The notes beneath the pieces were generated by a model. The model ran no database searches and was not told where the DNA came from. It saw only the letters and a program-made list of their open reading frames with translations. Below are positions 1 to 60,610 of a stretch of DNA of 60,610 bases, piece after piece. Numbering within the stretch: the stretch's first letter is position 1; the number at the start of each line of letters is the position of its first letter. The translations under genes and the position numbers were made by a program. The DNA is from an uncultured Bacteroidales bacterium (GTDB lineage Bacteria > Bacteroidota > Bacteroidia > Bacteroidales > UBA932), in the NCBI GenBank assembly GCA_946625485.1, contig CAMOTB010000002.1:1-60610 (forward strand), in the 5' to 3' direction.

Positions 1-51
<51 letters not shown>

Positions 52-80
52 ATGTGGATTGCAAAGGTAAGGATTTTTTT

Positions 81-88
81 TAACTTTG
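81..88 (+). promoter_or_regulatory. Bacteroidetes-type -7 box TAACTTTG
   Basis: Exact match to TAnnTTTG; only 4 nt before the first ATG of the aldolase ORF (93) and 10 nt before the second ATG (99). Confidence 0.5.
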
Positions 89-92
89 CAAT

Positions 93-860
93 ATGGAAAT
101 GAATAATCTTGAAAAATTCCTGGCAAAAGTCAGGGCCGGACAGTGCCCTCTAGGGGGCTGTGTTTCGTTTTCTGATCCGGCAGTAACGGAAGTGGTGGCG
201 GAGGCCGGGTTCGACTTTGTCTTCATCGACGGCGAGCATGGCGAGATTGACCGGAATACGGCTATGCACCATCTGATGGCAGTGCGTGGAACAGACTGTG
301 CATCGTTCTACAGGGTGCCGGCTTGCGACCATACGGAGATTAAAAAGGTGATCGACTTCTGCCCTGCGGGCATTATCGTCCCGATGGTGATGAATGCCGA
401 ACAGGCGGCGCTGGCCATCGCGGCGATGCGTTATCCGCCGGTCGGGAACCGGGGATGCGGCTTCCGCCGCGGGCTGCGATACGGCGCCGGGGATATGAAG
501 GAGTATTGGGAAGCATCGGCCCATGACCCGCTGGTGATCCTGCAGATCGAACACATCGATGCCGTCCGGGACTTGGACCGCATCCTGGCCCTGCCGGGGC
601 TGGACAGCGTGCTGGTCGGCCCTTACGACCTGTCGGCCTCGATGGGAAAAGCCGGGCAGTGGGATGATCCCGAGGTCAAGGCTGCGTACGACGAGGTCGC
701 GCTCAAAGCCAAGGCGGCCGGTGTGCTGCTGGGCGTGTCGCTGGAAGTGGAATATGCGGCATGGAAGCGCCGGGGCGTGGATTACATGGCCGTGCGGGGA
801 GATGCCGGCGCCCTGCTGGAGGGCTTCCGCAACTCCATCCGCGCCTTCCGGGAGGCTTGA
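93..860 (+). CDS. HpcH/HpaI aldolase/citrate lyase family protein
   Basis: 255 aa ORF; motifs FVFIDGEHGEID, GIIVPMV, LQIEHIDAV and VLVGPYDLSASMG are typical of 2-keto-3-deoxy acid (HpcH/HpaI) aldolases. Start may be 93 or 99. Confidence 0.9.
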   Translation: MEMNNLEKFLAKVRAGQCPLGGCVSFSDPAVTEVVAEAGFDFVFIDGEHGEIDRNTAMHHLMAVRGTDCASFYRVPACDHTEIKKVIDFCPAGIIVPMVMNAEQAALAIAAMRYPPVGNRGCGFRRGLRYGAGDMKEYWEASAHDPLVILQIEHIDAVRDLDRILALPGLDSVLVGPYDLSASMGKAGQWDDPEVKAAYDEVALKAKAAGVLLGVSLEVEYAAWKRRGVDYMAVRGDAGALLEGFRNSIRAFREA

Positions 861-865
861 CCCCT

Positions 866-2287
866 CTAGCGAAAACGCGATGCCAGGAAAGCCAGGATGC
901 CGGCGAGGTCCGTACGCGCGAAAGAGCGCTGCTCGCCCGAGGCCAGATTCTTGATCTGGACCGTGCCGGCCGCCATCTCCGTCTCCCCATTGATCGACAG
1001 GAACGGGATCGCCTTGCGGTCCGCATAATCAAATTGCTTCTTCAACTTGGCGCTGTCCGGATACACTTCAACAGCCACGCCGGCCTCGCGCAACGCCTGC
1101 GCCACACCCAAGGCATAAGCGGCTTCCTGTGCGCCCATGTTGGCAAAAAGGACCCGCGTTGCGGACTTCAGCCCCTCGGGGAATTTGCCCAAGCCCTTCA
1201 GTACGTCATAGATGCGGTCCGCACCGAATGAGATGCCGACGCCGGACATGTCCGGAAGGCCGAAAATGCCCGTCAAGTTGTCGTAACGACCGCCGCCGCA
1301 GATGCTGCCGATCTGCCAGTCCAAGGCCTTCACCTCGAAAATGGCGCCTGTGTAATAATTGAGCCCCCGCGCCAGCGACAAGTCAATCTCCACGGCGCTG
1401 TGAACTCCGGCTGCCTCGATGTAGCCGAAGAGTTCCTCCAGTTCGTCCAAACCTTTCAGGCCGGTCTCGGATACCAGGCCCGAAGCGGAACCGCCGTTCA
1501 TCAGGGAACGCATCGCAGCGATCTTTTCCTGAGCGTTTCCGCTCAGCTGCAGGATCGGCTCGATCACGGCCACGGCTTCGTCCGTCAATCCGTTTTCCTT
1601 CATCTCAGCCTCCACGGCCTCCAAGCCGATCTTGTCCAGCTTGTCGATGGCGACCGTGATGTCTACGACCTTGTCCGGAAAGCCGCAGATCTCGGCAAAT
1701 CCAGTCAGGACCTTGCGGTTGTTGATCTTGATCAAGACGTTGACGTCCAGCAGCTTGAACACCCGGTCAACGATCTGGACCAGCTCCAGCTCGTTGAGTT
1801 GCGACCGGCTGCCGATCACATCCACGTCGCACTGGTAGAACTCGCGGTAACGGCCCTTCTGGGGACGGTCTGCCCGCCAGACCGGCTGGATCTGGAAGCG
1901 CTTGAACGGGAAAGATATCTCGTTCTGATGCTGGACGACGTAACGCGCGAAAGGCACAGTCAGATCATAGCGAAGCCCCTTTTCGCAAACGGCCAGGGAA
2001 AGCGCTTTGCTGTTGTACGCCTTCTCTCCTTCCGGCAGTTGATACTGCGAATAGTCAATGCCGGAAAAGGCATCTCCCGAGTTCAGGATGCGGAACAGCA
2101 GTTTGTCTCCTTCGTCCCCATATTTGCCCAGCAGCGTGGAAAGATTCTCCATCGCCGGCGTTTCAATCTGGGAATAGCCGAAGGTTTTGAAGACAGATTT
2201 GACCGTATCGAAAATATAATTGCGCTCTGCAGTTTCCTGCTGACCGAAATCACGGGTTCCTTTAGGGATAGAAGGTTTTTGTGCCAT
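866..2287 (-). CDS. hisS: histidine--tRNA ligase
   Basis: [14 protein letters not shown]...; class II aaRS motifs ([50 protein letters not shown]). ORF extends to 2305 but MAQ at 2287 is the probable start. Confidence 0.95.
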
Positions 2288-2318
2288 AGTGTGCGTCAAA
2301 ATCAATACTTAGAGTCTG

Positions 2319-2326
2319 CAAATTTA
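2319..2326 (-). promoter_or_regulatory. -7 box TAAATTTG for hisS
   Basis: Plus-strand CAAATTTA = minus-strand TAAATTTG, exact TAnnTTTG, about 32 bp upstream of the hisS start. Confidence 0.55.
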
Positions 2327-2346
2327 GGTTTTTTTGTCGATTTTAT

Positions 2347-2354
2347 TAAATTTG
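2347..2354 (+). promoter_or_regulatory. -7 box TAAATTTG for sppA (divergent with hisS)
   Basis: Exact TAnnTTTG about 26 bp upstream of the ATG at 2380. Confidence 0.55.
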
Positions 2355-2379
2355 TCGCCCATATATCAGATTTAAAGCA

Positions 2380-4188
2380 ATGAAGGATTTTGTAAAAATG
2401 GTTCTGGCCGTCATCTGCGGCCTTTTCATCCTCGGTATTCTGAGCTTCTTCATGTTCTTCGGCATGGTCGGATCGATGGCTGCCGCCGGATCATCGAAGC
2501 CTTCCGTCCCCAAGAACGCCGTGCTCAAACTCGACATGGGCGAGATCTCTCTGGGCGAGCAGTCTGCAGAGGCCATGCCCACCGTGCAGTTGCTCCAAGG
2601 CGGCGGACAGACCGCAACGATCGGCATCTGGGATGCCGTCAGCGCCATCAACGCCGCAGCAGAGGACAGCAACATCCAATACATTTATCTCCTGCCTGAG
2701 AATACAGCTGCCGGAATGGGCCACATCTACGAACTCCGCACGGCCCTGGAAAACTTCCGCAAAAGCGGCAAAGCCATCATCTCCTACATGGACAACGTGA
2801 CGACGGGCGGCTATTACCTCGCCTCAGTTTCCGACAAAATCTACCTGACTTCCCACGATGGCATTACGTCCCTTTTCCATGGGATCAGCGGGCAGATGGT
2901 CTTCCTGAAAGACATCCTGGATAAGCTCGGAGTCAATGTCCAGCTGATCCGCCACGGCAAATACAAGTCCGCCGGTGAAATGTACGTCCGAAACGCATCC
3001 AGCCCTGAGAACATGGAGCAGAACCAGGCGATGATTTCCTCGATCTGGAACGAGTTCCTCCGCGGGATTTCCGTCAGCCGCGAGATTCCGATCGAGGAGC
3101 TCAATGCCCTGATCGACGACCTGAAACTCAACTTCCCCCAGGACTTCCTGGATGCGAAACTGGTGGACGGTCTCGTGACCAAGGAAGAACTGAAGGAGAA
3201 ACTGGCATCCCTGTCCGTCGTGGACTCTTTCAAGGATGTCAAGATGGTCTCCTTCCCCGATTATGTCAGTGCCAAGGTGACGCCCAACACGAAGGCTAAG
3301 CAGAAGCTCGCCGTCGTCTATGTGGACGGTGACATTGTGGATGGCAAGGGCAAGCAGAGCGTAGCCGGCGACCGCTTCGCCAACGTAATCGCCAAGGTCC
3401 GGGCCGATTCTACCGTCAAGGCTGTTGTCTTCCGCGTCAATTCTCCCGGCGGCAGCGTGCTGGCTTCCGAGAAGATCCGTTCCGAAGTGGACCAGCTCAA
3501 GGCCGTCAAGCCCGTGATTGCCTCCTATGGCAATTACGCCGCCTCGGGCGGTTACTGGATCTCCTCCAACTGCGGGCATATCTTCTCCGACCCGACGACG
3601 CTGACCGGTTCCATCGGTGTGTTCAGCATGATTCCGGATTTCAGCAAGACCGTGAAAGACATCGCCCACATCACCTATACGCCGGTCAAGTCCAACAAAC
3701 ATTCCGACATGATGTCGCTGATGCGTCCTTTGGATTCCGAAGAGACGGCCTATATGCAGGCCTCCGTGGAGCGCATCTATGACCGTTTCGTCAGCCTGGT
3801 AGCCGAAGGCCGCAACCTGACCTACGAATTCGTGGACAACGTGGCCCAGGGCCGCGTTTGGACGGGACGTGACGCTCTCTCCATTCACCTGGTCGATGAG
3901 ATCGGTACCTTGGAGGACGCAATACATTATGCGGCAGAAGCTGCCTCTGAGGGCCTGGAAGAGGCCGACATGAAGAACTGGAACGTAGTCGCTTACCCCA
4001 AACCGCTGACGGCCGTGGAGCAGATCATGGAAATGCTGGGCAGCAAACCCAACGGCGAAGAGATCTTTGCCGGAACCGTTCTGGAACCGGCTGCCAACGC
4101 CTTGCTGGACTGGACGAAAGCACTTCAAGACGGTAACCGGTCCGTGATGGTCGCCCGTATGCCCTACGACATGGTTTGGGCGCGCTAA
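2380..4188 (+). CDS. sppA: signal peptide peptidase SppA, 67K type
   Basis: 602 aa; N-terminal TM; duplicated S49 peptidase domains with VFRVNSPGGSVLASEKI and YAASGGYWISS. Confidence 0.95.
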   Translation: MKDFVKMVLAVICGLFILGILSFFMFFGMVGSMAAAGSSKPSVPKNAVLKLDMGEISLGEQSAEAMPTVQLLQGGGQTATIGIWDAVSAINAAAEDSNIQYIYLLPENTAAGMGHIYELRTALENFRKSGKAIISYMDNVTTGGYYLASVSDKIYLTSHDGITSLFHGISGQMVFLKDILDKLGVNVQLIRHGKYKSAGEMYVRNASSPENMEQNQAMISSIWNEFLRGISVSREIPIEELNALIDDLKLNFPQDFLDAKLVDGLVTKEELKEKLASLSVVDSFKDVKMVSFPDYVSAKVTPNTKAKQKLAVVYVDGDIVDGKGKQSVAGDRFANVIAKVRADSTVKAVVFRVNSPGGSVLASEKIRSEVDQLKAVKPVIASYGNYAASGGYWISSNCGHIFSDPTTLTGSIGVFSMIPDFSKTVKDIAHITYTPVKSNKHSDMMSLMRPLDSEETAYMQASVERIYDRFVSLVAEGRNLTYEFVDNVAQGRVWTGRDALSIHLVDEIGTLEDAIHYAAEAASEGLEEADMKNWNVVAYPKPLTAVEQIMEMLGSKPNGEEIFAGTVLEPAANALLDWTKALQDGNRSVMVARMPYDMVWAR

Positions 4189-5195
4189 ATCGCTTTGACC
4201 GAATCCCTTACTACGATATCCGGTGGAAGGAACAGATGTGATACGTTTCTTTCGCCGGATATCTTTTTGAGCAGCAGCTTGACCGCGACCAGGCTGATTT
4301 CCTGGACGGGTTGTGCGATGCAGGTGATACGGGGAGTCATGTAGTTGAACAGGAGATTGTCGTCAAACGAGATCAGGGAGATGTCGTCCGGGATGGTCAT
4401 CCCGGATTCCTTGACGGCTTTGACGGCGCCGAGCAGGATCTTGTTGCTGAGAGCCAGGATCGCGGTCGGCGGCTCTGCCTCTGAGAGGACAAGGTTGGTC
4501 TCGACGTAGCCGTTCTGAATGGAAAAGGTATCCCCGGAAACCTGGATATAGTCTTCCAGGCCGTATTTTTTCATAGTGTCGACATATCCCCGGACACGCT
4601 GACGGCAGGTCATTGCGTCCGGATTGCCTTGGACACAGGCGATCTTACGGTGGCCGTTGGAGATAAAATGCTCGACGGCCATCACGGCACCGCGGTAGTT
4701 GTCCGTCGTAACAAAAGACCAGTCGCCGGAATCGTCAAAATAGCGGTCCACTATGACCAGCGGCAATTCGGCCCCCTCTACCCTTGCAAAGGCAGGCGTT
4801 TCCCGTCCGCAGGGGACCGCGATGATGCCGTCCACCTTCCGGGCAAGCAGAGTGGCGAAGCCTTCGTTTTCGTTCTTTTCATCTTCCTGGGTATCGACAA
4901 CGATGACGGTATACCCCAGTTTCCTGGCTTCCGCGATGATGCAGCTGGCGATTCCCGAGAAGAAGGTATCACCGACCCCCGGGATCAGCAAGCCGATGGT
5001 GTCGGTTTTGCCCGCCCTGAGCCCCTTCGCGATCAGACTGGGGGTGTAGTTGGATTTTTCAACCTCGCGCCGCACCCGGGTGACGGTCGCTTCGCTGATC
5101 CTGTATTTCTCAGCTTTGCCGCTCAGGATGCGGGAAACGGTGGAAACCGAGCATTGCGCCCTTTCGGCAATACTGGCCAGAGTATCAGTTGCCAT
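4185..5195 (-). CDS. LacI family transcriptional regulator
   Basis: N-terminal HTH TLASIAERAQCSVSTVSRILSGK, then periplasmic-binding-protein-like effector domain. Confidence 0.93.
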   Translation of the reverse strand: MATDTLASIAERAQCSVSTVSRILSGKAEKYRISEATVTRVRREVEKSNYTPSLIAKGLRAGKTDTIGLLIPGVGDTFFSGIASCIIAEARKLGYTVIVVDTQEDEKNENEGFATLLARKVDGIIAVPCGRETPAFARVEGAELPLVIVDRYFDDSGDWSFVTTDNYRGAVMAVEHFISNGHRKIACVQGNPDAMTCRQRVRGYVDTMKKYGLEDYIQVSGDTFSIQNGYVETNLVLSEAEPPTAILALSNKILLGAVKAVKESGMTIPDDISLISFDDNLLFNYMTPRITCIAQPVQEISLVAVKLLLKKISGERNVSHLFLPPDIVVRDSVKAI

Positions 5196-5320
5196 GGGAG
5201 GATATTAAAAAACCGGTGAATAAACTTTTCACAAAATAAAAAAAATAATTCAAACGGCAAAAAAACCGTTCCTCGACCTAAAAAAAACACGACAAAAGGA
5301 TCAAAAACCAATAATTTTTA

Positions 5321-5328
5321 TATATTTG
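5321..5328 (+). promoter_or_regulatory. -7 box TATATTTG upstream of the SusC-OmpA gene
   Basis: Exact TAnnTTTG in an AT-rich intergenic region divergent from the LacI gene. Confidence 0.6.
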
Positions 5329-5330
5329 TG

Positions 5331-5346
5331 CCTAACGTTTGCGCAA
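5331..5346 (+). promoter_or_regulatory. putative LacI/PurR-type operator CCTAACGTTTGCGCAA
   Basis: Contains AACGTTTGCG (half of a classic LacI/PurR-type site) and the palindrome TTGCGCAA, 2 bp downstream of the -7 box and beside the divergent LacI gene. Confidence 0.45.
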
Positions 5347-5397
5347 CTAAAATCTAACAAAAACCATAAAGTATTATTAACTAAAAACGTAATGATT

Positions 5398-8300
5398 ATG
5401 AATCAAAAGTTCATTGCTCGTTTCTGCTTGGCAGCCGCGCTGCTCTGCGGACCGGTCTTCGCGTCCGCATATGCCGCTCCCGCCAAAGCTGATTCCGACC
5501 AGACTCCGGGCAGGACGGTGACCGTCCGCGGCGTCGTCTATGACGACCAGGGCCAGCCTCTTCCTGGAGCCAGCGTGATGGTCAAGGGTACGACCCAGGG
5601 CACGGTCACGGACCTGGACGGAAACTATTCCCTCAACGTCCGCCCCGACCAGACCCTCGTGGTCTCCTTCATCGGCATGAAGGACCAGGAGATCCCGGTG
5701 AACGGCCGCACGTCGATCAACACGTCGCTCGACACCCAGGCCACTTCCCTGGATGACGTCGTCGTCGTGGGTTACGGCACTATCAAGAAAGCCAACCTGA
5801 CCGGTGCGGTGGACGTCATCGACTCCAAGCAGTTCGAGAGCCGCGTGGCCGCCAACGTCGACCAGATGCTCATCGGCGCCACGCCGAGCGTCACCCTGGC
5901 TACGCTCGACGGTGCTCCCTACCGTACCACCAACAACCTCTCCGGCTATCAGGTCCGCGGCGTCTTCCAGTCTCTGGCAGACAGTTCCGCGCCCGGCGAC
6001 TATTTCGGATCGCTGGTCCTGATCGACGGCGTGGAGGGTGACCCCAGCAGCCTGAACCCCAATGACATCGAGAGCGTGTCCGTCCTGAAGGATGCGGCCG
6101 CCTCCGCCGTCTATGGTTCCCGCGGTTCCTACGGCGTGATCCTCATCACCACGAAGAACCCCACCCAGGAAGACCGGGTGACCGTCAACTATTCAGGTAA
6201 CTTCAACTTCATGACCCCGACGGCCATGCCGGACCTGCTGACCGACGGCGAACTGTACATGAATATTCGTGCCGAGGCCTACCGTGGCTACAACAACAAG
6301 TATGCGACTGTCAACAACCTCTGGCCCGCCAAGACTGACGCCCACGCCATCTATGAAGGCTACCAGGCCGTGAAGGACGGGACCAAGAAGCTTGTGAACG
6401 GCGTCTATACCGCCCAGGACGGAAGTTACGAGTATTATGCCGCGACCGACTGGTTCGACGAGATCTATAAGGACTGGACAACCTCCCAGATCCACAATGT
6501 CAGCGTCAACGGAAAGAGCGGCAAGGTCAGTTACCTGCTCTCCGGCCGTATCTATGATTATCAGGGTATCTATGTCGGAAAGTCCGACCCCTACAAGACC
6601 TACAACCTCCGCTCCAAGATCAACGTGCAGGTCCTGCCTTGGCTGACCTTGGGCGAAAACCTGGAGTACTCCTACGACAACATCCAATATGGTATCAGCT
6701 CCACGGGTGACGACGGTATCAACGCCCCCCAGAAGCGCGCCATCAACTACGGATCCCCCAACTGGCCTGTCTACAACCCGGACGGCACGTTCACCAAGGC
6801 GGGCGCCTACATCCTGGGCGGCTTGCTGGGTGACGCCAACGATCCTGACTCCGCATACCGCAGAGGCAAGAGCAAGGCGACCACGGGCTTCCGGACCACG
6901 ACGTCCGTCGAGGCGGCCTTCTTCAACAACACGCTCCGCCTGCGCGGCGACTTCTCCTACCGGATCAAGGATTACACCTTCCTCAACAAGGACGTGGGCG
7001 TCTATTTCAGCAACGGCGTGGATGCAGACGGGAAGGCCATCGAGTCCTTCTCCCTCTCGGATGACAAACTTAACCGCCAGGACATCAAGCAGACCTTCAA
7101 GAATACCGACAACATGACCACGAACTTGGTCGCCGAATATGAGAACACTTTCGGCCGCCACTGGCTCAAGACCATGGTCGGTTACAACTATGAGGAGAAG
7201 AATCTCCATGACGGCGGTTTCCGGAAATACGGCCTCCTGTATGAGGATGCCCTGAACGAGAACTCCTTCGCTTATGCCAGCGGTACGCTCAAGGACAACG
7301 GCCTGGAGACCGGTTGGCTGAAGTACAGCGACTTCGGCATCAAGCACTGGCGCAACGCCGGCGTCTTCTTCCGCGTCAACTATTCCTACGACGACCGCTA
7401 CCTCCTCGAGGTGAACGGCCGCTACGACGGATCTTCCGTCTTCGCGAAAGACTACCAGTGGGGCTTCTTCCCTTCGGTTTCCGCCGCATGGCGTCCGACG
7501 CAGGAGCACTGGTGGCATATCGATCCCAAGTGGATCAGCGCCCTGAAGTTCCGCGTGTCCTATGGTGAGCTCGGCGACTGCATGTCCGCCGGCGCCTACC
7601 AGACGATGAGCACCTTCAAGACCGAGACCGCCACGAACCGCGTGTACAACGGCGCGAGCACGACCCGCACGCTTGTGGTACCGGATGTCAAGGACTGGCA
7701 TTACACCTGGGCGACGGTCCGCACCTTCAACGTCGGTGCCGACGCTTCCTTCTTCAACCACAAGTTGGATATCACGGGTGAGTACTTCATCCGCCGCAAC
7801 CTGAACATGATCACCCCGGGCCCGGCCCACACCGACACCTTCGGTTCCGATACGCCCAAGGGCAACAACGCGGACATGTCCACCTACGGTTGGGAAGTCA
7901 ACTTGAACTACAATACCAACTTCATGATGGCCGGCAAGCCTTCGCACTTCGGCTTCCACGCTTCGATCGGTGACAACTACACGATCGTGGACCGCTTCGT
8001 GGGCAATGAGATCGGCAGCATCAAGCCGTTCCAGTACCGTCCCGGCGAAATACTCGGTGAAGTCTGGGGCTTCCGGGCCAACGGCCTGTTCCAGAACCAG
8101 GAGCAGATCGACAACGCCTTCGGCGAAGGGGTCCCCTACGCCATCGCCAACACCTTCCAGTACAACAAGACGGCCGACCTGATCCAGCCCGGTGACATCT
8201 GGCTCAAGAATCTGGATGACGACCAGAAGATCACCTACGGCGCGCAGACCATCGACGACCACGGCGACCTCGAGATCATCGGCAACAAGATGCCTCGCTT

Positions 8301-9399
8301 CCCCTTCTCCTTCGGCTTTGACTTCGACTGGGGCAACTGGTATCTGAACGCCCGCTTCCAGGGTATCATCCACCACGACTTCTTCGCATACGGCGGATTC
8401 CTGGCCATCAACGCCTACGGTGTCAGCAACGGTCCCATGACCAAATGGTTCGTGGACAAATACTGGACGGAGGACAACCCCGATGCGCTCTTCCCGCGCC
8501 TGGCGAACGGCAACAAACTGCTGGCCAACTCCACGCAGACCGCCTGGAATGTCAAATTCAGCAAATTCCCGGTGGACCGTTACATGTTCAACGCCGGTTA
8601 TGTCAACCTGCAGAACGTCCAGTTCGGCTACAACATCCCGCGCAAGCTCTTGAAGAAGATCGGCGTCAGCGATGCCAGGATCTATTTCTCCGGTGAAAAC
8701 CTCTGGAACTGGTCGCCTCTATACAAGGTGTTCGGACGCGACTACGATGTCACTACCCTCACCTATGCGGGTGATGACCCGACCGAGGATCTGAACTGGT
8801 TCTCCGGCTATGGCTACCAGTATCCGAAACTCCGCACCCTTTCCCTGGGTCTCAGTGTGACTTTCGGCAGCAACACCTCCAATAAAGTTGCCGCAGGAGC
8901 CGGCGCCGCCGCCGCGATGGCTGACGCGCTGACCGCTGCGAACGCTGCCGCCGATGCCGCTGCCGCCAAGGCTCGCGCCGAGGCCGACGCCCTCCGTGCC
9001 GAGCTCGAGAAGGCCCTCAAGGCCAAGGAGGACTGCGAGGCTGCCAAGAAGCCCATGGCCGTGCGCCGCGCCGAGGCCCTCCACCTCGAGGACATCTACT
9101 TCGAGCTGAACCAGAGCGTCATCCGCGACTCCGAGGCCTACAAGGTCGACAAGCTCGTCCAAGTCCTCAAGGCCAACCCCGAGGCCAAGGTCTCCATCAC
9201 CGGCTATGCCGACCAGGCCACCGGTACGGAGCTGCGCAACCTCGTGCTCACCAAGGAGCGCGCCGAAGCCGTTGCCAACGCCCTCAAGGCTGCCGGCATC
9301 GGCCCCGACCGCATCCACACCGAATTCTACGGCACCGAGAAGGACTCCTCCTTCACTCCGGAGAACAACCGTCTCGCCGTCTGCATCGTGAACAACTAA
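5398..9399 (+). CDS. SusC/RagA-type TonB-dependent receptor with C-terminal coiled coil and OmpA-like domain
   Basis: CarboxypepD-regulatory-like domain (VTVRGVVYDDQGQPLPGASVMVKGT...), plug (VVVVGYGTIKKANLTGAVDVI) and SusC barrel ending LSLGLSVTFGS, followed in frame by an Ala-rich linker/coiled coil and IYFELNQSVIRDSEAYKVDKLVQVLKANPEAKVSITGYADQATGTELRNLVLTKERAEAVANAL (OmpA-like). Start at MNQKF 5398 or MIM 5392. Confidence 0.93.
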   Translation: MNQKFIARFCLAAALLCGPVFASAYAAPAKADSDQTPGRTVTVRGVVYDDQGQPLPGASVMVKGTTQGTVTDLDGNYSLNVRPDQTLVVSFIGMKDQEIPVNGRTSINTSLDTQATSLDDVVVVGYGTIKKANLTGAVDVIDSKQFESRVAANVDQMLIGATPSVTLATLDGAPYRTTNNLSGYQVRGVFQSLADSSAPGDYFGSLVLIDGVEGDPSSLNPNDIESVSVLKDAAASAVYGSRGSYGVILITTKNPTQEDRVTVNYSGNFNFMTPTAMPDLLTDGELYMNIRAEAYRGYNNKYATVNNLWPAKTDAHAIYEGYQAVKDGTKKLVNGVYTAQDGSYEYYAATDWFDEIYKDWTTSQIHNVSVNGKSGKVSYLLSGRIYDYQGIYVGKSDPYKTYNLRSKINVQVLPWLTLGENLEYSYDNIQYGISSTGDDGINAPQKRAINYGSPNWPVYNPDGTFTKAGAYILGGLLGDANDPDSAYRRGKSKATTGFRTTTSVEAAFFNNTLRLRGDFSYRIKDYTFLNKDVGVYFSNGVDADGKAIESFSLSDDKLNRQDIKQTFKNTDNMTTNLVAEYENTFGRHWLKTMVGYNYEEKNLHDGGFRKYGLLYEDALNENSFAYASGTLKDNGLETGWLKYSDFGIKHWRNAGVFFRVNYSYDDRYLLEVNGRYDGSSVFAKDYQWGFFPSVSAAWRPTQEHWWHIDPKWISALKFRVSYGELGDCMSAGAYQTMSTFKTETATNRVYNGASTTRTLVVPDVKDWHYTWATVRTFNVGADASFFNHKLDITGEYFIRRNLNMITPGPAHTDTFGSDTPKGNNADMSTYGWEVNLNYNTNFMMAGKPSHFGFHASIGDNYTIVDRFVGNEIGSIKPFQYRPGEILGEVWGFRANGLFQNQEQIDNAFGEGVPYAIANTFQYNKTADLIQPGDIWLKNLDDDQKITYGAQTIDDHGDLEIIGNKMPRFPFSFGFDFDWGNWYLNARFQGIIHHDFFAYGGFLAINAYGVSNGPMTKWFVDKYWTEDNPDALFPRLANGNKLLANSTQTAWNVKFSKFPVDRYMFNAGYVNLQNVQFGYNIPRKLLKKIGVSDARIYFSGENLWNWSPLYKVFGRDYDVTTLTYAGDDPTEDLNWFSGYGYQYPKLRTLSLGLSVTFGSNTSNKVAAGAGAAAAMADALTAANAAADAAAAKARAEADALRAELEKALKAKEDCEAAKKPMAVRRAEALHLEDIYFELNQSVIRDSEAYKVDKLVQVLKANPEAKVSITGYADQATGTELRNLVLTKERAEAVANALKAAGIGPDRIHTEFYGTEKDSSFTPENNRLAVCIVNN

Positions 9400-9412
9400 T
9401 ATGGATACGATT

Positions 9413-11263
9413 ATGAAAAAGATACTTTCTCTCATTGCATTGGGCGCCGCGTTCGCTTTCGCCGTCTCCTGCGACCTGTCCGAGTACGATCCGAACTCCC
9501 CGGAATTGTCCGAGGTCTTCAGCAGCGAAACGAAACTGCAGTACGTCCTGAACGACTTTTATGACGCATTCCCGTCCGTAACCGGAGCCTACAGCTCCGA
9601 GGCCGGCAAAGTGGACTATTTCCCCAAGAACGCCCAGGCCGCCCGTTATATCAAAGGGTATGACGCCTCCGCTACAGACTCGTGGGGCAGTTGGGACAAG
9701 GTCCGCCGTCTCAACTACCTGATCAACATGCTTCACGCCCCTGAATGCACGGTTTCCGCCGCCGCCAAGGAGAACTTCGAGGCTCAGGCCCGCTTGTTCC
9801 GCGCCTATTCCTACTTCGGGATGGTTAAAGATTACGGCGACGTGCCGTGGTTCGACCGCGTCATCGGCCTGGATGAACCCGCGTATGAGTACAAGGAGCG
9901 CGACAGCCGCGACGAAGTGGTCAAGCACATCCTCGAAGATCTGGATTACGCGATCGACCATATCACGGCAACCAGCCCCGATGCGACCTGCGTCACCAAG
10001 GAGGTTGCCCAGTTCATCAAGATGCGTGTCTGCCTGTACGAGGCTTCCTTCCGCAAATACAACAACGTGACGGCCTCCGTCACCGGCAAGGCTTTCAGCA
10101 ACTACACCGTGAACGCCCTCTACGCCCTTGCGGCAGAAACCGCCAAGGCACTCATGGACAGCGGCAAGTACTCCCTGGTCTCCGATTATCGGAAACTCTT
10201 CACGGAGCAGAACCTGCAGCTGGACGAAGTGATCCTGGGCGCCCAGACCTCCGCGACGGTGAAGGGCAGCCAGAACAATTATTTCGCCTACACCGCCAGC
10301 ACCGATCCCAAGACGCTGACCCGCTCCTTCGTCAACACTTATCTGATGAAGAACGGCTCCGCCTATACGGAAAAGGATGGGTATGCGTCGGAAGGCTGGG
10401 CCGCCGAAATGGCGGACCGCGACCCCCGTCTGGCAAAGATCGTCCGGACTCCCGGCTACAAGTATGACGGACTGGCTGTCGTGCCTGATTTCAAGTGCGC
10501 TCCCCTGGGCTACCAGGTCATCAAGTTCTGCATGTACCAGCCTGCCGACAAATCCACGAGCGATCCCGACGAGCGGGAGAAGTGCAACACCAACAGCACG
10601 CCGATTTTCCGTTATGCCGAAGTGCTGCTCGCATATGCGGAAGCGAAGGCCGAACTGGGTGAGATGACCGATGATATCTGGGCAGCGACGGTCGGTGCCA
10701 TCCGCAAGAGAGCCGGCATCACCGGCGGCACCGCATCCACCGGCACCCTGACCGCGAAGCCCTCCGGTCCGGTCGACCCGTATCTGAAGGCCAATCTCTA
10801 TAAGAACGTGGACGATCCCGTCATCATGGAAATCCGTCGCGAGCGCGGCTGCGAACTGGTCCTGGAAGGCCAGCGCCACGACGACATCTATCGCTGGGGC
10901 TGCGGCGACCTGATGAAAGACCTGCCTTGGAACGGTATCATTATCGATGCCCTCGACACGGCCCTCGATCTGGACGGCGATGGCCACAACGATGTGTACT
11001 TCTGCAAGAAACTCCCCAAGACGCTGGAGGCCGGCGTGAGTTACATCATCGTCAATGACGGCAAGAACACCTTCCTGACGGCGACCAAGGTCGGATCCAA
11101 GCAGCAACTCGGTTTCGTCCCCGGTAAAGAGGTCAAGAACGTGGACAAGACTTCTCAGGAGCGTTATTGGGAGCCTAAGTTCCTCTATGACGCCATCCCC
11201 TATGTCACGGTCCAGGAGTATAAGGCGAAGGGATACACCATCACCCAGAACCCCGGGTATTGA
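9413..11263 (+). CDS. RagB/SusD family nutrient-uptake outer membrane lipoprotein
   Basis: Lipoprotein signal (LGAAFAFAVSCDLSEYDPN), SusD-type architecture, directly downstream of SusC. Confidence 0.92.
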   Translation: MKKILSLIALGAAFAFAVSCDLSEYDPNSPELSEVFSSETKLQYVLNDFYDAFPSVTGAYSSEAGKVDYFPKNAQAARYIKGYDASATDSWGSWDKVRRLNYLINMLHAPECTVSAAAKENFEAQARLFRAYSYFGMVKDYGDVPWFDRVIGLDEPAYEYKERDSRDEVVKHILEDLDYAIDHITATSPDATCVTKEVAQFIKMRVCLYEASFRKYNNVTASVTGKAFSNYTVNALYALAAETAKALMDSGKYSLVSDYRKLFTEQNLQLDEVILGAQTSATVKGSQNNYFAYTASTDPKTLTRSFVNTYLMKNGSAYTEKDGYASEGWAAEMADRDPRLAKIVRTPGYKYDGLAVVPDFKCAPLGYQVIKFCMYQPADKSTSDPDEREKCNTNSTPIFRYAEVLLAYAEAKAELGEMTDDIWAATVGAIRKRAGITGGTASTGTLTAKPSGPVDPYLKANLYKNVDDPVIMEIRRERGCELVLEGQRHDDIYRWGCGDLMKDLPWNGIIIDALDTALDLDGDGHNDVYFCKKLPKTLEAGVSYIIVNDGKNTFLTATKVGSKQQLGFVPGKEVKNVDKTSQERYWEPKFLYDAIPYVTVQEYKAKGYTITQNPGY

Positions 11264-11281
11264 TCTTTAACCTATCAGAAT

Positions 11282-11320
11282 AAAAAAGACCGGCAGGACG
11301 GATACCTGCCGGTCTTTTTT
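11282..11320 (+). terminator. Rho-independent terminator
   Basis: AAAAAAGACCGGCAGG-ACGGATA-CCTGCCGGTCTTTTTT: perfect 16-bp inverted repeat ending in a T tract, 18 nt after the SusD stop. Confidence 0.9.
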
Positions 11321-11371
11321 ATGTGATAAGCCCTTATTGACGCTCAAAAGAGATGCATTGGGGTGAGAAAC

Positions 11372-12397
11372 TTAGTCCTGGCCGGAGAGCCGTAGGATCT
11401 CTTCCTTTGTAAGAAGGGTGATCTCAGAAATGGAGGCAATATCCATTCCCTTTGCAAGCATTCTGCGGGTAACTTCCATCAAACTTTCGACCCGTCCTTC
11501 AGCTCGTCCTTCAGCTCGTCCTTCAGCCCGTCCTTCAGCCCGTCCTTCAGCCCGTCCTTCAGCTCGTCCTTCGGCCCTTCCTTCGGCTCGTCCTTCAGCA
11601 AGGCCCTTCTCGCGTCCCTCGGCAAGTCCTTTCTCTGTGGCGTTTTTCTCAGTGTAATAACGCCAGGAGAGATCGTCGTGCAGCCGTTTATACTCGGCAA
11701 GGATGATGGATTGATCTTGTTCGCTCATGGCAGCGAATTTACTCAAACTGAATATCTTTTCCAAGTAGCTTCCCTTGTATTCCGAAGGCATTTCTCTCAT
11801 ATGGCCGATATTTTTGATCGTATAAAAGATCCAGTTAACCGTTTCTTTAACTTCGGGAAGGTTTTTTGTCAGTTTCGGAAGCTCAACGGTCAGGTAATGG
11901 ATACTGTCTGAAAACTCTACACCGTTATATTTAATGCTTTGGATGGTATAGTGGTTGATCAGGTCTTCGTTGGGTGGGATGCCAGGGATCAGGAAGTCTG
12001 TGATAGCCACCATGTAAAGGGGTGTCAATTGATAAGTGTTGTCGCCTTTGCGGAGCCCGTTGATGATGGGGAATGATGAGTAAAATATCATCCGGTCCCG
12101 GAAGTCCTCTTGTCCTTTGATCTGCATCTCAATGATGAAAGTTTCGTTGTGGTCCGTATGGCATTTTACATCCACGGCCGTTTTCCGGGCGTCTGGCCTC
12201 AGCCCAACTTGCTCTTGTGATACAAGAGATACAGAATCGATTTGTTTGTCTGGTAGGAGAGCTTGTACCAGGTGAAGAAGCAGGTCTTCGTTGCCAGGAG
12301 TTCCAAAAACCAATTTGAAAGCATAATCAATCCGGAGATCGACATAAACGATCTCTCTCATCTCTTCAGGAAGTGTGTCGCTTAAAGATTGTGTCAT
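11372..12397 (-). CDS. Rpn family recombination-promoting nuclease / PD-(D/E)XK nuclease family transposase
   Basis: LRIDYAFKLVFGTPGNEDLLLHLVQALL, DVKCHTDHNETFIIEMQIKGQEDFRDRMIFYSS typical of Rpn/PDDEXK_2 proteins; C-terminal (AEGR)n tract. Confidence 0.9.
   Translation of the reverse strand: MTQSLSDTLPEEMREIVYVDLRIDYAFKLVFGTPGNEDLLLHLVQALLPDKQIDSVSLVSQEQVGLRPDARKTAVDVKCHTDHNETFIIEMQIKGQEDFRDRMIFYSSFPIINGLRKGDNTYQLTPLYMVAITDFLIPGIPPNEDLINHYTIQSIKYNGVEFSDSIHYLTVELPKLTKNLPEVKETVNWIFYTIKNIGHMREMPSEYKGSYLEKIFSLSKFAAMSEQDQSIILAEYKRLHDDLSWRYYTEKNATEKGLAEGREKGLAEGRAEGRAEGRAEGRAEGRAEGRAEGRAEGRAEGRVESLMEVTRRMLAKGMDIASISEITLLTKEEILRLSGQD
11493..11600 (-). repeat. 12-bp tandem repeat, 9 units (CGTCCTTCAGCY on plus strand), encoding AEGR tetrapeptides
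   Basis: Direct reading: nine consecutive 12-mers with a few substitutions (CGTCCTTCGGCC, CTTCCTTCGGCT, CGTCCTTCAGCA). Confidence 0.95.
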
Positions 12398-12535
12398 AGT
12401 CTAAAGTGTTCGGGTTTTGTTGCGAAACTACGACAAAACAACCATCCGGGCAACAGGGGATTGTCAGATTTTTATGTTTCTTATCAAGATTATTCCTTTT
12501 TTTCGAGGCCTCTTTGATAATGGGGGAGAGTTTCT

Positions 12536-12543
12536 TATCTTTG
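12536..12543 (+). promoter_or_regulatory. -7 box TATCTTTG upstream of the EEP-family lipoprotein gene
   Basis: Exact TAnnTTTG, 36 bp before the ATG at 12579. Confidence 0.55.
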
Positions 12544-12547
12544 GCGA

Positions 12548-12563
12548 AGTCAATCGATTTAGT
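12548..12563 (+). promoter_or_regulatory. putative LacI-type operator AGTCAATCGATTTAGT
   Basis: Matches the palindrome AGTnAATCGATTnACT found at three other promoters in the window; 4 bp downstream of the -7 box. Confidence 0.6.
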
Positions 12564-12578
12564 AAGCCTCTGCTCCTT

Positions 12579-13469
12579 ATGAGAAGTCTGTTTTCCCGGA
12601 TAATTCCGCTCGGACTCGCCCTTTTCTTCCTGACGGGGTGTGTCGATTTATATACTGTCACGCTGCTGGATAATCCGCCGTCCTATGCGGATGCAAAACC
12701 GCATAGCCGCAAGACGACCGAAACCGTGGAACTGACGCTCGTCTCGTACAATGTCGCCGCCCTCAGCCACGGCGGAGACCGTACGGATGGGATTGTCGCT
12801 TTCCTGAAAGAGGTGGGGGCGGACCTGGTCGGCCTGAATGAACTGGACAGCTGCAATGCGCGCCACAATGTCTTCCAGCTGGAAGTCCTCGCGGACCGCA
12901 TGGGAGGATGGGGCTGTCATTTTGCCTCCGCTTTCCCATTCGCCGGCGGAGGCTATGGCAACGGCGTGATGTCCTGCAAACCCTTGCTCCGGACTTGGAC
13001 GGTGGCGCTGGAGCGGGGGAGCGGGCATGAGCCGCGCAGCATTTCGGTCCTGGAGACGGAGGATGTGGTTTTCGCTTCCACGCATCTGGATTTCGGCCCT
13101 CCCGGAGAACCTTCCTATGAGCAGGCTGTTGCTTTGAATGCCTGGTTCAAGGAACATTTCGCCGGTTACGGCAAACCCGTGATTCTGTGCGGGGACTTCA
13201 ATACCGATCCGGGGACGGCGACGCAGGACGAGATGCAGCGCTGCTGGGTCCGCCTCTCCGAGCCGGTTTTGACCTGGCCGACGGTGGAGCCGACGATGTG
13301 CCTGGACTATGTCTATTATTTGAAAACTGCCGTCCCGGTGGAAGCGACCGAGACGGCCCGTCCGCAAGGCAGTTTCGACCTGGATGCCTTGTCGGACCAT
13401 TATCCGGTCCGGGTCAGGATCCGTTTCGACCGGAAGCGGGCGCTGAAGATGCCGCCTTCATCCCTGTAA
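12579..13469 (+). CDS. endonuclease/exonuclease/phosphatase (EEP) superfamily lipoprotein
   Basis: Lipobox FLTGC; EEP motifs VSYNVAAL, VGLNELDS, STHLDF, ILCGDFNTDPG, LSDHYPV. ORF opens at 12417, but 12579 follows the promoter and begins the signal peptide. Confidence 0.85.
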   Translation: MRSLFSRIIPLGLALFFLTGCVDLYTVTLLDNPPSYADAKPHSRKTTETVELTLVSYNVAALSHGGDRTDGIVAFLKEVGADLVGLNELDSCNARHNVFQLEVLADRMGGWGCHFASAFPFAGGGYGNGVMSCKPLLRTWTVALERGSGHEPRSISVLETEDVVFASTHLDFGPPGEPSYEQAVALNAWFKEHFAGYGKPVILCGDFNTDPGTATQDEMQRCWVRLSEPVLTWPTVEPTMCLDYVYYLKTAVPVEATETARPQGSFDLDALSDHYPVRVRIRFDRKRALKMPPSSL

Positions 13470-13506
13470 ATTTAGGATCTGCAATGATTTAATAACGAAA
13501 CAGAAC

Positions 13507-14487
13507 ATGATTTCCATGCAAGACATCGCCGACCGCCTCGGCGTTTCGCGCAGCACCGTTTCCCTGGTGTTGAGCGGCAAGGCGGGCAGCCGGGTGAGTG
13601 AAGATGTCAAGAAGAAAGTGTTTGAAACCGCTCGCGAACTCAACTATCATGTCAACGAAGTGGCCCGGAGCCTTCGCACCGGTTCTTCCCGTCTGATCAG
13701 CGTGATCGTCACCGATATCTCCAACGAGTTTTTCGGTCGCCTGACGCTCCACATCCAGGAAGCGGCCAAGCAGGCCGGCTATCTGGTCCTGACGATCAAC
13801 ACCAACGAAGATCCCCGCGAATTCGAGGAAATGGTCCGTGTACTGCTTTCCAAGAAGGTTGACGGGATCATCGCCGTACCGCCCCCGGGCGGGGAGGAAA
13901 CCGTGGAAACCATCCGGTCGATGGGGGTTCCGGTCGTGACGGTGGACCGTCCCGCAAAAGATACCGATTTTGTCGGGATCGACAATTATGCCGCCTCCCG
14001 CGCAGCCATTGAGTCGATGATCAAGGATGGCTTCCGCAGCATATCCCTGGTTGCGCTGGACCTGGACATCGCACCGCTCAACCAGCGTCGGGATGCGTAT
14101 GTTGATACGATGAAGGCACACGGCTTGGACGAGTATGTGGACATCCGCCTGATCCCCTTCGGAAAAGAGGCAGAAACGGACTTCATCGAGACTTTGAGCG
14201 GGCTTCGCACCGTGGATGCCGTGTACTTTACCTCGCGCCGCGCCTTTACCCAGACGATGGCCCACGTCGTATGGGTCGGGATGTCCATTCCCGACAGCCA
14301 GTGCCTGTTTTGCTTCGACGATATCCGGCCTTACCTCAACGCCTTGTCCGATGTACGCTTCGTCGAGCAGCCGGTAAAAGAGATCGGCCGCAAGTCTTTC
14401 GAGCTCCTCCAAGCTCAGATGCAGGGCGCCCAGGGCACCGGAAACTATTTGTACCCCACCCAAATCATCACCAAACGTAAATCCTGA
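13507..14487 (+). CDS. LacI family transcriptional regulator
   Basis: HTH MISMQDIADRLGVSRSTVSLVLSGKAGSRVS; effector domain with VDGIIAVPPPGGEE and SMGVPVVTVDRP. Confidence 0.93.
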   Translation: MISMQDIADRLGVSRSTVSLVLSGKAGSRVSEDVKKKVFETARELNYHVNEVARSLRTGSSRLISVIVTDISNEFFGRLTLHIQEAAKQAGYLVLTINTNEDPREFEEMVRVLLSKKVDGIIAVPPPGGEETVETIRSMGVPVVTVDRPAKDTDFVGIDNYAASRAAIESMIKDGFRSISLVALDLDIAPLNQRRDAYVDTMKAHGLDEYVDIRLIPFGKEAETDFIETLSGLRTVDAVYFTSRRAFTQTMAHVVWVGMSIPDSQCLFCFDDIRPYLNALSDVRFVEQPVKEIGRKSFELLQAQMQGAQGTGNYLYPTQIITKRKS

Positions 14488-14489
14488 CT

Positions 14490-16676
14490 ATGAAACAGTT
14501 CCTTTGTTGGGCGGCAGCCCTGACCCTGCTCGTGACAGGGTGCAAGTCGCATGATATCCTTTCCGAAGTCGATCCGACGATCGGTGGCGTAGGCGTCCTG
14601 CTGCAGCCCACCCGACCGACGGTGCAGATCCCGAACCAGATGGTGCGATGGACACCGCTGCGTGCCGACCTGCTGGATGACCAGGTGGCGGATTATCCCC
14701 TGACCTGGGCCTCCCACCGCCAGCAGTTCCTGTTCGGCTTTTTGCCGCTCGTGCAGGGAAGTTGGGAGGGTGCCTGGTGGGCTGCACGCCAGGTCTATGA
14801 CCAGGAGAAGAATACGCCCTACAGCTACAGCGCCCGACTGGAAGGGTGTCGGATCCGTTTCACGCCCACAGCCAGATGCGGTATCGCGGAAGTGGTTTTC
14901 GATGACAAGGAGGGCGCCCTGTTGCGGTTCAAGCATCTGAACGGTCAGGGAACCTTCGCGCTCGATGGCGACCGTGTCCTGGTCGGGCACGAGCATTTTG
15001 CCGGGATGGATGCCTATGCCTGTATCGAATTCGACAGTCCGGTCCAGGTCGTCGAGGCGACGCCGGAAGGCGGGTGCATCCTGCTCAGCACTTCTGCACA
15101 GCAGGTCAGGATGCGCTACGGGCTTTCATACATTGACGCAGGACAGGCGCGCGCCAACCTGGAGAAGGAGATCCCCGGCTGGGACTTCGACGCCGTCTGC
15201 AAGCAGGCGGAGCAGGCCTGGCTGGCCGCTCTCGGCAAGATCGAGATCGAAGGCGGGACTGAGGACCAGCGGCGGCTGTTCTACACCTCCCTGTACCGCT
15301 GCTATGAGCGCATGATCGATATCAGCGAATACGGCCGCTATTACAGTGCCTTCGACCATCAGGTCCACGAGAGCGACCGTCCCTTCTATACGGATAACTG
15401 GGTGTGGGACACGCATGTCAGCCTCGAGCCCCTGCAGACCATTCTCAATCCGGAAATGGAGCAGGACAAGCTCAATTCCTACGTGGAGATGTACCGCCAG
15501 TGCGGCGACATCCCTTCCTTTGCCGTCATCTGGGGCGACTGGCCTGCGATGACCGGCAACTATGCCGCCGTCTGGATGGCCGACGCCCGGGCCAAGGGCC
15601 TGCAGTTCGACCTGGAGAAGGGATATGAGGGTGTCCGCCACAACGGGCTGGAAGAAACCCTGCTCCCTTGGAAAAACGGTCCCCGCTGCGTCCTGGATCA
15701 GTTCTACGATGCCCATGGCTGGTATCCGGCCCTGCATCCCGGTGAGGAGGAAACCGTGCCCGAAGTCTCGCTCCCTTGGGAGCGCCGGCAGGCGGTGTCC
15801 CTGTCCACCACCTTCTCCTACTGCGACTGGGCTTGCGCGCAGCTGGCCCGCGAATTGGGCAAGACGGACGACGAGCAGCTCTTCCTGCAGCGCGCCGCCT
15901 TTTACCGCAACGTCTATCGTCCCGACAAGGGCATGTTCTGGCCCAAGGACAAGGACGGAAATTGGATCGAGGGGGTGGACCCGCGCTACATGGACCGCGC
16001 CTATTTCACCGAAAACAATGCCTATACCTTCCAGTGGGACGTCAAGCATGACCTGGAGGGCCTTTTCGATCTGATGGGCGGCCGCGCCGAGGCCGAGAAG
16101 AAGCTCGATGCGCTGTTCCGTATTCCGCTGTCGATGGCCAAGTTCCAGTTCTTCACCATCCTGCCGGATGCCACCGGCATGGTGGGACAGTTTGCGATGG
16201 GCAATGAGCCGAGCTTCCATATCCCGTACATCTACAACTATCTGGGCAGCCCCTGGAAGACCCAGAAACGCATCCACCAGCTCATTGACCACCTCTTCGC
16301 CGATACGGTCTCCGGCATCCCCGGAGATGAGGACGGCGGCGGGATGAGCTCCTTCGTGGTCTTCTCGATGATGGGCTTCTTCCCGGTCACGCCGGGCATC
16401 CCCGTCTATGCAATCAGCTCTCCTTTCTTCGACAAGACGACGATCCGCCTGGACAATGGCAAGACCTTTACCGTCCAGGCCGAAGGCTATTCCCCGGACA
16501 ATAAGTACATCCAGTCCGCGCGCCTGAACGGCCGACCCCTGGACCGCTCCTGGTTTACCCATGAAGAGCTGACCGCCGGCGGTGTCCTGGAGCTTGTCAT
16601 GGGCCCCGAGCCCAACAAAAACTGGGGCAAGGAAAACCTGCCCCAGTCGAAGTTGGATTACGGTGTGCGTAAGTAA
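14490..16676 (+). CDS. GH92 family glycoside hydrolase (alpha-mannosidase-type lipoprotein)
   Basis: Lipobox LVTGC; GH92-like motifs DPTIGG, WDTHVSLEPLQ, GNEPSFHIPYIYNYLGSPWKTQ, GDEDGGGMSSFVVFSMMGFFPVTPG. Confidence 0.92.
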   Translation: MKQFLCWAAALTLLVTGCKSHDILSEVDPTIGGVGVLLQPTRPTVQIPNQMVRWTPLRADLLDDQVADYPLTWASHRQQFLFGFLPLVQGSWEGAWWAARQVYDQEKNTPYSYSARLEGCRIRFTPTARCGIAEVVFDDKEGALLRFKHLNGQGTFALDGDRVLVGHEHFAGMDAYACIEFDSPVQVVEATPEGGCILLSTSAQQVRMRYGLSYIDAGQARANLEKEIPGWDFDAVCKQAEQAWLAALGKIEIEGGTEDQRRLFYTSLYRCYERMIDISEYGRYYSAFDHQVHESDRPFYTDNWVWDTHVSLEPLQTILNPEMEQDKLNSYVEMYRQCGDIPSFAVIWGDWPAMTGNYAAVWMADARAKGLQFDLEKGYEGVRHNGLEETLLPWKNGPRCVLDQFYDAHGWYPALHPGEEETVPEVSLPWERRQAVSLSTTFSYCDWACAQLARELGKTDDEQLFLQRAAFYRNVYRPDKGMFWPKDKDGNWIEGVDPRYMDRAYFTENNAYTFQWDVKHDLEGLFDLMGGRAEAEKKLDALFRIPLSMAKFQFFTILPDATGMVGQFAMGNEPSFHIPYIYNYLGSPWKTQKRIHQLIDHLFADTVSGIPGDEDGGGMSSFVVFSMMGFFPVTPGIPVYAISSPFFDKTTIRLDNGKTFTVQAEGYSPDNKYIQSARLNGRPLDRSWFTHEELTAGGVLELVMGPEPNKNWGKENLPQSKLDYGVRK

Positions 16677-16683
16677 GTTAGCA

Positions 16684-18867
16684 TCACCACTTGATCTGCA
16701 CCTTGACTCCGTCCGGCGAATTGTCGAAGCGGACGAGGCTGGTCTTGCTCTCTGCGTCCCATCCGGTTTCGTCCACGCATTCCTTGCCGTCGATCAACAC
16801 GCTCTTGGGGCGTGAGGGGAGCAAGATGCGGGAGACGTTGACCGTCTCCATCGGGCTCTTGGCCACATAGGAGAAACTCCGTCCTTTCTTGACGATGTCA
16901 TAGGCGCGGCTGGCGGCAGCCAGGATCTTGGGCGCCTTGCCGGCGGCCTTGACATTGTAGAAGAAACCTTGTGTGCCGGGGAGGATGTCCTTTTCCTTAT
17001 AGACGGGCAGCTCCGGATCGTAGAGGTCGATCAGCAGGCCGGACATCCGGTAAGGCTCCTGGTTGACGCTCTCGTCCAGGACGGCCACCAGCTCGTAGGG
17101 GCCGCGGGTCAGGCGGAAGTTGTTCTTATATTCCACGATGCCGCCGTCGACGGCGTACATCTTCTCCACGGCTTCCATCAGCCTGGCGTCGGCATCCGGA
17201 GTCATGACAAACTCCTTGGGGTCCTGACGCAGGATGCAGACAGCGCCTTCCCCCACGGGATAGACGCCTTCCTCGGCACCGGCGGGGATGCCCATCAGGC
17301 CAAAGAGGTGGTCAGCAGGGGCGGCGAAGTGGTTGTCGCCCGTATTCCACCATTCCTGGACGCTCTGGAAGGGATCGGTATCACGGCTGCAGTAGAGGAT
17401 GCGGCCGCCTTTCTTGACCCATTCCACGAGATGCGTGTGTGCCTCGGGGTCCATCGGCTTCATGTTGGAGTAGGTCATCACGAGGACCTTGACATCCTTG
17501 AGGGCCTTTTCGTAACCGACGTTCTCGATGTGGGTGATCCCGACCGGGATGCCCCGCTTCAGGATAGGCATCGCCATTCCGTAGAAGTTGCTCAACTGCG
17601 GGTCTTCGTAACCGGCATGGGTGGGGAAGCGCTGGAACATCAGGGAGTTGCCCATCAGGACACTGATCCCCTGCGTCCCGGAGAGCTTGTTCTCGGACAA
17701 GGGCATGTCGTTGAGCGTGCCGATCATCACCTGCATCATCGTGGAGTAGTCCTTGGGGATGCGGATCCGCTCCTCGCTGTCCGCACTCTTGCGGTACAGG
17801 CCTTCGTAGATGCGCTCCGGCCAGGGCATGACCTCGTAGTCAGCGATGTCGGGATAGAGCAACTGGGCCGTGAACGTGGCGTGATAGTTCTTCTTGTAGT
17901 CGACCCAGTCACGCGGCCAGTCTTCGATCGGGTCGGTCAGGAACCAGACCCTTCGCCCGGTCGGTGCGGTCATCGACTCCATGCAGCCGTATTCCAGGTA
18001 GGCGGTCTCGAAGGTGCGCTCCTTGCGGACCCCGTTGAAATAATCGGGCTCACGGGAGGTGCCGGTCCAGACCTGCGCGATGTAGCCGTCGATGCCGGGC
18101 ATCGAAGCCAGGCTCGCCTCGGGGCTGACGATATGCCACTGGGAATAGTTCAGCAGGGAATGGGTCGGGACATAGCATTTCACGTCCAGCCCCTTGGACT
18201 TGCCATACTCCTTGGCGAAGGAGGATACCTCGTCCAGCGCGCGGTAGTAAAGGTGGTACTTCAGTTTGCTGGAGAGGTAAGTGGCTTCAGGCGACTCGTG
18301 CTGCGGGCGCCAGGGACTCTTGTAGTAATCTTCCCACTCCCGCTTGAAAGCTTCGCTGTAGCCGCCCCAGCACCAGAATTCGGGCTCCTCGAAATAGAGG
18401 GCCTCCACGCCGGCGTCGATGACGCGTTTGATCTGGGTCTCTTTGAAGTACTTGAGGTAGTTGAGGCTCGGGACGATGTAGGGGACCATGCGGCCGTGCC
18501 AGATGGTGTCACCGCTGACGCGGACTTGGCCTTCGTCCAGGTGCATCTTCCCGTCCCATTTGCCCGTGAAATAGTCCTGGTAGCTGCCCCAAGCGATGCC
18601 GGTCATGAAATCGACCCGGTAGCCCCGGTCCCGCCAGGATTGGATCCTCTCCTCGACGGCGGAGCGGGCCCGGCGGCTGCGGTCGGAGGGATTGCCTCCG
18701 ACACCGTAGACCATCACGGCATCAGCCCGGTTGTCGATCGTGGGCTTCCAGGGCTGCGAAGACTGAAAGGTCGTCTTCACGCGATTGACGTCTTCGGCAT
18801 TCTGGGACACCGAGCACGCGGCCAGGCATCCCAGAGCCAGAAGACATAGAGGAAGGACTCTTTTCAT
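16684..18867 (-). CDS. putative glycoside hydrolase lipoprotein (TIM-barrel-like, family unassigned)
   Basis: Lipobox LGCLAAC; acidic motif EALYFEEPEFWCWGGYSEAFKREWEDYY; C-terminal trimerisation-like domain (VLVMTYSNMKPMD...LVEWVKKGGRILYCS). Last gene of a SusCD operon. Confidence 0.6.
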   Translation of the reverse strand: MKRVLPLCLLALGCLAACSVSQNAEDVNRVKTTFQSSQPWKPTIDNRADAVMVYGVGGNPSDRSRRARSAVEERIQSWRDRGYRVDFMTGIAWGSYQDYFTGKWDGKMHLDEGQVRVSGDTIWHGRMVPYIVPSLNYLKYFKETQIKRVIDAGVEALYFEEPEFWCWGGYSEAFKREWEDYYKSPWRPQHESPEATYLSSKLKYHLYYRALDEVSSFAKEYGKSKGLDVKCYVPTHSLLNYSQWHIVSPEASLASMPGIDGYIAQVWTGTSREPDYFNGVRKERTFETAYLEYGCMESMTAPTGRRVWFLTDPIEDWPRDWVDYKKNYHATFTAQLLYPDIADYEVMPWPERIYEGLYRKSADSEERIRIPKDYSTMMQVMIGTLNDMPLSENKLSGTQGISVLMGNSLMFQRFPTHAGYEDPQLSNFYGMAMPILKRGIPVGITHIENVGYEKALKDVKVLVMTYSNMKPMDPEAHTHLVEWVKKGGRILYCSRDTDPFQSVQEWWNTGDNHFAAPADHLFGLMGIPAGAEEGVYPVGEGAVCILRQDPKEFVMTPDADARLMEAVEKMYAVDGGIVEYKNNFRLTRGPYELVAVLDESVNQEPYRMSGLLIDLYDPELPVYKEKDILPGTQGFFYNVKAAGKAPKILAAASRAYDIVKKGRSFSYVAKSPMETVNVSRILLPSRPKSVLIDGKECVDETGWDAESKTSLVRFDNSPDGVKVQIKW

Positions 18868-18871
18868 CGCC

Positions 18872-19696
18872 TTAAGGGATATTGACTTCCTTCACTTCGG
18901 AGTAGTTGTAGCGGCGGTTGCCGGTACCGGCCGGAGTACCGTAATTGATACGGGCGGCGGCGCGGATGAAGACCTTGCGGCCCGGCCGGATCGTACCGTT
19001 GGAATGGATCGTGACGGGCTGTCCGAGCAAGTCCTCGAAGGCGGCGCCGGCATACTCGTTCACGCCGTTCCAGGAGGTATAGCTGTTGCCGGCTCCCAGG
19101 GTGTTGGAGTAGCTGACATACAAGCGGACATCCGTTACATTGGCCATGGCGTCGCTGTAGCCGCCCATCGGCTCGACCTTCTCGCGAAACTCGTCGCGGG
19201 TGACGGCACGGGTCACCTTGACCTGGGCCGTGATCTGGCCGCCGCTGACGACCGGCTCACCGACGATTTCGACGTTGAGGAAAGGCTGGACCTTGAATTC
19301 GACGTTGGTCGTACCCTTGATGTCGGTCGTGACCGATCCGTCCTCGATCAGTTCTCCGTCGGCAGTCTCGCGGACGATGGGGATGAACGGACCGTCCACG
19401 CGGATGTTGTAGTTGCCTTTGAAGATTCTGGTGTTGTGGTAGGTGCCGTCATCGCTGCAGTAAAAGTCCTGCGGAGTGACGTTGTCTCCGTAGCTGAGCT
19501 CGACGAGGCGGATCCGGATGCCGTTGGAGCTGGTCTCCGTCAGGACGGGGTTGCCGGTGGCGACATCCACGACCTTTACGTTGAGCGTCTCTTCCGGTGC
19601 GTCGTAGTTGTCCAGCTTGAAGAGGGAGCAGGACGAAAGACTCAGTACGAAGAATGCTCCCGCCAATGCATGCATTAGTATCTTTTTCATATTCAT
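18872..19696 (-). CDS. DUF3823-like lipoprotein downstream of SusD
   Basis: Lipobox LSLSSC; LDNYDAPEETLNVKVVD... and GTYHNTRIFKGNYNIRVDGPF typical of DUF3823 proteins next to SusD. Confidence 0.75.
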   Translation of the reverse strand: MNMKKILMHALAGAFFVLSLSSCSLFKLDNYDAPEETLNVKVVDVATGNPVLTETSSNGIRIRLVELSYGDNVTPQDFYCSDDGTYHNTRIFKGNYNIRVDGPFIPIVRETADGELIEDGSVTTDIKGTTNVEFKVQPFLNVEIVGEPVVSGGQITAQVKVTRAVTRDEFREKVEPMGGYSDAMANVTDVRLYVSYSNTLGAGNSYTSWNGVNEYAGAAFEDLLGQPVTIHSNGTIRPGRKVFIRAAARINYGTPAGTGNRRYNYSEVKEVNIP

Positions 19697-19707
19697 GGTC
19701 TCCTATA

Positions 19708-21780
19708 TTATCTGTTGGGCTGCTGGTCGATCACGTCGCTCTTGCTGACCTCTCCGCCAGGGATGGCGAAGTAGTAGTTGACAGGGGAGTAACTGAAGGT
19801 CTTGCGGTTGTCGAACGCAATGTCGAAGAACCATTTGCCAGCCTGGGTGGAATAGAATGAATGGAATCCCTGGAAAGCGAACTGCGAGCCGTCGCCGAAG
19901 GTATTCTTGTCCTTCCGGACGCCCCAGAAACCGTCGCGGTTGTCCTCGTCGAGGACTCTCCAGCGGCGCAGGTCCCACTTGGTCTTGTGCTCGTAGGCGA
20001 GTTCCTTGCGGCGCTCCTTGCGGACGATGTCGCGGCTCTCGTTGGTGCCGGCCAGTTTGACACTGATGACATTGGCACCGGCACGACGCTGGATCGCCTG
20101 GATGGATTCCGTCGCCACCTGCAGCATGTCGTCGCCCACGGGTGAAGGCTGGCCGGCGATGGAGAGTTCCACAGCGGCTTCGGCCGCCGCCAGCAGGACA
20201 TCGGCATAGCGCATCAGGATGAAGGGCTGGTCCGAACGGCCTTCTCCGATCTCACTGAGCGGACGCTCGGGATCAAGGTACTTGCGAAGGTACAGGCCCG
20301 TGAAGGTGGACTCGGCGTTGGAATAGAAGGGCCCATTCTCGCCGGCCGCGTTCATGGATACCTCCTGGCCCGTCTTCGGGTCGGTGAACTTGACGACCGG
20401 GTTGGAAGATCCGACGTTGCTGGCCAGATACAGGGTCCGGTTGTTGGCATCCGTATAAGCGGACAGGTGATAATACTGCTGGGAACGCTGCGAGTAGCTG
20501 TAGCTGGGCTTCAGCACCGGGATCGGGACGCTGCCGGTATAGACGCCGTCGCGGACCTCGATCACGTCCTTCTTGAATACGTCGCCCGGGAAGATGATGT
20601 ATGCCCGCAGACGCGGCTCAGCCGTCTTGAAGAAGTCCATCGGCGTATCATAGAGGAGATAGTTGCCGTTGGAGTGGGCCGTACCGTCCGTCGTGCGGAT
20701 GGTGCCGTCCGCATAGCGGTCGAAGCCGTCGAAGAGCTCCATGAAGTCCTCGGTGGGGCAGGTGCCGGCCGACAGCGGCATACGGTAGATCCAGGGCGAG
20801 CTGTAGGCGTCCAGTCCGTGGGACAGGGTCGGATAGGAGTACTCCTTGACCAGGATGTTCTCGGGGCTGGAGAGATCGCGCCACATGTCATTCATGTTGT
20901 TGTATTGGGCTTCGCGGTCGCCCTCGACCCATTTCTTCATGTATAGGGAATACTTGCCGGAAGCGATCACTTCCTTGGCGGCCTTGTACGCTTCGGCGAA
21001 ATACTTGTTGGAGCAGGCCTGCCACTCATTCTCGGCAAAGCCGATCACGCGGACGCCGGTCTTCTCGCCCAGTCCGGTAAGGCGGCCGGTCACCTGCTCG
21101 TTGTACTTGGCGACGGAGCCGGCATACAGCATGGCTTCGGCCTTGAAGGCCAGGGCGGCGTACTTGTTGGGCGTATCGGTGAAAGTGGAGGATGCCGGCA
21201 GCAGGCTGACGGCCATATCCCAGTCTTCGAGGATGAAGTCCCAGGTGTCCTTCTCGGAGGAACGGGCTACTTCGATGTCGCCATCGAAGGGATAGGTGAT
21301 CTCGTTTTTGACGATAGGTACGCCCCCGAAACGGCGGGCCATCTGCGTGTAGGCATAGGCCCGGACGAAATACCCTTGCCCGAGGAACTCGTTGTAGGTG
21401 AGTTCGGGATAGTTCTCCTTGTAGTTGGGGAGATTCTCGATGAGGTGGTTGGCGTCGCGGATCAGGACGAAGGCCTTGCCCCACCAGGGCGTGTCTTCGT
21501 TTACGAACGAAGCGCAGATGCCGTCACGGTTGAGGGCTTCGCCGGTTCCTTCGATACCGAGGCTTCCGAGCCAGGAGTTGCCGTTGAAGCCCCACTGGGC
21601 CATGTACTTGAACTCTTCCCAAGGCATCTGGCTGTATAGCCGGGACAGGTAAATGGACATGCCGGCCTGGTTGGACAGCAGGGAGTCGTCGGAGACGATG
21701 TTCTTCGGCGGGATATCCAGGCTGACGCAGGCCGTCGCTGCGAAGAGCGTGAAAATCAAAGTGTAGAATATCTTTTTCAT
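19708..21780 (-). CDS. RagB/SusD family lipoprotein
   Basis: MKKIFYTLIFTLFAATACVSLD; ILMRYADVLLAAAEAAVEL; RRKELAYEHKTKWDLRRW. Confidence 0.92.
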   Translation of the reverse strand: MKKIFYTLIFTLFAATACVSLDIPPKNIVSDDSLLSNQAGMSIYLSRLYSQMPWEEFKYMAQWGFNGNSWLGSLGIEGTGEALNRDGICASFVNEDTPWWGKAFVLIRDANHLIENLPNYKENYPELTYNEFLGQGYFVRAYAYTQMARRFGGVPIVKNEITYPFDGDIEVARSSEKDTWDFILEDWDMAVSLLPASSTFTDTPNKYAALAFKAEAMLYAGSVAKYNEQVTGRLTGLGEKTGVRVIGFAENEWQACSNKYFAEAYKAAKEVIASGKYSLYMKKWVEGDREAQYNNMNDMWRDLSSPENILVKEYSYPTLSHGLDAYSSPWIYRMPLSAGTCPTEDFMELFDGFDRYADGTIRTTDGTAHSNGNYLLYDTPMDFFKTAEPRLRAYIIFPGDVFKKDVIEVRDGVYTGSVPIPVLKPSYSYSQRSQQYYHLSAYTDANNRTLYLASNVGSSNPVVKFTDPKTGQEVSMNAAGENGPFYSNAESTFTGLYLRKYLDPERPLSEIGEGRSDQPFILMRYADVLLAAAEAAVELSIAGQPSPVGDDMLQVATESIQAIQRRAGANVISVKLAGTNESRDIVRKERRKELAYEHKTKWDLRRWRVLDEDNRDGFWGVRKDKNTFGDGSQFAFQGFHSFYSTQAGKWFFDIAFDNRKTFSYSPVNYYFAIPGGEVSKSDVIDQQPNR

Positions 21781-21796
21781 ACTGCTGATCTCCATA

Positions 21797-24700
21797 CTAG
21801 AAGTTGATGTTAAGACCGATCGTGTAGGACTTGTTCAGCGGGTAGAGACGGCCGTAGGAGTCGGCCGGGTGCTCCGGGTCGATGTACTTGACCTTCGTCC
21901 AGGTGAGAGGGTTGTAGGCATTGGCATAGATCCGCAGCCCCAGAGTCTTGAAGGCCGGGATCTTCGGCAGGGTGTAGCCGATCTCGACGGACTTCAGACG
22001 CAGGTAGTTGACGGGCTGCGTGTTGAAATCACTGTTGGCGTATGCGGAGTTGCCGCCGAAGGCATAGGTGCCGGGGATCCACTTGAGGGACTGGTCATAG
22101 ACATCGACATAGTCCTCCGTCTCCGGATGCCAGCGATCCCAGAACTGCTCTAGCATACCGCCGCCGTGCTGGCCCCAGACGCCGAGTTGCGGTTCGCCGA
22201 ACTGTACGCTGCCGAGGGCGGAACCCTGGAAGAGGATGCTGAAGTCGAGGCTCTTCCAGCCGCCGTCGATCGCCAGGGAGTAGTTGAGCCAGGGGGTCTG
22301 GTCGAAGGTGTACGGGTGGATGTCGTTGCTGTCAATGCGGCCGTCCTCGTTCCAGTCCAGATACTTGAAGTCGCCGGGCTTGGTGCCGTTGGACTTGTAC
22401 ATGTCGTAGGTCCAGATGTCTTCCCAGCTGGTGAACTGGCCTGCGGTCTCATAGCCGAACACGACGCCCTGGTAACGGTTGTTCATGTTGTCGTTGCGCC
22501 AACGGTCGTAGGAGTTGCCGAACTGTTCCGGCGTGCGCTGGACGTAAGTCAGCCACTTGTTGCGGGTGATGGACATCATCGCCTTGGCCTGGTAGCGGAA
22601 GTCTCCGATGCGGTTGCGGTGGCTCAGCTCCAGCTCAAAGCCCATGTGGCTGTCGCTGTTGGCGTTGAAGTTCGGTGCGGTGGCACCCACGATGGTCGGG
22701 ACCTCCGAATTCATGCGTGCGTACAGGCCGGTCCGGAGGCGGTGGAAGTAGTCAAAAGTGATGCCAAACAGACCGTCCCAAGCCTCGAAATCGACACCGA
22801 CGTTGAAGGTCTTGTTGGTGTACCAGGTGATGTCCTTGTTGGCCAGGGCCAGCGGTGTGGCGCTCATGACCCAGGAACCCAGATAGTAAACGGGACCGTA
22901 GCCGGTGTAATAACCGTTGTCTGACAGGTTGGCGGCGGGATAGGTGTAGCCGGTGGCCCACTCGTAGTCGGAGCCGTCGTAACCGGTCTCACCGTAGCTG
23001 ACGCGGAATTTCAACTGATTGATGAAGCTCAGCGCGCCGTCCTTGAACCAAGGCTCCTGTGAGACTCTCCACGCAGCGGAGACCGAGGGGAAGAAGCCCC
23101 ACTGGTGGCCCGGATAGAAACGGGAAGACGCGTCGTAGCGGAACTGGCCTTCGATCAGGTAACGCTCGTCGTAGTTGTAGTTGAGACGTCCGATCAGGGA
23201 CCGGTAAGAGTATTCATACAGCGCGCCCTGAGAGACTTGGTGGTCTTCAGCGGTCAGGCCGGTGAAGTACGGGGTGGCAAAGGCGAGGTTGCCGAATCCG
23301 GTGAATCCGTTGGCATCCTTCTTCTGGATTTCCCAGCCGGTCATGGCGCCGATCCTGTGCTTGCCGAACTGGCGGTCATAGTTGAGGATCGCCTGGAGCA
23401 TGAGGTTCCGGTAGGTGTTGTCCGTGCGGGTCAGCTGGCTGGGGGAGGAGGCGGCGTACAACTTCGTGTCATAGGAGTCCGTTTCTGCGTTGTAGGCGTA
23501 CTGATAGTATTCCTTACGGTACTTCTCGTACTGGTTGAAGCGGAAGTCATAGCTCGCCATTCCCTTGATTGAAAGTCCCTTGAGGACATCGGTCAGCGTA
23601 CCGAAATCATAGGTAAGGGAGGCGTTGGCGTTGAAGTTCTTGTTGTTGTTGGTCCGGTGTCCGGAAATGTCGGAGTAGATACGGGCGACGGAGTTCCAGT
23701 CCAGTTCGAGATCCTGGTAGTTGAGCATCGTCTGCTCCGGATCGGCATACGCCTTCCAGATGGTGCTCTGCTTCCACCAGTAGCGGATGATCAGCTCCGG
23801 ATCGTCAATCGGGTTGTGAAGGTCTTCCGCATAACCGGAGAGGTTGAGATTGAACTTCATCCCGTCGAAGAGCTCGGAAGTGACATTCGCGCGCAGGTTG
23901 TATTTGTTGTAGTTGGTGTCGCCGCTCTTCCAGAAACCTTCCTGGAAGAAATAGCCCAGACCTACGTAGAACTGCGTCTTCTCGCTGCCGCCGCTGATGG
24001 AAACATCGTGGCGGCTCTGCGGGGCGATGTTCTGGATGATGAGGTCGTTCCAGTTGGTGCCGGTGAGCTTGCCGCTGCGGTATTGCTCGACCACTTCCTC
24101 CGGGAATTCGCCGACACCGCCTTCGAAGCCGCCCCGGTTGCGCTCGTTGACAAGCAGGACCGAGTTGAGGGCGCTCATCTGGCGGGGCAGGCTGGCCGGC
24201 GTCTGGAAGGTGTAGCTTCCGTCATAGCTGACGCGGGTCTTGCCGGCTTGTCCGGCCTTCGTCGTGACGAGGATGACACCGTTACCGCCCCGGAGGCCGT
24301 AGATGGAAGCGGCGGCATCCTTCAAGACGGAGACGTTCTCGATATCCGAAGGGGAGAGACGCTGGAAGTCCGCGATCTCACGCGGCGTGCCGTCGATGAC
24401 GACGAGCGGGCTGCCAAGTCCGCGGATATCCATGGATGCGGCATACTGGCCCGGTTCGGCCGTCCGCTGCCAGACACGTACGCCGGCCACGCGGCCCGTC
24501 AGCATGTTCTGGGGGTTCTCCGTTTTGGTTTTGATCATCTGGTCGCCGCCTACGGCTGCAATGGCGCCGGTCAGGGAACCGCGCTTCTGGGTGCCGTAAC
24601 CCACGACCACGACGCTTTCAAGGAAGGTATTGTCCTCGGCGAGGACCACGTTGATGACGCCCCGGCCGTTGACGGGGATCGCTTGGGAGGCCATACCGAC

Positions 24701-24931
24701 GGAGGAGAACTCCAGAATGGCGTCGGCGGGTACCGTGATGCTGTATTTTCCGTCCAGGTCTGTCGGAACACCCGTCGTGGAGCCTTGGGCGATGACGCTG
24801 GCTCCGATGACCGGCTGTCCGGACTGGTCGGAGACGACACCGGAGACCGTGACCCGGTTTTGGGCAAATGAGAGTGTGCCGGCCAGGATCAGCCACAACA
24901 CGCTCATCAGTTTTACAATACGTTTGTTCAT
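21797..24931 (-). CDS. SusC/RagA family TonB-linked outer membrane protein
   Basis: VSGVVSDQSGQPVIGASVIAQGSTTGVPTDLDGKYSI; VVVVGYGTQKRGSLTGAIA; DAAASIYGLRGGNGVILVTTK. Confidence 0.95.
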   Translation of the reverse strand: MNKRIVKLMSVLWLILAGTLSFAQNRVTVSGVVSDQSGQPVIGASVIAQGSTTGVPTDLDGKYSITVPADAILEFSSVGMASQAIPVNGRGVINVVLAEDNTFLESVVVVGYGTQKRGSLTGAIAAVGGDQMIKTKTENPQNMLTGRVAGVRVWQRTAEPGQYAASMDIRGLGSPLVVIDGTPREIADFQRLSPSDIENVSVLKDAAASIYGLRGGNGVILVTTKAGQAGKTRVSYDGSYTFQTPASLPRQMSALNSVLLVNERNRGGFEGGVGEFPEEVVEQYRSGKLTGTNWNDLIIQNIAPQSRHDVSISGGSEKTQFYVGLGYFFQEGFWKSGDTNYNKYNLRANVTSELFDGMKFNLNLSGYAEDLHNPIDDPELIIRYWWKQSTIWKAYADPEQTMLNYQDLELDWNSVARIYSDISGHRTNNNKNFNANASLTYDFGTLTDVLKGLSIKGMASYDFRFNQYEKYRKEYYQYAYNAETDSYDTKLYAASSPSQLTRTDNTYRNLMLQAILNYDRQFGKHRIGAMTGWEIQKKDANGFTGFGNLAFATPYFTGLTAEDHQVSQGALYEYSYRSLIGRLNYNYDERYLIEGQFRYDASSRFYPGHQWGFFPSVSAAWRVSQEPWFKDGALSFINQLKFRVSYGETGYDGSDYEWATGYTYPAANLSDNGYYTGYGPVYYLGSWVMSATPLALANKDITWYTNKTFNVGVDFEAWDGLFGITFDYFHRLRTGLYARMNSEVPTIVGATAPNFNANSDSHMGFELELSHRNRIGDFRYQAKAMMSITRNKWLTYVQRTPEQFGNSYDRWRNDNMNNRYQGVVFGYETAGQFTSWEDIWTYDMYKSNGTKPGDFKYLDWNEDGRIDSNDIHPYTFDQTPWLNYSLAIDGGWKSLDFSILFQGSALGSVQFGEPQLGVWGQHGGGMLEQFWDRWHPETEDYVDVYDQSLKWIPGTYAFGGNSAYANSDFNTQPVNYLRLKSVEIGYTLPKIPAFKTLGLRIYANAYNPLTWTKVKYIDPEHPADSYGRLYPLNKSYTIGLNINF

Positions 24932-24945
24932 ATTGCCGTTTGGTA

Positions 24946-26409
24946 TTATTGTTTATTTTCAATCAGATGCTTGGCCAGTACCGCGTATTCTGCGGCAAAG
25001 GCGAAGGTGAACATTCCTTCCACGTTGTTGCGGGAACGGTCTACGTTCCATCCGGCCAGCAGGCTGGAGGGGAGCATGTCCTTGTACAGGTAGTTCTCCC
25101 AAGCGTAGTCCAGGTTGTCCTGGAAGGACTTGAGAGGTTTCTGCGCTCCGCTATAGGCGGGGTATGCGGCGGCATAGCCGCGCATCAGGACGCCGTTGAA
25201 CCAGTTGTTGAAGCCGGAGATGTCGTAGGTATAGAGCCCTTGCTTGACCGTGCCGAGCTTGGCAAAGTAGCCGAAACTCTTGTCGGTGAGCGCCTTCAGG
25301 TCATCCAGATACTGGGTGTCCTTGGTGACGCGGTACAAGTCGGCTGCCCCGGAGAGCATCGTCCCGCTGTTGTAGCTGAAAGCCGGTCCCACCCGGTCGT
25401 AGAGCGGCGTGTGCTTGCGGTATTGCTGACCGTCCACCGTCTCGTACTCGGGTTTGCCGCCACCGCTGCGGTAGCCGCCCATCATGTCGTCATAGACGCC
25501 GTCCGGGCGCAGCAGATGACTCTTCTGCCAGCGATAGACCTTGACCGCCCATTCCAGGTAGGCGTCGGCCTTGCGCATCGTTTTCTTCGAGCGGGTACCG
25601 TCCGGGTTTACGATGCCGAAGGTGACCGTATTGTCTTTGCCGGCATAGATTTCTGCCAGGGCGACGAGCGGGCTGACCATCGGGCCGTTGCTGCAGGCAT
25701 GTTTGGTGACGTAGCCCGGCCCCCAGGGGATGCCGCCGTTCTCTTGTCCGGCTGCGTCGAGGGTGGTGTCCCATCCGTCCATGACGTAGGCGGTCAACGA
25801 TTCGGCTTCAGTCAGGAAGCGGGACTGGCCTGTCACCTTCCAGGCGCCGATCAGTTCGCGGACCAGCCACATCTGGTCGTCATAGACGTTGAGGACACCG
25901 CTCACGTCGGCCGTTCCGGGCCCCTCGCCGCGGTTGACTGCGTAAGGATGCCAGGTCGCCGTCTGGGTGTACGAAGTCAGCGTCAGGGTCCCTTTGTAGA
26001 ACTGGGCTCCTTCGTACAACTTGTCCAGCTGCGTGCAGAAGTGGGCGAACTTTTGCTCGTACAGGCTGCTTTCGCCGGCTTCTTTCTGCAGCTGCAACGC
26101 TTCCAGGATGGCGACAGTCGCTTCGATGGCCGAGGTGTACATCCAGATGCTGCCAGTCTCGGAGGAACGGCTCCCGCTGTACGGATTGTAGTAGCGTGAC
26201 ATCTTGCTGCCCTCGAAGTAGTTATCGAAGGCGGCGTCGGCCAGCGTGATGGCCCTGCGTAGGTTGGCGCCCGGCGTTCCGGCGGTTTCGGCCGGCGTGA
26301 CGGGTTTCTCTTTTCCGGACTCCGGATCGGACGGTTTGTCCGAGCAGCTCCCGGCCGTCAGGATGACGGTCAGCAGGGTGGATGACAACAGGGTAAGGAA
26401 TTCTTTCAT
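24946..26409 (-). CDS. GH76 family glycoside hydrolase (alpha-1,6-mannanase-type lipoprotein)
   Basis: Lipobox LTAGSC; VYDDQMWLVRELIGAWKVTG (paired Asp), NGGIPWGPGY, NSGTMLSGAADLYRVT typical of GH76. Confidence 0.85.
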   Translation of the reverse strand: MKEFLTLLSSTLLTVILTAGSCSDKPSDPESGKEKPVTPAETAGTPGANLRRAITLADAAFDNYFEGSKMSRYYNPYSGSRSSETGSIWMYTSAIEATVAILEALQLQKEAGESSLYEQKFAHFCTQLDKLYEGAQFYKGTLTLTSYTQTATWHPYAVNRGEGPGTADVSGVLNVYDDQMWLVRELIGAWKVTGQSRFLTEAESLTAYVMDGWDTTLDAAGQENGGIPWGPGYVTKHACSNGPMVSPLVALAEIYAGKDNTVTFGIVNPDGTRSKKTMRKADAYLEWAVKVYRWQKSHLLRPDGVYDDMMGGYRSGGGKPEYETVDGQQYRKHTPLYDRVGPAFSYNSGTMLSGAADLYRVTKDTQYLDDLKALTDKSFGYFAKLGTVKQGLYTYDISGFNNWFNGVLMRGYAAAYPAYSGAQKPLKSFQDNLDYAWENYLYKDMLPSSLLAGWNVDRSRNNVEGMFTFAFAAEYAVLAKHLIENKQ

Positions 26410-26423
26410 CAGTCAGAGTCGGA

Positions 26424-28310
26424 TTAGTCCATCTCGATGCCGTAAATGCAGAGTTTCTGCTCTCCGTCTCTCGTGGCGCCCTTGTACACGCCGAGGGCAA
26501 TCACGACATCCTGGCCCTTGTAGGCAGACAAGTCGTACACAAACTCAGCGTAGTCCTTCGGGTCGCCTGCTCCGGACTCGTGGAGGAATTGCCAGCAACC
26601 GTTCTCTGTAGCGCTTGCGCTCCGGGCCGTGTTGGAAACCGGATCGAGGGCTTTGGCCTGGCAGGTGGCGACCGGCACAACCGTCACGCGGAATACGGTT
26701 GGGGCCGTGCTTGAGAAGGTGCGCACGCGCAGGTGCAGTTTGTCATTTGCGTCTGTGATGGAGAAGCGGTTGTACAGGTAGCTTTCCGGGGTGTTGTAGT
26801 TGGCGTCGATGCCGCTGCGGGTCTTGATGGTGTAGCCTTCGCCGTTGATCGGTTCGACATCCTTGTTGACATACTGGAGCGTCCAGTTGACGGCCAGGTG
26901 GTTGGTCCCGGTCCACATGTTGTAGCCCTGCTGGCTCCAGGGATTGTGCTTGCGGCGGGCACTCTTTACGTCAGGCTGGCCGCCGCCGTCGATGTTGAGA
27001 TTGGAGTTCAGGCCGAGGTTCATGCCGGTGAAGGAGGTTTTTTCGTTGACCGTCATGGACGTGAGGTTCTCCTTGGTGAAGCAGCGCCAATTCGCGCCTT
27101 CGACGGGTGTGCCGGGGAGGGCGTCGTCGCCGCTGACAGCCGAAGGAGCGAAGCAGACGCGCCTCACGGGGAGGTGATAGTCACCGCCTGCCTGGGTGTA
27201 GTAGATGCCGAGGGCGATCACCACATCCTTGCCGACGAACTTGCTCAGGTCGAAAGAGTAGGAACTGTAGTTGCCGTCCCCGTGCGTCTTTTCACCGATC
27301 TTTTCGGGCTTGACTGCGCCGTCGGTGATATTGAGGACCTGCACGTCGAAGTGGATCGGGTCGGCTGCGGTCGCACTGTGGGTGCGGACCAGCGTGCTCA
27401 TGATCTTGTTGCCCTCGTCGATATGCTTGCGGCCGTAGAAGAAGGCGTTGAAGTTGTCGCCGTCTCCGCGTTTACCGTACCCTCCGTGGGTGACCAAGGC
27501 GCAGCCTTCCGCCTCATAGCGGTAGTGGCCGTAGGACTGCCAGGCGGACATGTAGCCGCAGGACCAGTCATTGATGCCGCCGAATCCGGTCGATCCGCGG
27601 TAGTTGTTGCCGTACCAGACTTCGGCGTCAGCGGCCTGCTGCCATGTCAGGCTCGGGAAGACGAAGCCGCCACCCAGACGGACGGTCGAAACGGTTGCAG
27701 TGCCGTCGATGAATTCGGAGAGCTTGACCTTTTTGGTATAGGAACTGCCGTCGGCCGTGGAATAGGTCAGGGTGTAGTCCTTCAGGGTCAGGCCTTCCAG
27801 CGCGAAAGAGCCATCCTCGCCCGTGGTTACGGAAATGACGCCGTTGGAGACTTGTACGCCGGGGAGCGGTTTTCCGTCGGCCGCGTTGAAAACGTATCCC
27901 TTGATGACGGCTTCTGAAAACTCGAGGCGGGGATTGATCTCGATGGTCCCGCCTTCGGTAAAGCGTGCGGCCTCCAGGGTGTAGGCCACGGTAGCGAATC
28001 CCTGTTTGGCAAATGTGATGAAACGCGCATTGGACGGCACCTCGGCGACGGAGAAGGATCCGTCAGCACCGGTCTTGGCCGTCTTGCGCACCTCCCGTTG
28101 GGCGTTGGTGCCCATGAAGGTCACATCCACATCGGCAAGCAGGTTGTCAAAGGTATCCATGACGGTACCTTTCACCGTCGCGGTTCCGATCACGCTGTCA
28201 TCCCAGGTCCCGGCCTCTTCCTTGAGGTCGTTGCAGGACAGGGCCAGGAGCGCGCTCAGCGCCGTAGCGGCAAAGAGAGTGAAGACTCTCAAATTCAGCT
28301 GATGCTTCAT
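26424..28310 (-). CDS. surface lipoprotein with carboxypeptidase-regulatory-like domains and two CBM-like repeats (putative glycan-binding protein)
   Basis: Lipobox LLALSC; TATVKGTVMDTFDNLLADVDVTF and AVIKGYVFNAADGKPLPGVQV; repeated YSFDLSKFVGKDVVIALGIY / FVYDLSAYKGQDVVIALGVY. Confidence 0.65.
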   Translation of the reverse strand: MKHQLNLRVFTLFAATALSALLALSCNDLKEEAGTWDDSVIGTATVKGTVMDTFDNLLADVDVTFMGTNAQREVRKTAKTGADGSFSVAEVPSNARFITFAKQGFATVAYTLEAARFTEGGTIEINPRLEFSEAVIKGYVFNAADGKPLPGVQVSNGVISVTTGEDGSFALEGLTLKDYTLTYSTADGSSYTKKVKLSEFIDGTATVSTVRLGGGFVFPSLTWQQAADAEVWYGNNYRGSTGFGGINDWSCGYMSAWQSYGHYRYEAEGCALVTHGGYGKRGDGDNFNAFFYGRKHIDEGNKIMSTLVRTHSATAADPIHFDVQVLNITDGAVKPEKIGEKTHGDGNYSSYSFDLSKFVGKDVVIALGIYYTQAGGDYHLPVRRVCFAPSAVSGDDALPGTPVEGANWRCFTKENLTSMTVNEKTSFTGMNLGLNSNLNIDGGGQPDVKSARRKHNPWSQQGYNMWTGTNHLAVNWTLQYVNKDVEPINGEGYTIKTRSGIDANYNTPESYLYNRFSITDANDKLHLRVRTFSSTAPTVFRVTVVPVATCQAKALDPVSNTARSASATENGCWQFLHESGAGDPKDYAEFVYDLSAYKGQDVVIALGVYKGATRDGEQKLCIYGIEMD

Positions 28311-28346
28311 GGTTTGTTTGGTTTGTGTTATGAATGGGTGAATAGA

Positions 28347-30257
28347 TTATTTGATGGTTGCCAGGTATTTGATGGTCTGGTCCTTGCGCTCGGCCATCCG
28401 CAGGCGCCAGATCAGTTCCTGCATGGAAACGGCCTGGAACTTCGGATTGCTGCTGAGGGCGCTCTTGCACATGGCGGCGGCATCCCCGGCCTTCCGCTCG
28501 TCGAATTCGCTCCAGGCATGGACGCAGACGGTGGAGAAGCTTTGCTCGGCGGTCTCATAGGCTTTCATGCTGTCCGCGACGCCGGCCGGTGTCGTCTGGC
28601 CCTGCCAGATCATGTATTTGGCCGTGATACAGGGGATATCATAGCCTGCCTTGTTGGTCAGCCAGATGATCTTGCCACTGCCGCCCGTGTAGGGTGAATA
28701 CTGTACGGCCGTGATCCCCTCCAACTGGTCGTTGGCATCCACAAAGGCTTGCAGAGCCTCCTTGGTCTTGGTGGATGCCAGGTCCTTGGCCATCACGTGC
28801 AGGACCTTGATGCCGTGCTGGCGCATGTGGGCGGCGGTCCGCTGGGCGAGGATCTTGAGGTTCTCCGCGCGGTGGCTGGCGCTCGTACCGGTCGTGCTGT
28901 AGGTATCGACATAGAAATAGCCGCCGCCGAAGGTCTCCATGATGGTGCATTCCGGAGAAGGCTGCTTCTGGACCAGGTAGGGCAGACGCGTCGGCATCAG
29001 CTGGGTCAGGGACTGGGTCCCGATCTCGATGGCGATCTTCGTGGATGAGGAACTGGGAATGCAGTAGTAGTTGTCCTCGAAGTTGTCCGTGATGATGTAC
29101 TGGTAGTTGTCGCCGTCCGTCAGGAAGAAGGAATAGAAGTTCTTCTTCTTCCCGTAGTCGATGCTGCGGGGGTTGATGGACTTGAATCGCTCGCTGCTCT
29201 GGCGCGTCTTGTAGTAGCGGGAAGTGAGGTTCTCGTTGTAGCTCCAGTCTGCGGCGAGCATCAGATGGCCGTGGCGCGACACGCGGTCCACGAAGACATC
29301 TTCACCTACGCCCTGCTCCCAGCCGAGGACCTGCGAGTTGGGCTTCAGCCAGTCGAGGACCTGGTCGAACAGTTCGACATTCTGTCCTGAGCCGGGATTC
29401 TCCCATTGTTTGTTGAGGTTGAGGATGAACAGGTTGTTCATGATGGCGTAGTCGCGCAGTTCTCCGCATTTGACCGGCATCACGACGAGGCAGTCGTTGC
29501 TGCACCGGTCCTTGAAGCTGTCGAAAGCCTGCTGAAGCGTCATCTTGCTGCAGTCGTACTTCATTGTATAGCCTGCGGCGTTGAAATAGGCAGAGTCCCG
29601 TACGTCGACGATGATGGAGTTGTAGACGTGTGACGCAACCGTGGCTACGTTGCCGCTCTCCGGGTTCCGGACCAGGTCGGTCAGGACATAGCCGTCGAAC
29701 AGGTGCTTGACGGTGACAGGGTATCCGTTCCAGGTCCCGTATTCCTTGGTGGCCAGCTCGAGAGCCGTCTGGCGGCCGATCTGGCGGGTGGTCCCGTCCA
29801 GTTCATCCTGTTCGGCTTTGTAACCCCGGCCTCCGGCTTCGATCCAGATGCCGATGTTGGTCTTGCCTTCCGCGCAGGCCCGGTTGACCAAACCGGCGAT
29901 GGACTGCATCAGCAGGTAGTTCTGAAGGCCGGTCTCTACTCCGGTCCGTCCGGGGTCTTCCCGGCCGCCGTAGTCCTGATAGACCATGTACCAGTAGAGC
30001 TCCGGTTTGATTTTGGGCTCGGGGAGATAGAACTGCCCGGCATCTTTAACAGGGTCGTAAAGGTCTGCGTAGTTGACGGCATCCGGATTGGACTCTGGCA
30101 GGACGAAATCGCTGCCGGGATCGGGAGTCGGGGAAGGATCCGTTTTTCCGCCATCTTCCGTAGTCCCTCCTGTTACGTTGATTACCTCCGGTTCTTTATC
30201 ACAACCGGTCAGGATTGCCATGATCAAAAGCAATGAAGTCAGGAAACGAAGTTTCAT
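28347..30257 (-). CDS. GxGYxYP-like domain lipoprotein (putative glycoside hydrolase)
   Basis: MKLRFLTSLLLIMAILTGCDKEPE; QSIAGLVNRACAEGKTNIGIW; FFLTDGDNYQYI; ETFGGGYFYVDTY. Family call is tentative. Confidence 0.55.
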   Translation of the reverse strand: MKLRFLTSLLLIMAILTGCDKEPEVINVTGGTTEDGGKTDPSPTPDPGSDFVLPESNPDAVNYADLYDPVKDAGQFYLPEPKIKPELYWYMVYQDYGGREDPGRTGVETGLQNYLLMQSIAGLVNRACAEGKTNIGIWIEAGGRGYKAEQDELDGTTRQIGRQTALELATKEYGTWNGYPVTVKHLFDGYVLTDLVRNPESGNVATVASHVYNSIIVDVRDSAYFNAAGYTMKYDCSKMTLQQAFDSFKDRCSNDCLVVMPVKCGELRDYAIMNNLFILNLNKQWENPGSGQNVELFDQVLDWLKPNSQVLGWEQGVGEDVFVDRVSRHGHLMLAADWSYNENLTSRYYKTRQSSERFKSINPRSIDYGKKKNFYSFFLTDGDNYQYIITDNFEDNYYCIPSSSSTKIAIEIGTQSLTQLMPTRLPYLVQKQPSPECTIMETFGGGYFYVDTYSTTGTSASHRAENLKILAQRTAAHMRQHGIKVLHVMAKDLASTKTKEALQAFVDANDQLEGITAVQYSPYTGGSGKIIWLTNKAGYDIPCITAKYMIWQGQTTPAGVADSMKAYETAEQSFSTVCVHAWSEFDERKAGDAAAMCKSALSSNPKFQAVSMQELIWRLRMAERKDQTIKYLATIK

Positions 30258-30320
30258 ATCGGATATCTTAAGGTTTTCTTGATGTCTTCTAATTTTCAAG
30301 TTTGAATTTCGTGGGGGGTG

Positions 30321-30372
30321 GGTTAAGAATTGTATTAATTAACGGTTAATTTTTAAAATAAAATGGGTTAAT
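30321..30372 (+). repeat. direct-repeat array GGTTAAG / GGTTAAT / GGTTAAT at 23- and 22-bp spacing (degenerate TATTAAT at 30333)
   Basis: Read at 30321, 30344 and 30366 in the intergenic region between the divergent GxGYxYP-like gene and the membrane regulator gene. Confidence 0.7.
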
Positions 30373-30413
30373 CTGCCCAAAATATACTATCTTCACCCCA
30401 AAAAGATACCCAG

Positions 30414-32933
30414 ATGAGAAGTCGTCCTGTCATACGTCTCTTTGTTTTGCTGGTGTTGTTCCTCCTGCCGGGGACCGTTCAGGCTCAGGGGCTTCGCCTG
30501 CGCGGGCTTGAGAGCACGATCGGTGAACGCTCCTCACTGGAGGTGTTCCCTTATCTGAGGCCTTCCTTCCGGGATACCCTTTCCCTTCGATTCGAAGTCC
30601 GTCTGGAGGCCGACCGTTTCGGCTTGGGCTATTTATGCCGGATAGAAACGGACCCGGAGCATCTGGCGCCGGTAATCAATCTGCTGTTTGAGCGGGTTTC
30701 CGATACTTGGGTGATCCGTATCATCTGGGAAGGGCAGCGTTTCCTGGCAAGCCTGCCGGTATCTTCGTCTGATCTGATGACCGGACGTTGGTTTTCGATG
30801 GCCGTCCTGCTAGATCTGGAGCATGATTCCGTGTCGCTGTCCGTTGATGGCCGCTTGAGTGTGACAGGAATCGTCGATCTGCCTTCTCGGATTCGTCCTC
30901 GGATTGTCTTTGGACGGTCCGGCGACCTGACGGACGTACTTCCTGTTTCTCTTCGGAATCTCCGGATCTCGGGCTGCCGGAGAGCGTTCTTTTTCCCGCT
31001 GGCTGAGGCGAATGGCAGCTATGCCCATGGATCCGGACGGCTTATTCCCGCTGAGGTGACCAATCCGTATTGGCTGAGAGAGGATGCGTCTCGTTGGAAG
31101 CCTTTTTTCTCCCACTCTTCTCCTTTGTATCAATGTGTGGGCTATGATGTTTCCCGTCATCAGTTGTGGAGCTTTTCCCGTGATTCGCTCCATTTGATTT
31201 CATTGTCCCGTCAAGGCCGTACCGATTCGCGTTTTGAGGAGCCCTGTCCAGTCCCAATAACATTAGGTACCAGTTTCGTGGATTCCCGGACACGTAACCT
31301 GTATGTCTATGAGATGTATCAGACTGGTGAGCAGATTGCACATGGGACGCCTTCCTTTGCCCGGCTGTCTCCCGGAAGCCTTTCTTGGGAAGCACTAGGT
31401 ACGGATGCGTTCCCCATCCAATATCATCACCACAACGAATATGTTGATGCGGATTCTTCCCGCTTGCTTGTTTTCGGTGGTTACGGCTTCCGGAAGTACA
31501 ACGGAGATTTTTTCTGTATTACCTATGATCCCGAAGGATCTGATCCTTTGCGGTGGAAAATGCTTCCAAAGGTGCATGGCGACCCCTTGTGGCCTCGTTT
31601 TCTGGGTGCGATGGGATACGATCCGGCAGACGGGAAACTCTATGTTTTCGGAGGGAAGGGAAATGAAAGCGGGGAGCAGATCGTCGGTGCCCAGTATCTG
31701 TATTCCCTGCATAGCGTCGATCCCGAAACCATGGAGTGCCGGAAATTGTGGCAGATTCCTTGGTCGGGAGACAATATCGTGACAGGTCGCGGGATGGTCA
31801 TAGACGGAACGGGGCATTTTTATGTGCTGGGCTATTGCGAAGCTTATACCCAGACCCGTCTGCAACTGTACCGCTTCTCGATGACTGATGGTTCGTTTGA
31901 GATCCTTGCCGACCCAATCCCGTTTTATTCGGACCGGATTTCCTGCCTGGCCAACCTGCATTTCGATCCGGAACTCTCAAAGATGATCGCGGTGGTGGAG
32001 GAATCCAAGGATGACATCCGCTCCCATGTCGCCGCTTATATCCTGGATTATCCGCCCCAGCCGGCCGTGTTCCAGCCCAATGATATCCGGATCCGTCGTG
32101 TGCCGCTGCTGGCTTGGTTGTCCGGATTCCTTTTCTTGCTGTGTCTTATTCTCGGGATCCGTTATTTCCGGATCCGGTCACGCCGGGTTAGTAATCCTTT
32201 GTCTTTGCCGGAGGATGACCCCCGTCCCAACAGTGTCCTTCTCTTCGGCGGCATCACGATGCGAGACCGTGCGGGGAGGGATATAACGGCACAGTTTACA
32301 GGTAAGATCCGCCAGATGTTCTGCATCCTGCTGCGGCGCGGGGAGCAAGGCATGTCGTCCAAGCACATGAGCAGCGTCTTGTGGCCGGACCGGGCAGAGG
32401 GGGAGACGAAAAATGTCCGTGGCGTGACGGTCAACAAGTTACGCAAACTGCTCTCCCAGATGGATGGCATTACCGTCGTGTCGCGCGAGAAACGCTTCTT
32501 CCTGGAGATGAAGAAGCCCTTCCGCTGTGATTATGTCCGCTTCAACGAGATCCTTTCCGACCGGCATCCCGACATGGACCGGCTGATCCGTATCGTAGCA
32601 CGCGGACCGTTCCTGATGGAGGAAACCGATCCCGTGTATGATAAAATGAAGGAGACTGTCGAAGGACAGATCGACCGCGTGATGACAGCGGAATTGCCGC
32701 GCCGCTATTCCCTGCGGCAGTTCTCGGCTTGCCTGACTTGCGCCAATATCCTGTTTGATCTGGATCCCCTGAACGAAGAAGCCCTTTCCTATTCCATCCG
32801 GTCCCTGCTGGCGATGGAGAAAGACGAGGACGCAAAAGCCCTGTACACGCGCTTCATCACGCGGTACAGGAAAGATTACGGCGAGGAGTATCCCCAGAGC
32901 TACGAGACCCTTTCGGGCCTCCGCCAGGAGTGA
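30414..32933 (+). CDS. membrane-bound one-component regulator: periplasmic LamG/Kelch-like sensor, one TM helix, cytoplasmic winged-helix + BTAD/TPR-like (SARP-like) output
   Basis: Signal peptide; Kelch-like LLVFGGYGFRKYNGDFF and KLYVFGGKGNESGEQ; TM VPLLAWLSGFLFLLCLILGI; cytoplasmic LLFGGITMRDRAGRDITAQFTGKIRQMFCILL...SSKHMSSVLWPDRAEGETKNVRGVTVNKLRKLLSQMDGITVVSREKRFFLEM resembling SARP/OmpR-type wHTH; helical C-terminus. Confidence 0.7.
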   Translation: MRSRPVIRLFVLLVLFLLPGTVQAQGLRLRGLESTIGERSSLEVFPYLRPSFRDTLSLRFEVRLEADRFGLGYLCRIETDPEHLAPVINLLFERVSDTWVIRIIWEGQRFLASLPVSSSDLMTGRWFSMAVLLDLEHDSVSLSVDGRLSVTGIVDLPSRIRPRIVFGRSGDLTDVLPVSLRNLRISGCRRAFFFPLAEANGSYAHGSGRLIPAEVTNPYWLREDASRWKPFFSHSSPLYQCVGYDVSRHQLWSFSRDSLHLISLSRQGRTDSRFEEPCPVPITLGTSFVDSRTRNLYVYEMYQTGEQIAHGTPSFARLSPGSLSWEALGTDAFPIQYHHHNEYVDADSSRLLVFGGYGFRKYNGDFFCITYDPEGSDPLRWKMLPKVHGDPLWPRFLGAMGYDPADGKLYVFGGKGNESGEQIVGAQYLYSLHSVDPETMECRKLWQIPWSGDNIVTGRGMVIDGTGHFYVLGYCEAYTQTRLQLYRFSMTDGSFEILADPIPFYSDRISCLANLHFDPELSKMIAVVEESKDDIRSHVAAYILDYPPQPAVFQPNDIRIRRVPLLAWLSGFLFLLCLILGIRYFRIRSRRVSNPLSLPEDDPRPNSVLLFGGITMRDRAGRDITAQFTGKIRQMFCILLRRGEQGMSSKHMSSVLWPDRAEGETKNVRGVTVNKLRKLLSQMDGITVVSREKRFFLEMKKPFRCDYVRFNEILSDRHPDMDRLIRIVARGPFLMEETDPVYDKMKETVEGQIDRVMTAELPRRYSLRQFSACLTCANILFDLDPLNEEALSYSIRSLLAMEKDEDAKALYTRFITRYRKDYGEEYPQSYETLSGLRQE

Positions 32934-32947
32934 GGCCCGGGCCTTTT
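32914..32947 (+). terminator. possible terminator hairpin overlapping the regulator stop codon
   Basis: CGGGCCTC-cgccaggagt-GAGGCCCG followed by GGCCTTTTC; short T run. Confidence 0.4.
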
Positions 32948-32969
32948 CGGTCAGTTCTCGCAGGGTCGT

Positions 32970-34847
32970 TTATTGCTGCTCCAGATAATAGCGCAGGAGT
33001 TCGAAGTAGGAGGGCGCGTCGAGGACGACGTAGTTTTTGCTCTGCGCTTCGATGTACTCCTTGACGCCGGCGTGCCAGGTGGGGGATTTCAGGATGGTAC
33101 GGATCCAGTAGAAGGGGAACTCCGGATGCTGGCTGAGCATGGAGACGGCCTTTTGGCCCGCGTCTTCGATCCGCGTGTCGCCGATGCTGGCGCCGCTGCA
33201 ACGCAGGATGGGCATCCCGTCCACCAGCATTGCCTGCCGGCCGTCCGGAAGCTTCTGGGGGCCGATGCCGTTGGGACTGAAGCTCGCATAGCTCTTGAAT
33301 CCTTCCAGGGACATGCCGGGGCCGTTGCCGTCGATGACAAAGCCCGTCACGCTGAGTCCCCACTGCTTGAAGAAGGGCTTGTTGTGCTCCGCCCAGGCAG
33401 TTACGCCCGAAGGTAGGCCGCTGACGGGCCGGGGTTCTTCGAGCATCCCGGGATTGAGATAGCCCGCCCCATTGTCCCCGGCCGCGAAGTAATCGGCCTC
33501 CGTCGCCGTCGAGCGCAGGTAGTCCATCACCATCGGAGCACGGCGCGCGAGGGACGGGTTGATGCTCCACATCATCGGGACCGTCCCCCGGGCGGGATCC
33601 TCCCAGAGCAGCGGCATCTGCTGGTAGATCCAGGCTGCGGCATCGTAGTCGCCTACATAGAACAGGATGAATTTCTTGGTCGAACTGACCTTCCCGTTGG
33701 AGAGGATCAGGCCCTTGGCTTTCAGGTCTTCCACCGTCGTCCAGCCTTGGGGATACTCCGGCTTGACGGGGTAGTGCTGCCAGAAAGAGGCGTTGGCCAT
33801 CGCGCCGAGCGAAGCGGCGTCGGCATCCTTGTAGGCATTGTAGGCGCTCAGGAGCTTAACGGTTTCCCATTCGGTCTGGGCGGCTTCGTGCTTGCTCTTG
33901 TACGTTACGCGGCTGTTGTTGGAGTATTTGTGCGCCCAGGGTGCAAAGCCTCCAACGTGGCAGAAACGCGTCCCGCCATTGAGCTTGTAAATCTCGCTGA
34001 AGATGGACTGGAACATCGCCCGGTCGCCGTTGCCCTCGGTCGGGGCGTCGGAGGCCGGCTCGTCGTCCCAGGGCGAAAGGTCGAAGAAAAAGCCCTTATG
34101 GGAGACGAAATAGTCGTGGTTGGTGAGCTGGTGGTGGTTCATGCCGGCGTTGCCGGGAGCCGTCATCCAGTACTGGTCGATGTAGTAGGCGGCCGTCTCG
34201 CCGCTGCACTTGCCGGTCTTCAGGTAGTTGTCCACGGCCCAGCGGTAGGGCTCCAGCTTGGTGTGGAACTTGGAACTCCCGTCCTCGTTGACCAGCCAGA
34301 CCTTGACCGGATAGTCCCGGGCTGTCAGGCGGGTGTAGATGCTGCCCGGTCGGGGGTCATAGCGCACGGCGACGAGATTATCGGCGCCTGCGACAGTGGA
34401 AGCGACGTTGGAGGTTGATGCGATCGCCGGATCATAGACGACTAGGCCCTGGATCTTGTCGTGGAATGCGTCCAGCACCTTGACCGGGTCGTACATCGTG
34501 ACGACATTCCGGCCGTCGAGCCATTTGCCGTCCCCGACGCATTTGTCCCACCAAAAGTCGTCCACGTTGATCCCGTTGGCGACGACATACTTGATATAGA
34601 GCCGGGGTTCGTCCCGGTTGACGATGCCTTGCAGGGTCGCGGCCAGGTGCATCGTTTCCCAGAGCCGCACGACACCGACCGAGTCGCGGGAGGTGATCTC
34701 CCGCCAGCGGTTCATGTCCAGGACGACGATGTCACCGTCGTGGATCTCGGGGGCGGAGGCCGGCGTGAAGTCGACCGTGGGTTGGCATCCGCAGGCCGCG
34801 AGCAGGGCGGCCAGGGCACAGCAGAGTATCTTAGTTCCAGCCTTCAT
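32970..34847 (-). CDS. GxGYxYP domain-containing lipoprotein (putative glycoside hydrolase)
   Basis: Lipobox LLAACGC; LWETMHLAATLQGIVNRDEPRLYI; GDNGAGYLNPGML; FYVGDYDAAAWIYQQMP. Confidence 0.7.
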   Translation of the reverse strand: MKAGTKILCCALAALLAACGCQPTVDFTPASAPEIHDGDIVVLDMNRWREITSRDSVGVVRLWETMHLAATLQGIVNRDEPRLYIKYVVANGINVDDFWWDKCVGDGKWLDGRNVVTMYDPVKVLDAFHDKIQGLVVYDPAIASTSNVASTVAGADNLVAVRYDPRPGSIYTRLTARDYPVKVWLVNEDGSSKFHTKLEPYRWAVDNYLKTGKCSGETAAYYIDQYWMTAPGNAGMNHHQLTNHDYFVSHKGFFFDLSPWDDEPASDAPTEGNGDRAMFQSIFSEIYKLNGGTRFCHVGGFAPWAHKYSNNSRVTYKSKHEAAQTEWETVKLLSAYNAYKDADAASLGAMANASFWQHYPVKPEYPQGWTTVEDLKAKGLILSNGKVSSTKKFILFYVGDYDAAAWIYQQMPLLWEDPARGTVPMMWSINPSLARRAPMVMDYLRSTATEADYFAAGDNGAGYLNPGMLEEPRPVSGLPSGVTAWAEHNKPFFKQWGLSVTGFVIDGNGPGMSLEGFKSYASFSPNGIGPQKLPDGRQAMLVDGMPILRCSGASIGDTRIEDAGQKAVSMLSQHPEFPFYWIRTILKSPTWHAGVKEYIEAQSKNYVVLDAPSYFELLRYYLEQQ

Positions 34848-36633
34848 TTTGTTCGATTTTAACGTCCTTGTTGGTGTCGATGACGGTCTGCGGGATCGGC
34901 CAGAGATTGAAATTCTTCATCGAGGCCGAGCGCGGCTCGTCCCAGTAGGAGTACTCCCGGATACGGTCCACGGCCACCGTTCCGCCCATGCGGAGCAGGG
35001 TGTTCCAGCGGATCTCCTCATACATCAGTTCACGGGCGCGCTCATCCAATATCAGATCCAGGCCGACCTCGCCGGCGGAGACAAGATGCAGGCACTTCGC
35101 CCGCTTACGGATCAGGTTGATGTCCTCGGCCGCACCCTGGCTGTCCCCGCAGCGCCATTTGGCTTCCGCCCGGAGCAGGATGGTCTCTGCAAGGCGGATG
35201 GCGTACTCGTCGCGGAAGATGTAGCTGCGGTTGCCGCCGTTCGCATCATCGATATATTCGTCCATGTGGACTTTGCAGGAAATGGGGAAGCATTGCGTGT
35301 AGGCGGCGTCCTTGGCATCCTGGTTGGAATTGCCCTGGCGGTACATCATGCTCCAGGGAATGACCTTGCCGTAGTACTTGCTGGAAGGCACGTTGCCGAG
35401 GAAGGTCCGGCGGAAACAGGTTTCGCTGTTGCGCATGTCATTGCTCCACAGGCCTGCCCAGATCTCGTCGCGGGTGTAGGCTGTCGGCATGATCCAGGTC
35501 ACGCCGCGGCCGCCCACGTCCGGGGTCAGGCCGATCAGGTCGTTGGGCAGGATGTCGCGGAAGCAGGGCCCGTAGCTGCGGGAGTAGTTGAGACGGGAGT
35601 TACCATCCTTGTTAAGATAGGCCTCATAATCGATTTCAATCGTCCAGACGGCCTCATAGTTGCCGTCGGCGTAGTCCTGGTTGCCCATCTGGAAGAGATC
35701 CCAGAATACGTTGCCGGGCATGGATATGCCGGCGGAAGCATACGTGCGGTCTTCGCGCAGCTTGCCGCTCTCGTCCGGCGTGTAGTCGTAATAGAACTTG
35801 GGACCTTCTTTGGCACGCGTGCCGAAGCGGTCGGTCATCAGGTGGAAGACGCCGCCGTCGATCACCTCGTTTCCGTAGCGGACAGCGGCCCGGTAGGCTT
35901 CCTGCGCCTCGGATGCCCGTCCCTCGGACTCCAGCACGACGCCTTTATCGATATAGAGTTGGACCAGATTGTGCTGGGCGGCGCCGCGTACGATGCGGCC
36001 GCGTTCGGGTGGTGTCAGCGGCAGGTCGGGCAGGATCGCTTCCAGCTCATCGATCGCAAACTGGTAGGTCTCCAGCCGCGACGCGCGGGCGTAGTCGAAA
36101 CGGGGTGTGCTGGTCATCTCGGTGACGATCGGCACGCCGCCGAACTCTTCGCCGAGGTTGCGGTACGCGTAGGCGCGGAAGAACCGGGCCTGCGCTTCGG
36201 CGTAGCGGCGGTCTTCTTCGGAGTCCCAGGTCAAGTCCTCCAGCGAGGCTCCGTAGAGGGCCAGGTTGGCGCTGGAGATGAGCTTGTACCAATCGGAGTA
36301 GATGGTCTTGTAGTCACCGGTCTCGGGCGTGAGGTTGCCGTAATTGTTGAACTGCAGGCTGCGGCGGATCGTGGTGACGTCAAACATGTCCGTCCCGTTG
36401 GAGCCTCTCCAGGCCAGCAGGTAACGCTGGCCGTCGCGGGAGAGCGAGTAGTAATAGCGGACGCGCGCGTAGCAGGTCGCCAGGGAGAGGTCCACCTGGG
36501 CGGACGTCGAGAACACATTGTCCAGGGTATAGAAGTACTTCGGCTGCTCGGTGAGGAACTCCTTGTCGTTGCAGGCTGCCAGGCTCAGCAACAGGGTGCT
36601 CAATGCGGAAAAGATCAGGATTTGTCGTTTCAT
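34831..36633 (-). CDS. RagB/SusD family lipoprotein
   Basis: Lipobox LLLSLAAC; AQARFFRAYAYRNLGEEFGGVPIVTEM; AIRLAETILLRAEAKWR. Confidence 0.92.
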   Translation of the reverse strand: MKRQILIFSALSTLLLSLAACNDKEFLTEQPKYFYTLDNVFSTSAQVDLSLATCYARVRYYYSLSRDGQRYLLAWRGSNGTDMFDVTTIRRSLQFNNYGNLTPETGDYKTIYSDWYKLISSANLALYGASLEDLTWDSEEDRRYAEAQARFFRAYAYRNLGEEFGGVPIVTEMTSTPRFDYARASRLETYQFAIDELEAILPDLPLTPPERGRIVRGAAQHNLVQLYIDKGVVLESEGRASEAQEAYRAAVRYGNEVIDGGVFHLMTDRFGTRAKEGPKFYYDYTPDESGKLREDRTYASAGISMPGNVFWDLFQMGNQDYADGNYEAVWTIEIDYEAYLNKDGNSRLNYSRSYGPCFRDILPNDLIGLTPDVGGRGVTWIMPTAYTRDEIWAGLWSNDMRNSETCFRRTFLGNVPSSKYYGKVIPWSMMYRQGNSNQDAKDAAYTQCFPISCKVHMDEYIDDANGGNRSYIFRDEYAIRLAETILLRAEAKWRCGDSQGAAEDINLIRKRAKCLHLVSAGEVGLDLILDERARELMYEEIRWNTLLRMGGTVAVDRIREYSYWDEPRSASMKNFNLWPIPQTVIDTNKDVKIEQNEGWN

Positions 36634-36645
36634 GGCTGCCGGTCT

Positions 36646-39600
36646 TTAAAAGGTGATGGAGGCGCCCAGGGCCAGGGATTTGGCTACGGGCATCGCATTG
36701 GTGAGGACATAGGATCCCGTCTCCGGATCTTCGCCGACCCAGCCGGTCAGGGTGAAGAGGTTGCGGCCGCTCAGGTAGAGTTTCAGCCCGCCGATCCCGG
36801 CTTTGCGGATCCAGCGCTGCGGGAAGTTGTAGGTGAGGGTCAGGTCCTGCAGGCGGACGAAAGTCCGGTCCTGGAGGCCGATGAAGCGGCTGTCGCTGGT
36901 GAAGGAAGCGCAGGGATAGACGTTGGTCGGATTGGTCTCCGTCCAATAGGGGATGTCCAGGCTGTTGCCGGTCGGGTAGCCGTAGCCGTTGATGCGGAAC
37001 GCGTTGGGGTTGTTGCGCAGGTAGCGGAGGTTGCCGCCGAAGGTGCCCGTGATCATCGCATAGAGTTCCCATCCGCGCCAGCTGAGGGTGTTGCTCCAGT
37101 TGAGTTTGAAGTTGGGCGCGGTGTAGCCCAGGATGGTGCGGTCTTCGGACGTGATCCGGTCGTCCCCGTTGAGGTCGATGTATTTCGGATAACCGGGCGT
37201 GGCGTTGTGGATGCCGATGTAGTCGTAGTCGTCCAGTTGGACGATGCCGTCCTGGACATAGCCGTAGATGGCTCCCAGGCTCTTGCCGATGAAGCGGGAA
37301 GAGGCGATGTCGTCGTCTTCCTTGCCGTCGCCGTCGAGGTCTTCGCCGTAGAGGTGGACCAGCTTGTTGCGGCTCAGCCAGAAGGTGAGACCCGTGTACC
37401 AGCTGAAGTCGCGGGTCCGGACCGGCGTGGCGCCCAGGGTGGCCTCGATGCCCCAGTTATCGATCTGGCCCATGGATGAGGACATCTTTTCGAAGCCCGT
37501 CATCACCGGGATGTCCCGTGAGAAGATCTGGTCGTGGGTCTGGGAATAGTAGCCGTCCACGTCGAGGTGGATGCGGCCGCCCAGCCAGGCGGACTCGAAG
37601 CCGACGTTGAGCGCGTCGGTGGACTCCCAGCCCAGCTCCGGATTGCCCAGGCTGGTGGCTACCAGACCGTAGTGGATCTCGCTTCCGTCGAACTCATAGG
37701 CCCAGCCGCTGCTTTTGCCGTTCTGCACGGGCGAAAGGGTGCCGAAAGCGGGCAGGCCCTGGTTGCCGTTGCGGCCCCAGGAGGCCTTGACCTTGAGGTC
37801 GTCCAGGACTCCCTTCCAGGACCAGAAGGCCTCGTTGCTTGGCGTCCAGGCGAGGCCGAAAGAGAAGAAGTTGCCCCATTTGCGGTCGGCGCCGAAGAAG
37901 GAGGACCCGTCGCGCCGGTACGAGGCTGTTGCCGAATAGCGCCGGTCGTAGGAGTACATCACGCGGGCGAGGTAGCCCACGTTGGCCGCGGCGCGTCCGT
38001 CCTGGCTCAGCTCGATCAGTTCGGCTTTCTGCAGGCCGGCGATGCCGAGCAGGGTATTGCCGTTGGAAGTGAAATTGGTCCCTGTCGTGGCGTCCTTGTC
38101 GAAGGTGGTGTAGTCCCGCGTGGAGACCAGCGCCACGTCGATGCTGTGCTTGTCGAAGTCGCGTGCGTAGCCCAGGATGGCATCCAGTACGTAGCCGTTG
38201 GTCTTTTCATGGTTGATGCTGCCGTTGGCACGGGCGAGGTAGCCCTGCAGGGTCGTGGGAGAGTAGCGAGTCTCATCCGTGTAGGGGCCTTCCTGCACGT
38301 AATAGGCTTCGGTGGTGAAATCGTCCGCATAGCGGTCGATGTTGTGTAGCAGGTAGTTGAGCTTGAAACTGAGGCCCTCGACCCAGGGCAGCTTGAGTTG
38401 CAGCGAACTGTTGAGGCGATAGGTGTCGCGGACGTCGGTGTTCTGCCGGTTGGCAGGCTCCACCTGCCACAGCGGGTTCTGGTAGCCGTCGCTCTGGGTG
38501 ACCGGGTACTTCTCCAGGGAGACGCCGTCGCTCCGCCAGGGCTGGCCGTAGGGGCTGATGAAATAGGCTGTCCCGATGTTGGCGGCGACGCCGGAATAGT
38601 CCTGGCGCGTGTAGGCGCCGTCCACGCTGAGCGAGAGCCAGTCGGTGACGTCGAAACTGAGTTTGGCCAGCAGCGAGGCGCGCTTGAAGTCATCACCGAT
38701 GACGATGCCCTTGTTGTCAGCCCAGGACGTGGAGAGGTAGTAGTTCACTTTCTTGCCGGCGCCGGAGACGCTGAATTGGTAGTCCTGCTTGATCCCGATG
38801 CGCGTGGCGAAGTCGAGCCAGTCTGTAGTCTTTCCGGCTTCGAAATTTTCCCGCTCCTGGGCGGTCATCCAAGACAGGTCGGAGGACTGGGTGCGGTCCA
38901 TTACGGCGACCAGGAATTGCTCTCCCGTCAGCAGCTTGGGCTTGTGGGACCAGGTCTGGAGGGCGGCGGAGGTGTTGAAGGAGATGGTCGGCTTTTCCGT
39001 CGTGCCCTTCTTGGTCGTGATCAGGATGACGCCGTTGGCTGAGCGGGAGCCGAAGGCGGCGGCGCTGCTGGCATCTTTCAAGACGTCGATCGTGGCGATG
39101 TCGGCGGGGTTGATTTCGTTGACGCCGCCGATGTAGATCACGCCGTCCAGCACGACCAGGGGCGCATTGGAGCCGGAAATGGAGCGCTGGCCGCGCATCT
39201 GCATGGAGGGCTGTCCGCCCGCATTGTTGACGGCGCCGATGTCGAGGCCCGCGACGTTGCCTTTGAGGGTTTCCAGGGCGTTGGAGTTGTTCATCAGGGC
39301 GACGGGGGAGTTCTCGACCCGTACCGAAGATACGCTGCCGACGAAGTCTTTGCGCTTCGCGGTACCGTAGCCGATGACGACGACTTCATCGAGGGCCTGG
39401 ATGTCGTCCTGGAGGGTGATGCGGATTTCGCTCCGCCCGCGGACCGGCTCCGAGGCTTCGAGGTAGCCGAAAAGGGAGACCTTGAGAGTCGCGTCGGCGG
39501 GGACCTTGTCCAGTACGGCCAGCCCGTCCAGGTCCGTGACGGCGCCGTCGCGGGTGCCGGCGACCTGTACGTAGGCCCCGGGGAGCTTTTCTCCGGAGGT

Positions 39601-39711
39601 GTCCAGTACGGTCACCCGGACGCTTTGGGCGGATGCCGTTACCGCTCCGCCTGTGAACAGAAGGAGCGGCAGGAAGATCCGGAATAGCATAGATTTAGTC
39701 GCGGGGATCAT
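36646..39711 (-). CDS. SusC/RagA family TonB-linked outer membrane protein
   Basis: VRVTVLDTSGEKLPGAYVQVAGTRDGAVTDLDGLAVL; VVVIGYGTAKRKDFVGSVSSV; DASSAAAFGSRSANGVILITTKKG. Start may be 39690 (MLFRIF), which avoids overlap with the upstream gene. Confidence 0.95.
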   Translation of the reverse strand: MIPATKSMLFRIFLPLLLFTGGAVTASAQSVRVTVLDTSGEKLPGAYVQVAGTRDGAVTDLDGLAVLDKVPADATLKVSLFGYLEASEPVRGRSEIRITLQDDIQALDEVVVIGYGTAKRKDFVGSVSSVRVENSPVALMNNSNALETLKGNVAGLDIGAVNNAGGQPSMQMRGQRSISGSNAPLVVLDGVIYIGGVNEINPADIATIDVLKDASSAAAFGSRSANGVILITTKKGTTEKPTISFNTSAALQTWSHKPKLLTGEQFLVAVMDRTQSSDLSWMTAQERENFEAGKTTDWLDFATRIGIKQDYQFSVSGAGKKVNYYLSTSWADNKGIVIGDDFKRASLLAKLSFDVTDWLSLSVDGAYTRQDYSGVAANIGTAYFISPYGQPWRSDGVSLEKYPVTQSDGYQNPLWQVEPANRQNTDVRDTYRLNSSLQLKLPWVEGLSFKLNYLLHNIDRYADDFTTEAYYVQEGPYTDETRYSPTTLQGYLARANGSINHEKTNGYVLDAILGYARDFDKHSIDVALVSTRDYTTFDKDATTGTNFTSNGNTLLGIAGLQKAELIELSQDGRAAANVGYLARVMYSYDRRYSATASYRRDGSSFFGADRKWGNFFSFGLAWTPSNEAFWSWKGVLDDLKVKASWGRNGNQGLPAFGTLSPVQNGKSSGWAYEFDGSEIHYGLVATSLGNPELGWESTDALNVGFESAWLGGRIHLDVDGYYSQTHDQIFSRDIPVMTGFEKMSSSMGQIDNWGIEATLGATPVRTRDFSWYTGLTFWLSRNKLVHLYGEDLDGDGKEDDDIASSRFIGKSLGAIYGYVQDGIVQLDDYDYIGIHNATPGYPKYIDLNGDDRITSEDRTILGYTAPNFKLNWSNTLSWRGWELYAMITGTFGGNLRYLRNNPNAFRINGYGYPTGNSLDIPYWTETNPTNVYPCASFTSDSRFIGLQDRTFVRLQDLTLTYNFPQRWIRKAGIGGLKLYLSGRNLFTLTGWVGEDPETGSYVLTNAMPVAKSLALGASITF

Positions 39712-41041
39712 ATTCTTCGTAATGTCGGTTGTTTTTCTCGTCCAGGTAGTACTGGAGGTGATACATGTATCCTCCCTTGTTGGAGCAGTTCAGGAAGCTG
39801 ATCTGGGCCCTGTCGTTCGCGATGGTGACCGGACTGTCCGCCTGGTAGTTGCGCATGCGGCAGTTGACGGCCGTGATGATGACCCAGGTGTTGCCCTGGA
39901 CCTTGAGGAAGTCGTAGGACTTGCCCTGATTGGTGACGGCTCCGTTGTTGCCGGAGAAGGCGTCCACGTTGGTGATGGAGATCTGGCCCTGGCCCTGGAC
40001 GAGGAAGGGATGGATGTTTTCCACATTCCCGTCCGGGGAAAGATTGGCGATGATGGAGCCCTGGGCGACCTCCCAGATGCGGTTGAAGGGGCTGCCGCCG
40101 TCCTTGAACACGCCGTTGCAGACGCAGTCGAAATTGAAGTTGGTCAACTGGCCGTAGGAGTCGGCGCCCAGGTAGATGCCTCCGTAGTTGCCGAAGGTGA
40201 AGACGTCCATCACCTGGGCGTTGTCGGTGTGGTTGATCCAATAGGTGTATTTGCGCTGGCTGACGGCATAGTCGTTCATGTCCTTGGAGTAGTCGCCCCG
40301 GAACTCACGCATCACGGCCGGGTTGACGTGGCAGTGGAGGATGCGGGGGATGTCATAGCAGTAGTCGATCGCAATGAACTGACCGCCAAGGGGATAGCCG
40401 TAGCAATGCTCGAAAAGAATCTGCTCGCAAGGATGGTTCTTCTGCGCGCGGAAGTCCATGGCGAAGGTGGCTCCGTAGAAAGTCAGGCAGCTCAGGGTCA
40501 CGCCGTGGACGGCCTGGTCCTGGGAGACCTGGATGGTCGGGGGATAGGTGATGATCTTGGACGCATCGTTGTGGGGTTGGTCCGGATAGTAGAACTGGAT
40601 GCCCTTGATCTGGGAGGCGGACTGGACCGTGATGAAAGGGTGGCTGGTGTCCGTGATGACAAAGAGCGAGCCGGTGGGCTTGCCGTTGATCACCGTTCCC
40701 CGGCCGGTGGGGCCATGGACCCCGATCAGCGATACGTTCTTCTTGAGAATGACGCCGCTCTGTATCGGGTAACCGCCTTCGACCGGCTCGACATAGAGGG
40801 CCGCGCCGCGGCTGGATGCCCAGTCGATGGCGTTCTGGAGCCGGACCTTGTTGACGGCCGGAGCGTTGGTCGGAAGGACCTCGAAGGACTGGATGGAATA
40901 GGCCAGGGCCTTGTTGCCGTCCTCCGTCTCGACGGGCACTTCGACGACTTGATAGACGGTGTTCTCGATGGTCTCCCGTATGACCTTGGTGCAGGACACC
41001 AGCGGGATGAGCATCAGCAGCAGGGCGGTCTTTGCTTTCAT
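39695..41041 (-). CDS. right-handed parallel beta-helix / pectate-lyase-fold lipoprotein
   Basis: Lipobox LIPLVSC; LQNAIDWASSRGAALYVEPVEGGYPIQSGVILKKNVSLIGV then beta-helix-like repeats. Confidence 0.7.
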   Translation of the reverse strand: MKAKTALLLMLIPLVSCTKVIRETIENTVYQVVEVPVETEDGNKALAYSIQSFEVLPTNAPAVNKVRLQNAIDWASSRGAALYVEPVEGGYPIQSGVILKKNVSLIGVHGPTGRGTVINGKPTGSLFVITDTSHPFITVQSASQIKGIQFYYPDQPHNDASKIITYPPTIQVSQDQAVHGVTLSCLTFYGATFAMDFRAQKNHPCEQILFEHCYGYPLGGQFIAIDYCYDIPRILHCHVNPAVMREFRGDYSKDMNDYAVSQRKYTYWINHTDNAQVMDVFTFGNYGGIYLGADSYGQLTNFNFDCVCNGVFKDGGSPFNRIWEVAQGSIIANLSPDGNVENIHPFLVQGQGQISITNVDAFSGNNGAVTNQGKSYDFLKVQGNTWVIITAVNCRMRNYQADSPVTIANDRAQISFLNCSNKGGYMYHLQYYLDEKNNRHYEEYDPRD

Positions 41042-41061
41042 GGGTATGGATGCGTTTGTTT

Positions 41062-41077
41062 GTTCAACCGATTGACT
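41062..41077 (-). promoter_or_regulatory. putative LacI-type operator (minus strand AGTCAATCGGTTGAAC)
   Basis: Near match to AGTnAATCGATTnACT, 20 bp upstream of the start of the beta-helix gene. Confidence 0.5.
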
Positions 41078-41107
41078 AAGCGTTACGATAACTTGGAACG
41101 TATATTA

Positions 41108-41115
41108 CAAAGATA
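41108..41115 (-). promoter_or_regulatory. -7 box TATCTTTG
   Basis: Plus CAAAGATA = minus TATCTTTG, exact TAnnTTTG, upstream of the 41041 operon. Confidence 0.55.
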
Positions 41116-41153
41116 GATCGAATCCCTTTGAAATGCAATACACCATCCAAATA

Positions 41154-41183
41154 AAGAGGGTGGCCCGGGAAGGCCACCCTCTT
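41154..41183 (-). terminator. Rho-independent terminator of the minus-strand PUL operon ending at 41215
   Basis: AAGAGGGTGGCC-cgggaa-GGCCACCCTCTT, followed on the minus strand by TATTTGG. Confidence 0.8.
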
Positions 41184-41214
41184 GGTAATCGGGTTCAGGT
41201 TTCAGTAAGGAGTC

Positions 41215-43230
41215 TTACTTCTGCAGGATACGGATGTCATCAAGTTTATAGGTGATGTACTTGACCGGATCGGGATTGGTCTCCTTATTCGGATCATAGT
41301 TCATAGGCGTCATGATGATACGGAAGTAGTCCATTTTCCGGATATCAAACTGACCATTGATCCTCGCTTCATAGTCGGAGAAGTTGAACGTCATCGTGTT
41401 CCAACCGGCAGTGAAAGTATAAGGCTTCTCGCCGCCGACGCCGACAGACATATTGATGTCGTTCGAGTCGGGGGTAAACTTCCAGACTCCATCCACCAAA
41501 GTCTTGCAGCCGACTTCCACGCGGAAATTAACGTATTTGTTGAAGAACTCGACGCTGTTTTCAGCGACATAGAACTTGAACTGGAGCTTGAGGTCCTTAT
41601 AGTCAAACATGGACGGCATGGCATACGCGAGGCCGGGCCACATCTCCAGGCGATAAGAGTTGACTGCCGTGAACATGACATCCTTGCAGGCGATGCAGGA
41701 AGTTCCCTCGATCTTACCCTCCGTATCGTTGACATACTGGTACTGGTTCTGCTGTGCAGGACGGTCACGCCACATGGCGAAGTTGTCGCAGCGCTCGAAT
41801 TCAGTCCAGTCGATGATGCGGATCTGGTCGAAACGGAACTCGACATCCTGATAGGATCCGGCAGGCAGACTGTGCATCTGATAAATACGGAAGTAGTTGA
41901 TCTTTTTCAGGTTAAGCTGATTGTGCGTAGCCTTTGAGATAGGGAGGACAATGTTGTTCCAACCGGCGTGAAGCGCCTGCTTGGCAGATGCTGTCGGGCT
42001 GTCCCAGTTTGAGAAGATCGTGTTAAGGCTCCAATATGCCCGGCTATCAGTTTCAAGATAAGGGTAAGGCTTTTCAGGAGTAATGACTTCGCCGGTACTA
42101 CGGATTTCGATGAGGGGCTCACCTCCGGACACAGTCGTATTCAGTTTGGTCGGATCGTCGATATACATTCTGACGAACAATGCAGGATTCTGGACTGCAG
42201 ACGCATCGACGGGATCGAAATACAATTCTGCAATCTTGTACTTGTTGATGGTGGCACCCATACACTGCGTGTTCTCCACGTAGCCTTCCTTGAGGGCGTA
42301 TTGAGTGGTGGATTTGTTCCATGCCTTGGTGCCGTCATGGCAGTCGTAGAGAGAAACGCCAGGGAGATACTGGTCGTAGACCGGGGTTGTCTTATCCTCA
42401 ACGGTAACGGTGAAGGTTACCTTCGAGCCAAGTTCGTCTTCTCCTGTAATCGTAGCCGTTCCGGGAGCGACCGCAGTTACCTTGGCGGCTTCGACCGTCG
42501 CGACGGCCGTATTGTCGGAAGTCCATTTCAAGCCGGAAGCGGGCTGGCGATTTGCATAATCCTCAATAGTTCCGTAGAAAACGGACTGGGTGATGGAACC
42601 ACCCGTGCGGAGCAGGCAGGAAGGATACTGGACGAACATCGCCTTGGGCTCGACGACGGTGACGACGCAGGCTGCGCTCTTGATGCCGCTTTCATCGGTC
42701 GCTTCAGCGGTGATGTTGGCGGTACCCGCAGCGACGGCAGTCACTTTACCACCTTCGACGGTGGCGACGGCGGCGTCACTGGTGACCCATTTGACCTGCT
42801 GGTAGGTAGCATCGGAAGGCGTGACAACGGCGGTCAGCTGGACATCCTCGCCTTTCTTGAGGGTGACGGCGGTCTCATTGAGTTCGATCTTGGAGACCGG
42901 GATCACTTTCTTTACGACGTTTACCTGGCAGGTGGCGGTCACGCCGCTGCCGTCCGTGGCGGCGACGGTGATCTTGGCTTCACCCGGAGCAACGGCTTTG
43001 ACATCACCGCTACCGGTGACGGTGGCGACGGAGGTATTGCTGGAAGTCCAGGTCACCTCAGGGTTGGTGGCTTCCTTCGGGGAAACGATGGCGGAGATGT
43101 GATGCGAATCACCCTCGACCAGACCTAGGGTGGTCTCGCTCAGCTTGATGCTGCTGACCAGGACCGGCTTGGGCTGGCAACCGACCAGCAGGGCGGCTGC
43201 AGCGACCAGCGCAAACATAATCTTTTTCAT
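41215..43230 (-). CDS. Ig-like (BIG_2) domain lipoprotein with C-terminal jelly-roll-like modules (putative surface glycan-binding protein)
   Basis: Lipobox LLVGC; repeats SIKLSETTLGLVEGDSHHISAIVSPKEATNPEVTWTSSNTSVATVTGSGDVKAVAPGEAKITV and KIELNETAVTLKKGEDVQLTAVVTPSDATYQQVKWVTSDAAVATVEGGKVTAVAAGTANIT. Confidence 0.8.
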   Translation of the reverse strand: MKKIMFALVAAAALLVGCQPKPVLVSSIKLSETTLGLVEGDSHHISAIVSPKEATNPEVTWTSSNTSVATVTGSGDVKAVAPGEAKITVAATDGSGVTATCQVNVVKKVIPVSKIELNETAVTLKKGEDVQLTAVVTPSDATYQQVKWVTSDAAVATVEGGKVTAVAAGTANITAEATDESGIKSAACVVTVVEPKAMFVQYPSCLLRTGGSITQSVFYGTIEDYANRQPASGLKWTSDNTAVATVEAAKVTAVAPGTATITGEDELGSKVTFTVTVEDKTTPVYDQYLPGVSLYDCHDGTKAWNKSTTQYALKEGYVENTQCMGATINKYKIAELYFDPVDASAVQNPALFVRMYIDDPTKLNTTVSGGEPLIEIRSTGEVITPEKPYPYLETDSRAYWSLNTIFSNWDSPTASAKQALHAGWNNIVLPISKATHNQLNLKKINYFRIYQMHSLPAGSYQDVEFRFDQIRIIDWTEFERCDNFAMWRDRPAQQNQYQYVNDTEGKIEGTSCIACKDVMFTAVNSYRLEMWPGLAYAMPSMFDYKDLKLQFKFYVAENSVEFFNKYVNFRVEVGCKTLVDGVWKFTPDSNDINMSVGVGGEKPYTFTAGWNTMTFNFSDYEARINGQFDIRKMDYFRIIMTPMNYDPNKETNPDPVKYITYKLDDIRILQK

Positions 43231-43287
43231 GGATGAAAGGATTTAGTTGTTAATAATGTGGGTAAATATTTGATTTTCAATGAATGT

Positions 43288-45108
43288 CTAGTCGTCGAAG
43301 TCTGCAAGGGACAGGTCCGCACCCTCCTTGTAGAAGCGCAGGCGGTCCACCTTGACCGTGACGGAACCGGCCGGAGCCGTGGTCTGGCTGTAGATGCGGA
43401 ACCAGTTCATCGCGCGCAGGTCTATCTCCCCACCGACGGCCGTGGCATCGGACAGCTTGAGATCCACCTTGTTCCAGCCGTTCTGGAGGGTCGGGAGTTT
43501 CCAGTTAAGTTCATTGGCGTCGGCCTTGCCGCCGCTTCCGATCTCGACCTGGCTGTCCACCCCGTTGACGGCGGAAGCGTCTGATACATAGAGCCAGAAC
43601 TGGAAGTGACCGCCCTCAAACGGAGTAGGTACGATCTCCGCGCCCCAGGTCTTCTGGAGTCGGAACCCGGAGGCCCCGTTGACCGTGGAGACGGCGCCTT
43701 CGCCTTCCTGGCAGTCGGTCTCATCGAGCGTCAGCGCTCCGGCGGACTGCCAGCCGGCGATGTCGTCACAACTTTCGATCATCGTCTTGTAGTAGAAACG
43801 GATCTCGTCGAATTTGACAGTCGTCGGACCATCGGTCTCATTGTTCTTGTAGAAACGGAACCAGTTGATGTTTCTGCGTCTTAAACCGCCGATATATGCA
43901 CCTCCCGGCAGAGACAGGTCCAGGGTCTGCCAGCCGTTGCGCAGCTCGAACATGCCGAAGGTCCAGGCACATTCCTCATCGTCGAAAATGCCGTTTGATC
44001 CGATTTCAATCTGGCCGTTGGCGTCACGCGGGAAATGCGAAGCGTCGGACACACTGAGGGTCAGGAGCATGTGACATCCCTCCGCAGGGATGGCAGTGAT
44101 ATCAATCGGTGGATTAATGCCGGTCTTATTCTCGCCTGCAGTCAGGAACTGCGTATACCCCTGACTCTCCGACGCCGGGTAGGAAACCGATACGACGCTG
44201 CCGTCTCCGGACTTGTAATCCTTGTCGTCGAAGTAGAACTGGGCCACACTCTTGTGCTTGTTGCTCTCCCACATGCTGAAGTATTTGGAATCGAAGATCC
44301 CCCAGCGCATGCCGAGCGGCTTATGCACGATCTCTTTCTTGACGATATGGAGCTTGACGGCCGGAGCGTAGTTCCACCGGGCGTTCACCACGGAGGTGTG
44401 GGCGCCGACGCGGACAAAGTAGTCTTTGTCGCTGTCCGAGTCTTGGAACATCGTCAGGGGCATCTTGAGCGTGAAAACCTGCGGCCCGTTCAGCACCTTG
44501 TTGACCTCCACGCTCTTGGTGGACTTGTCGCCGTAATAGTTGATGCTTTGGGAAACGTGCGGGGAGGGGTCGCAAAAGAGGCCGACCTCCTTGAGTTTAT
44601 CCTTGGTGGTGCATTCGACTTCGAACTGAGCGAGGACCCGCTGCTTGGCTTCGTCGAAGACGATGTCCTTGACAGTCACGCGGCACCACGGCCTCGCCTT
44701 GATCTCCATCTGCGTGTCACCGTTCAAATGAATGTATTTGAAGGGCTTGCCGGCAGTGTCAAGGGCCTCGCGGATGTCCGTGTCCTTACTGGATAGCTCC
44801 ACGGTGGAAGGGTCGAAGTTGGTCAGGTTGAACTGGACCCGGTAGTCGCCCTTGAAGAAGTTGTTGTCCCGGTAGGTGCCATCGGTCTTGAAGTTGAGGC
44901 GCCGGGTGTCGGCCTTCTCGTAGGCCATCTCGAACAACTCGATATAGGAACCCTCTCCGCCGACATCCTGAAGGATGAGCTCCCCAGTTTCGGCATCGGT
45001 CACCGAACCGTAAACGGCGGCATTGGGCTGCTCATAGTTGTCGCCCAGGCACCCGGTCAGGAGCGCCGTCAGCGGGACGAGAAAGAGGATGTGAAGTATC
45101 TTTTTCAT
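43288..45108 (-). CDS. DUF3823-like lipoprotein with two C-terminal jelly-roll-like modules
   Basis: MKKILHILFLVPLTALLTGCLGDNYEQPNAAVYGSVTDAETGEL...; GTYRDNNFFKGDYRVQF; two related C-terminal blocks (MNWFRIYSQTT...VTVKVDRLRFYK). Confidence 0.7.
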   Translation of the reverse strand: MKKILHILFLVPLTALLTGCLGDNYEQPNAAVYGSVTDAETGELILQDVGGEGSYIELFEMAYEKADTRRLNFKTDGTYRDNNFFKGDYRVQFNLTNFDPSTVELSSKDTDIREALDTAGKPFKYIHLNGDTQMEIKARPWCRVTVKDIVFDEAKQRVLAQFEVECTTKDKLKEVGLFCDPSPHVSQSINYYGDKSTKSVEVNKVLNGPQVFTLKMPLTMFQDSDSDKDYFVRVGAHTSVVNARWNYAPAVKLHIVKKEIVHKPLGMRWGIFDSKYFSMWESNKHKSVAQFYFDDKDYKSGDGSVVSVSYPASESQGYTQFLTAGENKTGINPPIDITAIPAEGCHMLLTLSVSDASHFPRDANGQIEIGSNGIFDDEECAWTFGMFELRNGWQTLDLSLPGGAYIGGLRRRNINWFRFYKNNETDGPTTVKFDEIRFYYKTMIESCDDIAGWQSAGALTLDETDCQEGEGAVSTVNGASGFRLQKTWGAEIVPTPFEGGHFQFWLYVSDASAVNGVDSQVEIGSGGKADANELNWKLPTLQNGWNKVDLKLSDATAVGGEIDLRAMNWFRIYSQTTAPAGSVTVKVDRLRFYKEGADLSLADFDD

Positions 45109-45121
45109 ACGCTTTTCCATT

Positions 45122-47059
45122 TTATTGCTGAGGGTTCTTGACCAGGCCGGAGACATTCCAGCCAGGGATGCCGCGATAATAGAACTTGTCCTTGAACTTC
45201 AGGGGACCGGTGTACTGGACGTACTCGCGCACAAAGAAGTACTTGCCGTCCCTCAGGTCGAGGATCGGGGCGAGGGATCCGTGCCGGTAACTGTCGAAGA
45301 TCTGGTGATACTCTCTCCGGCGGACAAGATCCCAGTTGCGGGCGTTCTCCATCGCCAGTTCGGCGCGGCGCTCGCGCTGGACGTTCTCGGGCGTGGGATC
45401 GATGTCTACGGTATGACCGGCGCGGCGGCGGGTGCGGTTGAGGCACTCACGCGCCAGTCCCGCATCGCCCAGCCCGCTCTCGGCGTACGCCTCGGCGTAG
45501 TTGAGCAGGATCTCGGCGAAGCGGATATCGATCCAGTCGGTCGTGGACTCGTTCCAGACCGATCCGGAGGAGACGAAGTTGGGATCCATGTATTTCTTGA
45601 ACCCGAAGCCTGTGCGGGTGTTGTTGCCCAGATTGGTCGAATAGCCGGAGAAGAACTTGTTGTCGGCAGCACCGAACTGGTAGTGGACCTCTCCGTCCCA
45701 GCCCATGTACTGGGCTTTCATGTCGCCGGCGCGGTCCATGTGGATCTTGCCGTCCATGTCCACGACACCTGCCTGGATGACGATCTTGGTGTTTCGCCAG
45801 ATCGAACCGGGCAGGATGGTGACGGCGGCGAGACGGGCGTCCTTGCCCGCAAACATCTCTTGCGGATCGTCGAACTTGCGGTAAGGCCGGCTGCCGTTGT
45901 AGCCGTCATAGTCGAACCGGTCGCCGTCGTAGGTCACGAACTGGACACTCTCGCCGGGACGGTCGTACGTCTCGAAGTTTTCGGCGAAAGCCAGGGTGGG
46001 GTTCATACGGCCCGGGTGCGGCCAGGCGCCGCCCGTCTGTGCGGGCTGGCCCCAGACGTCCTGGTTGGTGCCGAACTTACGTCCTTTCTTGTAGAAACCC
46101 TTGACGAAAATGGACTCGCAGAGCGCATCCTCCGGCTTCTGGAACATGTGGATGTAATTATCCGTCGCTTCCTCGGGGCTCGATGGATTGGGCATGTAGA
46201 GGGAGAACTTGCCGCTTTCGATCAGCTCCTTGCTGCAGTCCAGGCAAGCCTGGTACCAGCGGTTCATGTCTTCCGGCGTAAAGCCGCCGACCATTCCCTT
46301 GTCCACGGCCTCGCCGGTGAGCGGGCAGCGGTCCCAGAACTTGGCCAGTGACGCGGCGTGGAGGGTTGCGCGGGACTTGTAAGCCAGCGCCGTATACCGG
46401 GTCGCCATCGTATGGTATCCGTTGTCCTGGTCGCTCAGCATTTTGGACGCCTTGTCGAAGCAACCGATGACATAATCCCAGGTCGCGACCTCGGTGCTGC
46501 GGGGGATCTTGAGCGACTCGATGTCGTTGATGTCACCCACTTCCTCGATGATGGGCAGGCCGCCGTAGCGCCGCGCCAGCGCGAAATAGATCTGGCCCCG
46601 GATGAACCAGGACTGGCCTTCCAGTTCCGTACGGGTCGTCTCGTCCACGGAATTCAGCCCCGGGATCAGGGCGGTGAATTCGTTGAGGTCGTGGAGCAGT
46701 TCGAAGGCGGTGTCCCACCACTGGTAGCAGTTGTCTCCCGGAACCTCGCAGAGCTCAGAGCCCATACAGTCATCGGTCAGGACCCAGGTGTAACGGCCGC
46801 TGTTGTTGGGTGCGCCGTCGTTGAAATGGAAGCCGTCGCGGTAGCCCTGGTCGGGGCAGGGTCTGCTCTCGCAGGTAAAGTCGAAGGCTTCGATGGGCAT
46901 TCTGTAATACAGGTTCGCCAGGAAGGCCTGGATGCCTTCCGGGGAGGAAACCACTTCGTCAGCCGAGACCTTGTTGGTCGGCCTCACGTCCAGGAATCCC
47001 TTGCAGCCCGTGCTCAGCGCCGCCGCAAGAATCAGTATGATGTATGCTGTCTTTTTCAT
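45122..47059 (-). CDS. RagB/SusD family lipoprotein
   Basis: Lipobox LSTGC; ARECLNRTRRRAGHTVDIDPTPENVQRERRAELAMENARNWDLVRRREYHQIFD. Confidence 0.93.
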   Translation of the reverse strand: MKKTAYIILILAAALSTGCKGFLDVRPTNKVSADEVVSSPEGIQAFLANLYYRMPIEAFDFTCESRPCPDQGYRDGFHFNDGAPNNSGRYTWVLTDDCMGSELCEVPGDNCYQWWDTAFELLHDLNEFTALIPGLNSVDETTRTELEGQSWFIRGQIYFALARRYGGLPIIEEVGDINDIESLKIPRSTEVATWDYVIGCFDKASKMLSDQDNGYHTMATRYTALAYKSRATLHAASLAKFWDRCPLTGEAVDKGMVGGFTPEDMNRWYQACLDCSKELIESGKFSLYMPNPSSPEEATDNYIHMFQKPEDALCESIFVKGFYKKGRKFGTNQDVWGQPAQTGGAWPHPGRMNPTLAFAENFETYDRPGESVQFVTYDGDRFDYDGYNGSRPYRKFDDPQEMFAGKDARLAAVTILPGSIWRNTKIVIQAGVVDMDGKIHMDRAGDMKAQYMGWDGEVHYQFGAADNKFFSGYSTNLGNNTRTGFGFKKYMDPNFVSSGSVWNESTTDWIDIRFAEILLNYAEAYAESGLGDAGLARECLNRTRRRAGHTVDIDPTPENVQRERRAELAMENARNWDLVRRREYHQIFDSYRHGSLAPILDLRDGKYFFVREYVQYTGPLKFKDKFYYRGIPGWNVSGLVKNPQQ

Positions 47060-47072
47060 ATCCGTCCGTGCT

Positions 47073-50000
47073 TTAGAAGTTGAGGTTGATACCGGTGTTG
47101 AAGGTCATCATCAGCGGATAGTTCCAGCCGAGGTTCTGCTGGCCGGCCACTTTTTCGGGATCGAAGGCCTTGATGAAGCGGTTGCACCAGGTGAAGGGGT
47201 TATTGACGTTGACGAAGAGTCTCGCCTTGTCGATGTGGACCTTCTTCAGGAAACGCTTGTTGAAGGTATAGCCGAGCTCGACGTTCTTCAGACGCACGTA
47301 CGAGCAGTCTTTAAAGGTATAGGAACTGGCATAGTTGCGGTAGGGGTCCTTGTCCATCGTGCGGACGGCCGGGAAGAAGCCGGGGACCCAGGGGCTCTCG
47401 CTGTCGAAGATGTCCTCGTGGTGCCAGGAGTCCATCAGGTAGGCCGGCAGGTTGCCGCCCAGCCAGAAGGGCTCGGCGTACGGGCCGCTGTAGAAGGCCG
47501 TGAAGCCGGCGGCACCCTGGAAGAGGATGCTGAAGTCCAGCCCGCGCCAGTTGCCCGCCAGGGTGAGACCGTAGTTCCAGATCGGGGCGGCACCGGGGCT
47601 CAGGGAGATCGGGCGCATGTCGTCGCCATCGATCACGCCGTCGCCGTTGACGTCCTCGTAGATCCAGTCACCGGGCTGCATGTAGCGGTTGCCGGCACCC
47701 GTGTTATAGACGGGCGCGGCTTCGATTTCCTCGGCGGTCTGGAACTGTCCCTGGATGTTGTACACCCAGCCGAGGCCGCTCCAGCGGTAATCGTTCGCGC
47801 CGCGGTAGACGGACCAGGAACCGGTGTAGGGACCGTGCTCGATGTACATGTTCATCGTACGGCCGTAGGTGGCGTTGCCGCTGATCGAGTAGAAGAAATC
47901 GCCGAAGCGGTGCTGCCAGTCGAAGGAGAACTCGATGCCCTTGGTCCGGTTGCTGTTGAGGTTTTCCTGCGGGAACTTGGCGCCGAAGGTGTTCGGCAGG
48001 TCCACGCTGCGGGTCGCCAGCAGTCCGGTCTTATCTTTCTGGAAGACGTCCACCGTGAGGCTGAGCTTGTTGTCAAACAGGCCGATGTCGATGCCGATGT
48101 CAGCCATGTAGGACTTCAGCCAGGAGAGGTGCTCGTTGACAAGGGCGGGGCTGGTCACGCCGTTGGTGACGGCGCCCGGCGTGTATTCCCACCATCCGCC
48201 GCCGCCGATGCCGTAACCGGAAATCCACTGGAAAGCGTTGCCGGCGTCCTCACCCATGATGCCCCAGGAGGCGCGCAGCTTGAGGTTGCCGATCCACTTG
48301 ACGTTATTCTTGAACCAGTTCTCCTCGCTGATACGCCAGCCGGCGGAGATGACGGGGAAGGTTCCCCAGCGCACATCGGGGTGATAACGGTAAGAGCCGT
48401 CCCGGCGCACGGCGGCCTCCAGCAGGTACTTGCTGGCGTAGTCGTAGTTGATGCGGCCGATGAAACCGAGCTTACGCTGGTGGTCTTCATTACCGCCGGT
48501 GGTCTGGTCCTTGTCGCCCGCGTAGTCCAGCTCACCCTGGGTGAAGAAGTCGAAGTACTTGTTGATGCTGTTCCAATCGTTGTCGCGCACGATCGCCTCG
48601 AAGATGGCAGAGGCGCCGATATGGTGGTTCTTGATCTCCTTCTTGTAGTTGACCTGGGCCTGGTAGTTATAGACGTGGAGGTAGTTGTCGGAGTTCTTGA
48701 TCTGGACGTTGGGGTTCCAGTCCTCGTCCGCCACGGTTCCGGTGATCTCGTTGTAGGTGTACATCTTCCAGTTGCGCCGCAGGATCTTGGTCTGGGCGAA
48801 ACGCTTGTCGAAAGAGACCGTACCCTTCAGTTCGAGCCCCTCCAGCCAGGTAGGGGAGTACGTGAGGGTGAAGACGGACTGGATCGCATTGTTGATGTAG
48901 TGGTGGTAACCGCCCTGCGAGACATAGGACTGGGCCACCGGGTTGTATGACTGTCCGTCCTTGACCCCGTTGAAATAAGGCCAGTCATTGAACGGCGCCA
49001 CATCCAGGGTCGCGAAGACCGGCTTGTAGGGGAGGGAGCAGATGGCGCCGCGGAAGACGTTGAACATGTCCGCGGCCGGGTCCCAGCGGTCGTCCATGTA
49101 GCCGGATACGTTGGCCGACAGCTTGAGGTCCTTCGCGAGGTCGGCGGTGACGACGCTGCGGAAGCTCCACTTGTCATAGTTGATGTCGCCGGACTTGAGC
49201 AGGCCGTTGTCGGTCGAGTAGTTGACGTTGAAATAATACTTCACGCCCTTGACGCCGCCGTCAGCCGACAGGGAGTATTCCTGGCGGGCCGAGAACTTCT
49301 TGCAGGTGGCGTCATACCAGTCGGTGGACTCGTGGTGGATGATCTTGCCGTCCTTGCCGAAGGTGTCCTCTCCCGTGCGCCAGGCCTCCAGTTCCTCCGG
49401 GGAGATGTACTCCGGGTCGCCTGCGTTGATGTTGGCGGCGTTGCGCAGCCAATAGTACTCATAGCCGTTGGCCATGCGCACGCGGTCGGTCGGGGTGGAG
49501 AAACCCATGTTGGCGTTGAACTGGAAGCGCGCCGTGCCGTGGTGGCTGCCGGACTTGGTCGTCACGATGATGACGCCGTTACCGGCATTGATGCCGTAGA
49601 TGGCAGCGGATGCGTCCTTCAGGACCGTGAAGGTCTCGATGTCTTCCGGGTTGAGCTTGTTGAAGTCCGTTCCGTCGCGGTTGATGCCGTCGATGATGTA
49701 GAGCGGACCGCCGAAGCCGCGGATGTTGATCGAGTGGTCGTAGGCGCCCGGGGTGGCGGTGTTGTTACGGATGTTCAGGCCGGACACCTTTCCCTGGAGC
49801 TTGGTCACGAGGTCGTTGGCGGTGGTGGTCAGGATCTCCTTGCTGGAGACGTTGGTCACCGAGCCGGTGATGACGGCCTTCTTCTGGACGCCGTATCCGA
49901 CGACCACGCTCTCCTCGAGGTTCTCGTGGTCTTCCATCAGCGTGAGTTTGAGCCCCGTGGCTCCCTTGGCCTTGAAGGTGTAGGGGAGGTAGCCCAGGCA

Positions 50001-50228
50001 GGTCACCTTCACCTCGGCGCCGGAGGGGACGCTGAGGCTGAACTTGCCGTCGAGGTCCGTGATGGCGTTGGCATTGCCCGGGCCGATCAGGACGGCGCCG
50101 GGGATGGGCTCGCCCTGGTTGTCCATCACCGTACCGGCGACGCGTACATTCTGCGCATGCGCCGGTGCCCACGCGCACAGAAGCGCAAGGCCCAGCAGGA
50201 CTTGAAATAGTTTTTTCATTAGCTTCAT
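47073..50228 (-). CDS. SusC/RagA family TonB-linked outer membrane protein
   Basis: VRVAGTVMDNQGEPIPGAVLIGPGNANAITDLDGKFSL; VVVGYGVQKKAVITGSVTNV; DASAAIYGINAGNGVIIVTTKSG. Confidence 0.95.
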   Translation of the reverse strand: MKLMKKLFQVLLGLALLCAWAPAHAQNVRVAGTVMDNQGEPIPGAVLIGPGNANAITDLDGKFSLSVPSGAEVKVTCLGYLPYTFKAKGATGLKLTLMEDHENLEESVVVGYGVQKKAVITGSVTNVSSKEILTTTANDLVTKLQGKVSGLNIRNNTATPGAYDHSINIRGFGGPLYIIDGINRDGTDFNKLNPEDIETFTVLKDASAAIYGINAGNGVIIVTTKSGSHHGTARFQFNANMGFSTPTDRVRMANGYEYYWLRNAANINAGDPEYISPEELEAWRTGEDTFGKDGKIIHHESTDWYDATCKKFSARQEYSLSADGGVKGVKYYFNVNYSTDNGLLKSGDINYDKWSFRSVVTADLAKDLKLSANVSGYMDDRWDPAADMFNVFRGAICSLPYKPVFATLDVAPFNDWPYFNGVKDGQSYNPVAQSYVSQGGYHHYINNAIQSVFTLTYSPTWLEGLELKGTVSFDKRFAQTKILRRNWKMYTYNEITGTVADEDWNPNVQIKNSDNYLHVYNYQAQVNYKKEIKNHHIGASAIFEAIVRDNDWNSINKYFDFFTQGELDYAGDKDQTTGGNEDHQRKLGFIGRINYDYASKYLLEAAVRRDGSYRYHPDVRWGTFPVISAGWRISEENWFKNNVKWIGNLKLRASWGIMGEDAGNAFQWISGYGIGGGGWWEYTPGAVTNGVTSPALVNEHLSWLKSYMADIGIDIGLFDNKLSLTVDVFQKDKTGLLATRSVDLPNTFGAKFPQENLNSNRTKGIEFSFDWQHRFGDFFYSISGNATYGRTMNMYIEHGPYTGSWSVYRGANDYRWSGLGWVYNIQGQFQTAEEIEAAPVYNTGAGNRYMQPGDWIYEDVNGDGVIDGDDMRPISLSPGAAPIWNYGLTLAGNWRGLDFSILFQGAAGFTAFYSGPYAEPFWLGGNLPAYLMDSWHHEDIFDSESPWVPGFFPAVRTMDKDPYRNYASSYTFKDCSYVRLKNVELGYTFNKRFLKKVHIDKARLFVNVNNPFTWCNRFIKAFDPEKVAGQQNLGWNYPLMMTFNTGINLNF

Positions 50229-50233
50229 CGATT

Positions 50234-50249
50234 AGTGTATCGGTTGACT
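50234..50249 (-). promoter_or_regulatory. putative LacI-type operator, second site (minus strand AGTCAACCGATACACT)
   Basis: Near match to AGTnAATCGATTnACT; 25 bp from the first site. Confidence 0.55.
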
Positions 50250-50258
50250 AAATAGGTA

Positions 50259-50274
50259 GGTGTATCGATTGACT
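50259..50274 (-). promoter_or_regulatory. putative LacI-type operator, first site (minus strand AGTCAATCGATACACC)
   Basis: Near match to AGTnAATCGATTnACT, 2 bp downstream of the -7-like box. Confidence 0.55.
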
Positions 50275-50276
50275 TG

Positions 50277-50284
50277 TAAAGATA
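50277..50284 (-). promoter_or_regulatory. -7-like box TATCTTTA upstream of the SusC operon
   Basis: Plus TAAAGATA; one mismatch to TAnnTTTG. Confidence 0.45.
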
Positions 50285-50323
50285 ACACAATCTTTTGATA
50301 AAATACAATACCTTCGGGCGCTT

Positions 50324-52336
50324 TTATTCGAAGCGGATGCGACGCGCTCCGACGAGCTCCCCGTGGCGCAGGGACCGCCCTTGCAGCGGGCGGCCGTCCA
50401 GGGCGATCCGGTTGGTCTGTGCCCGGCGTTTTTCGATCCGCACCGGGTGATCCTTCAGACGCAAGATCACCCGGTCGAACAGCGGTGTAAAGAGCTCATA
50501 GCGGTCCGTCCCGACGCAGACCGGGTACAGGCCCATCTGGCAGAACAGGTACCAGGCGCTCATCGTGCCGTCGTCTTCGTCCATTTCAGGGGCATAGCCG
50601 TCTACGGTGTTGCGGAAGGCGCGTCCGATATAGGGTGTCGGGAATTCGGCGTTGCCGCCGTACAGGTGAACCATCTGTTCGTCAGTCAGCAGCGCCCGGA
50701 CCAGGGAGTCCGTCTTCCCAGGCCGGCCGAAGAGGTTGAACAGGAAGGGCGTCTGGATGTCGGGCTCGTTGCCCTGGTTGAAGAGGTGGCGGACAAAGAA
50801 TTCCTCCAGTTCGTCAGCGAGGGTCTCTTTCCCGTGCCAGGCGCTCATCCGGTCGGCATACACGGGCATGGCCCAGCGGTACTGCCAGCGCGTGCCCTGA
50901 TACATGCCGTTGCCCCGCATCTGGGCGAAACGCCCGTCGATGGTCATGAATTCCCGCTTCCAGGTAGCCTCGAAGAGGGAGTCCGACTCGGCGGCATAGC
51001 GCGCCTGCGCCTCCTTGTCACCGATGATGCCGGCGATCTCGGAAAGGGCCCAGAGGTCATAGACCGTCTCCATCTTCTGGTCCGGCGCGTTGCGGGTGAG
51101 GCCGTTCCGGGCGCCCGGAACACGGCCTTCGTCAGCTTCTGCGACCATCCCGGGGAAGGCTGCAGCGAGGTCGAAACCCCGGATCCCCTTGCGCCAGGCA
51201 TCCAGCAGGGTGACCTGCGAGTGTTCGGTACGCACCGTCGGTACCGGCTCGGACATCGTGGCCCAGTTGCGTTTGCCGGTCTGGTAGAGGCTGACCAGCG
51301 AGCGGCAGATATCGGAGGAGGTCTCCGGGAAGAGCAGGGTGATCAGCGGGAACTTGGTCCGGAAGGTGTCCCACATGCTCCAGCCGCTGTAGAATGTCCA
51401 TCCGTTCGCCTCCCGGACGAGGCCGTCCGTGCCCCGGTAACGGCCGCCGAATGTGGCGTGGAAGGGGCTGAGGCAGACCCGGTAGAGTCCGGTATAAAAA
51501 AGTGTGCGCTGTTCCTCTGTATTGCCGCGCACATCCACGTGGCCCAGGATTGCGTCCCAGGCGCGGGCCGCCTCCTGCCGCAAGGAATCGAAGCGGCGCG
51601 AGGCGATGGCGGCCAATTCGTCCGCCGCGGAGCGCTCGTCGATGGAAGAGAGCCCGATGCGCACTTCGACGGCCGGGACGCTGAAACGCAGCCGGGCCGT
51701 TGTTGCATCCGAAGCCTCTACGGTGAAGGGCTGGTCCGTCTCCAAGTAAAAGTACAGGCGGTAGGCGCCGAAATTGCAGACCGTCGAACTCTCCACCCAG
51801 CCTTCGAAATGCCTGTCATCCAACTGCTTCCAGGCGCATTGGCTGCGTCTGGGATCGATGGCGGAGTTGAAGTCGACGCTCAGGCAGCGTCCGCTCTCCG
51901 CCCCGAAAACGTACTGTTCGGCTGCGCAGTGCAGCGTAGCGGTCAGGCGTATCCGGGTTCCGTCGTCCAGCCCCGTCTCATAGTAGCCTGGGACCGCACG
52001 TTCCGTTTCCTTGACGATGCGGAGCTCCTGCTCCGGTCCGGCCGGAAAAATCCGCAGGTTGCCGCCGGTCCCGTCGCCGCCGGTCCCGCTCATCCGGGTC
52101 ACGGAGAAGCCGCGGATGCAGGGGTCGTCGTAGTCATAGCCCGAATGGGTGACGGCCCGGGTGTCGGGCCCCACGCTCGCGAGTCCGAAGGGAAGCTGTG
52201 CGGCGGGGCTGACCTGCCCGTGGTCTCCGGCCGTGCCCATGAAGAGATTGACTGGCCGCGGTTTGCCGGTGCCCGTCATCGTCCACGCGCTGCCAAGCGC
52301 GAGCGCCAGAAAGAGGGTGCAGATCCGTCTCATCAT
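50324..52336 (-). CDS. GH92 family glycoside hydrolase (alpha-mannosidase-type)
   Basis: MMRRICTLFLALALGSAWTMT...; VNLFMGTAGDHGQVSPAAQLPFG; SGTGGDGTGG; WSMWDTFRTKFPL; DEDDGTMSAWYLFCQMGLYPVCVG. The long ORF to 52546 overlaps the upstream GH92, so the ATGATGA junction is the likely start. Confidence 0.92.
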   Translation of the reverse strand: MMRRICTLFLALALGSAWTMTGTGKPRPVNLFMGTAGDHGQVSPAAQLPFGLASVGPDTRAVTHSGYDYDDPCIRGFSVTRMSGTGGDGTGGNLRIFPAGPEQELRIVKETERAVPGYYETGLDDGTRIRLTATLHCAAEQYVFGAESGRCLSVDFNSAIDPRRSQCAWKQLDDRHFEGWVESSTVCNFGAYRLYFYLETDQPFTVEASDATTARLRFSVPAVEVRIGLSSIDERSAADELAAIASRRFDSLRQEAARAWDAILGHVDVRGNTEEQRTLFYTGLYRVCLSPFHATFGGRYRGTDGLVREANGWTFYSGWSMWDTFRTKFPLITLLFPETSSDICRSLVSLYQTGKRNWATMSEPVPTVRTEHSQVTLLDAWRKGIRGFDLAAAFPGMVAEADEGRVPGARNGLTRNAPDQKMETVYDLWALSEIAGIIGDKEAQARYAAESDSLFEATWKREFMTIDGRFAQMRGNGMYQGTRWQYRWAMPVYADRMSAWHGKETLADELEEFFVRHLFNQGNEPDIQTPFLFNLFGRPGKTDSLVRALLTDEQMVHLYGGNAEFPTPYIGRAFRNTVDGYAPEMDEDDGTMSAWYLFCQMGLYPVCVGTDRYELFTPLFDRVILRLKDHPVRIEKRRAQTNRIALDGRPLQGRSLRHGELVGARRIRFE

Positions 52337-54480
52337 TGCATGGTAAATTCCAGGGTCCCGCCTTTCAAGATATCCTCGTGAAGGAGGGTCCACTTGTCCA
52401 GGGGCTTGCCGTTGAGACGGACGGAAGCGACATGGCGGCGCTCCGGAGAGAGCCCCTTCGCCAAGACGGTAAAGCTCTTGCCGCCAGGCAGTTTCAGCGT
52501 CATGCGCGGCAACTGCGGCGCGCCGATGACGTACTGCCCGCCGCAAGGATTGACGGGATAGAAGCCCAGGGCCGTGAAGATGTACCAGGCGCTCATCTGG
52601 CCGCAGTCGTCGTTACCGCTGAGACCGTCGGGTCCGTCCTTGTACTGGCTCTCCCAGACTTCGTGCAGCAGTTCGGCTGCCTTGTCCGGAGAGCCGGCGA
52701 GGGTGTAGAGGTAGATCACGTGGTGGCTGGGCTCATTGCCGTGGGCGTATTGGCCGACCAGGCCGCTGACATCCACCGTCTCTCCGCTGCCGAGGTCGCC
52801 CGTAAGCGTGAAGAGGGAGTCGAGCTTGGTCACGAACGCCTCGCGGCCGCCCATCGCCTCGATGAGGCCCGGCACATCCTGCAAGACGTGCCAGGTGTAC
52901 TGCCAGGAATTGCCTTCGGTGAAGGCGCCGCCCGTCTTCCAGTGGCCCACCTTGAAGGGGTCGAAAGGGGTTTCCCATCGCCCTTGCGAATCGCGGGCGC
53001 GCATCAGTTTCAGTTCCGGATCGAAGACGTTGTGCCAGTAGCCGGCGCGCTTGTCAAAGAATGCGGCGTCCTCCGTGTGGCCCAGGCCTTCCGCCATACG
53101 GGCGGCACACCAGTCGTCGAAGCTGCACTCCAGCGTGCGGGATACGCTCTCAACGAGGGTCACGTCGTCCGGGAAATAGCCGCATCGGTCGTAGGCGCCC
53201 CAGTCGTATTTGATATGGTCTTCGGTCAGGGAGCGCCGGATGGCCTGGTAGAGCGTCTCCGGATCGAATCCCTTGAATCCTTTCATCCAGGCATCCACGA
53301 TTACCGGGACCGAATGGTTGCCGATCATCCCGTAGTTGTCGGTGCCTCCGAGCGTCCAGATGGGCAGGAATCCCTGTTGCGCATAATAGCGCATGCAGGA
53401 ATTCACGACGCCGTCCACGATCTCCGGGCAGAGGATCGTAAAGAGCGGATGTGCGGCGCGGAAGGTGTCCCAGAGCGACATCGTTGAATAGAAGGGCGCC
53501 TGGGCCGAATCGGCGATATCGAGCTTGTCAGCTGCCGGTCCGGCGTCAGCGATGTTGCCCGGGTGCTGCATCAGGTGGTACATCGCCGTGTAGAAGATGC
53601 GGCGGTGGACCGGGTCGGCGTCGATGTCGATGCGCCCCAGATGCTCGTTCCAGGCCTGTTTCGCCTTTTCGCGTACGGCATCGAAGTCCCAGCCCGGGAG
53701 TTCTGCCGCGATGCTGCCTCTTGCCCCTTCCACGCTGCTCACCGAGATGGCCGCCTTGACCAGCAGGGGCTCGGTCGAGGGCCCGAAGTCCAGCACCCGG
53801 CGTGCGATGCGCTCGGCCGTATCCCGCAGGGGGAGGACCGCCGCGACCGTATAAGGCCGGCTGAACTCGATGTCATACCAGATGACCCGGTCGTTCCAGG
53901 CTTTGGAATGGGTGAAGCCGGTGACGCGCGTGGAGTCCGACCAGTCCTGCCAGGCCTCCGTGACGCGGTGGAACATCCGCTGTTCGCTCCCGATCTGGGC
54001 GCTCTGGAGGTCCAGCAGGAGCTTGACCGGCGCCCCTTCGGGGGAATAGCGGTGGATGGCCACGTGCGGGGTGCAGCTGACTTCGGCCGTAATGCCGAAG
54101 TCGTCCAGGTGGCAGCGGTAATAGCCCGGGGAGGCTGTTTCACCGTCCTTGGCGAAGCGGCTGCGGTAATCGTCGCGCAGCGCTTCGCCCGTGAACGGCT
54201 GCATCATCAGGTCGCCCAGCTCGCTGCTGCCCGTCCCGCTGATCCGGTTCTGGGTGAACCCTTGGATCAGGGTGTCGGCCCATTGGTATCCGCCGCACCA
54301 GTCCCAACCGAAATTGCCGGTCTGGGGGCCAGCCTGGATGGCACCGAACGGAGTCGTCGCGCAAGGGTGGCAGTGTCCGGCCCCGTCCGTGCCGGCGAAG
54401 ACGTTGACATACTGCGTATAGTCAACGCTGCGGGCACAGGCTGCTGTCAGCAGGAGGGCGGCGAGCAAGGCTTTTTTCAT
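52333..54480 (-). CDS. GH92 family glycoside hydrolase (alpha-mannosidase-type)
   Basis: VDYTQYVNVFAGTDGAGHCHPCATTPFGAIQAGPQTG; RISGTGSSELGDL; MSLWDTFRAAHPL; GNDDCGQMSAWYIFTALGFYPVNP. Confidence 0.95.
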   Translation of the reverse strand: MKKALLAALLLTAACARSVDYTQYVNVFAGTDGAGHCHPCATTPFGAIQAGPQTGNFGWDWCGGYQWADTLIQGFTQNRISGTGSSELGDLMMQPFTGEALRDDYRSRFAKDGETASPGYYRCHLDDFGITAEVSCTPHVAIHRYSPEGAPVKLLLDLQSAQIGSEQRMFHRVTEAWQDWSDSTRVTGFTHSKAWNDRVIWYDIEFSRPYTVAAVLPLRDTAERIARRVLDFGPSTEPLLVKAAISVSSVEGARGSIAAELPGWDFDAVREKAKQAWNEHLGRIDIDADPVHRRIFYTAMYHLMQHPGNIADAGPAADKLDIADSAQAPFYSTMSLWDTFRAAHPLFTILCPEIVDGVVNSCMRYYAQQGFLPIWTLGGTDNYGMIGNHSVPVIVDAWMKGFKGFDPETLYQAIRRSLTEDHIKYDWGAYDRCGYFPDDVTLVESVSRTLECSFDDWCAARMAEGLGHTEDAAFFDKRAGYWHNVFDPELKLMRARDSQGRWETPFDPFKVGHWKTGGAFTEGNSWQYTWHVLQDVPGLIEAMGGREAFVTKLDSLFTLTGDLGSGETVDVSGLVGQYAHGNEPSHHVIYLYTLAGSPDKAAELLHEVWESQYKDGPDGLSGNDDCGQMSAWYIFTALGFYPVNPCGGQYVIGAPQLPRMTLKLPGGKSFTVLAKGLSPERRHVASVRLNGKPLDKWTLLHEDILKGGTLEFTMQ

Positions 54481-54491
54481 AGGTTAAAATA

Positions 54492-55706
54492 TCAGATGAT
54501 GTCTTTCAGAGAGGCGGATTTAAGATCATCGGCCTTGCGGCGCAGGTCCTTCAGGCTGCAGCCATCCGCGATCATTTCATAATAACGGAGGATCATTTCC
54601 GCCAGGGGGCTGTCCGGCTCCAGCGCGCTCACGGTAGAGAGGACTTCCATCGCTTCTTCGCGGAGCTGCGGCCGGCCGGCTTCATCCAAATAACGTTTCA
54701 CGCCTGCCGCGGCTCCCACGGCGATGTAGGCCGGGGTAATGCCTTCCTCCAGGGCGAGGGTGGCGGATCCAATCAGCCGGTCGGCCGGGGAGAGCTTGCG
54801 GGCGGGATCGCCGCCGACGCGGGCGCAGGTGTCTTTGAGGGCCGCATTGGTAAAGCGGCCCAGCAAGTCCGTGATGTGGAGCTGGATGCCGGCCAGGTCC
54901 ACGTGGTAGTGGCGGCTCAGGGCCAGGGCGCTCTCCAGCATCGCATTCTGCGCGACGGTGCGGATCTCCGGATCGTCGATCGCTTCGAAGATGTATTCCA
55001 CGCCCTTGAGACCGCCGAGGAAGGCGGTCGTCGCGTGCCCCATGTTGTGGATGAACAGCTTGCGCTTGACGAAGAAGTCGAAGGGTTCGAAGGGGACCAT
55101 GCCCGGGATTTCGGGGACCGATCCTTTGAAGGCGGCCTTGTCCACGGGCAGGAAGCCGTATTTCTCCACGCATACGCGCAGCGGCTCGCCGTCCTTCATC
55201 TCGTCCGTCTGGACAGGTACCATCCGGCCGATGGAGGCTTCCACGAGGCCGACTTCCGCGTCGAAACGGACGCACTCCTCCGGGGTCAATTGCTCCTTGA
55301 TCATGCGCTCGACGACCTTGTTGGCGTCGTTGAGGTTTTCGCAGATGATGATGTTGAGCGGAGCCCCGCCGGCGGCCCAGCGCTTGCGCAGGCCGGCGAC
55401 GATGTTGGGGACGATGAATTTCAGGATACGGGCGCCGACGGCCGTGGCCATCAGCGCGCAACGGGCGATGACATCGGAGGCTGCTTCGGTGTCGTTGCCA
55501 TTGACGGCAGTCACGTTCCGGACCAGGAGGTCTTCGTGTCCTTCGTTGGAAACGAAACGCAGGGGATAGCAGCGTTTCTCCTGCAGTTCCTTTACAACCG
55601 GCTCCGCCACGTCGATGAACGTGACCTCATATCCGGCGCCGCTCATCAGGGCGCCGATGAATCCGCGGCCGATGTTGCCGCCGCCGTACATCACAGCTTC
55701 TTTCAT
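54492..55706 (-). CDS. mannitol dehydrogenase family protein (mannitol-1-phosphate 5-dehydrogenase-like)
   Basis: MKEAVMYGGGNIGRGFIGALMSGAGYEVTFIDV; KRKLFIHNMGHATTAFLG. Start at 55706 overlaps the upstream stop (ATGA). Confidence 0.9.
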   Translation of the reverse strand: MKEAVMYGGGNIGRGFIGALMSGAGYEVTFIDVAEPVVKELQEKRCYPLRFVSNEGHEDLLVRNVTAVNGNDTEAASDVIARCALMATAVGARILKFIVPNIVAGLRKRWAAGGAPLNIIICENLNDANKVVERMIKEQLTPEECVRFDAEVGLVEASIGRMVPVQTDEMKDGEPLRVCVEKYGFLPVDKAAFKGSVPEIPGMVPFEPFDFFVKRKLFIHNMGHATTAFLGGLKGVEYIFEAIDDPEIRTVAQNAMLESALALSRHYHVDLAGIQLHITDLLGRFTNAALKDTCARVGGDPARKLSPADRLIGSATLALEEGITPAYIAVGAAAGVKRYLDEAGRPQLREEAMEVLSTVSALEPDSPLAEMILRYYEMIADGCSLKDLRRKADDLKSASLKDII

Positions 55707-56380
55707 GCCAACTCCGGATACTCCGTACAAAGCAGCGCCTCCGCCGGCACATCCTCCTCAATCTCCGGGAAACGTCCGATCGGCTCCCAGAAGCGGTTGT
55801 CCGCCGCATCGTCGTTGACCATCGACACCTCGCCGATCAGGCAGGTACCTCCTTCCGCCCAGAAGGTGTGGTAGATATAAGGGGTGTAGCAGACACTCTG
55901 GCCCTTTTTGATCCGGTAGGTCTTGCCAGCCTCGAACTCGGTCACGACGCCGTCCACCTTGAGCTTGACGGTGCCGCCCTCGATCAGCTGCTCCGTCTTG
56001 GGATCGGCGTTCCAAAGCTTCATGCAGAAGTCGCCTTCGCCCTCGCGGAAAATGATGTCCTCCATCTTGTTCCAGTGGAAATGGGTGGGCGTTACCTGGC
56101 CGTCACGGACAATCATGATCTTCTCGCAGTAGGGCTTGCGGTCCAGGGCCGGGTTGCCGTTGCGCAGGGTCACGAGCGAAAGGCCGACCTTGGCGAAGTC
56201 GCCGCTGCCGAAGTCAGTGATGTCCCAGCCCATGCAGTTGTTCTTGATTTCGGCGCATTCGGCGCCTTTTTTCGCCCAGTCTGCAGGCGTCCAGTCGCAC
56301 CAGGCGGGGAGGAAGAAGTGGTTTTTCTTGCAGACGGCTTTGTTCTCGCGGATGATGGCGTTGATTTCAGATCTTTTCAT
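55703..56380 (-). CDS. D-lyxose ketol-isomerase family protein (possible D-mannose isomerase)
   Basis: 225 aa; cupin-type metal-site motif PTHFHWNKMEDIIFREGEGDF, YTPYIYHTFWAEGG; family of D-lyxose isomerases. Confidence 0.88.
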   Translation of the reverse strand: MKRSEINAIIRENKAVCKKNHFFLPAWCDWTPADWAKKGAECAEIKNNCMGWDITDFGSGDFAKVGLSLVTLRNGNPALDRKPYCEKIMIVRDGQVTPTHFHWNKMEDIIFREGEGDFCMKLWNADPKTEQLIEGGTVKLKVDGVVTEFEAGKTYRIKKGQSVCYTPYIYHTFWAEGGTCLIGEVSMVNDDAADNRFWEPIGRFPEIEEDVPAEALLCTEYPELA

Positions 56381-56395
56381 GGATGGTATAGGTTT

Positions 56396-57409
56396 TTAAT
56401 GATTTTTGCGGGATTGGATGTAAGCCTGGATGGTCTCCAGGGTGGGGGCGCCTCCGGTCGAGGTGGTGCTGAAGAGGTTGAAGCGGGCGCTCGCCGAAGC
56501 GAAGTCCAGCAGGTCCTCGAGGCTGTAGCCTTCGTGGATGGCATAGAGCGCACCGGCGCAGAAAGCGTCGCCGGCTCCGACAGTGGAGACGATCTCCGAT
56601 TTGTCAGGGCTGAACGAAGGGGCGCTGCAGCAGCGGCCGTCCTTGGCCGCGGCTACGCCGCCCTCCGGGAAGTGGATGACGACCAGTTTGCGCACACCCA
56701 GATCGAGGAGCTTGCGGGCCGCGGCTTCCACATCGCTGAAACGGATGGTGCCGTCCGCTTTCCGCAGCCGGATGTCGAGGCTGTTCTCGGCTTCCACTTC
56801 GTTGATGATCAGGTAGTCGGTGTACTTGAGGCAGGGGAGGACGACATGGCGGTAGCGGTCGCCTTCTTCGGAGACGACATCCACGCTGGTCTCGTATCCC
56901 ATTTTCTGCAGGCCGTCCAGGGCGCGCGCAGCGGCGATGCCGTATTCGGGATCCTCCTTGTCCAGGCTGTCCAGCAGCAGGAGGTAGCCCAGGTGGAAAA
57001 TCTTGGCCGGGGACTGGCAGGAAAGGACCGTATCCACATCCAGGTGCGCGTTGGCGCCGCGGTAGTGGAAAAAGGTCCGGGCTCCGCCCTTTTCCGTCAT
57101 GACATCCGTGTAGGCCGTGAGTTCATCCTTCAGGATCTTGACATGGGTGCGGTCGATCCCGAAGCGGTCGCAGGCCTCCAGGCAGCGGCGTCCGTTGTCA
57201 TCGGCTCCGATGCATCCGCCTGCATACAGGGGCAGGCCGCTTTTCATGCTCGCGAGGTCCACCAGGACATTGTGCGCGAGTCCGCCCAGGCCTACATCCA
57301 CGCTGGTGATGGTGGTCAGATTCCCTTTCTGGGGATACACGTCGATGAATTTGACGGTGTCGGCGACCCAGTTGCCCGCCGAGATGATTCCTTTGCGTTG
57401 TTGGTTCAT
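56396..57409 (-). CDS. PfkB family carbohydrate kinase
   Basis: ISAGNWVADTVKFIDVYP; GGLAHNVLVDLASM; STVGAGDAFCAGALYAI. MNQQRKG start at 57409. Confidence 0.9.
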   Translation of the reverse strand: MNQQRKGIISAGNWVADTVKFIDVYPQKGNLTTITSVDVGLGGLAHNVLVDLASMKSGLPLYAGGCIGADDNGRRCLEACDRFGIDRTHVKILKDELTAYTDVMTEKGGARTFFHYRGANAHLDVDTVLSCQSPAKIFHLGYLLLLDSLDKEDPEYGIAAARALDGLQKMGYETSVDVVSEEGDRYRHVVLPCLKYTDYLIINEVEAENSLDIRLRKADGTIRFSDVEAAARKLLDLGVRKLVVIHFPEGGVAAAKDGRCCSAPSFSPDKSEIVSTVGAGDAFCAGALYAIHEGYSLEDLLDFASASARFNLFSTTSTGGAPTLETIQAYIQSRKNH

Positions 57410-57427
57410 TATATGAGGTCGGTTAGA

Positions 57428-57443
57428 AGTCAATCGATTTACT
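57428..57443 (-). promoter_or_regulatory. putative LacI-type operator (plus strand AGTCAATCGATTTACT)
   Basis: Best copy of the palindrome AGTnAATCGATTnACT, between the -7 box and the PfkB start. Confidence 0.65.
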
Positions 57444-57452
57444 AGCTATTGA

Positions 57453-57460
57453 CAAATATA
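57453..57460 (-). promoter_or_regulatory. -7 box TATATTTG for the PfkB operon
   Basis: Plus CAAATATA = minus TATATTTG, exact TAnnTTTG. Confidence 0.6.
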
Positions 57461-57503
57461 AGGGATATTTCTTGAAAACCGCAGGTTTGTGTCAAAAATA
57501 ATG

Positions 57504-57511
57504 TAACTTTG
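57504..57511 (+). promoter_or_regulatory. -7 box TAACTTTG upstream of the GtrA gene
   Basis: Exact TAnnTTTG, 21 bp before the ATG at 57533. Confidence 0.55.
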
Positions 57512-57532
57512 TCTTGATCTGACCGGTTTTCT

Positions 57533-57955
57533 ATGAAAGAGTTTTGGAGATTTTTGAAGTTCGTCCTGTTCTCGGCCAGCGCCGGCTTGATCGAGATGGG
57601 GGCCTTTGCCTTGCTCAACGAATTGGCGGGATGGCGGTACTGGCCCTGTTACCTGATCGCTTTGGTGCTGTCCGTCCTGTGGAATTTCACCCTCAACCGG
57701 AAGTTTACTTTCCGCAGTGCGGCCAACGTGCCGGTCGCGATGCTGAAAGTATTCGGATATTATCTGGTATTTACGCCCTTGTCCACCTGGCTGGGGGATT
57801 ATCTGGCCGAGGACTTGCTGTGGAACGAGTATCTCGTGACGGGGATCAACATGATCCTCAACCTGGTGACCGAGTTCCTGTTCCAGAAGTACGTCGTGTA
57901 CCGGGGACAGATCGACAATAATCTTGCGGCGGAAGATGCCGTCGTGAATGGATGA
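57533..57955 (+). CDS. GtrA family membrane protein
   Basis: FLKFVLFSASAGLIEMGAFALLNEL, LSVLWNFTLNRKFTFRS, MILNLVTEFLFQKYVVYR: four-TM GtrA-like. Confidence 0.88.
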   Translation: MKEFWRFLKFVLFSASAGLIEMGAFALLNELAGWRYWPCYLIALVLSVLWNFTLNRKFTFRSAANVPVAMLKVFGYYLVFTPLSTWLGDYLAEDLLWNEYLVTGINMILNLVTEFLFQKYVVYRGQIDNNLAAEDAVVNG

Positions 57956-57965
57956 TCCTGAAATG

Positions 57966-59243
57966 ATGAAGAAACGCCTTTTTCTTTTTGTCGTCTTGCT
58001 GGGCCTCTGCCAGGCTTATGCACCGGCCTTTGCGGACGGAGATGATATCGTGAAGGATGGCTGGAATTTCGGCCCGCTTCCTTGCGTCAGCTACAATTCC
58101 GATCTGGGCTTCCAGTACGGCGTCTGCGCCGACATTTTCAATTACAAGGGTGTCTTCCCGGACTATCGGCAGCGCTTCTATCTGGAGGCGTCGCGTTATA
58201 CGAAGGGACAGACCCTGCTGCATGGACAGTTCGATTCGAAATACCTGATCCCGGGTGTACGGACGACCTTCTCGGCGAGCTACCAGTATGATCCGATGTT
58301 CCTGTTCTACGGCCTGGATGGCGTGGAAGCCTACGATCCTGCGCTGGCGGCCAACAAGGAGACGCGTACGGCCCGCTATGCCTATAAGCGCTCGATGGTC
58401 CGGGTCCTGGCCGACTTCCAGGGGAAGATCGTCCCGCATCTGAACTGGGTGGGCGGGCTCTCTTTCTGGCACTACAAGTTGGGAGACATCGACCTGGAGG
58501 CTTATGACGCGTCCTCGACGCTTTTCCATCAAATGCGGGAGGCGGGCGTGTTTTCGGCGGCCGAGGCGGCCGGCGGGTCCCGTCTGGAAGTGAAGGCCGG
58601 CCTGGTCTGGGACACCCGCGACAACGAGGCGGCGCCTTCCAGGGGCATCTGGGCGGAGGCGTATCTCAATGCTTCTCCGGACGTCTTCGGCGACGGTTAC
58701 AAATATGCGCGGCTTTCGGCGCACTGGCGGCAGTATCTGGGTCTGGCCGGGGAGAAACTGGTCTTCGCCTACCATCTGGGTTATCAGGGCACGGTGCTGG
58801 GTCAGGCGCCATTCTATACGCAGCAGAATATCAGCACGCTTTTCCTGCGCCAGACCTGTACCGACGGCCTGGGCGGGATCAATACGGTGCGCGGCCTGCT
58901 GGCGCAGCGTCTGGTAGGGGACAGTTATGCCTGGCTCAACTCGGAGCTCCGGATCCGGCTGGTTTCGTTCAATTTCATCAATCAGAGCTGGTACGTGGCC
59001 CTCAATCCGCTCTTTGATGCGGGAATGGTGACGCGGCTTTACAAAGGCGAGGAATTGTCTGCCTTCTATGGCCGCAGCCTGTCGGACCTGCGCGCGGAGG
59101 CGCTGAAACTGCATTGCAGTGCCGGCTCGGGCATCAAGCTGGTGATGAACCGGAATTTCATCGTCTCAGCTGAATATGCGCGTCCTTTCCGGCGCACGGA
59201 CGGTGAGAGTGCGGTGTACATCGCATTGAATTACATTTTCTGA
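57966..59243 (+). CDS. Omp85/BamA-TamA-like outer membrane beta-barrel protein without obvious POTRA domains
   Basis: Signal peptide; LVWDTRDNEAAPSRGIWAEAYLN; LGGINTVRGLLAQRLVGDSYAWLNSELRIRLV; terminal beta-strand AVYIALNYIF. Confidence 0.8.
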   Translation: MKKRLFLFVVLLGLCQAYAPAFADGDDIVKDGWNFGPLPCVSYNSDLGFQYGVCADIFNYKGVFPDYRQRFYLEASRYTKGQTLLHGQFDSKYLIPGVRTTFSASYQYDPMFLFYGLDGVEAYDPALAANKETRTARYAYKRSMVRVLADFQGKIVPHLNWVGGLSFWHYKLGDIDLEAYDASSTLFHQMREAGVFSAAEAAGGSRLEVKAGLVWDTRDNEAAPSRGIWAEAYLNASPDVFGDGYKYARLSAHWRQYLGLAGEKLVFAYHLGYQGTVLGQAPFYTQQNISTLFLRQTCTDGLGGINTVRGLLAQRLVGDSYAWLNSELRIRLVSFNFINQSWYVALNPLFDAGMVTRLYKGEELSAFYGRSLSDLRAEALKLHCSAGSGIKLVMNRNFIVSAEYARPFRRTDGESAVYIALNYIF

Positions 59244-59251
59244 GCTGGCGT

Positions 59252-60610
59252 ATGAAAGCATCCCGTTTCCCAGCGATCCTGCTCCTGCTGGCCTTGGCGG
59301 CCTGCGGGCGGGGGATGCTGTCGCGGGATGATGCCAATGCGCCGACAGGCTGGGCGGTCTGCGAGAATCTGGAAGGAGGTACATTCGCCCTGACGGGCGG
59401 CGCAAAGGATTCGTCCAGGGGCGTTGAAGGCCGTCAGATCGTGCTGCTGTCCGATGGCGCAGACATGCGTCCGGCCATCGAGGCGGCGATCTGCGACTAT
59501 GACATCATTGTGCTGGACGGGTCCCAAGGGCCTTTCCTGTATTCCGAGTCCTCTTATTTCGAGGGGTTGCGCAACAAGACCATCGTCGGTGTCAACGGAG
59601 CCGTGATCCGTACGGCTTTCCAGTTTACGCCGGAATTGCAGGAGGCTGTGAAGCATGCGGGTGAGCGTTACGACGGCGCCGTTCCGGAACCGGGCGGCAG
59701 ATTCCGGCTGAGCAATGATTCGCTGGCGCGGAATTTTGCCGGTTATGCCATGATCGAGACATTGATGGAGCATACCGGTGACCGGACGATGCGTTTCATG
59801 CGTTCCGGGGTCTGGGCTTTCCTGCACGGCTGTGGCAACCTGATCATCCGCAACCTCTTTTTCGACGGACCCGGTACGATCCGGGGCAAGCCCGATACGA
59901 TGATCCGCCTGCGCCATGACTGCGACCATGTGTGGATTGACCATTGCACCTTCGAGGATCCGGGTTGCCTGGCGCTGGGCATCACCAAACGCTCGGATTG
60001 CGTGACTGTAAGTTGGTGTGAGTTCCGCTTTACGGGGCAGTCCAACGGACATTCGCTGGGTGTGTTGATTTCCAGCAGCGATGAGGATTGGGAGGATGAA
60101 GATTTCCTGAACGTGACGTTCGACCATTGCTTGTGGAGCGATGTCTGGTCGCGGATCCCGATGGCGCGTTTCGGGACGGTGCATGTGCTGGACAATTGTT
60201 TCGATTGTCCGGGGACGGTGGGGATCAATCCGCGGCAGAATGCGGAGTTCCTGGTGGAGGGTTGCTGGTTTTCCGAGGGGGTGAAGCCTTTCTGTGACTA
60301 TCGGATCGACGTCGCGCCGCCGAAGGCCTATGTTTTCCGGGACAGTCGCTGTGATCCGCAGTTTGAGCTGCCTTCGTCGGGGCAGGTGAGCGTGCCGTAT
60401 GACTATGATGTGACTACGCCGGAGCGGTCTCGTGACGAGGTCCGCGCCTTCGCCGGACCTACGCTTCGTGACCCGCTTCGGATCCGCCCTGTTCCGGCCG
60501 GCCGCCGCACTGCCAAGGGCGTGTCCACCCTCGGACACGGGCAGGGGGAGGGGCCCGCCGGAGACAAGCGGTCGCAGACCGCGCAGGAAACGGTGGGAGG
60601 GGCCGGAGCG
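59252..60610 (+). CDS. pectate-lyase-like (PL1-type) lipoprotein, open to window end
   Basis: Manual translation from ATG 59252: MKASRFPAILLLLALAACGRG..., NKTIVGVNGAVI, NLIIRNLFFDGP, IRLRHDCDHVWIDHCTFEDPGCLALGITKRSDCVTVSWCEF. Not in the ORF track; frame open through 60610. Confidence 0.85.
   Translation, partial: MKASRFPAILLLLALAACGRGMLSRDDANAPTGWAVCENLEGGTFALTGGAKDSSRGVEGRQIVLLSDGADMRPAIEAAICDYDIIVLDGSQGPFLYSESSYFEGLRNKTIVGVNGAVIRTAFQFTPELQEAVKHAGERYDGAVPEPGGRFRLSNDSLARNFAGYAMIETLMEHTGDRTMRFMRSGVWAFLHGCGNLIIRNLFFDGPGTIRGKPDTMIRLRHDCDHVWIDHCTFEDPGCLALGITKRSDCVTVSWCEFRFTGQSNGHSLGVLISSSDEDWEDEDFLNVTFDHCLWSDVWSRIPMARFGTVHVLDNCFDCPGTVGINPRQNAEFLVEGCWFSEGVKPFCDYRIDVAPPKAYVFRDSRCDPQFELPSSGQVSVPYDYDVTTPERSRDEVRAFAGPTLRDPLRIRPVPAGRRTAKGVSTLGHGQGEGPAGDKRSQTAQETVGGAGA
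60521..60582. repeat. two adjacent hairpins in a GC-rich REP-like block at the 3' end of the pectate-lyase ORF
   Basis: GTGTCC-accctc-GGACAC (60521-60538) and GCGGTC-gca-GACCGC (60568-60582), with related GGGAGGGGCC stretches on both sides of the second hairpin. Confidence 0.5.

Follow-up and report, generated by a model that had tools for sequence, protein, structure and literature searches.

What does an 839-amino-acid membrane protein encoded between two PULs sense, and which genes does it control? The question arises from a 60,610-nucleotide stretch of DNA from an uncultured Bacteroidales bacterium (the window), in which a sequence-only reading had picked out this protein as a candidate glycan-sensing regulator. 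PUL regulation in B. thetaiotaomicron is described as being of three types, SusR-like, hybrid two-component (HTCS) and ECF sigma/anti-sigma, and the alpha-mannan loci of this species are under the control of HTCS that include BT2628 and BT3786 (PMC3878776). The recognised class of transmembrane transcription regulators is enriched in Bacteroidota and in Bacteroides consists mostly of hybrid two-component proteins, and a survey of such regulators has neither Kelch nor SARP/BTAD in its text (PMC10269533). Here, we put forward, with a probability of roughly 0.8, that the protein is a membrane-anchored SARP that serves as a one-component regulator of an alpha-mannan-type PUL. This reading is built on the topology, the folds of sensor and output, the association with PULs and an operator of characteristic geometry, each read from sequence or from a structural model, and from these we infer the ligand, the binding to DNA and the activation.

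A periplasmic sensor and a cytoplasmic output joined by one membrane helix

Relatives of the regulator were found at 135 loci in genome contigs, and the best 80 were kept. Since these share 28–41% identity with it, most of them over near full length, the 839-aa ORF is not a chance one. By hydropathy, the protein has a signal peptide and one further transmembrane stretch at residues ~560–587. Lysine and arginine are enriched C-terminal of this helix in 62 of 67 non-redundant homologues (mean 5.1 versus 2.3 in 15 residues), which by the positive-inside rule places the C-terminus in the cytoplasm and not outside. The full-length model has a mean pLDDT of 81. Pfam revealed no histidine kinase, receiver or AraC domain in the regulator, and nothing was matched in NCBIfam. 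Hydropathy, the positive-inside rule, Pfam and the model thereby bear out the earlier proposal of a signal peptide, a Kelch propeller, a single membrane helix and a cytoplasmic output that lacks kinase and receiver. In the broad sense the protein is a transmembrane regulator, with a DNA-binding domain and a transmembrane helix in one chain that is free of phosphorelay domains.

Table 1. Coordinates of the regulator, its domains, the predicted operator and the divergent operon in the window.
Feature	Position	Strand	Details and basis
Membrane-anchored SARP-like regulator	30414..32933	+	839 aa; ORF and Bacteroidota homologues
Signal peptide	30414..30488	+	Residues 1–25; hydropathy, signal-peptide-like segment in 62/67 homologues
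N-terminal beta-sandwich	30489..31088	+	Residues ~26–225; model secondary structure; LamG/lectin-like by fold only
Kelch beta-propeller	31089..32051	+	Residues ~226–546; Pfam Kelch, fold match to LZTR1/KLHDC2
Single transmembrane helix	32103..32171	+	Residues ~564–586; hydropathy, positive-inside rule, model helix 565–586
OmpR/SARP-type winged helix	32226..32525	+	Residues ~605–704; model, PDB fold match to AfsR/EmbR
BTAD-like helical (TPR-like) domain	32526..32930	+	Residues 705–839; fold match, BTAD Pfam in homologues, TPR profile
Predicted operator	30320..30349	+	GGGTTAA 30320–30326, GTATTAA 30332–30338, CGGTTAA 30343–30349; spacings 12 and 11 bp
Fourth GGGTTAA	30365..30371	+	22 bp beyond third repeat; sequence
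GxGYxYP putative glycoside hydrolase, first gene of divergent operon	28350..30257	-	Pfam PF14323
Carboxypeptidase-regulatory-like protein, ~613-aa family	26427..28310	-	Pfam; operator-bearing first gene in many other loci
GH76-family protein (alpha-1,6-mannanase family)	24949..26409	-	Pfam PF03663, 3e-19
SusC-like transporter	21800..24931	-	Pfam
SusD-like lipoprotein	19711..21795	-	Pfam
DUF3823 protein	18875..19696	-	Pfam; neighbour cluster in 36/51 loci
Conserved 727-aa protein, last operon gene	16687..18867	-	In 30/51 loci and 11/61 genomes

In the sensor, the Kelch family PF24681 was matched at E=8e-11, under the family's own cut-off, and at up to 1.6e-24 in homologues, and Kelch families were recognised by Pfam in 51 of 55 family members. 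In line with this, the full-length model matched the Kelch propellers of LZTR1 (TM-score 0.70) and KLHDC2, with scores of ~0.6–0.7 by target length. The same fold search also returned laminin-LG and lectin-plus-propeller sialidases. The LamG-like N-terminus that had been proposed is therefore upheld in part: the model has an all-beta sandwich there with these fold matches, but a search for LamG in the N-terminal domain gave no useful match by sequence. We also observed a gene (L114:5062-6561, minus strand, the same gene as in L011) that encodes the N-terminal domain, the membrane helix and the SARP output without a Kelch propeller.

The output domain is modelled with the fold of a SARP

When the output domain was modelled separately, using a 66-sequence alignment, the model reached a pLDDT of 95 and a pTM of 0.89. 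Its sole fold matches in the PDB at E<=0.001 were AfsR (8hvr, 8k60) and EmbR (2fez, 2ff4), and these span the whole of the winged helix and helical domain, with TM-scores of 0.58–0.65 by query length. Thus, in the model, the C-terminus is a DNA-binding fold, composed of an OmpR-type winged helix followed by a BTAD as in SARPs, which agrees with the winged helix and BTAD/TPR-like tail proposed from the sequence. By sequence profile the picture is different: Trans_reg_C scored 13.3 bits in the window protein against a Pfam cut-off of 26.2 (E=0.09), BTAD had no Pfam match there, and even at E<=0.1, of 55 relatives 9 had a BTAD match and 3 a Trans_reg_C match, so that the Pfam cut-offs for the two domains would not class the protein as a SARP. 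Since the output is barely visible to sequence profiles, automatic annotation ends at 'Kelch'.

In its parts, the regulator resembles several known systems. With AfsR of Streptomyces coelicolor and EmbR of Mycobacterium tuberculosis it has in common the winged helix and BTAD fold over its whole output. SARPs, however, are cytoplasmic and carry the DNA-binding domain first, whereas here the SARP-type output (residues 605–839) comes last, preceded by signal peptide, periplasmic sensor and membrane helix. The protein had also been called ToxR/CadC-style. Like ToxR, CadC and TcpP, it combines sensing outside and DNA binding inside in one protein with a winged helix and a single membrane helix, and the one-component membrane principle stands. 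In ToxR and CadC, however, the DNA-binding domain is N-terminal; the order of domains is reversed here, a BTAD follows the winged helix and the output is of AfsR/EmbR type, which sets the protein outside that family in the narrow sense.

The same layout of an N-terminal periplasmic sensor, a C-terminal DNA-binding domain and linkage to PULs is found in the HTCS of Bacteroides, whose periplasmic sensor is likewise a propeller, but the regulator is without their kinase, receiver and AraC domain. The sensor and output families of SusR-type regulators differ from those described here. In general plan, SusR-type regulators are similar, being membrane proteins with a periplasmic sensor and a cytoplasmic DNA-binding domain (PMC3878776).

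A family linked to PULs with alpha-mannan enzyme families

A search of genome contigs with the single protein gave no confirmed relative; the relatives were obtained with a four-member alignment, and an eight-member alignment was too divergent for patterns. The best 80 of the 135 loci, which are partly redundant at genus level, come from Dysgonomonas, Bacteroides, Alistipes, Sphingobacterium, Algoriphagus, Chryseosolibacter, Ohtaekwangia, Echinicola, Chitinophaga and Mucilaginibacter. As the output domain was detected at E<=1e-10 in only 8 of 300 sampled genomes of the phylum, the family is widespread yet sparse. The window's own genome (a 55%-complete assembly of 1.83 Mb) encodes two diverged paralogues of the regulator. 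Separately, two SARP-like Bacteroidota proteins (L120:8304-11492, plus strand; L121:7791-9131, minus strand) are apparently soluble, with either a SARP domain at the N-terminus or an N-terminal half that is TPR-like.

A neighbourhood survey had been suggested as a check on the association with SusCD. In 51 non-redundant loci flanked on each side by 8 kb or more, an alpha-mannan hydrolase family (GH76, GH92 or GH125) lies within 10 kb of the regulator in 50, and a core PUL gene directly adjoins it in 47; core PUL genes are absent from the vicinity of one Mucilaginibacter locus (L104). Clustering of the neighbours revealed one conserved PUL, made up of SusC, SusD, DUF3823, GH76, a ~730-aa protein, a ~613-aa carboxypeptidase-regulatory-like protein, GH92, a GtaA-like protein and GH125. 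Moreover, when 61 genomes (that of the window and 60 relatives) were compared, the four with a close homologue of the regulator, and no others, had a homologue of the window's GH76 protein at E<=1e-20; were the two independent, the chance of such a coincidence would be 1 in 521,855.

GH76 and GH92 belong among the alpha-mannan enzyme families (PMC4321491), and Pfam's own description places GH125 with them. The substrate of the PUL is therefore likely to be an alpha-mannan-type glycan, an assignment that rests on enzyme families, and the ligand of the sensor would be narrowed to glycans of this type. In addition, conservation of the propeller comes close to that of the winged helix (mean consensus 0.64 and 0.70, respectively), which suggests a shared ligand. 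Given this conservation and the presence of GH76, GH92 or GH125 at nearly every locus, we consider it unlikely, if far from negligible, that the sensor responds to another glycan, an envelope protein or a transporter complex, even though Kelch propellers are not established glycan receptors, the core families (GH76, GtaA-like, DUF3823 and the 727-aa protein) could serve another mannose-containing glycan, and BT2949, a homologue in family GH76, showed no activity towards substrates from yeast mannan (PMC4321491).

A predicted tandem-repeat operator with SARP-like promoter geometry

Alignment of the divergent intergenic regions revealed repeated GGGTTAA heptamers. In 65 upstream regions, pairs of G[AG]TTA at distances of 11, 12 and 23 bp numbered 37, 27 and 26, compared with 0.08, 0.34 and 0.3 in shuffles, while other distances were near background, bar a small excess at 22 bp (7 versus 0.26). 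Triples of heptamers were present in 28 of the 65 regions versus 0.0 in shuffles. On the coding strand, the consensus of the predicted operator reads TTAACCC-N4-TTAACCC-N5-TTAAYCN, that is, three heptamers spaced 11 and 12 bp. A weight matrix made from 25 sites, none of them from the window, was then used to scan 1.66 Mb. Among the 60 matches listed (at most four per locus), a single one was intragenic and all but one (L043) pointed towards the gene that followed them downstream. If regulator and PUL share a strand, with the PUL downstream (e.g. L052, L067, L069, L070, L074, L083, L085, L099), the site fronts the PUL with its strand flipped. Because the site shifts and flips together with the PUL, the operator tracks the PUL promoter and not the regulator gene.

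With sites oriented on the PUL and ties broken towards 9 bp, the -7 box of Bacteroidota, TAnnTTTG (PMC7366714), has its best match starting 8 bp past the 3' heptamer in 26 of 40 sites and 9 bp past it in 12. At least five of its six bases are matched within 6–11 bp in 27 of 40 sites, as against 2.5 in shuffles. This geometry resembles that of SARPs, which bind heptameric direct repeats 11 or 22 bp apart, the 3' repeat lying 8 bp from the -10 element (PMC10936776); three heptamers have been described at several SARP sites (PMC10972967). Both the heptameric direct-repeat operator and the 8-bp promoter spacing are found at many loci of the family, so that output fold and operator geometry point independently to the same SARP mode. 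The differences from SARPs are that the repeats are 11 and 12 bp apart, that the promoter is of the Bacteroidota -7 kind and that the predicted target is a PUL and not a set of antibiotic genes. The 11-bp heptamers are also distinct from the mannan HTCS motif, which consists of two 16-bp sites with a 5-bp spacer (PMC3878776).

Since the position of the repeats would suit an activator and a blocking repressor alike, the regulator might instead sit on them over the -33 region when ligand is absent and be released by the glycan; we regard this as improbable, because the fold match is to SARPs, for whose activators an 8-bp spacing is typical (PMC10936776), and because recruitment explains better than simple blocking why a spacing of 8–9 bp is kept in 38 of 40 sites.

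The predicted operator also recurs in genomes that played no part in defining it. In 15 further genomes (mostly Cytophagales, with one Chitinophaga) with no regulator-adjacent site, none of which was used in the matrix, the exact pattern gave 12 matches in ~97 Mb versus one for a reversed control. Ten of the 12 lie, correctly oriented, shortly upstream of a carboxypeptidase-regulatory-like predicted first PUL gene; an exact match was absent in 5 of the 15 genomes. In the 61 genomes, the exact pattern matched twice beside the regulator and twice at apparently unrelated places, with five matches for the control; alone it is too noisy, and position beside PUL genes was therefore taken as the criterion. 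The operator can thus stand far from the regulator gene, but it is very improbable that it belongs to another factor of the same PUL and that the Kelch protein regulates something else or acts outside transcription, as the repeat geometry suits the regulator's own output fold, distant paralogues have 11/12-bp repeats near their own genes too, and no other conserved regulator cluster lies next to most loci (a response-regulator cluster is near 7).

Second operator-like sites were seen upstream of the ~730-aa or GH125 gene (L086:12620, L090:12648, L102:14351, L092:15087), which suggests a regulon with more than one promoter. Many loci also have a single inverted heptamer (GATTAA/GGGTTA on the operon strand) and a T-rich tract ~20–30 bp upstream of the tandem repeats.

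A proposed route from periplasmic glycan to PUL transcription

The membrane-anchored SARP would work as follows. The periplasmic beta-sandwich and Kelch propeller would bind an oligosaccharide freed from an alpha-mannan-like glycan, and the signal would cross the single transmembrane helix and line up two or more SARP domains in the cytoplasm. The coupling is modelled most simply as a pairing of these domains, induced by ligand, on the tandem repeats; proteolytic release is a possible alternative. The SARP domains would occupy the three tandem heptamers 8–9 bp upstream of TAnnTTTG, over a poorly conserved -33 region. SARPs activate through contacts with sigma region 4 and RNA polymerase, and by analogy with AfsR the bound domains may recruit the polymerase, switching on an operon for the CarboxypepD_reg protein, GH76, SusC, SusD and DUF3823, often with GH92 and GH125. 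Activation, like the ligand, is here what we infer.

No account of Kelch-SARP membrane regulators came to light in the literature searched, which excludes bioRxiv preprints altogether and the greater part of subscription journals. We lean towards the view that membrane-anchored SARPs make up an apparently undescribed class of PUL regulators that spans the phylum, and that its main branch belongs to alpha-mannan-type loci and combines Streptomyces-SARP geometry with the Bacteroidota -7 promoter. If so, one polymerase-recruiting mechanism would be at work in two distant phyla, here with a fused periplasmic sensor, and a mode of activation associated with antibiotic regulation in Actinomycetota would extend to nutrient sensing from the inner membrane. 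It would also add to the SusR-like, HTCS and ECF types a further PUL regulator, one that goes under the sole label of Kelch in standard domain searches. The class comes with a predicted ligand class, operator and regulon, which can be tested in cultured strains.

The predicted operator and gene neighbourhood in the window

In the window, the predicted operator stands between the start of the divergent operon (30257) and that of the regulator (30414), and reads TTAACCN on the coding strand of the operon. Its matrix score is 19.7, the next best in the window being 8.9, and no shuffle reached this score, whether of the window (200) or of the intergenic region (5000). It is also the sole match, at up to one mismatch, in its own 1.83-Mb genome (chance expectation 0.00). 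The window copy is weaker than most sites, with GTATTAA as its middle repeat, and has no convincing -7 box at 8–9 bp; the best candidate, 15 bp away, matches 4 of 6 bases.

The predicted target is the divergent operon from 30257 to 16687, seven genes with gaps of <40 bp. Judging from this sequence, it is with this left operon, where the window's only operator stands, that the regulator belongs. That it might serve both flanking PULs was considered and rejected, there being one strong operator, before the left operon only. Of the earlier description of a PUL-flanked gene with no other local HTCS, the second part holds for the window genes scanned, none of which is a hybrid two-component gene, but the operator ties the regulator to one side. 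Two LacI-type regulators are encoded at 4188-5195 and 13507-14484.

The 727-aa protein that ends the operon had no match in Pfam, NCBIfam or the PDB, and its family is a candidate enzyme of mannan PULs. GxGYxYP putative glycoside hydrolases flank the regulator on both sides (28350-30257 and 32973-34847, the latter on the minus strand), one in each adjoining PUL. Elsewhere in the window, a 1357-aa SusC-like protein with a C-terminal OmpA domain, an unusual fusion, is encoded at 5326-9399 (plus strand) and followed by a SusD gene. Finally, genes for a D-lyxose isomerase, a mannitol dehydrogenase and a PfkB kinase at 54495-57433 (minus strand) possibly form a mannose/lyxose route near GH92 genes.
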